This document shows positions 1 through 64,000 of a stretch of 64,000 nucleotides of DNA, one piece after another (the stretch's first letter is position 1; each line of letters starts with the position of its first letter). The notes under the pieces are model-generated. The model made no database searches, was not told the DNA's origin, and worked only from the letters and a program-made list of their open reading frames with translations. The position numbers were made by a program, and so were the translations under genes. This DNA is from Sacculina carcini (taxonomy: Eukaryota; Arthropoda; Thecostraca; Sacculinidae): the NCBI GenBank assembly GCA_916048095.2, contig OU696571.1, positions 7,696,001 through 7,760,000 of the forward strand, read 5' to 3'.

Positions 1-315
1 TTCGTACGTTCGATGGAACTACGGATTTGTCAGTGTGGATTGAGAAGCTCAGATACGCTGCCAAATTGAAGAAGATTGAGGATTTGGCGTCACTATTCCC
101 TCTTTTTCTCGAGGGGAAAGCGTTTCAGGTTCTCCAGCAGCTCTCAGAAGAATCAAGACAAAATGAGAAGAGTATTGTGAAAGCCCTTCAGCTGTCGTTT
201 GGCACGACTCCGTGTTCTGCCTACGAGCAATTCAGAATGTGCAACAGTCGTAACTTTGAGTCGCTGGATTCGTTCATGGCGGAGTTGAAGAAATTGGCAT
301 TATGTGTCGCAGAAA
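1..315 (+). pseudogene. Element E gag, N-terminal fragment
   Basis: Open from the window edge for about 100 codons. The motif order (a WIEKL-type segment, KIEDLASLFPLFLEGKA, then AYEQF) matches element C gag (WINKL, KIDDLANVLPLFLDGKA, AYERF), so this is the capsid-like part of a Ty3/gypsy-type Gag, the structural protein that packages the element RNA. It stops matching after residue ~95 (ELKKLALCV), where GT-rich LTR sequence of element alpha begins. The true start lies outside the window. Homology to C is seen directly; the structural role is inferred from the family. Confidence 0.75.
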
Positions 316-328
316 AAAAAGTGTGTGT

Positions 329-728
329 GTTTGTGTGTGTGTTTGGGCTATGATGTTTCCGTATGCAAGTGTGTATGTTAGCGCGAGTGAAAGTGTGCGC
401 GTGTTTGTGTGGCTGTGGTCCTTGCGCGAGCGGTAGATGATTGTTTGTGGATGCGTACGTGTCTGTATGCGCAGCACTGGTTATACAGGCAGATGGTGTG
501 CACGTGTGTGTATGTGTATGCATGGAGTGTGTGTGTGCGTGTGTTGGTGTGCGTGTGTGCTGAACTTTGTTGGTGACTGTAACTAGGGGAAAAGGGGAGT
601 CGGTCTTGAAGCGTGTCTACGAGTGGTGTGGTCTTGTAGGCGCGCGTGGGACATCGCCGTCCCACGCGCGCCTGTCTTTCAATACATGTTTCTGTGTACG
701 TTGTGGAGTTGGACTTCGGCATCTTACA
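329..728 (+). repeat. 5' LTR of element alpha (5'-truncated)
   Basis: Matches the 3' LTR at 1436-1880 nearly base for base from the TTTGGGCTATGATG segment onward, ending GGCATCTTACA. It contains the perfect hairpin GGCGCGCGTGGGAC/GTCCCACGCGCGCC at about 640-671. Confidence 0.8.
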
Positions 729-740
729 AGCTATTTCGGC
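729..740 (+). other. Primer-binding-site-like sequence of alpha, complementary to the tRNA-Phe 5' end
   Basis: AGCTATTTCGGC abuts the LTR with no gap. Its reverse complement GCCGAAATAGCT equals nucleotides 1-12 of the conserved metazoan tRNA-Phe (recalled, not searched). Normal LTR elements pair with the tRNA 3' CCA end (TGG...), so this is atypical. Confidence 0.6.
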
Positions 741-1435
741 ATCTTGTTGTTTTTGGATGGTTTTATTGGAGAGTTTCGGTGTGGTGGGAGCTTTGACCCG
801 GTTTCGGCACCAGTTGTGGCGATCATCAGAGGCGGACAGGCATAGAGCGATGTTCAGCGACGTGTCAAGAGTGTTGCAGGGGGAGACTGTGGAGCAAGGT
901 GCCGGCTGAAGACAGTAAGGGGGAAACTGTGGCCGATGGTGCTCGTCGGCCCGCCTTCTCGATGCGTCGCTGACCCGTCAGAGGAAGCTGCTGGAGGGTT
1001 GATGAATTGGGACTACCGAAGCCGGAAGATCTGAGCGGAGGACGGGACGGAGCGGCTTGTGTGGACGGTGGATCACGGCCGGCTGCGACAGGGTGCTGAG
1101 GAGCACGGGTGTTTGCTGAGGAGCACGGATGTTGCTGGGGCCGAGGAGTGTTGTGCCCTGTCGCGGCGGCCGGTAATAGAGAAGACGGCAGGTTACGGCG
1201 GAGCAATGAATAGCACGGGCGAGGCGGGAGCGCAGGGGGTCGCTGGGGCCTAACGTGTTGTGCTTCGCCGTAACCATGGAGTGTGTTTCTGGTGAAGGTT
1301 GTGCTGGATGGATCGGAGCTGGTTGTACTTGTGTATTTTGGTTTGTGTTTTTTTTTGGTTTCCGTCATCGGTTTGACTTGAGTTTTACCTGTATGTTACC
1401 GTATCTGAAACTTTGATATATATATCACGGCGGCG

Positions 1436-1880
1436 TGTGGTATATTGCTGAGCCATTAGTGTGTGTGTTTGTGTGTGTGTGTGTGTGTGTTTGGGCTATG
1501 ATGTTTCCGTATGCAAGTGTGTATGTTAGCGCGAGTGAAAGTGTGCGCGTGTTTGTGTGGCTGTGGTCCTTGCGCGAGCGGTAGATGTTTGTTTGTGAAT
1601 GCGTGCGTGTCTGTATGCGCAGCACTGGTTATACAGGCAGATGGTGTGCACGTGTGTGTATGTGTATGCATGGAGTGTGTGTGTGTGTGCGTGTGGTGGT
1701 GTGCGTGTGTGCTGAACTTTGTTGGTGACTGTAACTAGGGGAAAAGGGGAGTCGGTCTTGAGGCGTGTCTACGAGTGGTGTGGTCTTGTAGGCGCGCGTG
1801 GGACATCGCCGTCCCACGCGCGCCTGTCCTTCAATACATGTTTCTGTGTACGTTGTGGAGTTGGACTTCGGCATCTTACA
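1436..1880 (+). repeat. 3' LTR of element alpha
   Basis: 445 bp, TGTGG...TTACA, preceded by a short purine-rich CACGGCGGCG stretch in the place of the polypurine tract. It carries the GC-rich hairpin at about 1790-1825, as the 5' copy does. Confidence 0.8.
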
Positions 1881-2642
1881 GTGACCTCGCGCCGTCTGAT
1901 GAGAAATGGGTCGCCTGTCAGTTTCTGCACGGACTTCCACCAGGAATACAGCAAACTGTGAGGGCTACCAGTGGCGCAGAGCTCAGCCTAGAACAGCTTC
2001 TCGTCTGCTCGAAACAAGTTGAAGCTGGAATTCGCTCGGCGGACATCCAATCTGTAGACAAAGTTTCTAACGCTTTTGCATACGGTGTATCTACCAACGA
2101 ACAGAGAACGGACTGTACCTGTGTGCGCAACAAAAATCAGGTGAGCTCTGACACGACCACATCCATGTCAAGACGCAAATTAATATGTTTTAACTGCGGT
2201 AAATCTGGTCACTTTGCTCGTCATTGCAGAACCAACGTAAAATATGTTAATTCGGGAAACGGCAAACGGGGGACGCATAGGTGTCGGCTTCCTCTCGTCG
2301 TCTAATAATGATGCCGTGTTGTCAATTGATATGGAGGTGAACGACAAAACAATGCCGGTTTTGGTTGATACTGTCTGTTTGAGTTGTCTTCTTAGTGTAT
2401 CGTGTTGTGTATATTGGAAAAAATGTGATGTAAGCATTCTAACAATGAGTGGTGTTAGTCACCGATGTCTTGGCTCTACCACTGTCTGTTTGAGAGTTCC
2501 TCGTCAACCACCGAAATTTGTTGAAGCATTGGTGGTGAACTTTTGTCCTCTAAACTTCAATTTTGTCCTGGGAATGAACGGTGTATCGGCTCATGGCGGA
2601 GCGGTTATTATTGGCGAGGGGGAGATATTATATCGTTATTGA
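1881..2642 (+). pseudogene. Element E gag C-terminus and degenerate protease
   Basis: After the alpha insertion Gag resumes (DLAPSDEKWVACQFLHGLP corresponds to the FVVGMP region of C) and ends with one CCHC zinc knuckle, CFNCGKSGHFARHC, near 2188-2229, an RNA-binding motif. A GGGAAAC heptamer sits at 2254-2260 in the gag phase, as in C and D, but the protease frame here is +1, so an indel has broken the relationship. The aspartic protease reads VLVDTVC where C has VVDTGC, losing the catalytic DTG glycine. The flap-side NFVLGMNGVSAHGG is retained. Confidence 0.7.
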
Positions 2643-2659
2643 TATCGATACTATATCGT

Positions 2660-4682
2660 TATTGTATGACTCGTCTGGGTTTTGGGCTCAATGTAGCAAC
2701 AATAATAATGCAGACGATTCTAGAAGCTGTGCTCAAACGAAATTCACTGATACATTCTGCCACTTCATCTTATATTGACGATGTGCTTGTAGATGAGTCG
2801 ATTGTCAGCACCCAAGTTGTTGTGAATCACTTGAGAGCGTATGGTCTGGAGTGTAAGGCACCTGAACGTTTGGATGGTGGTGCTCGGGTGCTCGGTGTTC
2901 GTGTCGAGAAAAAACACGACCATCTGCACTGGCAGCGAGATAACGACTTCGGTGTGATTCCCGATAAGCTCACTCGCCGGTCGGTCTTTTCACTATGCGG
3001 AAAACCCACTGGTCATCTGCCAGTGTGCCAAACGGAGAGCCAACGCCGTCACTAATGGCTGGGATGCAAGATGACAACAAAATCAGGCAAATGTTGACGG
3101 AGACCATTGATCGTGTCAGGAAGTCTGACCCAGCAACTGGTCGTTGGGACGTGGGTGTCAAAAATGTCAAAGTATGGACAAATGCCAGCTCTGTGGCACT
3201 AGGCGTTGTTCTGGAAATTGACGGCTGTGTTGTCGAGGACGGGTGTTGGTTGCGCACTGACGATGCTGCGCACATCAACCTAGCGGAGTTGGATGCTGCC
3301 GTTAAAGGCGTGAATTTGGCACTCATGTGGGGTGTCACAGAATTTGAACTGCTCACAGATTCACAGACAGTTTATCACTGGGTTCGTGATGCTCTGAGTG
3401 GTCGAGCCAGACTGCAAACTAGAGCGATCAGTGAGATGCTGATACGCAGACGCCTGGCAACACTGGTATCGATGGTGCGAGAGTATAACCTCAAGCTGAG
3501 TGTTAAATATGTATCTTCTTCGGGCAATATTGCAGATCAGCTCACACGTGTACCTCAACATTGGTTGAAATCCGTCGGCGTGAGAGAAGAAGTTGTTTGC
3601 TGCACCAAATTGGAGAGAATTCATGAGTTGGTGAAATCAGTGCATGAGTCGTGCGGGCACCCGGGAGTGCGCCGAAAGCTGTATTATGCGAGGAAGCGTG
3701 ATCCAACCATCAGGCGACGAGACGTGCAAACATCAGTGCGGTCATGTGAGGCTTGTCAGTCGGTGGATCCAGCGCCAGTGCGGTGGAAGAAGGGGAAAGT
3801 TGATATTTGTGGACTGTGGCAGCGCGTTGCTATTGACGTCACACACATTGGCGCGCAACACTATCTCACACTGATAGATTGCGGTGCGTCGCGGTTTGCT
3901 GTATGGCGCCAATTGGGATGTCAAAGCAGCAACAACATCATCAGTCAGCTGGAAAGCGTGTTTTTTGAGCGAGGTGCACCTGCAGAAATTCTAGCTGACA
4001 ATGCAGCCGTGTTTCGTGGAAGTGATTTCAGCGCCTTGATGAGAAAATGGGGAATTCATCTTCGCTTTCGATGTGTTTATGAAGCCGGCGGCAATGGCAT
4101 CATAGAGCGCAGCCATCGCAGTGTTAAGACAATCAGAGCGAGGTCTAATTGCTCAGTTGCTGAAGCTGTTTTTGGCACAATGTGTCTCCCACAGATAATT
4201 GTCGAGAGTCTACACCAGCAAGTCAAATATACAGGTACGATATTCGACCACCTCGTATGCTGCCTAAACAAAGCGGTCAAGAAGCAGTTCTTCAGCGATC
4301 ACTCGGCTATAAACCAGGCGACTCTGTCTGGGTTCGAAGAAGGGGTAGCCGCTGTGATTCACGATCTGCTGTTGGAACTGTTACGCGTGTTGTTTCTGAC
4401 CAGTGTGTAGAGGTTGATGGTGTGCCTTATCATGTTCGCAATCTCCGATTGAAAACATCGAGAGTACAGGCACAATCGCCCCGTCGAACAACACAATCAT
4501 ATATTGAGATCGCACCAACTAGATCATGTGTGTCAGTGTCACCGACAGTTTTATCGTCATCGGTGATTGCCGGGCCGCTGAATCAGACCGCACCAGTGGT
4601 CGAGCAAGCTGACACGCTGCCCAGTCGTTCTGGGACTCGACTGTTGCGAGCCAACCCTGTTCCTCGCCACTTGAGTTTATGA
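2660..4682 (+). pseudogene. Element E pol: RT tail, RNase H, integrase
   Basis: RT is reduced to its C-terminal half: TRLGFGLNVA and the YIDDVLV active-site strand near 2771-2791. RNase H follows (VWTNASSVALGVVLEIDG, HINLAELDAAVKGVNLAL, LLTDSQTV). The integrase has an HHCC zinc finger (HELVKSVHESCGHPG, CEACQS), a catalytic core with D in IDVTHIG, D in LADNAAVF and E in GIIERSHR, and a C-terminal DVWVRR-like module that continues in another frame to 4682. At least two frameshifts (near 3000 and 4190) and the missing RT fingers/palm make it inactive. Every segment aligns by eye with element C pol. Confidence 0.75.
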
Positions 4683-4956
4683 TGTGCTTGTCTGTATTTG
4701 CTCTCATTGTGTATGTTTTTTGTTTTTCTATTTCAGTGTTCGTGTGAACTGTAAGTTGTTGCGGTGTCAGGTGGGGATATTTTATATGTATGTGCACGAT
4801 TTGCGTATGAATATGACTTATAAGTCAGGTGGGGATGTAATGCATATACATATATGTGTATATGCAAGTGTGAGTGTATTGGTGTGACTGCCTGTATGTG
4901 TGTGCGCTGACTAATCAATCCTGCAGAACGATGATATTGTGTTACGGTTGTGTATG

Positions 4957-6560
4957 TATGTATTGTATTGTATTGTATCATTTATTGCCAAAAAAACAAC
5001 ATCACACAGGTAACACAAAATAACGAAAACATCAGAGGCAATATAGTCTGTCAAGCCATGGCTTGTTAGACAGACAATAAATATTTTTAATCTAGATTTG
5101 TGCAGTGCAACAAATTACTACAAAACATATGCTAAAACAAAACATGCAACAGAACAATGCAAAAACAGAATATATACAAAACAAACAATACAGTCATACT
5201 GTGAACGTACAAATTATGTGTTTGCCTGGAGGTTATACAAGTGGTGTTTAATTTTCGCTTTAAACGTATCTATAGACATAATGGTATATGCTGATTTAAT
5301 ACAAACCGGTAGACAGTTCCAAAGTTTAGGCCCAAGGTATAATATTGAATTTTTGAAGAGGCTGGTTCGGAAGGATGGACATACCAAATTCACATTATTT
5401 CTACGTGTTGTTAATGAGTGTCCTTGAATTTGAAATATGGCATCATTATTTTTCATTGATCTGTATATGGTAAGATACAAGAAATACTTGTGCACATTCT
5501 CAAGTTTTAACATTTTCTGGTTGGCGAATATCTCGTCAGCTGAATACCTGCTTTTCTTGAAGAAAATTAGTTTCAGGATGCGTTTCTGAACAGTGAAGAT
5601 ACATTTTAAAAATGATGGCCATGTGCAGCCCCAGACTGATATGCAGTAAATCAATTTGGAATAGCAAAGGGCATAATACAAGGTTTTCATTGCTTCCGTA
5701 GTCAGAGTTCGTCTGGTACGGTATATGACACCTGCTGTCCTAGATAATGCCCTACATACACTGGCAATGTGTTCGTTCCAATTGAAATATTCATCTATTA
5801 TGACACCTAAAAAGTGTGTGCTCTTAACCCGCTGAACAACATTATTTCCAAGTTTTAATGTGTGCAGAGTATGTGTCAGAGACCTGTTTTGAAATAACAT
5901 GACATGTGTTTTTTTAACATTAAGTTTCAGCTTATTATGTTCTGTCCAAAGATTTATATCATCTAACGTTTGGGACAATTTCAAGTGAAGATTTTGTAGG
6001 TCGTGATCGGAAACAATGAAACTGGTATCGTCTGCATACATGGTGAAATAGGCATTGCTAGAATTTATTATATCATTTATATACACTAGGAACAAAATTG
6101 GGCCCAAAATGGACCCCTGTGGCACTCCGCTCTTGATCACACTGTACTGAGAGCATACATCATTACAGAATACCATTTGTTTACGATCGGCCAAATAACT
6201 TTTCATTAAATCTAGAGGGGGACCCCTCAATCCACACTTTTGCAATTTAAACAGTAATATATCGTGATCTAGCGAGTCGAAGGCTTTAGAGATATCTATA
6301 AAAACTGATGCCACGTGGGATTTTTTGTCTAATTCAGAATAAATTTTTGACGCAAAGTGCAGCAGAGCCGACTGCGTGGACCTGTTTTTTCTAAATCCGA
6401 ATTGACAGTTCGCGAGTAAGTTGTTTTTTTCAAGGAAATGAATCAATCTGTAAGCAATGGCCTTTTCAAATATTTTGCTTACCACTGGGAGAATTGATAT
6501 TAGTCTATAATTATTGATACACGTTTTTGACCCCGATTTATGCAGTGGTAGAGATTTAGC
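4957..6560 (-). pseudogene. LINE F: 5'-truncated non-LTR retrotransposon, RT ORF
   Basis: An open frame of about 448 codons (6557 to 5214) covers most of a LINE reverse transcriptase: NYRLISILPVVSKIFEKA, GFRKNRSTQSALLHF, FIDISKAFDSLDHDILL, GVPQGSILGPILFLVYINDI and the catalytic MYADDTSF, then a thumb and C-terminal region ending YNLQANT. No endonuclease domain remains because the copy is truncated at about 6560, where (TG)n begins. The 3' UTR ends in ATGATACAATACAATACAATAC-type pentamer repeats (4957-4980 on the plus strand). It looks Jockey/CR1-superfamily-like; the clade is uncertain. The remaining RT has no stop codon, so insertion was fairly recent. Confidence 0.8.
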
Positions 6561-7054
6561 AATATGTGCTTGTGTGTGTGTGTGTGTGCATGAATGCGGT
6601 ATTGTCTTACGTATGCGTGTATGATTGCATGTGTGTATGTGTGCAGTGGCAATGCTCAGTGACAAAAAAGCGCAGTTTGCTGGGAGACGCGTTCGTGTCT
6701 GTTGACTACACCACTGAACAATGCAGACATTGTGCGCAATCCACAACGTCTCGAATGACCTTCGTAAATCCAAACTTGGCGTAGCTATCGTTCCATTTTT
6801 GAACCTTCGACATCTGAAAAACAACAATAACACGACACTCGACAACAATCACACTACACAAAATGAAAATGAAATGTTTAAAAAAATGAATGTTTGAAAA
6901 AATGAAATGTTTGAAAAATGTTCTTTCAAAACAAAACAAAAATATCAATCGTAGACAAAATTGACTTGTTACGATTTTTCTTTTTGTGGTGCACTGAAGC
7001 ATACGATAATATAAACGTGAATTCGAATTTCGAGTTCGAATTTCTCCTCACTCT
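6561..7054. other. Unassigned stretch, GT-rich then AT-rich
   Basis: Begins with (TG)n and GT-rich sequence like that left of LINE F at 4830-4950, so it may be the rest of the element E LTR on the other side of the LINE. From about 6790 it is AT-rich with repeated GAAATGTTT words and a GAATTCGAATTTCGAGTTCG near-palindrome at 7019-7040. No gene is supported. Confidence 0.4.
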
Positions 7055-8195
7055 ATCAACCTTCCGCTAGCCAATCAAATGCGCAATTTGGGTGTCTTGT
7101 TCGATCCTAACCTTTCTTTCTCGACTCATTTTTCTCAGCTTATCCGCTCGTGCCGCTTTTTACTCCGACAATTTTACCCTATTCGTTCGTCGATTGATGT
7201 CTCATCCGCTAGTCTTCTGGTAAACTCCTATATCTTTTCTAAGATCGACTATTGCAACTCGCTCTTCTTCCATCTTCCCTTGAAATCTATCCGCCAACTC
7301 CAAGCAGTGATCAACCTTGCTTGTCGGTTTGTACTGAGGCTTCCTCCGCGAACCCCTACTTCGGTGCATATCTGACAGCTCGGTTGGTTACCTGCTCTTT
7401 CTCGTATCCGCTATAAGGTATGTTGTCTGGTCTTCAAACTTATCCACTCTCCCTCTTCTCCTTCATATCTCCGTTCCCTATTGACTCTCAATAATCGCAC
7501 TTCTTGTCGCATTCCTGTGCCATTAGTCTGTCCTCCTGCTCTTAATCAATCCTCTTGGTCATCCAAATCTTTTTATTTCTCTGCTCCTCGTATCTATAAC
7601 TCGCTTCCATCTTACCTTCACCACAAGTCTTCATTCCGATCCTTTTCTGCTGATCTTCATAAATATCTGCTCACTCGTTCTCTTGATGACTAAATGTATG
7701 ATTTGTCTTTGGTTATATGTGTGTTGTTCGTGCTGATCGTCCTGTGTTGTACCATCGTTGTTCTTGCTTGATATTTGTCTTTTTACTCACTGTGAATTAT
7801 CTGTTTTCGTTGCTGCGTCCCGTTTTTGCATCTCTTGCATTCGTCGTTGTCTGGTCAGGCTTCGCCCTGCTACTGGTAACCGTGTAATTCCAGTACAACC
7901 AGATTCATGGTCGAGTCGTCGGCGACTAAACCGGCTCCCCCACTGTTCTGCAGTGAGGAGGGTGGCTAGACACCCGACAGGAAAATAAACAAAACCTGTT
8001 GCAAGGGCGGATGAGCTATCTGATAGCCAACGGCCATCTAGCATGTTCCAGTTTGCAAACGTGTTTTCATTTTTCTATTTGTGCCTACTCCCTGCTCGCT
8101 GTGATGTTCCTGTCGGTTGTCTTTTTCGCGCCTGTGTATAAATATGTGCGCTATATTAAATATATGTTGTTGTTGTTGTTGTTGTTGTTGTTGAA
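7055..8195 (+). pseudogene. LINE G: 3' end of a CR1/L2-like non-LTR retrotransposon with (TTG)n tail
   Basis: A frame from 7079 to 7693, broken by one in-frame TGA at 7373-7375, encodes the C-terminal part of a LINE ORF2 beyond the RT active site: LGVLFDPNLSFSTHF, SKIDYCNSLFFHLPLKSIRQLQ, LGWLPALSRI and FYFSAPRIYNSLP, all typical of the thumb and C-terminal region in CR1/L2-like elements. The 3' UTR (7694-8165) ends TGCGCTATATTAAATATATG followed by about ten TTG units (8166-8195). A related minus-strand fragment sits at 32340-33187. The 5' part including endonuclease is missing. Confidence 0.75.
8166..8195. repeat. (TTG)n 3' tail of LINE G
   Basis: About ten perfect TTG units end the element, the kind of microsatellite tail used by CR1/L2-like LINEs instead of poly(A). 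Confidence 0.8.
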
Positions 8196-8696
8196 GTGAA
8201 CATGTATTAGTGTGGAAATATTATATCTCAAAACTTAGCGAAATATACGGAAAACCAATACGTCATGAGAACACGCACCTTTTCTTCCTCTGTCCAGTCC
8301 AGTGGGATACTGGCGCCAAGGAACGTGGCCGTGCCATGGTAGTGATAGCGCATGCGCACAATAGACACTGTTAGATATTCCCTCCTTCCTAAAACTCTTC
8401 CCTTATGACCGTGGGTTCACCACTTTGTGCACTCCAGGCCTTTGCATTCTGAATTACATTTTTCGATGTCAGCTCGTGGCCCCCCGGTCGAAGGCTCGTG
8501 GCCCCCTTGGGGGGCCACGGGCCCCCGGTTGAGAAACGCTGTGGTATATTGTCACCAAAGATGTCTCCGTGACACTGTTACATCATTATGCGTTCCTGCA
8601 AAAATAAGTACTGAGCAAACTGTTGGACTGGTTGTGAACGACGTCAGTCAACTCCCGGCGCCCGTGTGGTCTTTGTTGACCCAGTGACCCGGTTCG
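8196..8696. other. Spacer with a hAT-like terminal sequence (8478-8541)
   Basis: Mostly unassigned. At 8478-8541 a GC-rich foldback (CCCCCTTGGGGGG) is followed by CCCCCGGTTGAGAAACGCTG; its reverse complement CAGCGTTTCTCAACCGGGGG resembles the terminal inverted repeat of hAT-type DNA transposons and their MITEs. The opposite end was not found. The 5' part of the CsRn1-like element that follows (LTR, gag, protease) is not recognisable here. Confidence 0.35.
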
Positions 8697-8699
8697 TTG

Positions 8700-11372
8700 A
8701 TGTCTCAATCTCACACAGCAGCCACCATGCCTGTGCAGCACACCATCGACACTGGCAGTGCAGCGCCTGTGTTCGCCCGCCCACGCCGTCTATCATCTGA
8801 CAAGGAAAAAGCCGCCAGAGATGTGTTTGAAGCCATGCTGCAGTCCGGCATTGTCCGCCGTTCCAATTCACCGTGGGCTTCTCCACTGCACATGGTGGCT
8901 AAGAAAACACCTGGTGAATGGCGCATCACAGGTGATTATCGCGCGCTGAACGTGAAGACAGTGCCCGACAGATACCCGCTACCACATGTCCAGGACCTGT
9001 CGGCGCATCTGCACGGTATGCGTGTGTTTTCTAAAGTGAACCTTCTACAAGCGTACCATCAGGTTCCCATGAGTGAGTCTGACATCGCCAAAACTGCAGT
9101 TGTCACGCCCTTTGGTCTCTATGAGTACGCATTTATGCCCATGGGTCTTCGAAATGCTGGAGCAACGTTTCAACGCATGATGAACACCATTTGGTCTCAC
9201 CTTCGCTGTACATTTGTCTACCTCGATGATATACTGGTGTTTTCGGCCGACGAGGAGCAGCACACACGTGACTTAGCAGCCGTGTTTGACATATTAGATA
9301 AATATGGTCTGCGTCTGTCAATAGAGAAGTGTGCCTTTTTCCAGAAAAGCGTTGATTTTCTCGGGCACAAGATCACAGCTGATGGAGTACAGCCACCTGA
9401 AGATAAGCTTTCCGCTATTCGCGATTTTCCACAACCATGTGATTCAGCTTCTCTTCGTCGATTTCTTGGAGTTTGCAATTTTTACCGTCGCCTTGTGCCG
9501 AAGTTCGCGGATATTGTTCATCCTCTATCTGAGCGCACTAGACTGCAGCCCAACGCCAAGCACATTGAGTTTAATGAAGCAGAAACGGTAGCGTTTGAGG
9601 CCGCTAAACAATCGCTGATGGATGCATGTGTACTGCCTCACCCAAGTTCAAGTTGCCAGCATCTGCAGTTGGTAACCGACAGTTCTTCTGTTGCCGTCGG
9701 TGCTGCGCTGCATCAAATGGTTGAGGGTGTCGCACAATCGATATCAATCTTTTTAAAAAAAATATCTGCCGCCCAGTGTAAATACTCTGTATATGATCGC
9801 GAGTTACTGGCGGCATATTACGCTGTAGTACACTTTCGGCACTTCCTAGAAGGTCGATCGGTGACTCTGCTGACTGACCACAAGCCGCTGGTTTCGGCCT
9901 ACACCAGTCCACATGTGGCCAAATCTGACCGTCAGCAGAGGCACTGGTCGTATATAACTGAATATGTGTCGGATGTACAACACATTCGTGGAGCGGATAA
10001 CGCGGTCGCAGACTGTCTGTCACGCAGTGTGAATGCTGTCAGCCTGGACGTCTATGACCTGCCAGCCATTGCTCGTGCACAAGCAAACGATGCAGAAACA
10101 CAAACTGCTGCAACAGCACTTAGTGCTTTCAAAATGTGCGGAGATGTACCACTGTTGTGTGACACTTCTACGCCACACCCAAGGCCATATTTGCCTGAAA
10201 AATGTAGGCATCCTGTGTCCATGCAATTGCACAATCTGAGCCATCCTGGGATTCACGGCAGCATCAGGCTGATTAAGTCTCGTTACGTGTGGCCGCACAT
10301 CGATCGCGACATAAAAAATTGGGTCCGCGCCTGCGTCGCATGTCAGCAAGCCAAGGTCACTAGACATACTAAGTCACCGCTAGCTGATTTTGCTGTGCCC
10401 AGTGCGCGTTTTGAATGTGTGCATCTGGACCTGGTTGGACCATTGACACCAGCCGTAACGCGCAATCATCCGTTCGCAACACCGTATCGATATATCCTGA
10501 CCTGCATTGACAGAGCCAGTCGTTGGCCAGAGGCCATTCCACTGACCGACATTTCCGCCGCGTCCGTCGCCGAGGCATTCTTTGCTCATTGGATTTCGAG
10601 ATTCGGGGTACCACTCTACGTGGTGACCGATAGAGGACGTCAATTCGAATCGGAGCTATTTAATGAATTGTCTCAAGTGGTCGGGTTTCACCGCGTCAGA
10701 ACAACAGCATACCGACCACAATCCAATGGACTCGTGGAGCGACTACACCGGGTCATAAAAACCGCCATCATGGCTCGGCGGCAGTGCTGGCTTTCTGCAC
10801 TTCCAGTAGTAATGCTGGGCATCAGATTGCTTCCAACTGAGTCACATGTGTCTCCGTTCACTGCCGTTACTAGTGGATACTTGTTGTGCCCTCGCATGCC
10901 GACTGGTGACACAATGACTATCAAGACGCAGCATGAATTTGTCTCAGAGCTGGCGAAAAAGATGTCCGAGGTGGATTTTTACACCATGTCTTCTGGCACG
11001 TCCCACTGTACACCAGCATCATACGTTCCATCACAACTCATGACCTGCGAACAGGTGTGGGTGCGCGTGGACAGAGTCCGCCGGCCCCTTGAAACACCAT
11101 ACCGTGGGCCATTCCGTGTGGTTTCCAGATCACCCAAAGTATTTGTGATCGCTTTACCTGCCGGAGGATCGGATACAGTCTCCATCGACCGACTGAAGCC
11201 GGCGGTAATCACAAATACGGCCATCTTGCAGAAGTCGTCACGCAGAGCCGCTGCGTCGCCATCACCTCCAATTCCCGCTCCCCGTACATCGCTGGTTGAG
11301 CGTACTACCACCACCACCAGGTCAGGCCGTACAGTGACGTTCAAAAAGCAGCCTGATTATCACTTTTTTTGA
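8700..11372 (+). CDS. CsRn1-like Ty3/gypsy pol polyprotein (RT, RNase H, integrase)
   Basis: An uninterrupted ~890-residue frame. RT (about residues 20-230) carries ARPRRLSSDK, GIVRRSNSPWASPLHMV, WRITGDYRALNVKTVPDRYPLP and the catalytic FVYLDDILVFS. RNase H follows (LVTDSSSVAVGAALHQ, YDRELLAAYYAV, LLTDHKPL). The integrase has an HHCC finger (HNLSHPGIHGS, CVACQQAK) and a D-D-E core (LDLVGPL, VTDRGRQFES, SNGLVERLHR), then a GPY/F-like module (PYRGPFRVV). Architecture and wording are those of the CsRn1 lineage. ATG codons at 8700 and 8727 are possible starts, but the natural polyprotein begins upstream with gag and protease, which are absent. No stop or frameshift was seen, yet the copy is not autonomous. 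Confidence 0.85.
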   Translation: MSQSHTAATMPVQHTIDTGSAAPVFARPRRLSSDKEKAARDVFEAMLQSGIVRRSNSPWASPLHMVAKKTPGEWRITGDYRALNVKTVPDRYPLPHVQDLSAHLHGMRVFSKVNLLQAYHQVPMSESDIAKTAVVTPFGLYEYAFMPMGLRNAGATFQRMMNTIWSHLRCTFVYLDDILVFSADEEQHTRDLAAVFDILDKYGLRLSIEKCAFFQKSVDFLGHKITADGVQPPEDKLSAIRDFPQPCDSASLRRFLGVCNFYRRLVPKFADIVHPLSERTRLQPNAKHIEFNEAETVAFEAAKQSLMDACVLPHPSSSCQHLQLVTDSSSVAVGAALHQMVEGVAQSISIFLKKISAAQCKYSVYDRELLAAYYAVVHFRHFLEGRSVTLLTDHKPLVSAYTSPHVAKSDRQQRHWSYITEYVSDVQHIRGADNAVADCLSRSVNAVSLDVYDLPAIARAQANDAETQTAATALSAFKMCGDVPLLCDTSTPHPRPYLPEKCRHPVSMQLHNLSHPGIHGSIRLIKSRYVWPHIDRDIKNWVRACVACQQAKVTRHTKSPLADFAVPSARFECVHLDLVGPLTPAVTRNHPFATPYRYILTCIDRASRWPEAIPLTDISAASVAEAFFAHWISRFGVPLYVVTDRGRQFESELFNELSQVVGFHRVRTTAYRPQSNGLVERLHRVIKTAIMARRQCWLSALPVVMLGIRLLPTESHVSPFTAVTSGYLLCPRMPTGDTMTIKTQHEFVSELAKKMSEVDFYTMSSGTSHCTPASYVPSQLMTCEQVWVRVDRVRRPLETPYRGPFRVVSRSPKVFVIALPAGGSDTVSIDRLKPAVITNTAILQKSSRRAAASPSPPIPAPRTSLVERTTTTTRSGRTVTFKKQPDYHFF

Positions 11373-12026
11373 TAGTTTACACATTTACACCCATTTCACT
11401 CATTACTTGTGCGTGTTGAATTCCGTGTTTATCGTATTGTATTGTATAATTGCGGACAAGGTCGTCCTAAATGTATACATTCTTCAATGCGTGTTTTCAA
11501 TGTACCAATGTTATTGTGCCTGTATAATGTATGTTGCAGTTTCACTATGTAATTTCAACATACGGAAACGCCATTGTATTGCATTATGTGTCGTTTATGT
11601 GAGACATAATACTCCGTTAGTATGGTGATTAGTGATTATGGTCGTATATTTGTTAATGTATCGGTATGAGTGGTTAAGTAAGTATGCGTGGTTTTATTGT
11701 GTGAATGTGTTAATTGTTGTTTGGTGTTCTACTGGTCCCATATGACCTCGTTGTTATGACCTTGTTCCATTACTGGTCACGACTTTTCTGAAGCTCCGCT
11801 TCTGGCGGGGGAGTTCTTGTAGTGTCTGTCTATGCTTTTATTAATTAATCTTTTGATCATTTTCATTCCTCATTCAATATTTATAGATATTATAATTTCT
11901 GTATTTTACTTTGTATTTGCTTGTTTAATTTTCAGTTAATGGCAAATGAATGTCGTTCAAATCAAGACGTTTAGATTTGCTACTTGTTTTGTCAAGGCAT
12001 TAACTATTTTCGGTTTATTGCTATTT
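11373..12026 (+). other. 3' flank of the CsRn1-like pol, probable polypurine tract and LTR start
   Basis: Non-coding AT-rich sequence. GGCGGGGGAG at about 11804-11813 followed within five bases by TGTAGTGTCTG (11818) looks like a polypurine tract plus LTR start. The putative LTR is interrupted by element D at 12027 and may resume after 14292. No matching 5' LTR was found, so the boundary is tentative. Confidence 0.4.
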
Positions 12027-12402
12027 TGTATTGTGTTTATTGTGTATTGCATGGTATTGTATTTTGTACTATATATAATTGTGTGTGCGTGCATGTGTAT
12101 TTGTGTGCGTACGTGGGAGTGTGATTTTGTGTACGTTGTTGTATGCGCGCGCGGAGGTAGCTGCGTTGCATAAGCGCGAGCGATGAGTGCATGTATGCGC
12201 GGGTGGTATCCGCCCGGAGTCAACGGTCGCTCGTGCATGTTGGGCAGTGCGTTACTGGTGAAGTGAGAGTGTGGTGTTTGTGCAGTGGCTTAGAGTGTTG
12301 TTCGGTGGAGAGAGTAGTATTTAGTGCATTCTTTTGCGGTGTGATCGTGTGGAATCGTGCTTTCTTGTTCTTTTTTATTTTTAGTGCTTACATTCAAATA
12401 CA
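12027..12402 (+). repeat. 5' LTR of element D
   Basis: 376 bp, TGTATTG...ATACA, the same length as the 3' copy with only scattered substitutions. It contains a GCGCGCGCGGAGG GC-rich stretch and ends directly at the primer-site-like AGCTAACCGGCC. Confidence 0.9.
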
Positions 12403-12414
12403 AGCTAACCGGCC
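12403..12414 (+). other. Primer-binding-site-like sequence of D, complementary to the tRNA-Ile 5' end
   Basis: AGCTAACCGGCC abuts the LTR. The reverse complement GGCCGGTTAGCT equals nucleotides 1-12 of conserved metazoan tRNA-Ile(AAU) (recalled). It differs from the tRNA-Phe version in sister elements but occupies the same tRNA positions. Confidence 0.6.
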
Positions 12415-12424
12415 CTTCCGAAAA

Positions 12425-13126
12425 ATGGAGTCTTCATGTGGTTTCGACGCTCGCGTGATACCAGAATTTGATGGTCAGAGTGACATTGTGGAATGGTGGA
12501 CTCGCACGGAGATGATGTGTCAACTCAAAGGCGTCGATGTGATGAGCGTAGTGCCACTACGTCTCTCAAAAGGCGCGTTTGTTGTGTGGTCCCAACTGCC
12601 GGATGAACTTCACCGTTGTGCGAAAGGGACTCGCAGCGCTTTGTTCTCGGCGTTTGGAGTGGACAGATTCCGTGCATACGCTCTGTTCACCAGTCGTCGT
12701 CTGCAAGAAGGTGAGTCGCCTGACGTATATTTAGCAGATTTGAAATAACTCGCTGTTTCATTCGGTGGCGTATCCGATAATCTGCTGATAAGTGCATTTG
12801 TAAATGGCCTACCCGATCACGTGGCGACCAGTATTCGTGCAAGCACAGTGTCAGAGTCTCTGTCGTTGAGTGATATTACGAGCAGAACTCGCATGGTGTT
12901 ACAAACGACAAAAAGCCCATCAAACTGTCTAGCCGCCAATGCCGGGTCGCTTTCACCTCGAAAATGCTATATTTGCAATCAGACTGGTCATTTGAGTAGA
13001 GATTGCCCCAAAAGGAAATATCGGATACGATGTTATAATTGTTCCAAATTGGGTCACATGGCGAAGGACTGTCAGGGAAACGAGGAAGGAGAGGGCTCGT
13101 CAGCGCCAGCACCCTCTCCTCAGTGA
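12425..13126 (+). pseudogene. Element D gag, one in-frame stop
   Basis: Starts at ATG 12425, 11 bases after the primer-site-like sequence. About 233 codons in one frame, interrupted only by a TAA at 12746-12748. The N-terminal capsid-like part (VIPEFDGQSDIVEWWTRTEM, AFVVWSQLPDEL) matches the gag starts of C and Y. The C-terminus has two CCHC zinc knuckles, CYICNQTGHLSRDC and CYNCSKLGHMAKDC, which bind element RNA. The end overlaps the protease frame through the -1 frameshift signal at 13075-13120. A single nonsense codon in an otherwise clean frame fits recent inactivation or propagation by proteins supplied in trans. Confidence 0.8.
13075..13120 (+). promoter_or_regulatory. -1 ribosomal frameshift signal of element D (GGGAAAC + hairpin)
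   Basis: The slippery heptamer GGGAAAC at 13075-13081 is in phase with gag codons (GGA AAC). After 5 nt, a perfect stem AGGAGAGGG (13087-13095) pairs with CCCTCTCCT (13112-13120). The -1 frame is open across this point and encodes the protease, while gag stops at 13126. The same arrangement occurs in element C with different stem bases. Confidence 0.8.
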
Positions 13127-13893
13127 GCAATGAGGCGCTTCCTTCAGTCACTGTGTTTATTGATCAACGTGAGTCTTATGTGCTTGTTGATACCGGTTGT
13201 TCTCGCTGTATTGTGTGGAGTGGTGTTTGTAAAACATGGACACCTGTAACGACTCATGTGAATACTCTGGGTGGCATGAGCTTTGATTGTTCGGGTGCTG
13301 GTGAATGTTGTGTGAGTGTCGAGGAACAGTCACTTGTGGTGAAAGCCCTTGTTGTGCAGCACAAGCCGATGGGATATGGTGCGATTCTGGGAATGAACGC
13401 CATATCAGCGCTGGGGGGTGTTTGTGTAAGTGCTGACGGTAGGGTGCGTTTTCAAGTGAGTGCCAAGGCCGCATGCTGTGCTGCGGCTGGTGATATTGTT
13501 GAGTCAAAACCTGGGCATGAGGCACGGTTTGATGCAGTTAAAAACATGTGGACTTGCAAGTGGAAGTGGCTTGACGACCACGAGCCTCATCGTTTGACAA
13601 ACGAAACTGCACAATATCATGTGAGGCAACACGCCAAGGAGGCATTTGACAGAGAGATCAATGAGTGGATCAGCAACAAATGGTTGACGGAGAACGGTGG
13701 CGGTACGAACTCATTGGTCGAGGCGAGCGGTGACGTGGCGGACGACGGCGAGCCTGCCGTCATGGTGTACGGTGAGAGGACTGCCGGGACTGATCCGGCG
13801 AGTAGCGGTCAGCAGCAGACGCCACCACAGCGACAGAGCCAGCGTCCGGCGCGGTTCAATGATTATGTTGTGTATAATTCGAATCGGGCATAG
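13082..13893 (+). pseudogene. Element D protease and pol remnant (large internal deletion)
   Basis: Entered from gag by -1 frameshifting. Protease: YVLVDTGCSRCIVWSG holds the DTG active site and GAILGMNAISALGG the second conserved strand. After this the frame keeps the RT-proximal ARFDAVKNMWTCKWKW region (compare AKFDGNGWVVKWKW in C) and EAFDREINEWISNKWL. Near 13690 it jumps into the pol C-terminal tail ending RPARFNDYVVYN, like the AWLDDYV end of C. RT catalytic core, RNase H and integrase are therefore deleted in frame. Confidence 0.75.
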
Positions 13894-13916
13894 TGATTCT
13901 TAGAATCAGGGGGATA

Positions 13917-14292
13917 TGTATTGTGTTTATTGTGTATTGCATGGTATTGTATTTTGTACTATATATAATTGTGTGTGCGTGCATGTGTATTTGTGTGCGT
14001 ACGTGGGAGTGTGATTTTGTGTACGTTGTTGTATGCGCGCGCGGAGGTAGCTGCGTTGCATAAGCGCGAGCGATGAGTGCATGCATGCGCGGGTGGTATC
14101 CGCCCGGAGTCAACGGTCGCTCGTGCATGTTGGGCAGTGCGTTACTGGTGAAGTGAGAGTGTGGTGTTTGTGCAGTGGCTTAGAGTGCTGTTCGGTGGAG
14201 AGAGTAGTATTTAGTGCATTGTGTTGCGGTGTGATCGTATGGAATCGTGCTTTCTTGTTCTTTTTTATTTTTCGTGCTTACATTCAAATACA
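13917..14292 (+). repeat. 3' LTR of element D
   Basis: 376 bp, preceded by the purine run AGGGGGATA, ends ATACA, followed by the TATTT duplication. Confidence 0.9.
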
Positions 14293-14903
14293 TATTTGTA
14301 TTACATTTTATGTCATGTTAATTAATTTCATTGTTAACTTACTGATTAATTTGTTATATGTGATTTATATTGAATGTTTATATATATTTGCAGCAGAAAA
14401 TATTATAGCAGAAAATACTAGAATGTTCCGAGGCGTCAAGTATGTTGTGTGTGGACGAGAATACACTCTCTCTTGTGCGTCCGAACCTTGTCTCATATGT
14501 TTCATGTTATGTTGTGTGTGGTAAAATTGATTTAACCAGAGTGAACCACCACACTATACAAAAGGTATTCGAACGCACATCAATCAAACCTATCTTCCAT
14601 AGAGACTTGTGGCGTTACTCCGCGAATGGTAACATCTCACTGAATATGGACACTATATTGAAGACAAAAATATAACACAAAGTAATACACACACACAAAA
14701 ATGCAGACACGTCCAGTCATAACGAGTACACTTCTCACACCGCTCACTGAGTTGAATCTATCAGTGATACATGCCATATTATATCACTCATGTAATCGGA
14801 TCTGTCAGCTGACGCTGCAAGCACTGCCAGGTTGCGCTGTACCTTTCTTGGAATGCACGCGTCGGGCAGTGCAAGCCATACATGCACGCAGAGGAACACA
14901 CAC
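14293..14903. other. Unassigned sequence between elements D and X
   Basis: AT-rich then mixed sequence. The first part probably continues whatever held D (the putative CsRn1-like LTR). ATTATAGCAGAAAATACTAGAA and CACAAAGTAATACACACAC stretches are seen but no domain, RNA gene or clear repeat. ORFs of 77-147 codons here look random. Confidence 0.4.
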
Positions 14904-14927
14904 TGTAGCAAAACTGAAGAAACTAAA

Positions 14928-15755
14928 TGTAGCATCGAATGTCGAAAAAAACGACAATGTATTTCTCGATGCACAGACAAAGACAGACAGGCGCGTGCGG
15001 GACAGCGATGTCCAACACGCGCCTACAAGACTACACCACACAGCGAGCACCAAGAGACAATCCCCGATTCCTCCCCGTTAGCGCATTATATAGTCAAGCT
15101 ATGTTCGAAGAATATGTGTGTGACAACAGCGGTGACACATGCAGATTCATACACACATGCAAGACAAAGACAGACAGGCGCGTGCGGGACAGCGATGTCC
15201 CACACGCGCCTACAAGACTACACCACACAGCGAGCACTAAGAGACAATCCTCGACTCCTCCCCGTTAGCGCATTATATAGTCAAGCTATGTTCGAAGAAC
15301 ATGTGTGTGACAACAGCGGTGACACATTCAGATTCATACACACATGCACGCATACCAATATACAACAGATACATTGCCACATATAGATGCATGGCAACAG
15401 TGACGATGACGCGATCACACCCACACACACGCACACATACACACTCACGCATATACACATACTCATATACACACATACGTTCGCGTGTACAAATAGTGCT
15501 TAGCAACAATGATGATTACGTGACCATACATACACACGCACAAGAATACACACGCATACAGACACGCATACAGACACGCATACACGCACTGACTCACATG
15601 CACACACGCGCCTATATACACACTCAGGCTAGCGCGCTTGTTCTACAAACCTGCAGCGTGCGATTGCAGTTCGGACTATTCTAGCTATGTGTGATTCAAC
15701 AAGGGTGACATCATCGCAATCGAATGATGGCATCGCAACGCACACTGTTACTACA
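14928..15755 (-). repeat. Left LTR of element Y, with internal ~191 bp tandem duplication
   Basis: Minus-strand LTR, TGTAGTAACAG...GATGCTACA in sense. A block running from the AGACAAAGACAGACAGG word through the hairpin and the CATTATATAGTCAAGC word occurs twice in tandem (about 14979-15169 and 15170-15360). The right LTR has it once. TATATA inside each block may be a TATA box. Confidence 0.8.
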
Positions 15756-15953
15756 CTCCCCCCTGATCATCAAGATCATTAAGCTAACATTCATGAGCAA
15801 TAACATAATGCATTCCAAATTGCCACCAGCAAGATACATTCGCAACACACTAACACTCTCGCACTAGCAATCTGCGTCCCAGTATCTTCGTGTTGCTCAA
15901 CCGACGGGTCGAGCATACTCTTGTCGACTTGTCTCTCGCAACATCCTCATCGC
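15756..15953 (-). other. Element Y 3' interior with polypurine tract (left copy)
   Basis: Reads on the minus strand as a short coding end (DVARDKSTRVCSTRR...LLVREC, stop) followed by GATCAGGGGGGAG, the polypurine tract next to the LTR. The same sequence is inverted at 17044-17241. Confidence 0.7.
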
Positions 15954-16079
15954 CTATGTGAACAATGAGTGGGTCATCGTTGCCGACGTTGCTCACGTTG
16001 TCCGCACCAACAACGTATTCGAACCGCTCCGATGCCGCCAATCTGATGTCCCGTACGTGTCGCGGCATACCGTCTGCAC

Positions 16080-16700
16080 CTCAGCGTCTTCGCCGGCCGC
16101 ACACGTACGTTCCCACTGGCCCCACCTATGCGTTCCCACTGGCCGCACCCGTGCGTTCTCTGCCGGCCGCACCTGTGCGTTATCTGCCGGCCGCACCTGT
16201 GTGTCTTTGCCGGCCGCACCTGTGCGTTCTCTGCCGGCCGCACCCGTGCGTTTCCGCCGGCCGCATCCGTGCGTTTCCGCCGGCCGCACCTGTGCGTCTC
16301 GCCGGCCGCACATCTGCGCTCCCAGCGGCCGCAGTTCTGTGTCTTCGCCGGTCGCACCTCTGCGTCTCTGCCGGCCGCACCTCTGCGTTCTCTGACGGCC
16401 GCACCTGTGCGTCTCGCCAGCCGCACCAGTGTGTCTTCGCCGGCCGCACCTGTCCGTTCTCTGCCGGCCGCACCTGTGCGTCTCGCCGGCCGCAACCGTA
16501 CGTTTCCGCCGGCCGTACCTCTACGTTTCCGCCGGCCGCACCTGTGTGTTCCCACCGGCCACACCTGTGCGTCACTGCCGGCCGCACCTGTGCGTCTTCG
16601 CCGGCCGCACACTACGTTCCCGGAGGCCGCGCCTGTGCGTCTCGCCGGCCGCACCCGTGCGTTCTCTGCCGGCCGCACATGGGCGTTCTCTACCGGCAGA
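16080..16700. repeat. GC-rich minisatellite, ~24 bp unit, in the Y gag region
   Basis: About 25 imperfect units around GCCGGCCGCACCTGTGCGTT with 0-7 base linkers, mostly spaced by multiples of three. Long frames stay open on both strands as a result (over 200 codons each). In the element sense (minus) this gives Arg/Gly/Ala-rich repeats such as AAGRERTGAAGKD. The repeat joins the gag start at an 11 bp perfect palindrome, GTCTGTCGGAC/GTCCGACAGAC, near 16708-16732. The protein repeats are probably a by-product of the DNA repeat. Confidence 0.75.
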
Positions 16701-16885
16701 CGAACGTCTGTCGGACGAAGTCCGACAGACGAAGTGGCAGCACAGCAGGCAACTCACTCCACGCAGTCTGCAGACCATCTCGGCCTTCTCCAGCCACTCC
16801 GTTACTGGCACGTTCCGCCCATAAAACTCGGGCACCAGACGAATGTCGAAGGGAACCACACTGCCCTCACTCACCTCCGGCATCA
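16700..16885 (-). pseudogene. Element Y gag, N-terminal fragment
   Basis: ATG at about 16883 follows the primer-site-like sequence by ~30 bases. The product begins MPEVSEGSVVPFDIRLVPEF and continues VTEWLEKAEMVCRLRGV, matching the D gag start (VIPEFDGQSDIVEWWTRTEM) and C gag (FDGGQDVVQWINKLER). Beyond CHFVCRTSSDRR it runs through a palindrome into the minisatellite, so only about 60 residues are recognisable. No zinc knuckle, protease or pol follows. Confidence 0.7.
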
Positions 16886-16913
16886 AGACATCTCTTGTAC
16901 CCACTTCCAATTC

Positions 16914-16925
16914 GCCGAAATAGCT
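16914..16925 (-). other. Primer-binding-site-like sequence of Y, complementary to the tRNA-Phe 5' end
   Basis: On the minus strand AGCTATTTCGGC follows GATGCTACA with no gap; the plus strand reads GCCGAAATAGCT, identical to tRNA-Phe nt 1-12. Confidence 0.6.
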
Positions 16926-17241
16926 TGTAGCATCGAATGTCGAAAAAAACGACAATGTATTTCTCGATGCACAGACAAAGACAGACAGGCGCGTGCGGGA
17001 CAGCGATATCCCACACGCGCCTACAAGACTGGCGTGCGGGACAGCGATGAGGATGTTGCGAGAGACAAGTCGACAAGAGTATGCTCGACCCGTCGGTTGA
17101 GCAACACGAAGATACTGGGACGCAGATTGCTAGTGCGAGAGTGTTAGTGTGTTGCGAATGTCTCTTGCTGGTGGCAATTTGGAATGCATTATGTTATTGC
17201 TCATGAATGTTAGCTTAATGATCTTGAAGATCAGGGGGGAG

Positions 17242-17870
17242 TATAGTAACAGTGTGCGTTGCGATGCCATCATTCGATTGCGATGATGTCACCCTTGTTG
17301 AATCACACATAGCTAGAATAGTCGGAACTGCAATCGCACGCTGCAGATTTGTAGAACAAGCTCGCTAGCCTGAGTGTGTATATAGGCGCGTGTGTGCATG
17401 TGAGTCAGTGCGTGTATGCGTGTCTGTATGTGTGTGTATTATTGTGCGAGTGTATGTATGGTCACGTAATCATCATTGTTGCTAAGCACTATTTGTACAC
17501 GCGAACGTATGTGTGTATATGAGTATGTGTATATGCGTGAGTGTGTATGTGTGCGTGTGTGTGGGTGTGATCGCGTCATCGTCACTGTTGCCATGCATCT
17601 ATATGTGGCAATGTATCTGTTGTATATTGGTATGCGTGCATGTGTGTATGAATCTGCATGTGTCACCGCTGTTGTAACACACATGTTCTTCGAACATAGC
17701 TTGACTATATAATGCGCTAACGGGGAGGAGTCGAGGATTGTCTCTTAGTGCTCGCTGTGTGGTGTAGTCTTGTAGGCGCGTGTGGGATATCGCTGTCCCG
17801 CACGCGCCTGTCTGTCTTTGTCTGTGCATCGAGAAATACATTGTCGTTTTTTTCGACGTTCGATGCTACA
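17242..17870 (+). repeat. Right LTR of element Y (plus orientation)
   Basis: Follows the purine tract ATCAGGGGGGAG; starts TATAGTAACAG (the left copy has TGTAG) and ends GATGCTACA, 629 bp. It lacks the 191 bp duplication of the left copy and is otherwise its near-perfect inverse. Confidence 0.8.
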
Positions 17871-17985
17871 CTAAAATATATTCAGACAGGCGCGCGTGGG
17901 GTGGTGATGCCCACGCGCGCCTACAAGACGTCACACTCCGATCGCACCACAAACACAAATCCAAGCTCACACCGTGAAACACGGG

Positions 17986-18679
<694 letters not shown>

Positions 18680-19058
18680 AGTACATACTCAGAAACACAA
18701 AAATACACACGCACACACACATACATATTGAATAAGATAGCACAACACAACATACAACACATTAAGACAACACAGCAAGCATACAACGACATACACTCAG
18801 ATTGACAAATCACAACACAATGGACACACAAATACAAACCAGAAAACACAACATAACAGACACACAAAGACATACACTCAAACAAATAGACAGAGAACAC
18901 AACACAACAGACACACAAACACAGATAACAGAGCTCAACACAACAACACACAGACAGCATACAATAGAGAAACATACATACACAAGAACGGAAAACATGA
19001 ATGCGCATGATAAACGCGCATGAAGCACATACACATAGAAGACAGAATTAGGAAACAA

Positions 19059-22000
19059 TCAGACCTTATATTCAGTACTAATATATACAATATTATTAAG
19101 ACAGTAATAAGACTTAGTGAGAAAGAATTTTTTAGTATGTTTTTTGAAAAGAGATAGAGATTTGATTGAGCGTATTGAGGGAGATAGCCTATTGTAGATA
19201 CGAGGTCCTAAGATAGAGAAACAACGATTGTAGTGAGAATGCCTAGAAGGAAAGGAAGGTTCAACTAAAAGAAAAGGATCGTTAGAAGACCTAAGAGAAA
19301 GAGATGAGGTTTTATAAGACAGAAGGTCAAACAGATACGCAGGCTTACGATGATGAAGAGCTGAATGAATAATTAAACAAATACGATACTCAATAAGAGC
19401 CTTGATTGGAAGTAACCTAAGTTTTTGTAAAGAAGAAGAGACATGAGAACCCGAAGGAAGATTAAATATCATACGACAAGCTTTATTAATAATAGATTGA
19501 AGTTTCCTAAGCTGGCGGTGGTTGAGAGATAGTAGAAGAGAACAGCAGTACTGAATTTTACTAAAGATGAATGAATTAGCTAACTTGAAAGCAGCAGAAA
19601 TAGTTATATATCTACGAATGGAATAGATACGCCTAAGTTGAAAGTTACAGCACCTAATAATGTCAGAGATGTGAGAATCAAAAGAAAGAGAGCTATCGAG
19701 AATGATACCAAGACTACGTACAGAGCAGGATAGAGGTATACTAAGAGAAGTAGTACTATTAGAAGATGGAAAGATAATATACTTAGTCTTATCAGGATTA
19801 AGTTTGAGATGACGAGTGAACGCCCAACTTTCAATATCAGATATAATAGAACTAACTGAAGAGAGAGAAATAGACACGGATGAGAGAAGGATCTGAATGT
19901 CATCAGCGAATATTTGAAACGACACATCGTGACGTCGAAGCACTTTCCCTACAGAGGTTAGATAGATATTGAAGAGGAGAGGGCCTAAGACAGAGCCTTG
20001 AGGGACACCGCAAGTTAGTGGGCAAGCCTCACTACAAGAATCGGAAGAGGTAGAGACGTATTGAGATCTATCAGAGAGATAAGAGCGAAAGAAAGAGAGA
20101 GCTGTGTCGCTAATGCCTAAGTCTAACAGAGTATCAATAAGAAGCAGATGATTAACAGTGTCAAATGCAGCAGAAAAGTCTAGTTGTATAAGTAGAACAT
20201 CCTTGCCAGAGAGAGTAGATTTGAGAATAGAATCATAGAGATATATTAGAGAAGTTTCTGTGGAGTGAAAGTGACGGAAGCCAGACTGCTCAGGAAGAAA
20301 CAAATTGTCAGACTCAAGGTAGTCAGATAGCTGTATATAGGCAGCCATTTCAAGAACTTTGGACAGCCAAGGAATTCTAGAGATAGGTCTATAGTTACAA
20401 AGCGTGTTAGCATCCATATCAGATTTCTTAAGTATAGGGAGAATACTGGCAGTTTTACATGCCAGAAATTCCCCATGAGTGAAAGAAGCATTGATGAAAT
20501 TAGATAAGAAAGGAAGAAGTAGTTCAATGGAGTGAGGAATCCTGGAAAGATCAATGGGGTCGAGAGATGAAGAATGAATTTTAACATGCCTTAAAATAGC
20601 TCTACAGTCAGAGATGGTTACTAGAGCAAAAGACTTAAAAACAGATGGGGTTGAGCACGGAGAGGATAATGGTAAAACAGAAGGGAACAAGCAACGAATC
20701 TTATCGATTTTAGACTGGAAAAAATTCATGAATAAAGGAGGTAATTGGTTAGATGCCAAATCAGGAAGGATGAGACTACGGGAATTACCTAAAAGACTGT
20801 TAAAAAGCTTCCACAGTTTCTTCGAATTGAGACAGGAAGAGATTTTAGTATTATAGTAAGATTTTTTGGCGGAATCACAGAGAAGGTGATGATGCCGACG
20901 AGCAGAACAGAAAGTTTGCCAAGAAGAGTCAGTCTTAAGACGACGCCATTGACGCTCAAGACGACGAAGGGAGATTTTAGAGTTTTTAATATCAGAGTTA
21001 AACCAAGGACAGCGAGTATTAGTGGAGCTGAAGACTTTAACAGGAATAAAGGTGGACTTAAGAGAATCAAGGGATGTGTTGAAATACCCTAAGAGAGAAG
21101 CAGGCGGTATATCAACGAAACATTCAGTAGCAAAACACAAGTGCATATTGATATAAAGAGAATCTAAGTCAGCATTACGATAATCCGAGAAACTAATAAT
21201 TTTAGGAGATTTGCAAGTGATAGGGAGGAAAGCAGAAAATTCTATTAATGAATGGTCAGATATGGAGGAATCAATAGGAGAAACAGTGAGATCTTTAATC
21301 AGAACAGAAGAATCAGAAAAAGAAAGGAGAAGATCAAGTGTGTGGCCGTGAACATGAGTAGGACAGCGGATATGATTACAAAGACCAAATGAGTCAATTA
21401 ATTGTAAAAACATAGAAGAACAAGACTTGAGATGGGACGCATCAACCCAAAGGTTGAAGTCACCACAAATCACTATTCTAGAAGAGAAAATTGGAAGAAG
21501 TGTGTCTAGAAGAGAAGAAAATTCATCAAGAAAAATTGAGGAAGAAACAGAATTAAGACGGTAAATGTTGATAATACATACAGGAAAAGCATTTTTACCT
21601 AAAACCTTACAGCAAATATACTCAAATGACTTGATAGTTATATCTACACTACAAAGATGGGCCTGAATAATATTTGAATTATAGACAAAAGAAACACCAC
21701 CACCAGAACATTTAGTAGAATTAGAGACATTCATAGGGCGACAATTATGAAAAGCTGAGTAGCCAGCAGGAAGAGAGCTGTCAAAAGAGGATATTTCAGC
21801 AACAGATAGCCACGATTCTATAACCAGAAAAATATCATACATAGGAAGAATGGACGCAAAAAGTGAAACTTTTGACCTAATAGACCTGAAATTATATAAA
21901 GCACATTTTAATAAGCCAATTTCATTATAAGACTTAGAACGAGAAATCACTGGAGAAGAATCAGAGAGAGAAAAAAGACACTTATCAGCGGATGATGAGT

Positions 22001-22091
22001 TATCAGCAGAACGACGAGAGTGAAGATGAGATGTAGACTCGTTGTCGCTGGATGTGGACGAGACTGGTAGATCTGGCTGATCATTAGACAT
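19059..22091 (-). CDS. LINE-CA copy 1 ORF2: AP-like endonuclease and reverse transcriptase
   Basis: 1010 residues, uninterrupted, starting at the ATG 2 nt after the ORF1 stop, which suggests coupled reinitiation. The N-terminal apurinic-like endonuclease (about residues 55-300) shows FLVIESWLS, GGGVSFVYNS, VICGDFNLWV and ISDHSLIEF; it nicks target DNA. The reverse transcriptase (about 530-790) shows NYRPISRIPWLSKVLE, LDFSAAFDTVNH, GVPQGSVLGPLLFNIYL and the catalytic FADDIQI. A C-terminal region follows with SKIQYCCSLLLSLNHRQLRKLQ and LGPRIYNRLSP. The layout fits the CR1/L2 group of LINEs. All catalytic motifs look intact. Confidence 0.85.
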   Translation of the reverse strand: MSNDQPDLPVSSTSSDNESTSHLHSRRSADNSSSADKCLFSLSDSSPVISRSKSYNEIGLLKCALYNFRSIRSKVSLFASILPMYDIFLVIESWLSVAEISSFDSSLPAGYSAFHNCRPMNVSNSTKCSGGGVSFVYNSNIIQAHLCSVDITIKSFEYICCKVLGKNAFPVCIINIYRLNSVSSSIFLDEFSSLLDTLLPIFSSRIVICGDFNLWVDASHLKSCSSMFLQLIDSFGLCNHIRCPTHVHGHTLDLLLSFSDSSVLIKDLTVSPIDSSISDHSLIEFSAFLPITCKSPKIISFSDYRNADLDSLYINMHLCFATECFVDIPPASLLGYFNTSLDSLKSTFIPVKVFSSTNTRCPWFNSDIKNSKISLRRLERQWRRLKTDSSWQTFCSARRHHHLLCDSAKKSYYNTKISSCLNSKKLWKLFNSLLGNSRSLILPDLASNQLPPLFMNFFQSKIDKIRCLFPSVLPLSSPCSTPSVFKSFALVTISDCRAILRHVKIHSSSLDPIDLSRIPHSIELLLPFLSNFINASFTHGEFLACKTASILPILKKSDMDANTLCNYRPISRIPWLSKVLEMAAYIQLSDYLESDNLFLPEQSGFRHFHSTETSLIYLYDSILKSTLSGKDVLLIQLDFSAAFDTVNHLLLIDTLLDLGISDTALSFFRSYLSDRSQYVSTSSDSCSEACPLTCGVPQGSVLGPLLFNIYLTSVGKVLRRHDVSFQIFADDIQILLSSVSISLSSVSSIISDIESWAFTRHLKLNPDKTKYIIFPSSNSTTSLSIPLSCSVRSLGIILDSSLSFDSHISDIIRCCNFQLRRIYSIRRYITISAAFKLANSFIFSKIQYCCSLLLSLNHRQLRKLQSIINKACRMIFNLPSGSHVSSSLQKLRLLPIKALIEYRICLIIHSALHHRKPAYLFDLLSYKTSSLSLRSSNDPFLLVEPSFPSRHSHYNRCFSILGPRIYNRLSPSIRSIKSLSLFKKHTKKFFLTKSYYCLNNIVYISTEYKV

Positions 22092-22093
22092 AT

Positions 22094-23392
22094 TCAGTTT
22101 CCCGAACGGCTGTCATCGCTGGTCTGGGTGCGATTGAAGACATGAGTCCTCGCCGAGATGAGACAGGGGCATGCAGGGTCGAATGACGAGTGGCTGGCGT
22201 TGCCACGGCCAGCTCGCACACAGTTGGCGCATTTGCGCACATCGTTCAAGCGACACGACTTTGTGGCGTGTTTGCCTGCACACCAGCCACAAGTGTTCTC
22301 GCGGGCCTGGCACTTGTCAGCCATGTGGCCGTGGCGCTGGCACTTGGCACAGCGAGTGACCCAGTAGCGGTCGTGCACCACGCACCGTCGGTCACCCAGG
22401 TACAAGTATCCGGACTTCATCACGATGTCACGGATGGCAGGAGAAACGGCGGCAACAACTGTTTTGCAGTGGCCCGCAGACTTTTTCGAAAAAAGCACCT
22501 TGATGTCTGATGCATGCTTGATGGCCGCTTTGACTTCAGCGTTTTTTCGGCACACAGCGTCACGAATTTCAGTATCTGCGATGGCAGAACTGACTGATGT
22601 TATCGTGAGTTTGGGCACGATCTTGCCACGGCAGGAAGCTTTCAGCTGGCTGTCAGTCTTCATCACCAGCATCGCATTGTCGGCTGCTTTTGAGTCAGGG
22701 AGACTCACTTCGATTGCACCACGCTTTGTTGTCTTCATCTTGACGATGGGCACAGACTTGAGGGCCTCAGACACTCGTTTTTTGTCGACTGGAGCCTTAT
22801 CATGGGAGTGCACGATAATCTCGCGTGTCACTGCCTGAGCGAACGAACGCGGATGTTGAATAGGCACTGCCTGCGCGTATGAGCGCGGATGTTGAAAAGG
22901 CATCAGTGGCGGAGTCGGCATCATTGGCGGAATTGACATCACTGGTGGAGTTGACATCAGTGGCGGAGTTGGCAGCAGCGGAGGCTTCGGGCTGGTCATC
23001 CGTTGCAGCTGGACCTTAATTTCGCTGACAGTCTTGGTCAGCTGCGCGAGAGATTGGCTCTCGGTCGAAGATGATTGGCCCATGTTCACCATGGTTTTTT
23101 TGTCGGCGGTTGTAATGCCGGCAAGGCTGTCCAGCCACTCCTCCATTTCTGCAGTGTTGCAGTCACGAGCGAGAGTGCAACTTTCACACGTAAAGGAAGC
23201 CCTGGTGGTGAAGAAATTCATGGCCATATACTTGGGCATACGGCTGCATCTCACATGCACATGTTTTTTGCATTGTGAACAGAACAACGCACAAGCAGTT
23301 ACGGCCATTTTGCACGTGGTACAAATTGAGCCGTCAGGAGGGGAAGCAACGCGGGACGGTTGAAGCCCGGCAGGCTTGGTGATCGCGGCCAT
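22094..23392 (-). CDS. LINE-CA copy 1 ORF1: PHD-like and zinc-knuckle nucleic-acid-binding protein
   Basis: 432 residues from ATG at 23392, chosen because the frame upstream is GT-repeat sequence. The N-terminus has a PHD-like Cys/His cluster (CTTCKMAVTACALFCSQC, HVRC, CESC). A proline-rich PPLLPTPPLMSTPPVMSIPP segment and PRSYAQAV repeats lie in the middle. The C-terminus has a zinc-knuckle series (CAKCQRHGHMADKC, CGWCAGKHATKSC, CANCVRAGRG). This order is known in ORF1 of CR1/L2-type LINEs, where the protein binds element RNA. No stop codons; it ends 2 nt before ORF2. Confidence 0.8.
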   Translation of the reverse strand: MAAITKPAGLQPSRVASPPDGSICTTCKMAVTACALFCSQCKKHVHVRCSRMPKYMAMNFFTTRASFTCESCTLARDCNTAEMEEWLDSLAGITTADKKTMVNMGQSSSTESQSLAQLTKTVSEIKVQLQRMTSPKPPLLPTPPLMSTPPVMSIPPMMPTPPLMPFQHPRSYAQAVPIQHPRSFAQAVTREIIVHSHDKAPVDKKRVSEALKSVPIVKMKTTKRGAIEVSLPDSKAADNAMLVMKTDSQLKASCRGKIVPKLTITSVSSAIADTEIRDAVCRKNAEVKAAIKHASDIKVLFSKKSAGHCKTVVAAVSPAIRDIVMKSGYLYLGDRRCVVHDRYWVTRCAKCQRHGHMADKCQARENTCGWCAGKHATKSCRLNDVRKCANCVRAGRGNASHSSFDPACPCLISARTHVFNRTQTSDDSRSGN

Positions 23393-23768
23393 GACGGACA
23401 CGATAAGATCACAAGCACACGATCTCACACACAGACACACACACACTCACAGACACACGCGCACACAGACACACGGCCCGCACACGCACACACATACACA
23501 CAGGCACACAAACACGCGACTCACACTGAGGGGCCGTCCCCAACAAGGGGGGGGGGGGCGCCAGGCACGAACGCACACACACACACACGCACACGGAGGG
23601 TCGGGCCAGGCACGGAATTTAGCACCTAGCCGCGAAAACCTCAACCACTATCAGCAGCACAAATCACCACGAAAACGCAAATAGCCGGAGCGACACAAAA
23701 ACACATCCGCACAGGACAATCTCTCAAACAAGAGTCAAAGTCCTTACACACACACACACACACAGTCC

Positions 23769-23819
<51 letters not shown>

Positions 23820-23820
23820 G
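23393..23820. other. 5' region of LINE-CA copy 1 and (CA)n of the X LTR
   Basis: CA-rich sequence with a GC-rich patch including a run of ~12 G at 23550-23561. AGTCCTTACACAC occurs twice (about 23737 and 23765) before the uninterrupted CA tract leading back into the X LTR. The exact 5' end of the LINE cannot be fixed within these repeats. Confidence 0.5.
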
Positions 23821-23896
23821 TCCTCACCCGCCGTAACAACCAATCAGCGGCGAGCCGGTCAATTGCTCGCCGCCGCGGGGCATGCATACTCGACAA

Positions 23897-23935
<39 letters not shown>

Positions 23936-24107
23936 GAAACAACTGCACTTACTCACCGACACAGCTATACACACTCGCTCACACACTCTCGCACGCAATA
24001 TACAATTCAACCATACACGATCACATATAGACACACTAACACGTTCACGCACACACAATCTTTCACACACACACACACTCTCTCTCACTGCACACGATCA
24101 CACCACA

Positions 24108-24820
24108 CCTCCACCTGTTTAAAAAAAATATAAATCAACAAAAGAACAGACAATTAAAAAACGCGAACCAAGCAAACCAGGAACCAATAAAAAAACCTCA
24201 CTCGACGACGGCCTCCACCATATGCACACACCGTGGCTGCGGCGAAGCACACAAGTCAGGCCCCAGCGTCTACCGCGCTTCCGCCTCCGCCCGTGCTCTT
24301 CGGTGCTTCGCCGCAGCCTGCCGTCTTCTTCATCACCGGCTGCCGCGACAGGGCACAACACTTTGACCCCAGCACCCACTATGCTCCCGTCGACTCCAGT
24401 GCTCTTCAGCACCCTGCCGCAAACAGCCGGGACGTCGCCGTTCACACAGGCCACGCCGTCGCCGTCGTTCGTCATGTTTTCCTCCGGCTTCAGCAGCCCC
24501 TCTCTGTCACCTGCCGTCCAGCACCAGCATCCTCCACGAGCGATCGTTGCCTCCACTGACAATCCTGTAGTTGCCCGGCGACGTGCCTTACACCAGTGCA
24601 GGCGAGACGACCAGCATCCCTCGGCCACAGCTCCTCAGCTGCCTCCCGCCGGTATCATGCTGCACTGCCGTCCCCCTGCACACCAACCTGACACGCCGCC
24701 CAGCACCTCCATCGCTGTTCTCCGCTGGTAGGCCGCTACTGATGATGGAAGGCACCATCTCCGCTGCTGAAGCCGGGTCGCAGACAAAAATAATTCCAAA
24801 ACAAAAAGGCTGAAATAGCT
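24108..24820 (-). other. Interior of element X (non-coding)
   Basis: 713 bp between polypurine tract (AGGTGGAGG next to the left LTR on the minus strand) and primer site (24809-24820, GCTGAAATAGCT on the plus strand, one mismatch from tRNA-Phe nt 1-12). Open frames of up to 169 codons on both strands show low-complexity Ser/Pro or Gly/Arg composition and no domain. It aligns with the interiors of alpha and zeta. Confidence 0.7.
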
Positions 24821-24956
24821 TGTAGCAAAACTGAAGAAACTAAAATATATTCAGACAGGCGCGCGTGGGCATCACCACCCCACGCGCGCCTACAAGACGT
24901 CACACTCCGATCGCACCACAAACACAACTCCAAGCTCACACCGTGAAACACGGGAG

Positions 24957-24988
<32 letters not shown>

Positions 24989-25065
24989 GTCCTCACCCGC
25001 CGTAACAACCAATCAGCGGCGAGCCGGTCAATTGCTCGCCGCCGCGGGGCATGCATACTCGACAA

Positions 25066-25098
<33 letters not shown>

Positions 25099-25274
25099 TA
25101 CCGAAACAACTGCACACACTCACCGACACAGCTATACACACTCGCTCACACACTCTCGCACGCAATATACAATTCAACCATACACGATCACATATAGACA
25201 CACTAACACGTTCACGCACACACAATCTTTCACACACACACACACTCTCTCTCACTGCACACGATCACACCACA
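24821..25274 (-). repeat. 5' LTR of element X
   Basis: About 454 bp uninterrupted LTR giving the reference order for the split left copy: TGTAGCAAAACTG, GGCGCGCGTGGG/CCCACGCGCGCC hairpin, GGGAGCA(CA)n, CCAATCAGCGG (a CCAAT-box-like motif), a second (CA)n and CACCACA end. Confidence 0.85.
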
Positions 25275-25984
25275 CACACACTCGCATATGCACCAGCACA
25301 GAAGATTCCACACACACACACACATACAAACAATGCAAAACATGATACACCACAGACTGTTCTAGAAAGCATTGTTTCATTAAAAAAGCATTAGTTTAAT
25401 TAAACGTTTGTCAAAAAAACACTTGACCAACCAATTAACTTGTCTTGTTCTGCTGTCAACATTTTCTAATCTGTACATTAATAAAACGAATTTAAAACCA
25501 ATTTGAAAAAAATCTTTTCATTTTTTCATAAAAAACATGTTTTATTAAAAAAAAACACATGATTACTCAATGAATCTGTTTTGTTCTGCTGACGAATTAT
25601 TTCAAATACCCACATCATTAAACCATCTTTAAAAACATAAAAAAACAACAATAAAAAAAACCCAAACCACCGGACCCGAATGCACTTTCAAAGAGTCTTC
25701 TGAGGTATTTATTGATAAATATTTTTGTTTTTTTAAACTATTATCAAATTATCTTTGAAATAAGACACGTAAAGATGTACAAAACGTCAATTAAACTCGA
25801 TTCTATGTACTAAAATCCAACATCCGATGACAATTGGGGCTAATTCTAAAAAAACAAAAAAACCTAAAAAGCATGTTTTTTGCAAAAAAAACCGCAACCA
25901 AAAAAAACGTTTTTCTTGCATCACTACGTACAGCGCACAATGGTTCACTCGCATCGCACAACGTCGCTCACTTCACTCTTCAAC
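25275..25984. other. AT-rich unassigned stretch
   Basis: After the CACAC duplication comes a short CA-rich piece, then AT-rich sequence with many A- and T-runs and CATGTTTT-like words. The frame open from 25827 here is only a leader into LINE H. No gene or RNA recognised. Confidence 0.4.
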
Positions 25985-27200
25985 CAACACTCATGACATA
26001 GAAAGGGCTAGTAATAAATTCAAATTCACAATCTATGCGGACGATACTAGTTTAATTTTATCTAATGAGAACAAAGAAAAGCTGCATGCAAAATGCCAAA
26101 CTGAACTTGTAAAAATTAATCAATGGATTGAGAGCAATTACCTGAAACTTAACATTAAAAAATCACACTTCATTTTCTTCCAGAATCGCTCTAGACATGA
26201 AACATTTCCTGATCTAAAAATTAAAGGACAAGTCTTGTTACAATCACAATATACTAAATTTTTGGGCATATTAGTAGACGACCATATGAGCTGGAACAAC
26301 CAAATTGAATATGTGTGTAACAAGATTTGTCGAACATGTGGAGTTTTATACAAAATCAAACGATTCCTTACCGATAATGCAATGAGAAGTATATATTTCA
26401 CCCTGGTATACCCTCACCTAATATACTATGTATCCATATGGTCCTTTACCTGGCCCACGTTCGTTGCAAAACTCTCAGTAGCACAAAACAAAGTAATTAG
26501 GTGTATAATGGGTTTGAAAAAATTCGAATCAACCAGAAGTCTCTATCGTTCCACTCAAATTATGCCATTCAATTATATTCGTAAATACTTTACAAGCATC
26601 CTGATACACAGATTTCTCAAGCAACCCCATATAAACACATTTTTTATTCCTTCTAACAGCTCTAAACGCATTATGAGAAATAGATATGATATTATGCTAC
26701 CAAAATTTAGAACTACTTTGTTTCGAAATAGCTTTTTGCATGAAGGCCCTGAAATTTGGAACAAACTTCCACAAAGCCTAAAATGTTTTAATGAAACAAG
26801 TTCTCTGGAAGGGTTCAAACTTGCTCTGAAAAAAACACTTTTTAGCCGACATGATTTCAAACATCTAACGATGTATGTTGATAAGACCATCTTATTTCGA
26901 TGTAATTCATGTAAATTGCATATACTTAAATGCAGTGTCTTTTGTTGTTTCATATATAGCCTCGATATGATTTTCGTTGTTTGCTGCATGATTTGTCCAT
27001 TGAAGTATATAAATATCACACACAAATGAGCACATTCACATGATTGTACAACTGAATGCACTCTAAACTATCCATTCGTCTAAGAGCCACGGCTCGACGA
27101 ATTGTTGCCTTATTCATCTGTGTTTACTGTATAACTTGTTTTGTTGTCTATTTGTGGCAATACATCAAATTGACATTGACATTGAAATTGACTCAACACA
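25985..27200 (+). pseudogene. LINE H: 5'-truncated non-LTR retrotransposon RT fragment
   Basis: Homology begins inside the reverse transcriptase just before the catalytic box: FKFTIYADDTSLILSNENKEKL, then NQWIESNYLKLNIKKSHFIFF, KFLGILVDDHMSWNNQIEYV, VYPHLIYYVSIWS and a C-terminal end around 26875. This follows LINE F (MYADDTSFIV, KLKLNVKKTHVMLF, FLGVIIDEYFNWNEHI), so F and H are diverged members of one lineage. The frame is open through 27029. The 3' end probably lies near 27170-27190, where TTGACATTGACATTGAAATTGAC repeats form a tail. Endonuclease and RT fingers are absent. Confidence 0.75.
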
Positions 27201-27249
27201 CCGCCCGAGATGATACTGACTGCCCGGCGTCAGCGACATGAACTTGCGT

Positions 27250-27401
27250 AGACTCCGCCCACTTGCACTTGCACTTGCACTTGCACACACACACACACAC
27301 ACACATACACACACACACACACACACACATTACATTTTTACATTATGGAAAAATTTATATAGCGCCCTACACCTAGAGGGTCTCTAAGGCGCTGCACACA
27401 C

Positions 27402-27468
<67 letters not shown>

Positions 27469-27480
27469 CACAAATGCATG
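27250..27480. repeat. (CTTGCA)n, (CA)n arrays and LINE-CA type 3' hairpin
   Basis: Four CTTGCA units (27262-27285), then (CA)n, then a 60 bp hairpin sequence (27350-27400: GCGCCCTACACCTAGAGGGTCTCTAAGGCGC), then another long (CA)n. The hairpin is the 3' end of LINE-CA copy 2, read on the minus strand. Confidence 0.75.
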
Positions 27481-28373
27481 CATTCACAAGGTAAAAGATG
27501 GAGAGGGAGAGAACAGAGAGAAAATCACACCTTATATTCATCGCTAGTGTACACAATGTTATCTAAGATATAATAGGGCTTCAACAGAAAAAATTTCTTA
27601 GAGTGTTTTTTGAAAAGAGGAATAGAAGTGATAGAACGCAGTGTTGGGGAGAGCTTATTGTAAATACGGGGTCCTAAGATAGATAGACAGCGATTATAGT
27701 GAGAATGTCTAGAAGGAAAAGCAGGCTCCAGTAAGAGAAGAGAATCATCAGATGACCTAAGTGTACGAGTAGATTTTTTTAAAGACAGAAGATCGAATAA
27801 ATACGAGGGCTTACGAAGAATAAGGGTAGAATGAATAATTAAGCAGACGCGATGGTCAATAAGTGCCTTAATAGGGAGAAGTCCTAATTTTGTAGAAAGG
27901 GAGAGACATGAGAGCCAGCAGGGATATTGTAAATTAAACGACAGGCTTTATTAATAACAGATTGAAGTTTGCGAAGCTGGCGGTGGTTAAGAGAAAGAAA
28001 AAGCGAGCAACAATATTGAATCCTACTGAGAATGAAAGAATTAGCTAGTTTAAAGGCAGCAGAGACAGTTAAGTATCTTCGGATAGAATATATTCGCCTA
28101 ATATGAAAATTACAGACCTTAATAATATCGGAGATGTATAGATCAAAACAAAGAGAATCATCAAGTAAAACACCTAAGCTACGAACAGAGTTAGAGAGAG
28201 GAACAGATAGAGAAGTTAAGCTTCTAGAAGATTGAAAAATGATATATTTAGTCTTATCGGGATTGAGCTTAAGATGGTGGGAAAAAGACCAAGTTTCAAT
28301 ATCATCCAAGAGAGAAGAAACAGAAGATTGGGAAATAGTATTAGACGAGAAAATAATTTGGATATTTGGATTG
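27338..28373 (-). pseudogene. LINE-CA copy 2: truncated, diverged subfamily
   Basis: Minus strand. Two overlapping frames (28396-27884, then about 27896-27540) encode the end of RT and the C-terminal region: SFSHHLKLNPDKTKYIIF, RRYLTVSAAFKLANSFILSRIQYCCSLFLSLNHRQLRKLQ, then, after a frameshift, the LGPRIYNKLSP end. It is 5'-truncated at (CA)n near 28373 and ends 3' in (TG)n, the GCGCC...GGCGC hairpin, ATGTAATG and (TG)n. It differs from copies 1 and 3 at many positions. Confidence 0.75.
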
Positions 28374-28389
28374 GACACACACACACACA

Positions 28390-28554
28390 CACACATTACA
28401 TTACATTACATTAAGACATTTATATCGCGCTTTTCACCCGAGGGTCTCAAAAGCGCTCACACACACACACTCACACACACACAACACACACACACACACA
28501 CACACAAGCACAAGAGTCATACACATACACAATCACGAACACACACACTCACCT

Positions 28555-28589
<35 letters not shown>

Positions 28590-29033
28590 TACACACAAAA
28601 CAGACATATAGATAAGTACATATACGCACAATCACGAACATACACTCACGTTTACATACTCAAAAACACAAAAATGCACACGCACACACACATACATATT
28701 GAATAAGATAGCAAAGCCGACATACAGCACATAAGACAACACAACATACAACACATTAAGACAACACAACAGGCATACAACGACATACACTCAGATTGAC
28801 AAATCACAACACAATAGACACACAAATACAAACCAGAAAACACAACATGACAGACACACAACGACATACACTCAAACAAATAGACAGAGAACACAGCACA
28901 ACAGACACACAAACACAGATAACAGAGCTCAACATAACAACACACATACAGCATACAATGGAGAAACATACAGACACAAGAACAGAAAACACACGCATGA
29001 AGCACATACACATAGAAGACAGAATTAGGAAAC

Positions 29034-29034
<1 letters not shown>
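28390..29034 (-). pseudogene. LINE-CA copy 4: 3' UTR-only copy
   Basis: Contains only 3' UTR. The right edge GAATTAGGAAACAA matches sequence just past the ORF2 stop in copies 1 and 3, then (CA)n. The left edge is the 3' hairpin (28405-28460: CGCGCTTTTCACCCGAGGGTCTCAAAAGCGC) with ATTACATTACATTACATTA and (CA)n. It is an extreme 5' truncation. Confidence 0.75.

Positions 29035-29126
<92 letters not shown>
29034..29126. repeat. (CA)n array
   Basis: About 90 bp of CA dinucleotide between LINE-CA copy 4 and the RLE-type element. Confidence 0.9.
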
Positions 29127-29129
<3 letters not shown>

Positions 29130-30783
29130 CTCGGTCCCGCACTGTTCGCCCTCGCGGTCGATCCGGTGGCTCAGTAGCTCGAGTCACCGCTGAACGTCTG
29201 GTGCCTGGACGACGCCACAATAGGAGGGCCTTCAGACGTCGTGCAATCAGATATCAGACGTCTCGTCCCAGCCCTGCACGACATCGGCCTCACACTGAAC
29301 ACCACGAAGTGCGAGGCCATCGGGCTCGGACCCTCCGATGACGACACGGCCGACACGTTGATCCAGAGGCACCTGCCGGGGGCCACCTGCACACCAGCGG
29401 CAACGGCAACACTTATGGGCGCACCCCTCGAGTCCGGAGGCATACCGGCAGCCCTGGACAACATCCATCACCAACTGGAGCTGCTCATCAGGCGCACCAC
29501 CAACATCGGTTCGCACCCGGCGCTATTCTTCCTGAGCAGATACGCGTCGGTGCCGCGGGCCATGTACCTGATGAGAGCAGCCCCAGTGTACAGGGCGACC
29601 TCTCAGCTCGTCACCATCGACGAGAGCCTCCGATCGGTCATCGGCAGCTGCTGTAACGTCGACCTGGACGACGATCAATGGGAGCAAGCGGCGCTGCCCG
29701 TCCGTCTGGGTGGCATCGGGGCTAGGCGGCTGATTGACGTGGCGCTGCCTGCTCATATCGCCTCAATGGAGGCCGCTGGGGACCTGGTCAGTCATATAAT
29801 TGACCGCCAACGCGGTGACAGACCTGGTCTCCCGGCGCCCCCCGTGGAGGAGTTTGTGAGCAGAATGTGCCCGGCTTTCAGCCAGCAAAATGTGCCCGAG
29901 TCCCTCACTCAGCGCCACCTCGACACGAGTGCGTCAGAGCACCGCCTGAACAGTCTGCTCCAGAGAGCAAACCAGGTCGACCGAGCTCGCCTTGTGGCTG
30001 CGGCCGCACCCCATAGCGGCGCCTGGTTGTCCGCCCTTCCGATCTCCAGCCTCGGCCTGCTGCTGCCCGACGAAGCCGTTCGCGTCGGCATGGCGCTGCG
30101 CCTGGCAGCCGCCATCCAGCAGCCGCACAGGTGCCGCTGCGGCTCAACGACCGACCGATGGGGCCACCACAGTCTGTTGTGCTGCCACAACGTCGGCCGA
30201 CTGCCGCGTCATACTGCCCTGAACGACATCGTTCATCGCAGTTTGGCGTCGGCAGGAGTCGCGGCAGTGCTGGAACCTCGTGGTCTGAACAGAGGCGACG
30301 GCCGCCGCCCGGACCGGATCACCATCTTTCCCTTCCGGCGCGGCAAATCGCTCGTCTGGGACGTGACGTGCACCAACACCTTCAGCAGTGCACACCTGTT
30401 GGAGGGTGCAGTCGCTCCCGGGGCAGCGGCTCGGGCGGCCGAGGAGACGAAGAAACGACGCTACTCGGACTTGAGCCAGCGGTATGACTTCGCACCGCTG
30501 GCCATCGAAACTACCGGCGTGCTGGGGTCCACATTTGACGACCTAATCAAGATAATCGGTCGTCGAATCACAGAGCGTTCGGGAGAGCCACGCGAGACGG
30601 CCTGGCTCAGAGAGCGGGTCAGCCTGGCGGTCGTGCGCGGCAACGCGGCAACCATCACCGGGTCGCCGAACTGACTCGCATATACAACGCGCGCATGTGT
30701 GCGTGCTTAATTTTACATTATTATAAAATGAATACTTGATTGTAAATACATGTGTACGTGTAAAATGAAAAAAACAACACAAA

Positions 30784-30786
<3 letters not shown>
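29127..30786 (+). pseudogene. RLE-type non-LTR retrotransposon, 5'-truncated (RT end and restriction-like endonuclease)
   Basis: Starts in the RT palm: GPALFALAVDP, then SPLNVWCLDDATIGGPSD, where LDD is the catalytic pair region; one stop lies between. The frame 29241-30674 (477 codons) then continues uninterrupted through a C-terminal region to a zinc-finger-like CRCGSTTDRWGHHSLLCC and a PD-(D/E)XK-type endonuclease core, RPDRITIFPFRRGKSLVWDVTC (split across about 30307-30372), typical of elements that cut targets with a restriction-like nuclease. The DNA is much more GC-rich than its neighbours. It ends AATGAAAAAAACAACAC then (CA)n. The clade is not assigned. Confidence 0.75.
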
Positions 30787-30830
<44 letters not shown>

Positions 30831-33800
30831 TACATTACATTACATTAAGACATTTATATCGCGCTTTTCACCCGAGGGTCTCAAAAGCGCTCACACACAC
30901 ACACTCACACACACACACAACACACACACACACACACACAAGCACAAGAGTCATACACATACACAATCACGAACACACACACTCACCTACATACACACAC
31001 CCATACACACACACAAAACAGACATATAACAGACATATAGACAAGTACATATACGCACAATCACGAACATACACTCACGTTTACATACTCAAAAACACAA
31101 AAATGCACACGCACACACACATACATATTGAATAAGATAGCAAAGCCGACATACAGCACAGAATACAACACAACATACAACACATTAAGACAACACAATA
31201 GGCATACAACGACATACACTCAGATTGACAAATCTCAACACAATAAACACACAAATACAAACCAGAAAACACAACATAACAGACACACAAAGACATACAC
31301 TCAAACAAATAGACAGAGAACACAACACAACAGACACACAAACACAGATAACAGATCTCAACACAACAACACACATACAGCATACAATGGAGAAACATAC
31401 AGACACAAGAACAGAAAACACACGCATGAAGCACATACACATAGAAGACAGAATTAGGAAACAATCAGACCTTATATTCAGTACTAATATATACAATATT
31501 ATTAAGACAGTAATAAGACTTAGTGAGAAAGAAATTTTTAGTATGTTTTTTGAAAAGAGATAGAGATTTGATTGAGCGTATTGAGGGAGAAAGCCTATTG
31601 TAGATACGAGGTCCTAAGATAGAGAAACAACGATTGTAGTGAGAATGCCTAGAAGGAAAGGAAGGTTCAACTAGTAGAAAAGGATCGTTAGAAGACCTAA
31701 GAGAAAGAGATGAGGTTTTATAAGACAGAAGGTCAAACAGATACGCAGGCTTACGAAGATGAAGAGCTGAATGAATAATTAAACAAATACGATACTCAAC
31801 AAGAGCCTTAATGGGAAGTAACCTAAGTTTTTGTAAAGAAGAAGATACATGAGAACCCGAAGGAAGATTAAATATCATACGACATGCTTTATTAATAATA
31901 CATTGAAGTTTCCTAAGCTGGCGGTGGTTGAGAGATAGTAGAAGAGAACAGCAGTACTGAGTTTTACTAAAGATTAATGAATTAGCTAACTTAAAGGCAG
32001 CAGAGATGGTTATATATCTACGAATGGAATAGATACGCCTAAGTTGATAGTTACAGCACCTGATAATTTCGGATATGTGTGGATCAAAAGAAAGAGAGTT
32101 ATCGAGTATGATACCAAGACTACGTACAGAGCAGGATAGAGGTATACTAAGAGAAGTAGTACTATTAGAAGATGGAAAGAGAATATACTTAGTCTTATCA
32201 GGATTAAGTTTGAGATGACGAGTGAACGCCCATCTTTCTATATCAGATAGGATGGTACTAACTGAAGAGTGAGAAATAGACTCAGACGAGAGAAGGATTT
32301 GAATGTCGTCAGCGAATATTTGGAAGGACACATCGTGACAACAAACCAAACAAACAACAAACCATGTATTTGCTATAGCGCACTAATTTGCAAAGGCGCG
32401 AAAACGTACAAAATAGAGCAAACTAAGGTATAAACAGTGATAGGGGCTCAAAAAGAACAAAATTATATGAGCTGAAGTGACAAGGCGCAAAAAATATCAA
32501 AAGCAGGAAATATATACAACAATCAAGAAAATCAAGAAAATATACACAGCGAATGATCAGAGGCGAGAACAAATGAAAGAATGGGATCAGAGAAGTGTAG
32601 CTGACAGAGAAAATATTTAAATTTGGTGTTGAGAGATAAGCCAAAAAAGAGTATCAACAATTTCTATAGGGGTAAGTGGGCGGCGACGGAAGAGACAGTA
32701 AGTATATATGAAGGGAAGCCGAAAAGGAAGAGTAGGATTTTTTCTGTAGAATGTGATGAGGAAGAGAGTTAAAAAGTCGGGGAGCAGAAAAGTAGAAGGA
32801 TTTGGCTGACCAGTTAGACTCGTGGTCAGCAGGAGGACATACGAGGGGCACTGGACGGCGACATAAAGGACGATCAGAGGGAGTTAGAAGCGAATATAGG
32901 TAAGAAGGTGGAGAAGGAGTATGGAGAAGTTTATAGACAATGCAGCACAGCTTATGGTGGATTCTGGACAGAGCAGGCAACCAGCCAAGTTTACGAATAT
33001 GGGTGGATGTGGGTGACTTGGGGGGAAGACGAAGGACAAAGCGACAAGAGAGATTTATTATCGACTGGAGAGAGCGGATGGATTTTAGAGGAAGGTGAAA
33101 AAATAAAGAATTGCAGTAATCGATATGCGAAAAAATATATGAATTAACTAGGAGTAGAGCGGATGCCTCATCAAGATGAGAGCGAAGAGTGACGACGAAG
33201 AACTTTCCCTACAGAGGTAAGATACATATTGAAGAGGAGAGGGCCTAAGACAGAGCCTTGAGGTACACCACAAGTTAGTGGGCAAGCCTCACTACAAGAA
33301 TCAGCAGAGGTAGAAACAAACTGAAGTCTATTAGAAAGATAAGAGCGAAAGAAAGAGAGAGCTGTGCCGCTAATGCCTAAATCTAACAGAGTATCAATAA
33401 GAAGCAGATGATTAACAGTGTCAAATGCAGCAGAGAAGTCTAGTTGTATAAGTAGAACATCATTACCAGAGAGAGTAGACTTGAGAATAGAATCATAGAT
33501 AAAAATTAGAGAAGTTTCAGTAGAGTGAAAGTGCCGGAAGCCAGACTGCTCAGCAAGAAACAAATTGTTAGATTCAAGATATTCAGATATCTGTATGTAG
33601 GCAGCCATTTCAAGAACCTTAGACAGCTAAGAAATTCTAGAGATTGGTCGATAGTTAGAAAGCGTGTTAGCATCCAGACCAGATTTCTTAAGTATAGGGA
33701 GAATACTGGCAGTTTTAGATGCAAGAAATTCCCCAAGAGTGAAAGAAGCATTGATGAAATTAGCTAAGAAAGGAAGGAGCAATTCAATGGAGTGAGGAAT

Positions 33801-35382
33801 CCTGGAAAGATCAATGGGGTCGAGAGATGAAGAATGGATTTTAACATGCCTTAAAATAGTTCTACAGTCAGAAAGGGTAACTAAAGTAAAAGAGTGAATA
33901 ACAGAGGAGGGTAAGGGCGGAGAGTATAATGGTAGAGCAGCAGGGAACAAGCAACGAATCTTATCAATTTTAGACTGGAAGAAATTCATAAATATGGAAG
34001 GTAACTGATCAGAAGCAGAATCTGGGAAAACAAGACTACGGGAATTACCTAAAATACTGTCAAAAAGCTTCCAAAGTTTCTTAGAATTGAGACAGGAAGA
34101 AATTTTAGAATTATAGTAACATTTTTTGGCGGAATCACAAAGAAGATGATGATGACGGCGGGCAGAACAGAAAGATTGCCACGAAGAGTCAGTCCTGAGA
34201 CGACGCCATTGGCGTTCAAGACGACGCAGGGAGGTTTTTGAATATCTAATATCAGTTTTAAACCAAGGACAGCGAGTATTAGTGGAACGGAAGACATTAA
34301 CAGGAATAAAGGTTGATTTGAGAGAATCGAGGGATGAGTTGAAGTATCCTAAGAGAGAATTAGGTGGCATATGAGCGAAACATTCAGTAGCAAAAGACAA
34401 GTGCATATTGACATAAAGAGAGTCCAAATCAGCGTTACGATAATCCGAGAAACTAATAAGTTTGGGAGATTTGTAAGTGATAGGGAGGCGGGCAGAAAAT
34501 TCAACTAATGAGTGATCAGAAATGAAGGAATCAATAGGAAAGACAGTGAGATCTCTAATAAGAATATTAGAATCGGAGAAAGAAAGGAGGAGATCAAGTG
34601 TGTGACCGTGAACATGAGTAGGACAGCAGATATGATTACGAAGACCTAATGAATCGATTAATTGTAAAAACATAGAAGAACAAGACTTGAGATGGGGCGC
34701 ATCAACCCAAAGGTTGAAGTCACCACAAATCACTATCCTAGAAGAGAAAATTGGAAGAAGTATGTCTATAAGAGAAGAAAATTCATCAAGAAAAATTGAA
34801 GAAGAGAAAGAATTAAGACGATATATGTTGACAATACATACAGGCAGAGTAGTTTTACCTATTACTTTACAACAGATGTATTCAAATGACTTGATAGGAA
34901 TTTCTAAACTACATAGATAGGCATTAATGATGTTAGAATTATAGACAAAAGGAACACCACCGCCAGAGCATTTAGTAGGATTAGAGACGTTCATAAGCCG
35001 ACAATTATGAAAAGCTGAGTAGCCAGCAGGAAGAGAGCGGTCAAAGGAGGATATTTCACCAACAGAGAGCCACGATTCAATAACCAGAAAAATATCATAC
35101 TTAGGAAGGATGGACGCAAAAAGTGATATTTCAGACCTAATAGACCTAAAATTCAAGAAAGCACATTTTAATAGACCAATTTCATTATTAGATTTAGAAC
35201 GAGAAATAATATAAAATGAATCAGAGAGAGAAGAAAGACACTTATCAGCGGATGAAGTGCTGATTGAAGGAAGCAGAACTGAAGATCCAGCATCTCTTTC
35301 CGAAGTCGACTGCTGAGCACAATCAGTCAGGCCGGAGGTCACATCTAGTTTTCCGAGTTGGAATCCTCGACGGTCTGAGTGC
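30831..35382 (-). pseudogene. LINE-CA copy 3: ORF2 with one nonsense codon and a nested LINE
   Basis: Sense order from the right: the last residues of ORF1 (RTQTVEDSNSEN, stop), ORF2 endonuclease and RT (about 35345-33193), an inserted LINE fragment (32340-33187), the RT end and C-terminus (32339-31465), TG-rich 3' UTR and the 3' hairpin (30840-30895). The frame is open except for a TAG near 33629 (SRIS, stop, LSKVLEM; copy 1 has a Trp there) and the insertion after the GKVLRRH residues. The right edge is a 5' truncation at (CA)n. The endonuclease motifs (VICGDFNLWV, ISDHSLVEF) are preserved, so inactivation is recent. Confidence 0.8.
32340..33187 (-). pseudogene. CR1/L2-like LINE fragment inserted in LINE-CA copy 3
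   Basis: Flanked by GTGAC at 32335-32339 and 33188-33192. On the minus strand it encodes VNSYIF...DYCNSLFFHLP-like sequence, RFVLRLPP, PALSRIHHKL, VCPPADHESNWSAKSFYFSAPRLFNSLP, closely matching LINE G at 7200-7660. The 3' end at the left is TTGTTGTTTGTTTGGTTTGTTG, comparable to G's (TTG)n tail. 5'-truncated, endonuclease absent. Confidence 0.8.
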
Positions 35383-35659
<277 letters not shown>

Positions 35660-36068
35660 ATGGCTCAAAATAATCTAGCAGTGGAAGAGATAAGAAAGAT
35701 TCTCGCAGAAGATAATGCTGATTACAGCAGTGAATCTGAGATGGAAGATGACAATTATATACCATCCGATGATGACGGCGAAATAGATTAAAATCTTCCA
35801 GCTCATGATATTTCTGATGAAGAAGATGATGATGATAACCAATGCAATTGTGAGCAAACCCTAGGTGCGAATGAAAGTTATGTGACGATTTTCGTATAAA
35901 AAATATAACTGAAAACTGGACGTCTGATTCGCAATCGGTTTCGACAGGGAGACTTCGTGCTCATAACATTGTGCATGAAGGGAGTGGTCTAACTAGGTAC
36001 GCTAGCCGTAATGGGACGACATCGCTTCAACATTTTTACTATTTTTTCGAGATTCACTTCTCCAGGAG

Positions 36069-36326
36069 TGTAGTGGCTTCGTGTAATTACGATAATCATC
36101 CACAATAACCGATAATCATAAACAGAGCAGAAACATAAACGGAACACAGTTAATACAATCAACGTTAATCGCGCGTACAAACAGCACACCTTGACACTCG
36201 TGCCCAGACTGCCTGACCCAACACGGTCAAGTTCCGTGTCACATTCTAGTTACGTCATCTAGTGTCGGCCAGGGAGATTACACAGTACATTTCAAATAAA
36301 GCGACCGTATAGGTGGCGATACTACA
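36069..36326 (-). repeat. 3' LTR of element A
   Basis: 258 bp; ends TGTAGT/ACTACA; matches 49595-49852 almost exactly. Confidence 0.9.
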
Positions 36327-36338
36327 CATCCCCTCACT

Positions 36339-39300
36339 TTAAAAGTCAACATAATCATCAAAGCGAACGGGACGGCGGCGGTTACGCACATTCCGCGCAT
36401 TAGATGGCTGAGGCGCTGCTCCTGGTTCGGCCACCTCCGACTTATCTGATGTCACAGCTCCTTCTGCCTCGATCGCCGGTGCCTCGCATTCTATAGCGCT
36501 TTCGTCTCGAGCACCAACAAAATCTTGATTTTTGTCGAGCGGTGGACATTGGAAATCCGTGTCCCTGGTTCGAGCCTTGACCAGATGAGCCGGGTTCCGA
36601 ACGGTTCCGTCTTCCAGCCGAAATGACGAGCCCCGCCTTTTGACTATTTGCAGTGGCGGGCTGAAACGCGGCGACAGCTTTGCGGGTCGTCCGGGTGTCC
36701 GTACATGCACCCAGTCTCCTGGACACAGTGTTGACTCTCGCACAGTGTGTCTGCGATTGTAATTTCTTCGGTTACGATCCTGTTGACGTTGAACCTGATC
36801 ATGAACAGCGCTGGTCGTCGGTACAGCTGTAACAGGCAGTACCAACCGCATGTTTCACCCGTGCAGCAAAACTGACGGTGCGACGCCCGTTGTGCAGTGA
36901 GGTGTCGCCCTGTACCCAGCTAATAGCTGACGGATGCGGTCCTTGAATGCTCCACGATGATGGTTTTGGAACCACGTCTTCAACGTCCTATTAAACCGCT
37001 CTACGACACCATTGCCTTGTGGCCAATATGCAGCCGATCGTCGATGGACGATGCCACGGTGTCGGAGGTATTCTTCGAATTCCTGGCTCACAAACTGTGT
37101 ACCATTGTCGCTGACTAGCTCGTCCGGATATCCCTCGCGCGCAAAAACTGAGTTGAGGAATTCAATCACGGTGCGTGTATTTGTCGATGCAACAAGACCG
37201 ACTTCGGCCCACTTGGAGTGATAATCCACGACAGTGATTGCGTAACGACAATCTTCTTCTGTCGTATACACAGGACCGACAATGTCAATGCCAAGTTTCG
37301 ACCACGGTTTAGTAGGCAACTTTACGGGTTGGAGTGGTGCCGTCCGAAGTCGAGCACTGAGGGTCTTGTCGCTACTTTGACATTGAATACAGTTATGGAT
37401 GCAAGCCCTTACGTCTTCGTCCATATTCGGCCACCATGCTAGATTTCGCAGCATCTGCTTTGTCCGCATGATGCCGTCGTGTGATGCGTGCGCCCGACTG
37501 ATATACGCGGATCTCAGCTCGCGTGGCAATATAATTTGTTGTCCTGCGCGCAATACTAGATCACCCTCCGTAGATAGTTCGTGTCGAACCGGAAAATACG
37601 GCTTTATCTGCGACTCACATTGCTTGATATCTCTGGGAAACCCAGTCCGTATCAGCTGACGTAGATCGTTGAGTTCCGGATCATCCGAGCTAACTTCTCG
37701 AACCGTAGATTCTGAGATACTCGGATGATCGTCAATCGTTGCGATGATTTCCCAGTCATGTTCTTCCACGTTGTCGCGGTTCTCATGTTCGGTGTTGGGT
37801 GTTGAGTCGGTGTTGGGTGTTAGCCGGGACAAAGCGTCTGCCACTGTCAAGCGATTACCAGCGACGTGTTCCACTACGTATGAGTAGGGTATCAACCGAG
37901 CCTGCCACCTCGCGACTCTTGCTCCCGCTCGACCGCTGAAATTGGCCGAAAGGATCGACTTGAGCGCAGAATGATCAGTGCGAAGTGTGAAATAGCGTCC
38001 CCAGAGGAAGATTTTCCATTTTTCGATAGCTTGTACCGCGGCTAGCGCTTCCCGCTCTGTGACTGAATATTTTGATTCTGCAGGAGAGAACTTCCTGCTC
38101 CAGAATGACACAACATGCTCCTGGCCACGATCATCACTTTGTGACAACATGCCACCTGCACCTTTTTCACTGGCGTCTGTGGTAACGTATGTTCTCCAGT
38201 TCGTCTCAAAGCGGCTGAGAGGATTTGCGTCTTCGATTGATTGCTTCACCTTCTGGAAAGCTGTAGTGTGCTCTGATGTCCAATTGAAGGCAGTACCTTT
38301 TTTGAGAAGGTTATAGAGTGGACTCACTACCGTTGCATAATCTGGCACAAAGTGTGACAACCAACTAGCCAGACCCATAAAACTACGAAGTTCTTGAGCG
38401 TCAACGGGACGCTGTGCACTCCTGATAGCCTGCAGATGGTCGTCTGAGGGCGAGATACCGGCCCGTGATATAGAAAATCCGCAGAACTGCAGCGTTGGCT
38501 GTGCGAACGATGATTTTGAGAGATTGAGTGCGACATTGGCCTGTCTCAGTCGGCTCATGAGTAGTCGTAGACGCTTGTCATGCACTTCTTTTGCAGGTCC
38601 AGCACAAACAATGTCATCCATGTAATGACAACATCCTGGAATGTCTGCCAGCACACGATCCAATAGTCGCTGAAAAGCTGCTCCCGCTGAGACTAGTCCG
38701 AAGGGTAATCGTTTATATTGAAACAATCCGTCATGCGTGATGAACGCAGTGACATGACGCGAATCTGGATGTAATTCTAATTGATGGTAGGCCGAATGGA
38801 GATCTAGTTTACTGAAAACGCAGCCTTTGAGTTGACTCGAAAGCTCCTGAAATGTCGGCAGCGGATGAACGTCGCTCACTATTTGCGCGTTTGGTCCTCT
38901 CAGGTCAACGCAGATTCGAATATTTCCATTCTTCTTGCGAGCGACCACAATTGGGCTCACCCACTCAGTTGAGTCGACACGCTCGATTACTCCCGTGTTG
39001 ACCAGTTTGTGCGATTCTGCCGACAACTCCTCTCTGATTGCCAGCGGTAGTCGACGCAGCGGATACGCTTTAGGCGTGGCACCTGGCTTGAGTCTGATTT
39101 TGTGACAGAAACCCCTCAGTGCCGGCAGTTCCTGAGAATTTGCTTCGGTCTCGACTTTACACACAACTCCGTTTTGTGGAGAAATGGTGAGACCCAATTC
39201 GGCCAGAGTAGATAGTCCGAGGAGACCTTCTGACGTCGGAGTGTTAATGACAACAAACTTTGTCGACGTTGTGTGTGCACCAACTGATATACGTGCTTGT

Positions 39301-39701
39301 AATTCTCCGACAACTTGAAGAGGTCGACGTCCAACTCCGTACAGTTGAGTGTCCGTGGGAGTTACATGTGCGCCTTCAAAATGTTTCCTGGCAAGAGGAA
39401 GACTCAAGACAGATACACTCGCACCTGTGTCAATTTGCAACGTCACATTAGCTGTTTTCCCTGTGTCGACAGTTATGATCGACTCACACGTGAGTTTCTT
39501 CTGCTGTGAAGATGTACAGTTCAAGATGGTGACTCCCTTGACATTTTTAGTCTGGTTCTTGTGTCTGCTCTGCGGTTTGGGTTTTCGTTTTGCTGCTGCT
39601 GAACGACAAACAACTGCCCAGTGTCCTGAATGACCACATATGTTGCATGTTGATTTGAATGCAGGGCAGAACTGTGCACGCGGTGCTCCATGACATCGTC
39701 C
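36339..39701 (-). pseudogene. Element A pol: protease, RT, RNase H, integrase (one in-frame stop)
   Basis: After the insertion site the frame has a zinc-knuckle-like CNICGHSGHWAVVC, then an aspartic protease (LQIDTGASVSVLSLP), RT (GVIERVDSTEWVSPIVV, IRICVDLRGPNAQIV, CCHYMDDIVCAG), RNase H (YVTTDASEKGAGGMLSQ, VTEREALAAVQAIEKW, LRTDHSAL), an integrase HHCC finger (HASHDGIMRTKQML, CIQCQS), a D-D-E core (IDIVGPVY, VSDNGTQFVS, GNGVVERFNR) and a C-terminal module (GDWVHVRTPGRPAKLSPRF). The only break is TGA at 36852-36854 after GVAPSVLLHG, likely a point mutation. Domain order is that of Mag-like Ty3/gypsy elements. Confidence 0.85.
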
Positions 39702-39706
39702 GCAGT
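39702..39706. repeat. Target duplication GCAGT of element B (left)
   Basis: GCAGT precedes TGTCACAT at 39707 and is repeated at 48875-48879 after GTTACA. Confidence 0.9.
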
Positions 39707-39923
39707 TGTCACATATGTATGTAGATATATCCCACTGCCGTGGAAGTGGCTTGACGGTGCGCACGCGGGTGCTCGGGAGTGTGGCGCAGGACAGTGTGCA
39801 ATACATGGTTGTATGATCAACATGTTACATGATGTCAGAAGGGCCCAGTAGATTTGTGAGTTATTTGTGAGTGTGTGTGAGTGGTGTCGTTTCTCTGTGA
39901 GTTTTGTTGTGCGGGTTTCAAGG

Positions 39924-42219
39924 ATGGCAGCTAGACAGCCTCCGGAGCTGGAGTTGACCTCACCTGTGTTAGCGTCGGAGTGGAATGCATGGAGGAGAGA
40001 CTGGACATACTTTGCTGCGGCAAACGAATTGTGCACAAAGCCGGTGGCCGTGCAAGTGGGCACATTTTTCAATTGTGCAGGGCGGCAGGCTCAAGAAGTG
40101 GCGTCTCATTTCAGTTGGACGGAAACGGATGGCTTGGACGCGCTAGTTCAAGAATTTGAGAAGTACTGTGCGCCGCGCAAGAACGAGGTGCTCGAGCGGT
40201 ACCGCTTCTACCAGCCGGTACAGCAGTCGGGAGAAACGGTGAGCGCGTACGTGTCGGCATTGAGAAAACAAGGAGCCCCATGTAATTTCAAAGATCTAGA
40301 CAGCATGCTGAGGGACCGGCTAGTGATGGGTATAGCAGATAAGGCGGCCCAGCAAGCGCTGTTGCGCGAGACCGAGCTCACTCTGGAGTCTGCACTGAAA
40401 ATTGCCCTGTCGGAAGAAGCGGCCAAGCGGGACCAGCAGGTCATCAGCGGCGATGTGGTGGTATCGGCGACTCAGTCCAGCGTCTGTGAGATCAGTGACA
40501 TGGCGGAGGTGGAGGCGCGCCAGTGTCGTTTTTGCCGGCGTCGCCACGCAATGCGGCGTGAGCTGTGTCAGGCCTGGGGGCGTCGCTGCAATGCGTGCGG
40601 TCGGATGCATCATTTTGCTCGTAGCGAGGCGTGCACCATGGGTGCGGGTGCATCTGATGGGCAGCAACAACAACAACAACAGCAGCAGCAGCGGCCGCAG
40701 CCGACAGGAAGACCGTCCAGCCGGTATGGTCCGAGTCGATTTCACAGCAGAAGAGATGTGAACGTCAATGAAGCGACTGCGGGGGATTGTCAGGATGTCT
40801 TATCCATTGCTGAGGGACATAACTGTAATGACAGTAAAGTATTCAAGACCTTGTTTACAGTTTGTGGTAAGCCATTAAAATTGCTCATTGATTCAGGGTC
40901 GGAGACGAATGTTTTGTCTCGCAGTGACTATGTTAAAATTTCAGGTGATGTTGAGTGTACTGATCTGAGACCATGTAAGATGATGTTACGCATGTACAAT
41001 GGTCAGCTTGTGTCGACTGTGGGGAAGGTCACGATTGTCTTAATTAATCGTACGTGTAATTTTCGTCACTCATTGTTATTTCACGTGTTGGATCTTGATG
41101 TGAAGCCCATTTTGAGCTTGCGGTCGTCGGTGCACATGAACCTCATTGCTGTTAATGATTGTGACCCCCTTGAGTATGTGCCAAAAGTGCAGGCTGTGAC
41201 TCAGTCTGACGCAATGTTTGCTAATATGAGGGTTAACGACAATGCTCGCGATTACATCGTTTCTCAATATCCAAGTGTTTTTACTAAAGAAGGGGTGGGT
41301 CTGGTAGCCTCTGATGTTAATATTGAATCTGATCCGAAGGTGAATCCCGTTGTAGAAAACCCTGAAAGAGTTCGTATCCACCTGCGTGAAAAATTGCGTG
41401 TCAAGTTGAGTCAACTGGAGGAGCAGGGTATTCTAGTACGCGTAACTCAGCCAACGGATTGGGTGTCAAATTTGGTGATTGTACCGAAACCCGATGGCGA
41501 TATCCGAGTGTGTATCGACCCGAGAACCCTTAATAAAGCAATAAAGCGTGAGCACTATCCTACGCCAACTTTTGATGAAGTGAGTTATCGTCTATCAGGC
41601 GCAAAAGTATTCACCATGCTGGATGCTCGATCGGCTTTTCATCACGTTGGTCTGTCAGAAAAATCATCGTTGCTGTGTTGTTTTCATACCCCATTTGGTA
41701 GATACAGATGGACTCGTTTGCCATATGGAGTGTCGTGTGCGCCAGAAATTTGGCAACGCTTGATGCATGAGATGGTAGCGGATCTAGAGGGTGTAGAGGT
41801 AATAGCCGATGATTTTATAGTATATGGAAAAGGTGAGACCCGCGCAGAGGCAATTGCCGATCATGATGCAAAATTGCGAGCATTTCTTGACAAGGCTCAG
41901 AAATGCAATTTACGACTAAATCAGGACAAATTACGTTATCGTCTTCAGGAAGTTTCGTGGTTGGGTCATGTGGTAAGCGAAGCAGGAATTAAAGTGAGTC
42001 TTTCTAAAGTGGAGGCTGTAGTTAAATTTCCGGCGCCAAGCAAAAAAATCGAGCTGAAGCGTTTCATGGGTATTGCATCCTATCTCTCGCGATTTATTCC
42101 CGAATTTTCAACGGTAACAGCTCCGATGCGTCATTTGCTCAGTCAAAAATACGATTGGTTATGGAGTGACTCGTGTCAGACTGCGTTTGAGCGAATCAAG
42201 CGATTACTAACAGAGGCTC
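39924..42219 (+). pseudogene. Element B gag, protease and RT (first part of gag-pol)
   Basis: Start at ATG 39924. Gag (residues ~1-200) has a capsid-like region (WNAWRRDWTYFAAANELC, LVQEFEKYCAPRKNEVLERY, GETVSAYVSALRKQ) and a Cys/His region (CRFCRRRHAMRREL, CNACGRMHHFARSEAC). A CAG/CAA run encodes about 11 Gln near 40665-40695. The protease reads LLIDSGSETNVLSR (DSG active site). RT reads GILVRVTQPTDWVSNLVIV, IRVCIDPRTLNKAIKREHYP, RYRWTRLPYGVSCAPEIWQR, VIADDFIVYG and SWLGHVVSEAGIKVS, and breaks off after AFERIKRLLTEA where C is inserted. Confidence 0.85.
42215..42219. repeat. Target duplication GGCTC of element C (left)
   Basis: GGCTC precedes TGTGGTG at 42220 and is repeated at 46810-46814 after ATTCACA. 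Confidence 0.9.
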
Positions 42220-42668
42220 TGTGGTGTATTACTGTGGTATTAGTGCGTGTGTGTGCGTTAGGGATATGGTGTTTGCATAAGCAAGTGTGTATGTGTATGT
42301 GAGTGAAAGTGTGCGTGTTTGTGTGGCTGTGATCCTTGCGCGAGCGGTAGGTGTTTGTTTTGTGAATGCGTGCGTGTCTGGTTGTACAGGCAGATGGTGT
42401 GCATGTATGTGTTTGTGTGTGGGAGCGCGCGTGTACTGTACTGTGTTGGTAACTAGGGGAAATGTGGAGCGTTCGAGGGCAGTTGGTTTAGTGGTGTGAA
42501 CTGGGAGCGTGGGGCGAACGAGTGCGTTGGCAAGAGGGTATCTGTGTTGTGTGGAGTTAACGCTTTGTCGCGGGATCGTGTAGATTCGTGCGTGGATTCG
42601 TGGTCATTAACATATCGCAGTTTTCATCACGTTATTTTTTCTGTACATCGTTGTTGAATACATTCACA
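42220..42668 (+). repeat. 5' LTR of element C
   Basis: 449 bp, TGTGGTGTATTAC...TACATTCACA, apparently identical to 46361-46809. Confidence 0.92.
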
Positions 42669-42680
42669 AGCTATTTCGGC
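42669..42680 (+). other. Primer-binding-site-like sequence of C, complementary to the tRNA-Phe 5' end
   Basis: AGCTATTTCGGC directly after CATTCACA. Reverse complement GCCGAAATAGCT equals tRNA-Phe nt 1-12 (recalled). No TGG-type 3' primer site lies nearby; the gag ATG follows 3 nt later. Confidence 0.65.
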
Positions 42681-42683
42681 ACA

Positions 42684-43439
42684 ATGGCAAATATGAAGCT
42701 TCATGATATCCTGCGACAGTTCGATGGAGGGCAGGACGTCGTTCAGTGGATAAACAAGCTCGAAAGAGTTGCAAAACTGCAGAAGATCGACGATTTGGCC
42801 AACGTGCTGCCGCTTTTTCTTGACGGAAAAGCCTACGATGTGTATAATGAGATGAACGAGCAGAAGAAGGAAGTGTACGAAGACGTCAGAACGAAACTCC
42901 TCGATGCTTTTTCCGCCAATCGGTTCACCGCATACGAAAGATTCGCATGTAGCAAGTGGAGCGGTGAAACCGCGGACGTTTATATGTCCGCTCTGAGGAA
43001 ACTTGCAAAACTGGCCGAAATCGAGAACGAGGACGTTCTCAAAAATGCTTTCGTGGTCGGTATGCCGCGAGATGTGTCTCGGGAGCTTAGAACAATGCCG
43101 AACATAAAGACGATTGGACTGGATGCCGTGATAGAAAGAGCCCGGGTATTGTTGGAGGATGAGAGAGGAGACGCGGCGATGGTTTCAAAGAACGCGCAAC
43201 CTAGACCGGTCGAGGACAAGAAGCTGTACGGCGGGTGCTTTTTGTGCGGAGGACCGCACTTGGCGAGGAACTGTGGTCGTGCCGTTCGTAGAGGACGTCG
43301 CCAGGTGGAATGCTTCCGATGTGGAGGACCGCACTTTAGGCGATACTGCCCGCAGCCTTCAGACGTCGTTGACTGCTCGGGAAACGACGAGGGGAGAACT
43401 GGTGCGCCGGCAGTTCTCCCGGCTCCCAACGGGCAGTAG
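42684..43439 (+). CDS. Element C gag
   Basis: 252 residues from ATG 42684, the first ATG after the primer site. The capsid-like region MKLHDILRQFDGGQDVVQWI, LPLFLDGKAYDVYNEM, FSANRFTAYERF and VYMSALRKLAKLAEI is shared with E, D and Y. The C-terminus has two Cys/His knuckles of slightly unusual spacing (CFLCGGPHLARNC and CFRCGGPHFRRYC; both CX2CX4HX4C-like with GGPH). It forms the particle shell and binds element RNA. The last ~67 nt overlap pol in the -1 frame and carry the frameshift signal. Intact. Confidence 0.85.
   Translation: MANMKLHDILRQFDGGQDVVQWINKLERVAKLQKIDDLANVLPLFLDGKAYDVYNEMNEQKKEVYEDVRTKLLDAFSANRFTAYERFACSKWSGETADVYMSALRKLAKLAEIENEDVLKNAFVVGMPRDVSRELRTMPNIKTIGLDAVIERARVLLEDERGDAAMVSKNAQPRPVEDKKLYGGCFLCGGPHLARNCGRAVRRGRRQVECFRCGGPHFRRYCPQPSDVVDCSGNDEGRTGAPAVLPAPNGQ
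43379..43420 (+). promoter_or_regulatory. -1 ribosomal frameshift signal of element C (GGGAAAC, 6 nt spacer, 10 bp hairpin)
   Basis: GGGAAAC at 43379-43385 in phase G GGA AAC with gag codons. Spacer 43386-43391. Perfect stem GGGAGAACTG (43392-43401) with CAGTTCTCCC (43411-43420), 9 nt loop. The pol frame is -1 to gag and is open from 43373, just upstream of the heptamer; gag stops at 43437-43439. These are the known parts of a -1 frameshift element. Confidence 0.85.
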
Positions 43440-46306
43440 AGGCGTTACCGTGTGTCCCAGCCACTGTCAACGGACATCAACTGAGTGCGGTTGTCGATAC
43501 GGGATGCACCAAAACGATGGTACTGCGACAATACGTTGGTCGTGCTCATGGTTCTTGTCGTGTTACCAGTGTTGATGGTCGGAGTGTCGAGTGCGCGGGT
43601 ACCGCGACGGTGCTGTTGTCCGTTGGAGGTGAGCTTTTTCGTTTTCATGTTATTGTAGTTGATAAGTTGTTGGGTGACGTCAGAATGATTCTTGGGATGG
43701 ACGCGATCATGAGGCTTGGGGGCGCTTATATTGGAGCAGGAGGAGTGGTGTTTGGTGCGAGAGGTGTTCAGCGAGGTGTTTCGAGCGAGGGCAAATTGGT
43801 AGGCCCGGTGAAAGATGCTGTCTGCGTAGTGAGCGAGAGTACACGGCGTGACTGCGGGGAAACGCCCATTGAGAATGCGACACGTTGTATTTTCATTGAT
43901 GACTGTGACTTTGAGGCGAAATTTGACGGCAACGGCTGGGTGGTCAAATGGAAGTGGAGAGACGGGCCGCCTGTTTTGAGTAATACTGTCGGTTGTTACA
44001 ACAGTGTTCGTGATCCAAAACTGAAGCCAAGATTTGACGAAGAGATCAAACGTTGGATCTCACTTGGTTGGCTGAAACCATGTAACTCTGCTGGAGGTGT
44101 TTTGCCTTTGATGGCAGTTGACCAATCCAACAAGAATAAGGTGAGACCTGTGCTCTACTTCAGGGAACTTAATGCGCACGTACAATGCCACGCAGGCTAC
44201 GACGCACCGGTATGTGGTGAAACACTCAGAAGATGGAGGAAATGGACAGCCCCTCTGAAATTGGTTGATTTAAAATCATCTTACCTACAGATTGGAGTGG
44301 ATGAAAGTCTTTGGAAGTACCAACAAGTGGAGTACGGGAATTCGAGATTCTTTCTGACAAGGCTTGGATTTGGGCTCAACTGCGCACCCCGCATCATGAC
44401 CAAGATTCTAGCTAAGGTTTTGAGCCAAGACGAACGCATTCAAAGTGCCACTGACTCGTACATCGACGACATACTGGTGAACGAAAGCATCGTCAGTGCA
44501 GATGAAGTAGTTCTCCATCTCCGGAAATACGGGCTAGTCGCAAAGGATCCCGAAAAATTAGACAACGGGCGTGTGCTCGGTTTGCAACTAGTTACCCACG
44601 GAAGTGGTGAGTTGATGTTTCGGCGAGGTAACAAGGTGCCAAAATCCGTTGAAGCTGGGCTTACTAAACGTGGCCTATTTTCGCTATGTGGGAAGCTGGT
44701 GGGGCACTACCCTGTAGCGGGTTGGTTAAGGGTGGCAACCAGTTTCGTGAAGAGGTCATCACAGGAGTGTGCATGGGAGGACGTTGTCAGTGAGAGCACA
44801 TTGAAAATGGCGAACTCGATGCTTGGAATGGTTGAAGAATGTGACCCTGTTCGAGGAAAGTGGTATGTACCCAAATCAAAGAAAGGAAAGGTGTGGTGTG
44901 ATGCCAGCAGTTTGGCATTGGGTGTTTTGCTGGAAATAGACGGATCAGGAGTGGAAGACGCATCATGGTTGCGCAAAACGAATGACGCCAATCACATTAA
45001 CCTTGTCGAGCTGGACGCCGTACTGAAGGGAATCAATCTAGCTGTCAAGTGGGGATTGGACGAGATTGAGGTGATTACTGATTCAATGACAGTTATGGGG
45101 TGGCTGAGGTCTACGCTTAGTGGTGAGCGCAGAGTGAAGAGTAGCAGTGCGGCTGAAGTGCTGATTCTGCGCCGGCTGGGCCTCCTGAGCGCCATGGTCA
45201 CCGAGCTTGCGATCACAATCAAACCCTCATTCATAAGGTCTGAAAGTAACAAAGCGGATAGGCTAACGCGTGTTCCCAAGTCATGGCTGGAACTACGCCG
45301 TGAGAACAGTGACGAAATATGTGCATTGACACTTCATGAAATGCATGCACAACATTATTTCGGAGTGGACAGGACTCTCTCGTTGGCGAGAATGGTGGAC
45401 CCAGATACGACGAGGTCCCAGGTAAAAAGATGCGTCAGAGAGTGCGTTCAATGCCAGTCGATTGATCCGGCGCCGTCCAGCCATCAACCTGGATATCTGA
45501 GTGTGGACGAAAACTGGTGTCGACTGGCGGCAGATGTGACCCAGTACAGAGGCCAGTCTTATCTGACAATCGTGGATTCTGGGCCTTGTAGGTTCGCCGT
45601 GTGGAAAAGAATACGGTCGGAAAACGCTGACGATATCGCGAGGGTAATTCACGAGCTTTTCCTCGAACGTGGACCGGCTGCAGAACTTCTCCTAGACAAC
45701 AGCCCAGCTTTCAAATCATCAAAGCTTGCGGATGTTTGCGATAGATGGGGTGTGAAGCGCAGATATCGTGCAGCATATAGACCCTCAGGTAACGGAATCG
45801 TCGAGCGGCACCATAGGACGATCAAGCGTATGGCGGAGCGGTGCAGAACAACACCTATCGAGGTGTTGTTTTGGTACAATATGGCCCCAGCAGATTCCAA
45901 CGAGGCGACGGTGTCCCCCGCGCATGGCATTTATAAGTACCAGTGGCGACATCCGTCGGCGAGGAAGGATCTTCCTGAGGGAGATGGTGGTGTTTGGCGT
46001 GTTGGTGATGACGTCTGGGTGAAGCCGAAGGATGCACGTTGCACGACGCGCTGGAGAAGAGGTCGCATCACCGGAGTAGTTTCGCCCAACAACGTCGAAG
46101 TTGACGGTGTGTCACGCCACGTTCTGAACATTCGGCGAGTATTAGGGAGGGAGTCCGAGGACGAGAGCGAATGTTCACAGGACGAGACGGATCCGGTGAT
46201 TTCCCAAGGACGTGTTGAGAACGTGGATCAAGAGACGGAACCCGAGTTTGTGCCAAGGTCAACGCGAGAAAGACGAGCACCGGCGTGGCTCGACGACTAC
46301 GTATAA
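43386..46306 (+). CDS. Element C pol: protease, RT, unusual RNase H, integrase
   Basis: Entered by -1 frameshifting; the first in-frame ATG (43517) lies inside the protease, so it is not the natural start. Protease: VVDTGCTKTMVLRQ near 43487 and MILGMDAIMRLGG. RT: VRPVLYFRELNAHVQCH, LKLVDLKSSYLQIGV, FFLTRLGFGLNCAPRIM and catalytic YIDDILV (~44458). RNase H: VWCDASSLALGVLLEIDG, HINLVELDAVLKGINLAV, EVITDSMTVMGWL and NKADRLTR. Integrase: HEMHAQHYFGVDRTL with CVRECVQCQS, then D in LAADVTQY, D in LLDNSPAF and E in NGIVERHHR; a C-terminal module (VWVKPKDARCTTRWRRGRI) follows. No stop codon; looks functional. Confidence 0.88.
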
Positions 46307-46360
46307 CTTTACCTGTATGTTAATATGTCTGATAATTTTGATGTGTACATCATGGGGGCG

Positions 46361-46809
46361 TGTGGTGTATTACTGTGGTATTAGTGCGTGTGTGTGCGTT
46401 AGGGATATGGTGTTTGCATAAGCAAGTGTGTATGTGTATGTGAGTGAAAGTGTGCGTGTTTGTGTGGCTGTGATCCTTGCGCGAGCGGTAGGTGTTTGTT
46501 TTGTGAATGCGTGCGTGTCTGGTTGTACAGGCAGATGGTGTGCATGTATGTGTTTGTGTGTGGGAGCGCGCGTGTACTGTACTGTGTTGGTAACTAGGGG
46601 AAATGTGGAGCGTTCGAGGGCAGTTGGTTTAGTGGTGTGAACTGGGAGCGTGGGGCGAACGAGTGCGTTGGCAAGAGGGTATCTGTGTTGTGTGGAGTTA
46701 ACGCTTTGTCGCGGGATCGTGTAGATTCGTGCGTGGATTCGTGGTCATTAACATATCGCAGTTTTCATCACGTTATTTTTTCTGTACATCGTTGTTGAAT
46801 ACATTCACA
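46361..46809 (+). repeat. 3' LTR of element C
   Basis: 449 bp, identical by eye to the 5' LTR; followed by GGCTC. Confidence 0.92.
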
Positions 46810-46814
46810 GGCTC

Positions 46815-48574
46815 CTCTGCTGGCGTTTTATGATAAGGATGCCCCGGCGACTGTTCAGTGTGATGCGTCTTCATCCGGTCTGGGTGCTGTGCTGCTGCAG
46901 AAGGGGCGTCCAGTGGTGTACTGTTCCAGAGCGCTGACCGAGTCGGAGAAAGCTTACTCGCAAATAGAGAAAGAGTTGCTAGCGGTTACATTTGCAATGA
47001 AAAGGTTAGACCAGTTTGTATACGCTCGGCACGTAACAATTCAGACGGATCATAAGCCGCTGGTTGCCATTCGTGAAAAGCCTCTTGTGGAAGCACCGCT
47101 TCGCTTACAGAGAATGTTGATGACCTTGCAACGATATCAATTTGAATTAAAATACACACCTGGATCGGAAGTTCCTGTGGCTGATGCTCTGAGCCGTGCA
47201 CCGATGTCGAACACTCTTGAGAGAGCGACGTGGGCGGTGGAAATGAATGAACTCAGTCTGTCTGATGAGTTAGCGGTAACGGATGCGCGCTTGGAAAAAT
47301 ACAGAGAAGCGACGTTGGCAGATCCAGGCTTACAAAAAGTGCGTGAGTACGTAATAAGTGGGTGGCCGGAACAACGAAGCAGTGTCGATCAGGTAGCGGC
47401 CCCTTACTGGTCAGTGAAACATGAGTTGTCTGTTCAGAACGGTCTGGTTTACAAGTCAAACAGGCTGGTCATTCCATCGTCAATGAGACTTGAATTGTTA
47501 AATAGGTTTCACAGAAGTCACATTGGAGTGGCTTCAATACTCAGGCTGGCCCGGGATAATGCCTTTTGGCCCGGAATGACGGCAATGGTGAGGGACAAGA
47601 TATTACGATGTGAAATATGCATTTCATACCGTCCCCAACAGCCTCCAGAGCCATTAACGCCGCACGAGGTGCCAAGTCGGCAGTGGCAAAAAGTTGGCAC
47701 GGATATATTCGAATTTCGCGGTGCTCATTATCTCGTTTTAGTCGATTACTTCAGTGGATATATTGAAGTTGAACGATTGTCGCCTGTAACAACGACGGCT
47801 TTGACAAATATTCTCTCCCACCAATTTGCTCGTTATGGTGTGCCGGAAGTACTTGTGTCTGATAACGGGCCACAATTTGCCAGTCTTAACTTCAAAGAGT
47901 TTGCGTTATTTGTGGATATGTTGCATATAACGTCAAGTCCGAGGTATCCGCAGTCGAATGGTCGTGCAGAAAACGCTGTCAAGCTAATCAAGGGGATCTT
48001 CCGAAAAGCGCACGATACTCGGCAGAATCCCATATGGGCGCTCATGCTTTGGCGAAATACACCCATTCAATATACAGCCTTCTCGCCGGCGCACGTTATG
48101 TTCGGACGTCGGTGTCGCACTCTAATGCCCACAACCCGACGTTCATTAGAGCCGGATCCTCCTAAAGGGGTTCGGGACAATTTGCTGAATAGCAAAGCCG
48201 ATCAAAAACATTATTATGATCATCAGGGAGTGCGGTCATTGCCGCCGATTCGTCCAGGGACAGCAGTTCGGGTAAAACGGCCGGATCAAAACTCGTGGTC
48301 ACGGGGAGAATGTGTAAGGAAGCTACCCTATAAGTCGTATTTGGTAAAAGTGGGTAGCACACTGTATCGACGAAATCGCCGTCATATTTTGATGACAGGG
48401 GAAGATAATCCCGTGCAGTCGACCCGTAGCTACCAGATGATCCAAGGGCTTCCCAGCCCTGAGGTCCTCCCGTCCAACAGGTCAAACACAACAGGCAATG
48501 AGGATCGTGTGTTACCGCGGCGGTCTATGCGTATTCGTCGACCGCCGGCGTATTTGAATGATGATGTGCCGTGA
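46815..48574 (+). pseudogene. Element B RNase H and integrase (second part of gag-pol)
   Basis: Resumes in the same frame after C. RNase H: VQCDASSSGLGAVLLQKGRP, YSQIEKELLAVTFAMKRL, IQTDHKPLVAI. Integrase HHCC finger: HRSHIGVASILRLA and CEICISYRP; core: GTDIFEFRGAHYLVLVDYFS, VSDNGPQFAS, QSNGRAENAVK. The C-terminal part RPGTAVRVKRPDQNSWSRGE ends RRPPAYLNDDVP. Intact wording with no stop; separated from its start only by C. Confidence 0.85.
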
Positions 48575-48710
48575 ACGCGTGTTATGCAATGCCATTTCAT
48601 GTGGTATGTATGTTGTGATTAACTTGGAGGGGGAGGTATAACGTGTGTATGTATGTGCGTGTATTTTATTTCATGTTTTATATAGGTTGTGATTGACTTG
48701 GAGGGGGAGG

Positions 48711-48874
48711 TGTCACATATGTATGTAGATATATGTGCGTGTGTGTTATGAACAGTGCGTGACGTCACGCGTCACGCCACTGTCGTGGGAGTGGCTTGAC
48801 GGTGCGCACGCGGGGGCTCGGGAGTGTGGCGCAGGACAGTGTGCAATACATGGTCGTATGATCAACATGTTACA
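48711..48874 (+). repeat. 3' LTR of element B
   Basis: 164 bp, TGTCACATATG...GTTACA, preceded by GGAGGGGGAGG. The 5' copy lacks the GTGCGTGTGTG...GTCACGC segment. Confidence 0.9.
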
Positions 48875-48879
48875 GCAGT

Positions 48880-49538
48880 GTGAACATGATTGAGTTGCAT
48901 TGTTTTGTGCAGATGTTTCTCGCGGTGATTGCTTGCGTGAATTGTAAACAGCGTTAGTGTGTTCTATTGCCGACAATTCCGCCGTCAGATGAGGAGCGCT
49001 CATCATGGCTGATTGCTGCTTTGCAGACTCATAGGCTTCTGCCATTTTCATCAGCGAGTCTAATGTGAGCGAAGCATCTCGCAAAAACCGCTCACGGAGG
49101 TTCGGGTAGATGGTGTGCTCAACCACCTGGTCGCGTATGATTTCGTCGGTCAAATCACCGTACTTGCAGTTCATCGCTAGACCCCGTAATGCTGATATGT
49201 AGTCGGCCGTTGTCTGCTGCCTCCTCTGTTTTAAACTGAATCGTTCAGCAATGACATTGACTTTTGCACCGTAGTAGTCAGACAACTGTCGCATTGCCAA
49301 TGCGCTCTCTGATTCGTTCTCGCGCTTCACAGTAGGTGGGAGTGAGCGGAAAACACGTAGAGCTTCAGCTCCGATTGAGTGCAGAAGTAGAGCACGCTTT
49401 CGATCCTCGGCGAACTTGTTTCCGTCTACAGCGAGCATGTAATTCTCAAAGGAATATCTCCACTCGTCCCATGGAATCAATGGTTTGCCAGGTTGAGGCA
49501 AAAACGGAAGCGGCGGCGTAATACTCTGAATACTCATA
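48880..49538 (-). pseudogene. Element A gag (interrupted by B)
   Basis: Starts at ATG 49538 (a TTG-initiated frame extends 10 codons further). Capsid-like Gag of the Mag type: PPLPFLPQPGKPLIPWDEWR, AEDRKRALLLHSIGAEALRV, FSLKQRRQQTTADYISALRG, YPNLRERFLRDASLTLDSLM. It breaks off in the Cys/His region (NNATQSCSHC) at the GCAGT duplication and resumes at 39701 with the rest of the knuckles. No stops on this side. Confidence 0.85.
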
Positions 49539-49594
49539 TCAACTTTAGTGGGTTTGACACGAGCCAAAATTACCTGTGGGTCCTCGTCGCCAAT

Positions 49595-49852
49595 TGTAGT
49601 GGCTTCGTGTAATTACGATAATCATCCACAATAACCAATAATCACAAACAGAGCAGAAACATAAACGGAACACAGTTAATACAATCAACGTTAATCGCGC
49701 GTACAAACAGCACACCTTGACACTCGTGCCCAGACTGCCTGACCCAACACGGTCAAGTTCCGTGTCACATTCTAGTTACGTCATCTAGTGTCGGCCAGGG
49801 AGATTACACAGTACATTTCAAATAATGCGACCGTATAGGTGGCGATACTACA
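49595..49852 (-). repeat. 5' LTR of element A
   Basis: 258 bp. The minus-strand primer site TGGCGACGAGGAC lies 2 nt inside; AGGAG follows at 49853-49857. Confidence 0.9.
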
Positions 49853-49997
49853 AGGAGATTTGCACATATACGAACATTGAAGGAAACGCGATACTCAAAG
49901 ATGAGTGGAGGCAGCTAGATATTGAAGAACTGAAGAAATTCATTGGAACTCCTCTGCTCATTGGTGTTCATAAATCCAGACAGACAGTTTATAAATA

Positions 49998-50865
49998 AGA
50001 TAAATCAACCGTGCATTTTTTAGGTGGGTCATTTTTGGCCTTTTTTCGTCGGCGCATTTGCCTTATGTGGTTTGAGACACCTGGCAACCCTGCCCCACAT
50101 CTGGCAGTTCAGGTGTGGTGTTTGATTGGTATGAGAATAACGCTTCAGACGTGTATCTATGTTTAGTAAACATGTCTGTTGAATATTTCCATGAACATAG
50201 CATGGTTTGTAAGTATGTTAGGTTGTATGGTTGATGTTTAGTATGTAAGGTTGTACCTGGAAACCAAATGTTTATCCTAGGTTGTGTATATTGCTGTTCT
50301 TTTTTGGGTAGCTCTTCGGTTGATGTCGATCATTTAGCGCTGCACTGCACCTCGGTTGTTCTATGCTGTCGTACATCACGTGTCAGTTAGTTTTCTGTAA
50401 AGCACAACTGTGTCATGTAATTAATGTACTGTATGTTACCAAATCAAACGGATCTGAATACAATTAATTTACAAACAACCGTGCACCTGATAGTATTGAC
50501 ATGATAGAGCACAATATTGCACTTCCCTTCAAAGCCCGGCAAGCAAATGTATATCATTGAAGTACTTCAGTAACTGTCGAATCGCGCTCGGATGGTCAGT
50601 ATGTGAGACATTAGCGAGATTTAAATGCATAGTTGTGCAGTGGCAGTAAGATAGACTTGCTGTGAGACCTCATACAACCCGCGTGACGTGGTTTCTAGTT
50701 GCATTTGTTATGTCTCATCACTCATCACTTGTCGCATCTGTCCCGAAGACCACCCCAAGTAGTTCATCGATACATAGGGTCCATATGCTTCCGCACCGGG
50801 TTTACGATAATAAAGCTCAAGGTTAAAATATATTGTAATGTCAGGTGTACGGCTAGCCATCGTAA
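49998..50865. other. Unassigned sequence between the piggyBac remnant and Harbinger
   Basis: Mixed-composition sequence without recognisable domain, repeat or RNA gene. GTATGTTAGGTTGTATGG-like words recur near 50210-50260. Confidence 0.4.
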
Positions 50866-51269
50866 GGCACCTTTCACACTAGGCAACTAGTTGCGCCAGC
50901 CAGTTGCCGCAACTAGTTGCCTAGTATGAAAGGACAGGCAACCATCGTTGGGCAACTGGTTTTCATATTGTGTTGCTCGCGTTTTCAAAGCACGTGACAT
51001 GACGGTGATGGATCCTGCGATCTGTAAGCTCGTAACTCATGTGTGTTATTTAAGTTCATCAAATTCAGTTGTGAATATGGTGTCATTGGAAGAAGAGCTA
51101 CTTTTGACATTGATGGTCAAGAAGAATCAAGTGATTCTTGGGTACGTAAAGACAATCCCGCAAGAAAAATGCATGGCATTATATGCTATCCTCACCTGTA
51201 ACCGAGTAAAGCCAATTTCGTTCCTCGAGGTGACCGAGTAATTATGGATAGAAACATCGACACGGTTTT

Positions 51270-53094
51270 ACGAAAAAAACAAGTTTCCGCCTTGGTGCTT
51301 TGGATGGAAAGCACATCAAGGTAATCAAACCAGAAGCAAGTGGATCACTGTATTATAATTACAAATATTATTTCTCCGTATCACTTCTTGCTCTTTGTAA
51401 CAGAAATATAAAACTCGAATAGATTACAGACAGTCGCGCGTGGGCATCACTGCCCCACGCGCGCCCACAAGACGTCACACCACACTCGTACCACCAACCA
51501 GACTTCTAGCTCACACCGTGACACACGGGATCACACACGTACACACACGCGCACAGTCCTCACCCGCTGCAACAACCAATCAGCGGCGAGCCGGTCATTC
51601 GCACGCCGCCGCTGGCATGGACAATTCACAAACGCATACACACACAGCTATACACAACTATACACACTTGCTCACACACTCTCGCACGCAATACGCAATT
51701 CAACTGTACACTCTCACACATAGACACATTAACACGCACACACACTCTCTCACTGCACACAATCACACTACACATCCACTTGTTTTTATAGAAACAAATC
51801 AACTAAAGAACGTACAATCATAAAAACGCAAACCAAGCGAAAATGAACGAATTAAAAAGCCTAACTCGACGACGGCCTCTACCAGACGCACACACATTAG
51901 CTGCGGCGAAGCACAACACTTTGGGCCCCAGCATCCACCACGCTCCCGCCTCCGCCCGTGCTCTTCAGTGCTTCACCACAGCCTGCCGTCCTCTTCATCG
52001 CCGGCTGCCGCGACAGGGCACAACAACACTACCCCAGCATCCAACATGCTACCGTCGACACCCGTGCTCTTCAGCACCCTGCCGCAGACAGCCGTGACGT
52101 CGCCGCACACGCAGGCCACGCCGTCGTCGTCGATCCTTTCCTCCTCCGGCCTCAGTAGCACCTTTCTTTCGCCTGCCCTTCATCACCAGCAGCCTCCACC
52201 AGCAAACTGCCAGCTGCCCGGCGACGAGTCCACCACCAGTGCAGGCGGGACGACGAGCAACCCTCGGCCACAGCTCCACCGCTGCTTCCTGCCGGCACCA
52301 TGCTCTCCTGCCGTCCCCCTGCAAACCAACCTGACACGCCGCCGAGCACCTCCACATCTTCCAAGCCACTCCTAATACTGGAGGGCACTATCTCCGCTGC
52401 TGAAGCCGGATCGCAGAATAACAATACTTCCAAAACATAAAGGCCGAAATTGCTTGTAACAGAAAAAAAACTCAAATAGATTACAGACAGGCGCGCGTGG
52501 GCATCACTGCCCCACACGCGCACACAAGACGTCACACCACAATTGCACCACCAAGCAGACTTCTAGCTCACACCGTGACACACGGGAGCACACACGGACA
52601 CACACGCGCACAGTCCTCACCCGCCGCAACAACCAATCAGCGACGAGCCGGCCATTCGCTCGCCGCCGCGGGGCATGGACAATTTACAAACGCATACACA
52701 CACAGGTATACACAACTATACACACTTGCTCAAACACTCTCGCACGCAATACGCAATTCAACTGTACACGATCACACATTAACACGTTCACGCACACACA
52801 ATCTCAGTCAACGTAGACACAATCTCTCACACACACTCTCTCACTGCACACAATCACACTAAACTCTTTGTGATGCATCGTATAATTTCCGCTTCAATGA
52901 TGTGAGCTCGTACGGAAAATCTTCAGACTTAACTGTGTTAAAAATAGTGTGTTCTTCAAGAGATTGTCGAACAAAACTTTTAATATTCCTCCGCCAGTTG
53001 AGTCACACTGTGGATTTGAGACTCCAATGCCGTTTGTGTTTGTGGCTGAGGAAGCATTTGGCTGGGCAAGAAAGCATGCGGTCATATTATGGTG
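51270..53094 (+). pseudogene. Harbinger transposase remnant, split by zeta
   Basis: Before the insertion: [34 protein letters not shown] (about 51295-51395), which holds the first catalytic Asp (GALDG) and the SGSLYYNYK...FS signature of the Harbinger DDE nuclease. After it (52864 on): CDASYNFRFNDVSSYGKSSD (second Asp), then, after a frameshift, FNIPPPVES, MPFVFVAEEAF and KHAVILW-like sequence near 53000-53090. The N-terminal helix-turn-helix and the C-terminal end are missing. An upstream frame (50948-51241) is too diverged to assign. Confidence 0.8.
51396..52863 (-). mobile_element. Element zeta: non-autonomous LTR element of the alpha/X family
   Basis: LTRs at 51396-51772 and 52454-52863 (377 and 410 bp), interior 681 bp. 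CTCTT is duplicated at 51391-51395 and 52864-52868. Minus-strand sense: primer-site-like AGCAATTTCGGC (52442-52453) adjoins the right LTR. LTRs share with X the GC-rich hairpin, CACACCGTGA(C/A)ACACGGGA, CCAATCAGCGG and (CA)n-rich segments. Interior open frames (up to 135 codons) are low complexity, without gag or pol motifs. The interior aligns with those of alpha and X. Confidence 0.85.
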
Positions 53095-53126
53095 AGTTTT
53101 TGAGTTTTTATATATGTTTTTATTGT

Positions 53127-53420
53127 TTATGTTAGTTTTTTATATATGTTTTTATATATGGTGAGTTTTTGAGGGATAAAAATCGGATATTCAAATACAG
53201 ACTTACACATGCGCGTCGATATATTAAATATTCTTTCGGAATTCGTTCGAATATATGGCGCATATTTCACCGTCACTTTGAATTTCACTACGTCAATCCA
53301 CGCATTTCTCCGGTCGTTTTTACTACTGTATTTATCTTTAGATGAATCCCACAATTCAGTATGTTTTTTTATTTGGAGAATAATCTCCTCCGTGTTTTTT
53401 TTTCTACTATATTTGCACAA
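53127..53420 (-). pseudogene. Harbinger-encoded MADF-domain protein, fragment
   Basis: The minus-strand product contains ILQIKKHTELWDSSKDKYSS followed by KNDRRNAWIDVVKF, the start of a MADF (Myb/SANT-like) DNA-binding domain: helix with ELWD, basic linker, then W in the second helix. Harbinger transposons carry such a second gene, whose product brings the transposase to DNA. Only about 97 codons remain and the C-terminal part is not recognisable. Confidence 0.65.
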
Positions 53421-53821
53421 TTCACCTTCTCCATATCAGTCTTTCAACGCACACCGGCTCTATACTGCACACAACCCCCGACTACAAATGAATGAACACT
53501 GACAAACATGGTTGATCATACAGTTGACGCAACTCAGTGTCCTAGTGTGAAAGGCTCCATATGAAACAATGCTCCACAAGCAGTTGCGGCAACTGATAGT
53601 TGCCTCAACAAGTTGTGCGAATGATCAACTGACGAGCTCAGTTGCCGCAACTTGGAACTGCAGTTGCCCAGTATTAAAGGCTCCATTGATAAATATAGCG
53701 GGCAACTAGTTGCTTAGTGTGAAAGGGGCCTAAGGTTAATGGCATGACACGTGTAACTACTGACCGTACAGTGGTTGGCATGGTACATGTAACTATATAA
53801 ATAATAATAATTTATAAAGAA

Positions 53822-53862
53822 TTATATAATTGATGATATATATATATATAATAATATATAAT

Positions 53863-53909
<47 letters not shown>

Positions 53910-53935
53910 TATATATATATAGATATATATATATT
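53822..53935. repeat. (TA)n microsatellite
   Basis: TA repeats with GATATA interruptions at the junction of the truncated Penelope-like 5' end; repeated at 56840-56938. Confidence 0.9.
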
Positions 53936-53936
53936 C

Positions 53937-54091
53937 TCATTCAGACAAACGAGATTAAACTTGATTGCCGCTTTGCAGTTTTCAATCTTCTTCTTCGTCG
54001 TCTCGATCGCTCGTGCGAGTTTTTGATGATCGCTGTTGAGCTTGTGCAGTAATTCGTCGATGTGTAACGTTTCGGAGCAGCCGGTCTCCAT
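53937..54091 (-). pseudogene. Penelope-like element 5' coding fragment (start of a tandem copy)
   Basis: Minus strand, METGCSETLHIDELLHKLNS followed by DHQKLARA and ending LNEN, then (TA)n. This is the true N-terminus of the Penelope-like protein, absent from the long copies, and it lies downstream of the GIY-YIG end of the copy at 54265. Such an arrangement (3' end of one copy joined to the 5' part of another) is typical of Penelope-like pseudo-LTRs. The same fragment occurs at 56942-57096. Confidence 0.7.
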
Positions 54092-54264
54092 CCTCAGACA
54101 TTGTGGTCAACTAAATGCCGTTTGTTTGTTGTCGATTGTGTGTTTATATAGGACGTCAATTGTATGCGTTATTTTCACGCCTCGTGTATGCGCGCGGTGT
54201 GCGAAATTCGCACCTATGGTCGATGACACCTATGACTCACGCTACTGCGCGCCGTTTGTGGCAC

Positions 54265-56678
54265 CTAGCGCATGGGCGCGTCCAGCTCACTGTTTGATGG
54301 GGGTCTTTGGGTGGGGAGAACACCATTTTCCTCCAATTGCACGTTGATTTTTGGCCGCATTGTTGTTATGTAAATCGCTTCCAAAAGTTTCAAGCGCCTG
54401 TTGTCCGTTTCGTGCGCCAATATATCTGTTCTTGCCACTATTTCTTCTCGACTTATCTTTGTGTTATGCGCCGATGCATTGTGTTTTTTGATAGCGCCGT
54501 TGCTGAGATGGCAGGTCAAACGGCGCGACAGCGTTGTTGTTGTCATCCCGATGTAGGAATGAGGTCCGCACCCCTCATCGTTTTCACAGGTGTACCGGTA
54601 GACAACATGATGTCGCTGCAGCTTGTCTGGCCTGTCATTGTATGCTTTGTTGCGCAATATCAGACTTGATGTTTTTTGTGAACGATAATAAATTATCAAT
54701 TTCACCTTTTTTATGTTTCAGTGGGTCTCACATTCTTCTCAACAATCTCCTTCATGACGCGTTCGTCGACTTTGTGCGCAGAAGACATAACATTTATGTA
54801 GTATAAAGTAATATGCTGTTGTGCGTCGCTTAAACAGCTGCTCTCGAAATGCTTGTTCAGCGCTGCAGCAATCACGTCTGAAATTTGCTCGTTCGGATAG
54901 CCGTTGTTGAGCAGCACCTGTGTGACACGCTCGAGCTCTTTGTGGGTTGAAGCCCAGCTTGAGCAGTGTGTCAGTGCCCAACGGATGTATGCGCTGATTG
55001 TGGATCGCAGATATCTTGTTGGACATTCACTGATGCCATTCAGACACAGTCCCAGATTTGTCGGCTTGGTGTATACGTTTGCGCTAAGCTCTCCGCTATT
55101 CAGCTGTACTAGCACATCGAGAAATGCCAGCCGACCGTCGAGTGCGTTCTCGTGTGTGAATTTTAGTGACGTTTTTTCTTCGAAAGCACGCTTGAGAGTG
55201 TCAATTTCGTCAGATGACTTCACTCGGATGAAGATGTCGTCGATGTATCGGCAGTAGGTCGCTGGTTTGTTGGACGAGTGCACTTTAGTTTCAGCGGAAC
55301 CCATAAAGAAGTTTGCGAACAAAACGCCGAGCGGGCTGCCCATAGCCACTCCGTCAATCTGTTGGTATAATTGGCCGCTTGGACAAGTGAATGGGGCCTC
55401 TTTCGTGCATATACTCAGCAGTGCACGCAAAACATCCTCTATCACCTTCAAAGGTGTTGTATCTTCACAGCGGTACACACGATCCATTATAAGGTCGATG
55501 GTCTTGTCGACAGGCACGTTGGTGAACAAGTTTTCAACATCCAAAGATGCAATTAAATCACCGTCATCTAAGTCTTGCGCGCGCAGCAATTCCAGAAAGT
55601 CGTGTGCACTGCTGATGCTGATGCTGTGCATACTGCTGCAAAATTGCGTTCAGGCGCTTCGCCAAGTTGTACGTCACCGTGGGAATCTGTGAAATGATGG
55701 GCCTCAATGGGTTGCCGTCTTTGTACGTTTTCACATTGCCGTACATATAGCCTGGCGAGTATTCACCTGCAATCCTTGAAAGTTTGTGCGTGTCGTCGCC
55801 GTTGTTGAACTCTTCTATCAATTTGTTCAGTCTTTTTTTTATCGCCTCCGTCGGGCTCCGGCGAATTTTATCGAATTTGCTGCTGTCGCTGAGTATAGCG
55901 TTTATTTTGTCGAGATACTCGCTTTTGTTGAGCACCACAAATGAAGCGCTTTTGTCGGCTCGACGAATCGCTATTTTGTCGTTGTTGCGTAGCTCTTTGG
56001 CTGCTTGTTTGAGTCTGTTGTTCATTAGTTTGCTCTGAAATGAGCCTCTCGATTTGCTTGATTCGGCTAGAAGCAATGGCTGAAGCTCGCTTGTTGTTTT
56101 GACTTTTCCTTTGCGTTCAAATTGCTGAATGTCATCAGGTAGGACTTCGATTTCTAGCCGCTTCTGATGATCTTTTGGTTTTGACATATAGTGGCAGTTC
56201 AGTCCCATGTTGAGTAGCTCGGTCTGATCGGTTGAGAGATGTTCATCAGACAAGTTGATAAATCCTTCTCGCAAATGGGGCAACTTGATTCGACCGCCGT
56301 TTAGTCGGATGAGCTTCTTCTGTATTTTCGACAGGGCTCCCTGACTGTGTTGCTTGATGAGCACGTCTTGCTTATTTTCTATGACACGTTTGAGCTCACC
56401 TGAAATGTCCAGTTCAGTCCAAATATTATGCAGCCTGGCAAGTTCACTCTTCAAATCCTGCAGAGTGCTTTGCTTTTTCTCCAGCTGCTGCTTGACCAGT
56501 TCCATCCGGAAGCGGCGCGTGCTGTCAGCATTTTTGGCTGTCTCGTCGTGCAGTTTGATATTGGTGTAGCCTGGAAGAATATTCTCATTCAGACAAACGA
56601 GATTAAACTGGATTGCCGCTTTGCAGTTTTCAATCTTCTTCTTCGTCGTCTCGATCGCTCGTGCGAGTTTTTGATGAT
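54265..56678 (-). pseudogene. Penelope-like element copy 1: RT and GIY-YIG endonuclease, two frameshifts
   Basis: Three consecutive frames on the minus strand. 56678-55564: N-terminal region (coiled, KKKIENCKAAI; GINLSDEHLS-like; ADKSASFVVLNKSEYLDKI; GNVKTYKDGNPLRPIISQI, an RT motif). 55631-54711: RT core (LIASLDVENLFTNVPVDKTI, IDGVAMGSPLGVLFANFFMG, TYCRYIDDIFIRVKS). 54705-54265: RT tail and GIY-YIG nuclease (SLILRNKAYN, GPHSYIGMTTTTLSRRLTCH, LKLLEAIYITTMRPKIN). Frameshifts near 55600 and 54710 break the frame, and the first ~20 codons are missing. Domain order is that of Penelope-like elements with endonuclease. Confidence 0.88.
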
Positions 56679-56869
56679 ACATTGATAAATACAGTGGGCA
56701 ACTAGTTGACACAACTAGTTGCTTATTGTGAAAGGCCTAAGGTTAATGGCATGACACGTGTAACTAATGACCGTACAGTGGTTGGCATGGTACATGTAAC
56801 TATATAAATAATAATAATTAATAAAGATTTATATAATTGATGATATATATATATATAATAATATATAAT

Positions 56870-56928
<59 letters not shown>

Positions 56929-56941
56929 TATATATATATTC

Positions 56942-57096
56942 TCATTCAGACAAACGAGATTAAACTTGATTGCCGCTTTGCAGTTTTCAATCTTCTTCTT
57001 CGTCGTCTCGATCGCTCGTGCGAGTTTTTGATGATCGCTGTTGAGCTTGTGCAGTAATTCGTCGATGTGTAACGTTTCGGAGCAGCCGGTCTCCAT
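56942..57096 (-). pseudogene. Penelope-like element 5' coding fragment (second unit)
   Basis: Same as 53937-54091, offset 3005 bp. It ends at LNEN before (TA)n and lies between the GIY-YIG end of copy 2 and the flank of copy 1. Confidence 0.7.
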
Positions 57097-57269
57097 CCTC
57101 AGACATTGTGGTCAACTAAATGCCGTTTGTTTGTTGTCGATTGTGTGTTTATATAGGACGTCAATTGTATGCGTTATTTTCACGCCTCGTGTATGCGCGC
57201 GGTGTGCGAAATTCGCACCTATGGTCGATGACACCTATGGCTCACGCTACTGCGCGCCGTTTGTGGCAC

Positions 57270-59683
57270 CTAGCGCATGGGCGCGTCCAGCTCACTGTTT
57301 GATGGGGGTCTTTGGGTGGGGAGAACACCATTTTCCTCCAATTGCACGTTGATTTTTGGCCGCATTGTTGTTATGTAAATCGCTTCCAAAAGTTTCAAGC
57401 GCCTGTTGTCCGTTTCGTGCGCCAATATATCTGTTCTTGCCACTATTTCTTCTCGACTTATCTTTGTGTTATGCGCCGATGCATTGTGTTTTTTGATAGC
57501 GCCGTTGCTGAGATGGCAGGTCAAACGGCGCGACAGCGTTGTTGTTGTCATCCCGATGTAGGAATGAGGTCCGCACCCCTCATCGTTTTCACAGGTGTAC
57601 CGGTAGACAACATGATGTCGCTGCAGCTTGTCTGGCCTGTCATTGTATGCTTTGTTGCGCAATATCAGACTTGATGTTTTTTGTGAACGATAATAAATTA
57701 TCAATTTCACCTTTTTTATGTTTCAGTGGGTCTCACATTCTTCTCAACAATCTCCTTCATGACGCGTTCGTCGACTTTGTGCGCAGAAGACATAACATTT
57801 ATGTAGTATAAAGTAATATGCTGTTGTGCGTCGCTTAAACAGCTGCTCTCGAAATGCTTGTTCAGCGCTGCAGCAATCACGTCTGAAATTTGCTCGTTCG
57901 GATAGCCGTTGTTGAGCAGCACCTGTGTGACACGCTCGAGCTCTTTGTGGGTTGAAGCCCAGCTTGAGCAGTGTGTCAGTGCCCAACGGATGTATGCGCT
58001 GATTGTGGATCGCAGATATCTTGTTGGACATTCACTGATGCCATTCAGACACAGTCCCAGATTTGTCGGCTTGGTGTATACGTTTGCGCTAAGCTCTCCG
58101 CTATTCAGCTGTACTAGCACATCGAGAAATGCCAGCCGACCGTCGAGTGCGTTCTCGTGTGTGAATTTTAGTGACGTTTTTTCTTCGAAAGCACGCTTGA
58201 GAGTGTCAATTTCGTCAGATGACTTCACTCGGATGAAGATGTCGTCGATGTATCGGCAGTAGGTCGCTGGTTTGTTGGACGAGTGCACTTTAGTTTCAGC
58301 GGAACCCATAAAGAAGTTTGCGAACAAAACGCCGAGCGGGCTGCCCATAGCCACTCCGTCAATCTGTTGGTATAATTGGCCGCTTGGACAAGTGAATGGG
58401 GCCTCTTTCGTGCATATACTCAGCAGTGCACGCAAAACATCCTCTATCACCTTCAAAGGTGTTGTATCTTCACAGCGGTACACACGATCCATTATAAGGT
58501 CGATGGTCTTGTCGACAGGCACGTTGGTGAACAAGTTTTCAACATCCAAAGATGCAATTAAATCACCGTCATCTAAGTCTTGCGCGCGCAGCAATTCCAG
58601 AAAGTCGTGTGCACTGCTGATGCTGATGCTGTGCATACTGCTGCAAAATTGCGTTCAGGCGCTTCGCCAAGTTGTACGTCACCGTGGGAATCTGTGAAAT
58701 GATGGGCCTCAATGGGTTGCCGTCTTTGTACGTTTTCACATTGCCGTACATATAGCCTGGCGAGTATTCACCTGCAATCCTTGAAAGTTTGTGCGTGTCG
58801 TCGCCGTTGTTGAACTCTTCTATCAATTTGTTCAGTCTTTTTTTTATCGCCTCCGTCGGGCTCCGGCGAATTTTATCGAATTTGCTGCTGTCGCTGAGTA
58901 TAGCGTTTATTTTGTCGAGATACTCGCTTTTGTTGAGCACCACAAATGAAGCGCTTTTGTCGGCTCGACGAATCGCTATTTTGTCGTTGTTGCGTAGCTC
59001 TTTGGCTGCTTGTTTGAGTCTGTTGTTCATTAGTTTGCTCTGAAATGAGCCTCTCGATTTGCTTGATTCGGCTAGAAGCAATGGCTGAAGCTCGCTTGTT
59101 GTTTTGACTTTTCCTTTGCGTTCAAATTGCTGAATGTCATCAGGTAGGACTTCGATTTCTAGCCGCTTCTGATGATCTTTTGGTTTTGACATATAGTGGC
59201 AGTTCAGTCCCATGTTGAGTAGCTCGGTCTGATCGGTTGAGAGATGTTCATCAGACAAGTTGATAAATCCTTCTCGCAAATGGGGCAACTTGATTCGACC
59301 GCCGTTTAGTCGGATGAGCTTCTTCTGTATTTTCGACAGGGCTCCCTGACTGTGTTGCTTGATGAGCACGTCTTGCTTATTTTCTATGACACGTTTGAGC
59401 TCACCTGAAATGTCCAGTTCAGTCCAAATATTATGCAGCCTGGCAAGTTCACTCTTCAAATCCTGCAGAGTGCTTTGCTTTTTCTCCAGCTGCTGCTTGA
59501 CCAGTTCCATCCGGAAGCGGCGCGTGCTGTCAGCATTTTTGGCTGTCTCGTCGTGCAGTTTGATATTGGTGTAGCCTGGAAGAATATTCTCATTCAGACA
59601 AACGAGATTAAACTGGATTGCCGCTTTGCAGTTTTCAATCTTCTTCTTCGTCGTCTCGATCGCTCGTGCGAGTTTTTGATGAT
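57270..59683 (-). pseudogene. Penelope-like element copy 2: RT and GIY-YIG endonuclease, same two frameshifts
   Basis: Frames 59683-58569, 58636-57716 and 57710-57270 duplicate copy 1 exactly in the translated segments, including both frameshifts and the missing N-terminus. The lesions therefore predate the tandem duplication, and the second copy arose by DNA duplication, not by a new retrotransposition. RT catalytic strand RYIDDIFI and the GIY-YIG core SYIGMTTTTLSRRL are present. Confidence 0.88.
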
Positions 59684-59844
59684 ACATTGATAAATACAGT
59701 GGGCAACTAGTTGACACAACTAGTTGCTTAGTGTGAAAGGCCTAAGGTTAATGGCATGACACGTGTAACTAATGACCGTACAGTGGTTGGCATGGTACAT
59801 GTAACTATATAAATAATAATAATTAATAAAGATTTATATAATTG

Positions 59845-59845
59845 A

Positions 59846-59903
<58 letters not shown>
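59845..59903. repeat. (TA)n microsatellite
   Basis: Uninterrupted TA repeats ending the third partial duplication unit. Confidence 0.9.
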
Positions 59904-59907
<4 letters not shown>

Positions 59908-59950
59908 ATAAGATGAAGTTGAACTTCTTCAGACACAATATTTATTTTTG

Positions 59951-59986
<36 letters not shown>

Positions 59987-60020
59987 TGTGTCTGAAGAAG
60001 TTCAACTTCATCTTATATCA
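59904..60020. repeat. Perfect 40 bp inverted repeat with poly(A) spacer
   Basis: Left arm 59904-59943 (TGATATAAGATGAAGTTGAA...) and right arm 59981-60020 are exact reverse complements around a spacer that is nearly all A (~31). The arms themselves contain TGAAGTTGAACTTCTTCA, a near-palindrome. Flanked by (TA)n on the left. Confidence 0.85.
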
Positions 60021-60061
60021 TTTATCCACCAGACACGTGAGTACATCATACATTTTGGATC

Positions 60062-60066
<5 letters not shown>

Positions 60067-60096
<30 letters not shown>

Positions 60097-60159
60097 GAGT
60101 GGCAGCTGATAGAATATGGACCAAGAAGGGTGGGACAGACAGACAGACACACAGACAGA

Positions 60160-60238
<79 letters not shown>
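60067..60238. repeat. (TA)n arrays with CAGACAGA-rich linker
   Basis: TA repeats at 60067-60095 and 60163-60238, separated by GTGGGACAGACAGACAGACACACAG. The linker recurs inverted, with changes, at about 60440-60530. Confidence 0.85.
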
Positions 60239-60243
<5 letters not shown>

Positions 60244-60892
60244 GAAAAAAGTATAGAAAATCGGACGCGTGAAGTTTAAATAAAATTTTGAATGTAGATT
60301 GAATTTTTTTCCATTTTACATGTTTTATATTCAATTTTTGGGTATAAATTATAGTTCGTTGAGTAGAACAGGAAATTTTCTACACAGTGGTATAATTTTC
60401 TACACAGTGGTATTATTCACTGTATATATATATATAAGAGAACCTCTGTGTGTCTGTGTGTGTGTGTGTGTGTGTCTTTGTGTTCCACCATCCTTTGTCC
60501 ATTTTCTATCAGCTAATACTCGGCCACCACTTGGCGTACCCGCTAACAATATATACCATCACGTTGGAAATTTTCTTGTCTACACTTTAGATTAAATTTT
60601 AAATTTCAAAAATGAAACCAAAAAAAGTTATAGCGGTGAAAAGACAAAATGAAACCTGAAAAATGCGAAAATTTTGGTCAATTTTCTGAAGACTACTCCT
60701 CCTAAACCATCAATGGTACAACTATACAAATTATACCACTGTGTAGAAAATTTCCTGTTCTACTCAACGAACTATAATTTATACCCAAAAATTGAATATA
60801 AAACATGTAAAATGGAAAAAAATTCAATATACATTCAAAATTTTATTTAAACTTCACGCGTCCGATTTTCTATACTTTTTTTCTCTATTTCT
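60239..60892. repeat. ~165 bp inverted repeat, satellite-related
   Basis: The left arm (about 60239-60405: GAGAAAAAAGTATAGAAAATCGG ... TTTTCTACACAGTGGTATAATTT) recurs as near-exact reverse complement at about 60725-60890. The arms resemble the satellite monomers to the right (TATAATTTATACCC, GTGTAAAAT), so the array changes orientation here. Confidence 0.8.
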
Positions 60893-60959
60893 CAAAAACT
60901 AATTATCACACATCTAAATAAATAATACCATCATGCTGGAAATTTTGTTTGCTACAACA

Positions 60960-62470
60960 CGGTATAATTTTTAATTTTCCAAAGTGTATTAAAAAAGTTA
61001 CGGCGGTGTGAAGTGTAAATGACAAAGTCAAAAAGGCAAAATTGGCACACAAAAACGTGAATATTTTGGTCAATATTCCGCTATTTATTCCTCATAAACC
61101 AGCAATGGTGCAGCTATAAAAATTATACTATTGTGTAGATAATTTTGTTTTCTAAAAGTTATAATTTATACCCACAAATGATAAAAAAAACGTGTAAAAT
61201 TGGCAAAATTCTCAAATACATCCAAAATTACACTTGAACACCGGGTGACTCAAATTAATTCATTTTTCTACTATTTCTCAGCAACTATTTGTTATATATG
61301 AAAAAATAAATTATACCATCGTGCTAGAAATCTTGTTTTCTACAATACGGTAAAATTTGTAATTTTCCAAAGTGTATCTGAAGGAAGTTACGGCGGTGTA
61401 AAGTCAAAAGGACATATTGCCAATTTGACAGCTATTATGCGCACTTGCGATTACACAGGAATATACTACTGTGTAGATAATTTTGTGTTCTACAAGATAA
61501 GCTATAATTTATACCCAAAAATGATACAAAAACGTGTAAAATTGGCAAAATTCTCAAATACATCCAAAATTACACTTGAACACCGGGTGACTAAAATTAA
61601 TTCATTTTTCTACGTATTTCTCAGGAACTATTTGTCACACATTATAATAAATTAAACCATCGTGCTAGAAATTTTGTTTTCTACAATACGGTATAATTTT
61701 TTATTTTCCAAAGTGTATCCGAAGGAAGTTACGGCGGTGTAAATTAAATAGGAAATATTGCCAATTTGACAGCTATTATGCGCACTTGCGATTACACAGG
61801 AATATACTACTGTGTAGATAATTTGGTGTTCTACAAGATAAGCTATAATTTATAACCACAAATGATACAAAAAACGTGTAAAATTGGCAAAATTCTCAAA
61901 TACATCCAAAATTACACTTGAACACCGGGCGACTAAAATTAATTCATTTTTCTACTATTTCTCAATAACTATTTGTTATACATGAAAATAAATTATACCA
62001 TCGTGCTAGAAATTTTGTTTCCTACAATACGGTATAATTTGTAATTTTCCAAAGTATATCTGAAGGAAGTTACGGCGGTGTAAAGTCAAAAGGACATATT
62101 GTCAATTTGACAGCTATTATGCGCACTTACGATTACACAGGAATATACTACTGTGTAGATAATTTTGTGTTCTACAAGATAAGCTATAATTTATACCCAC
62201 GAACGATACAAAAAAACGTGTAAAATTGGCAAAATTCTCAAATACATCCAAAATTACACTTGAACACCGGGCGACTAAAATTAATTCACTTTTCTACTAT
62301 TTCTCAGTAACTATTTGTTACACATAACAATAAATTATACCATAGTGCTAGAAATCTTGTTTTCTACAACACGGTATAATTTGTAATTTTCCAAAGTATA
62401 TCTGAAGGAAGTTACGGCGGTGTAAAGTCAAAAGCACATATTACCAATTTGACAGCTATTATGCGCACTT
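60960..62470. repeat. Satellite array, ~341 bp period
   Basis: TTACGGCGGTGT recurs near 61001, 61391, 61732, 62073 and 62415, spacing 390, 341, 341 and 342 bp. Shared words include GACAGCTATTATGCGCACTT, TACTGTGTAGATAATTT, ATTACACTTGAACACCGGG and CATCGTGCTAGAAAT. The last unit ends in short duplications of AGCTATTATGCGCACTT (62451-62520). No coding potential. Confidence 0.85.
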
Positions 62471-62519
62471 AGCTATTATGCGCACTTAGCACACAGCTAT
62501 CTTGCGCAGCTATTATGCG

Positions 62520-63418
62520 ATTACACAGGAATATACACCGATTAAATTTCACTGAAGCCCAATCACAATTAAGAATGTACATATTAGCTCCAAGCATGGA
62601 TGGTGTGGTTTTATTGGGTACAGTTTAATTAATGCTACACTATACTGAATAGAAAGGCTTTATCGTCCTCAATATTTACACATGAATTGTTCCGCCCGAC
62701 GGCGGGTAAAATACTACTGGGAACAAAGTTAACTACTGAATTTTACTGAATAATTTAATTGGTTTAATTTCAAGTTGCATAAGCTTAAGTTGCATAAGGA
62801 TATGGGTTGTAATATCATGCAATGCCAACTATATGAATATGCTGTTTTAGCGGAAGCATTCATCTGGAATTATAGAGATGACAGAAGGTTTCATTGTTTT
62901 GATAGTGTTACACTTATGAATTACTACACACGAAGGATGGGTGTGAACTTGAGCAGTGTTGAGGAAAAAAACTTAGTCAATAATTAAAACAAGAATTTAC
63001 AAATTTATATTTTTCTATTGGATAAGCTTTTTGCTTTTTGATTCATTATATTCTATTTATAGTTTCGCACGACGGGCGGGTTTAAATACGAGGCAGTTCG
63101 AGGGAAAATATTTTGCCTCATCTAAAATAAAAACATTCACATTTAGACTTTTCTATTGGTTAAGACCTTTTATGGGCTTAATTTTTCTTTTATAATTTCT
63201 AATCATTTTTTATTAATTCAATATTCATTTTACTTTATTTATTGTTCTGCACAAAGGGCGGGTTTTAATGCTAGATGGTGATGTTGAGTTATAAATATAT
63301 TTTGAAAACATTATGATAAAAAATTAGTCATTTTTCATTGTTTTGTGTCAGAGTTGTGAATTATTCAGCACGACGGGCAGTTTTTAATAGGATTTTTTTG
63401 GGTTCACTCTTTTCTTTC
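62520..63418. other. AT-rich sequence with a recurring ACGGGCGGGTTTT motif
   Basis: No gene assigned; a 70-codon frame at 62775-62987 has no recognisable domain. A motif like GCACGACGGGCGGGTTTAAAT appears near 62689, 63065, 63246 and 63368, each followed by AT-rich sequence. Confidence 0.45.
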
Positions 63419-63483
63419 CAATATTCTCAATCCAAGTCCAGATGTTCCGATACGGACCATCTGGACTTGGATTGAAAATATTG
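63419..63483. repeat. 26 bp inverted repeat hairpin
   Basis: 63419-63444 (CAATATTCTCAATCCAAGTC...) pairs with 63458-63483 with one mismatch around a 13 nt loop. Confidence 0.8.
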
Positions 63484-63497
63484 TATATACTCGAAGG

Positions 63498-63684
63498 CAG
63501 TGACGGCGCCAGGACTTTTACGGTAGGGGACTGAGAGGGGCTAAGGAAAAAGATGCGGGGGCTTTGGGAAACATGAATAACTACTCTCCAAATGTTGATG
63601 GTCAGGAATTTTGGTGTGCTCAAGGGGGTTGGCATATTTTGAGGAATTTTAGTCCCTCCAAGTCCCCCCTTGGCACCGCCGCTG
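63498..63684. mobile_element. MITE-like element with hAT-type ends
   Basis: Begins CAGTGACGGCGCCAGGAC and ends TTGGCACCGCCGCTG, whose complement is CAGCGGCGGTGCCAA. The ends match at most positions and resemble hAT inverted repeats. The 187 bp interior is non-coding. The 8 bp flanks (CTCGAAGG / CGCGAAAT) do not match cleanly, so a target duplication is not confirmed. Confidence 0.5.
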
Positions 63685-64000
63685 CGCGAAATTCTTGAAA
63701 AAAACGACAGGAACGCATGTTTTCATTATTAGACTAGTTATTCTTATTTTTGTGTTAAATTTCGTGCGATGAACCTATTTCCTGTAAGACATTGAGTTGA
63801 TGCAATTATAAGCGTAAACCGGCAGTGATCTATTTTTAGATCACTGAATGTAAATCGCTCCTATACAAAAGTTATAATTATTAGAGCATTGAAATTTGTT
63901 GTGAAGCAGCATGAGGTAATAGATATATTATTAAAACCTTCTTTTTTTTCTACTCGAGGTCGTGTGTCTATGCTGTGGGTCAACAAAGAGAACCACCGAA
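63685..64000. other. Unassigned AT-rich sequence to the window end
   Basis: No gene, repeat or RNA recognised. Confidence 0.4.

What the first reader, a model, noticed from the sequence alone, without database searches (positions are those of the whole stretch)
42669..42680. A family of LTR elements whose primer site matches the 5' end of tRNAs, not the 3' end
In all six elements with a visible 5' LTR/interior junction, the 12 bases abutting the LTR with zero gap are complementary to tRNA nucleotides 1-12: alpha 729-740, C 42669-42680 and Y 16914-16925 (minus) exactly tRNA-Phe; X 24809-24820 and zeta 52442-52453 tRNA-Phe with one change; D 12403-12414 exactly tRNA-Ile. The match in D to a different tRNA at the same positions argues against chance or simple descent. 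Classical primers pair through the 3' CCA end; copia and Ty5 use internal initiator-tRNA segments; Tf1 self-primes. Inference: a 5' tRNA fragment ending at about U12, or a tRNA cut in the D arm, primes reverse transcription.
Basis: partly seen in the sequence, partly recalled or inferred. Interest (0 to 1): 0.9.

Follow-up and report, generated by a model that had tools for sequence, protein, structure and literature searches.

The report
Retrotransposons primed by tRNA 5' ends
A large group of jumping genes in this genome carries, where copying into DNA should start, a 12-base match to the front end of two cell tRNAs instead of the usual back end, which suggests that a snapped-off tRNA front piece is the starter.

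Summary
In the six named window elements the 12 bases after the 5' LTR (...ACA|) are complementary to tRNA nt 1-12: four exactly, two with one change. Genome-wide, ACA+AGCTATTTCGGC (Phe type) occurs 1844 times, ACA+AGCTAACCGGCC (Ile type) 368 times; reversed-pattern controls: 0. Host tRNA-Ile(AAT) genes, 8 of 8 read, begin GGCCGGTTAGCT, the exact complement. No host tRNA-Phe gene was found. Of 23 elements chosen by a pol motif, blind to the site, 15 kept a gag start; all 15 have the site (14 exact, one 11/12), though they hold near-copies. Conservation starts after ACA and stops at tRNA nt 1. A gag tree needs two separate Phe/Ile changes. Self-priming fails in 6 of 6 LTRs. Other LTR elements here have TGG-type sites, some for the 3' end of tRNA-Phe. 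Best reading: a 5'-terminal tRNA piece of 10-12 nt primes minus-strand DNA. Cutting and priming are inferred. New variant of fragment-tRNA priming.

The parts
42220..42668 (+). 5' LTR of element C (TG...ACA)
   Evidence: 449/449 identical to the 3' LTR; 5-bp TSD GGCTC at 42215-42219 and 46810-46814
42669..42680 (+). Putative primer binding site of C, AGCTATTTCGGC, complementary to tRNA-Phe nt 1-12
   Evidence: its 7 best-scoring other genome matches all keep 12/12
42684..43439 (+). gag-like ORF of C with zinc-knuckle motifs (motif naming recalled)
   Evidence: homologous gag starts in related families; no Pfam hit
43373..46306 (+). pol ORF of C (stop to stop): protease, DUF7047, RNase H, integrase, in Ty3 order
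   Evidence: Pfam; relatives
46361..46809 (+). 3' LTR of C
12027..12402 (+). 5' LTR of element D
   Evidence: 370/376 identical to the 3' LTR; TSD TATTT
12403..12414 (+). Putative primer binding site of D, AGCTAACCGGCC, complementary to host tRNA-Ile(AAT) nt 1-12
13917..14292 (+). 3' LTR of D
322..728 (+). 5' LTR of alpha (short element)
729..740 (+). Putative primer binding site of alpha, AGCTATTTCGGC
1470..1880 (+). 3' LTR of alpha
16914..16925 (-). Putative primer binding site of Y, AGCTATTTCGGC
   Evidence: the LTR around it is rearranged (inverted repeats)
24809..24820 (-). Putative primer binding site of X, AGCTATTTCAGC (one change)
52443..52454 (-).
49578..49592 (-). In-window control: TGG-type site TGGCGACGAGGACCC of the minus-strand Ty3-type element 36069-49852 (LTRs 36069-36326 and 49595-49852, TSD AGGAG), after a 2-nt gap AT
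   Evidence: pol domains of ORF 36858-39824

Best explanation
These are Ty3-type LTR retrotransposons, with short derivatives, whose autonomous members belong to one pol clade (DUF7047). Their minus-strand primer is the 5'-terminal piece of a host tRNA: Phe in most families, Ile in some. Proposed steps: (1, inferred) the mature tRNA 5' end, nt 1-12, pairs with the 12-nt site directly after the 5' LTR; (2, inferred) the tRNA is cut in the D-stem at the end of that duplex, most likely by the element's RNase H as in Tf1, leaving a 3'-OH at nt 12, or at nt 10 if integrase later trims two bases; (3, inferred) reverse transcription runs from there into U5; (4, inferred) plus-strand strong-stop DNA copies the short primer and runs off at tRNA nt 1, which would explain why conservation stops exactly there. 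Shown: zero-gap position, exact complementarity to host tRNA-Ile nt 1-12, sharp conservation limits, two separate changes between the two tRNA types, absence of self-complementarity in the window LTRs, and recent insertion of C (identical LTRs).
For: 1844 Phe-type and 368 Ile-type exact 15-mers, reversed controls 0. A 30-site Phe sample falls into 11 LTR-tail clusters. In a 13-element sample chosen by the site, 8 have a 3' LTR ending at the same ...ACA boundary without the 12-mer after it. Of 23 loci chosen by pol motif, the 15 with a gag start all carry the site. In those 15 plus the 6 named window elements, columns 1-12 hold only the Phe or Ile letters apart from three single changes, position 13 onward is mixed, and only ACA is near-constant upstream. 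Host tRNA-Ile genes begin GGCCGGTTAGCT, 8 of 8 read. The Ile site matches that tRNA antisense at window 1 with 12/12 (next best 7) and sense at best 7/12, so it is not a copy of the tRNA 3' strand. The gag tree needs 2 label changes; starred branches force 2, and none of 200 bootstrap trees has 1. No LTR of 6 holds the complement; best 7/12 each, as expected by chance. Lys-type and Thr-type versions (recalled tRNA ends) occur 1 and 0 times.
Against: No fragment, cut or cDNA end was observed. The host tRNA-Phe gene was not found. Phe and Ile share nt 8-12, so those five bases do not test the match independently, and the AG after CA could be bases trimmed by integrase (primer ending at nt 10); the control element has two such bases, AT. 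Invading a folded acceptor stem is costly. 8 of the 23 pol-sampled loci have no site; they also lack a gag start, but their LTRs were not located, and the gag test used frames taken from site-bearing loci. The 15 hold near-copies, so they stand for about 10 families. The two changes could be recombination between families rather than fresh capture of a tRNA. No shared second pairing with the rest of tRNA-Ile was seen.
Confidence: 0.78

Rival explanations
1. Self-priming as in Tf1: the element RNA's own 5' end pairs with the site and is cut to make the primer; the tRNA match is incidental.
For: The site is short (12 nt; Tf1 about 11, recalled), abuts the LTR and lacks TGG, like self-priming elements (PMC4600332 and PMC5006619 passages).
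Against: None of 6 window LTRs contains the complement beyond 7/12, no better than shuffles. It would not explain an exact host tRNA-Ile end or the stop at tRNA nt 1. LTRs outside the window were not tested for this.
Confidence: 0.03
2. The 12-mer binds an intact tRNA to anchor or package it (as one arm of a bipartite site) and priming happens from another 3' end.
For: Ty1 and Ty3 use bipartite sites (PMC5371799 passages); opening the acceptor stem would free the tRNA 3' CCA.
Against: No shared second complementarity to tRNA-Ile: best runs of 6-10 bases fall at different tRNA positions in 6 elements and within the shuffled range. The position directly after the LTR is where the primer 3' end must lie to define U5.
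Confidence: 0.1
3. The primer is a longer 5' tRNA fragment or half (copia/Ty5-like) that happens to be cut back to nt 10-12.
For: Internal-cut tRNA priming is known for copia and Ty5 (PMC5371799 passages); a 15-nt fragment GGCCGGTTAGCTCAG is listed in PMC12025293 (passage).
Against: Complementarity ends at nt 12: LTR ACA does not pair with C13 A14 G15, so an uncut longer fragment would have an unpaired 3' end.
Confidence: 0.07
4. A tract fixed by descent or spread by recombination, with no primer role; for example an integrase end signal plus a leader before gag.
For: ACA|AGCTA is nearly constant in both types and could be an integrase end signal.
Against: The type-specific letters (columns 6-9 and 11) change together to the exact complement of another host tRNA in two separate branches; no other primer site was noticed in that place.
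Confidence: 0.02

Closest known systems
Half-tRNA priming (Drosophila copia, yeast Ty5, plant Osser/Bryco/Bianca, fungal Helenus/Copia)
   Same: A cut tRNA supplies an internal 3'-OH (PMC5371799 and PMC10886601 passages, PMC6317226 section 13).
   Different: Those are cut in, or pair with, the anticodon stem or loop region; here the pairing is with nt 1-12 at the very 5' end, in a Ty3-type pol, with Phe and Ile tRNAs.
Tf1/Tj1/sushi self-priming
   Same: A short 5'-terminal RNA segment pairs next to the LTR and would be cut at the end of the duplex, in Tf1 by RNase H (Levin 1996, title only, in the PMC4600332 reference list).
   Different: Here the 5' end is not the element's own: 6 of 6 window LTRs lack it.
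Classical 3'-CCA tRNA priming (retroviruses, many Ty3 and BEL/Pao elements)
   Same: A site downstream of the 5' LTR complementary to a host tRNA; IAP uses tRNA-Phe (PMC7472051 passage).
   Different: No TGG; the opposite end of the tRNA is matched. BEL/Pao-like elements of this genome have the classical tRNA-Phe site.
TRIMs of ants and bivalves
   Same: Alpha, X and zeta are short LTR elements.
   Different: PbTRIM's site is described as complementary to leucine tRNA of D. melanogaster (PMC3532108 passage); in bivalve TRIMs no canonical site was identified (PMC6934838 passages).

Membership tests
Ty3/gypsy-type LTR retrotransposon (element C) | LTRs TG...CA with short TSD | tested here: met
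   C: TG...CA, 5-bp TSD GGCTC
Ty3/gypsy-type LTR retrotransposon (element C) | Order gag-PR-RT-RH-IN, integrase after RNase H | tested here: met
   Protease 28-112, RVT_3 535-581, integrase 721-804 in one ORF. RVT_1 itself is matched in 4 of 5 relatives scanned (P0001 at E 0.0018, P0004, P0010, P0072; not P0070) but not in C at E 0.1
Ty3/gypsy-type LTR retrotransposon (element C) | Placement in a Ty3 RT phylogeny | not tested
   No reference tree was built
Classical 3' tRNA-primed element | Site starting TGG complementary to a tRNA 3' CCA end | tested here: not met
   Site is AGCTATTTCGGC or AGCTAACCGGCC
Half-tRNA (copia/Ty5) priming | Site complementary to the anticodon region of a tRNA | tested here: not met
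   Ile site pairs with nt 1-12; the next best window of tRNA-Ile scores 7/12
Half-tRNA (copia/Ty5) priming | A tRNA fragment with an internal 3'-OH primes | not testable with these tools
   Needs cDNA and small-RNA data
Tf1-type self-priming | Complement of the site at the RNA 5' end within the LTR | tested here: not met
   Best 7/12 in each of 6 window LTRs, at chance level
TRIM (alpha, X, zeta) | Short LTR element, no coding capacity, primer site and PPT | tested here: inconclusive
   Interiors of about 0.7 kb between LTRs of about 0.3-0.45 kb; coding capacity and PPT were not tested formally

The most novel reading that the evidence does not exclude
A fourth mode of LTR-element priming: the reverse transcriptase's own RNase H cuts an annealed host tRNA after nt 10-12, as Tf1 cuts its own RNA, making a primer from the extreme tRNA 5' end. 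This would be an old property of the DUF7047 pol clade, relatives of which are annotated in a crab and an argonaut, and it would let the elements escape 3'-tRNA-fragment silencing.
Probability: 0.3. Interest if true: 0.88.

Novelty: new variant of a known kind. Interest (0 to 1): 0.75.

Why it matters
A 2019 plant survey names three primer types: whole tRNA, half tRNA cut in the anticodon stem, and self-primer (PMC6317226 section 13). A 5'-terminal tRNA piece fits none of them. It would link Tf1-like and copia-like priming, could explain LTR elements in which searches for TGG find no primer site, and gives a testable case of fragment priming with two tRNAs and over 2000 sites in one genome. 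Since 3'-tRNA fragments silence ordinary LTR elements (PMC7472051 passages), using the other end may be an escape route (inference).

Tried and rejected
Self-priming: tested on 6 window LTRs, rejected. Sense copy of the tRNA 3' acceptor strand: rejected, since host tRNA-Ile has ACTGGCC there while the site has ACCGGCC, the strict complement of the 5' strand. Second pairing region with tRNA-Ile: nothing shared in 6 elements. Other tRNAs: Lys and Thr patterns (recalled sequences) gave 1 and 0 sites; the reversed control of the Thr pattern gave 9, that of the Lys pattern 0. A list of recalled tRNA 5' ends gave no match that I judge above chance in 8 of the 9 pol-sampled loci lacking an exact site, the ninth being L088 with 11/12 to Phe. 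L070 has a 9/12 initiator-Met-like stretch at the expected distance but no gag-like frame after it. The remaining isoacceptors were not searched genome-wide. Viral contigs: no relative. tRNA genes in the window: none by ARAGORN. The sequence TTTCGGCACCA at window 802-812 in alpha resembles a tRNA-Phe 3' end in sense orientation; it is one of 3 such matches in 346 kb searched, not pursued. Literature: the ten answered searches (held open-access library only) listed no paper that I could see describing a site complementary to tRNA nt 1-12. I saw listings and, for 11 papers, passages or one section, not whole texts, so this is not proof of absence; Repbase notes and subscription papers were not searchable.

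Full report
1. The observation. The 12-mers lie where stated, except that zeta is at 52443-52454 and that X and zeta are minus-strand elements. Four sites are exact (alpha, C, Y Phe type; D Ile type) and two have one change (X, zeta). The LTR edge is fixed by TSDs of C and D. It is also supported by a 13-element sample chosen by the site: 10 gave a 3' LTR copy in the fetched stretch, 8 of these ending at the same ...ACA with unrelated sequence after it, one (L020) lying in a tandem array, one (L028) cut by the locus end; 3 of 13 gave no copy. In 21 elements the bases before the site are ACA in 20 and ACT in one.

2. How many. ACAAGCTATTTCGGC: 1844 exact sites; ACAAGCTAACCGGCC: 368; the same patterns reversed: 0. 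Expectation for a random 15-mer is about 0.5. The 30 Phe-type sites first listed, all on contig C1, fall into 11 clusters of LTR tails, one cluster of 16 containing the GT-rich short elements. C itself and its 7 best-scoring other genome matches, of 44 places listed, all have 12/12.

3. A sample that does not look at the site. A pol motif (HYP[VI]AGWLR) has 350 exact genome sites; 100 are listed, with 33 distinct spellings. One locus from each of 23 spellings was fetched upstream; the other 10 spellings were left out because I took their families as already seen among site-chosen loci or as C-like. 14 of 23 have a 12/12 site (L074 has ACT instead of ACA before it), one (L088) has 11/12 after ACA, and 8 have none. 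By a cross-family gag comparison, whose queries were C and the frames after the site in site-bearing loci, the 15 with a site have a gag start; L073 has a single hit, to the first residues, its gag being largely lost. Of the 8 without, six have no gag hit and two (L081, L086) have 4 and 3 hits, the best being to the later part of gag. So 15 of 15 with a gag start carry the site: 11 Phe, 4 Ile. They are not 15 independent families: L068/L084, L072/L080, L073/L078, L074/L077 and L076/L090 are pairs of close relatives, and L092 resembles L011, so about 10 families are new. Degenerate 10/12 matches occur in three of the other eight (L079, L082, L087); I estimate about one by chance. That of L082 lies at the expected distance and may be a decayed site.

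4. Which tRNA. Ten host places match a tRNA-Ile-type pattern and all ten read GGCCGGTTAGCTCAGTTGGTTAGAGC. Eight were read in full, are tRNA-Ile(AAT) by ARAGORN, and all begin GGCCGGTTAGCT; 7 of 7 scanned pass Rfam's tRNA threshold. The Ile-type site is the strict complement of nt 1-12 and of no other window of that tRNA (12/12 against 7/12 next). tRNA nt 13-15 (CAG) would need CTG before the site; the LTRs have ACA, so pairing stops at nt 12. tRNA-Phe: human tRNA-Phe(GAA) begins GCCGAAATAGCTCAGTTGGGAG (primer in PMC10505166, passage). No host tRNA-Phe gene was found by four pattern searches: searches gave 0, and one search gave two places that ARAGORN does not call tRNA. Since the gene is essential, I take it to be withheld, unassembled or unusually spelled; this stays open. 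An indirect check: 23 sites TGGTGCCGAAACCCGGGA exist in the genome, reversed control 0. Of five read, three (L003, L098, L099) precede frames of BEL/Pao type by eye; two of the three (L003, L099) were scanned and both hit DUF1759, whose BEL/Pao link is recalled. L096 and L097 were not assigned, and LTR edges there were not checked. These sites imply a host tRNA-Phe 3' strand TTTCGGC and thus 5' GCCGAAA.

5. Changes of tRNA. From 40 collected gag frames of at least 130 residues, 12 were dropped (6 without gag homology, 6 near-copies), and for L028 the frame after its own Phe site replaced that of a neighbouring Ile site; some near-copies stayed in. The tree of 28 (21 Phe, 7 Ile) needs two changes; starred branches force two, and none of 200 bootstrap trees has one. 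L043 (Ile) pairs with L071 (Phe), with L023 (Phe) next, while the other six Ile rows form a separate group. The root is not known, so the direction is open. In both groups the site is the same exact complement of host tRNA-Ile. Fresh copying of the primer would do this; recombination between families is not excluded.

6. Limits of conservation. In the 15 pol-sampled loci plus the 6 window elements named in the finding, columns 1-12 carry only Phe or Ile letters apart from single changes in X, zeta and L088; column 13 onward is mixed, and upstream only ACA is near-constant. The 12-bp duplexes are computed at -18.7 (Phe) and -23.1 (Ile) kcal/mol. The control Ty3-type element of the window has two bases (AT) between CA and TGG, so the AG here could be an integrase-trimmed pair, and the primer end could be nt 10 rather than 12.

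7. Mechanism. Self-priming is excluded for the 6 window LTRs as far as sequence can tell. Ty5 is described as using a 3' end made by RNase P-mediated cleavage in the anticodon loop and copia as using a half-tRNA (PMC5371799 passages). Tf1 needs its RNase H to cut an RNA duplex (title of Levin 1996 in the reference list of PMC4600332). RNase H leaves a 3'-OH (recalled), so cutting of the annealed tRNA at the end of the 12-bp duplex is my preferred step; host cleavage in the D-arm is the alternative. Neither is shown.

8. Relatives. Pol of C has 697 protein relatives at E <= 0.001 among 7993 candidates scored; the 120 best are listed, nearly all without an organism name, two of them named as animal proteins, Petrolisthes manimaculis and Argonauta hians. 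Their DNA could not be read, so whether the site is clade-wide is unknown. The best PDB matches to pol are integrases (27 at E <= 0.01).

9. Literature. Papers seen describe whole-tRNA, half-tRNA and self priming (PMC6317226 section 13 read) and anticodon-loop sites in fungal elements (PMC10886601 passages). The method passage seen in PMC6317226 starts from tRNA 3' ends and TGG, which alone would miss this type; its other steps were not seen. The searches named in Tried and rejected showed no 5'-terminal site.

Noticed in passing
window 36069-49852: Minus-strand Ty3-type element (258-bp LTRs 98.8% identical, TSD AGGAG) with a TGG-type primer site after a 2-nt gap; element C and another plus-strand gypsy-like pol (39852-42218, resuming at 46799-48571) lie inside its span, so this is a nest.
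   Followed up: partly
L003:27-44; 23 sites listed: 18-nt site for the 3' end of tRNA-Phe; in three of five loci read it precedes a BEL/Pao-like gag, so the same tRNA appears to be used conventionally in this genome.
   Followed up: partly
G000: No tRNA-Phe gene found in readable sequence although the gene is essential; withheld or unassembled stretches are one possible reason.
   Followed up: partly
window 53703-59910: Two head-to-tail copies of about 3 kb at 99% identity containing an RVT_1 ORF.
   Followed up: no
window 60548-62478: Tandem array with a unit of about 341 bp.
   Followed up: no
window 802-812: TTTCGGCACCA in alpha, identical in sense to a tRNA-Phe 3' end plus CCA (recalled), about 60 bp after the primer site.
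   Followed up: no
L020/L058: Tandem LTR array: the 3' LTR is directly followed by another copy's 12-mer and interior.
   Followed up: no
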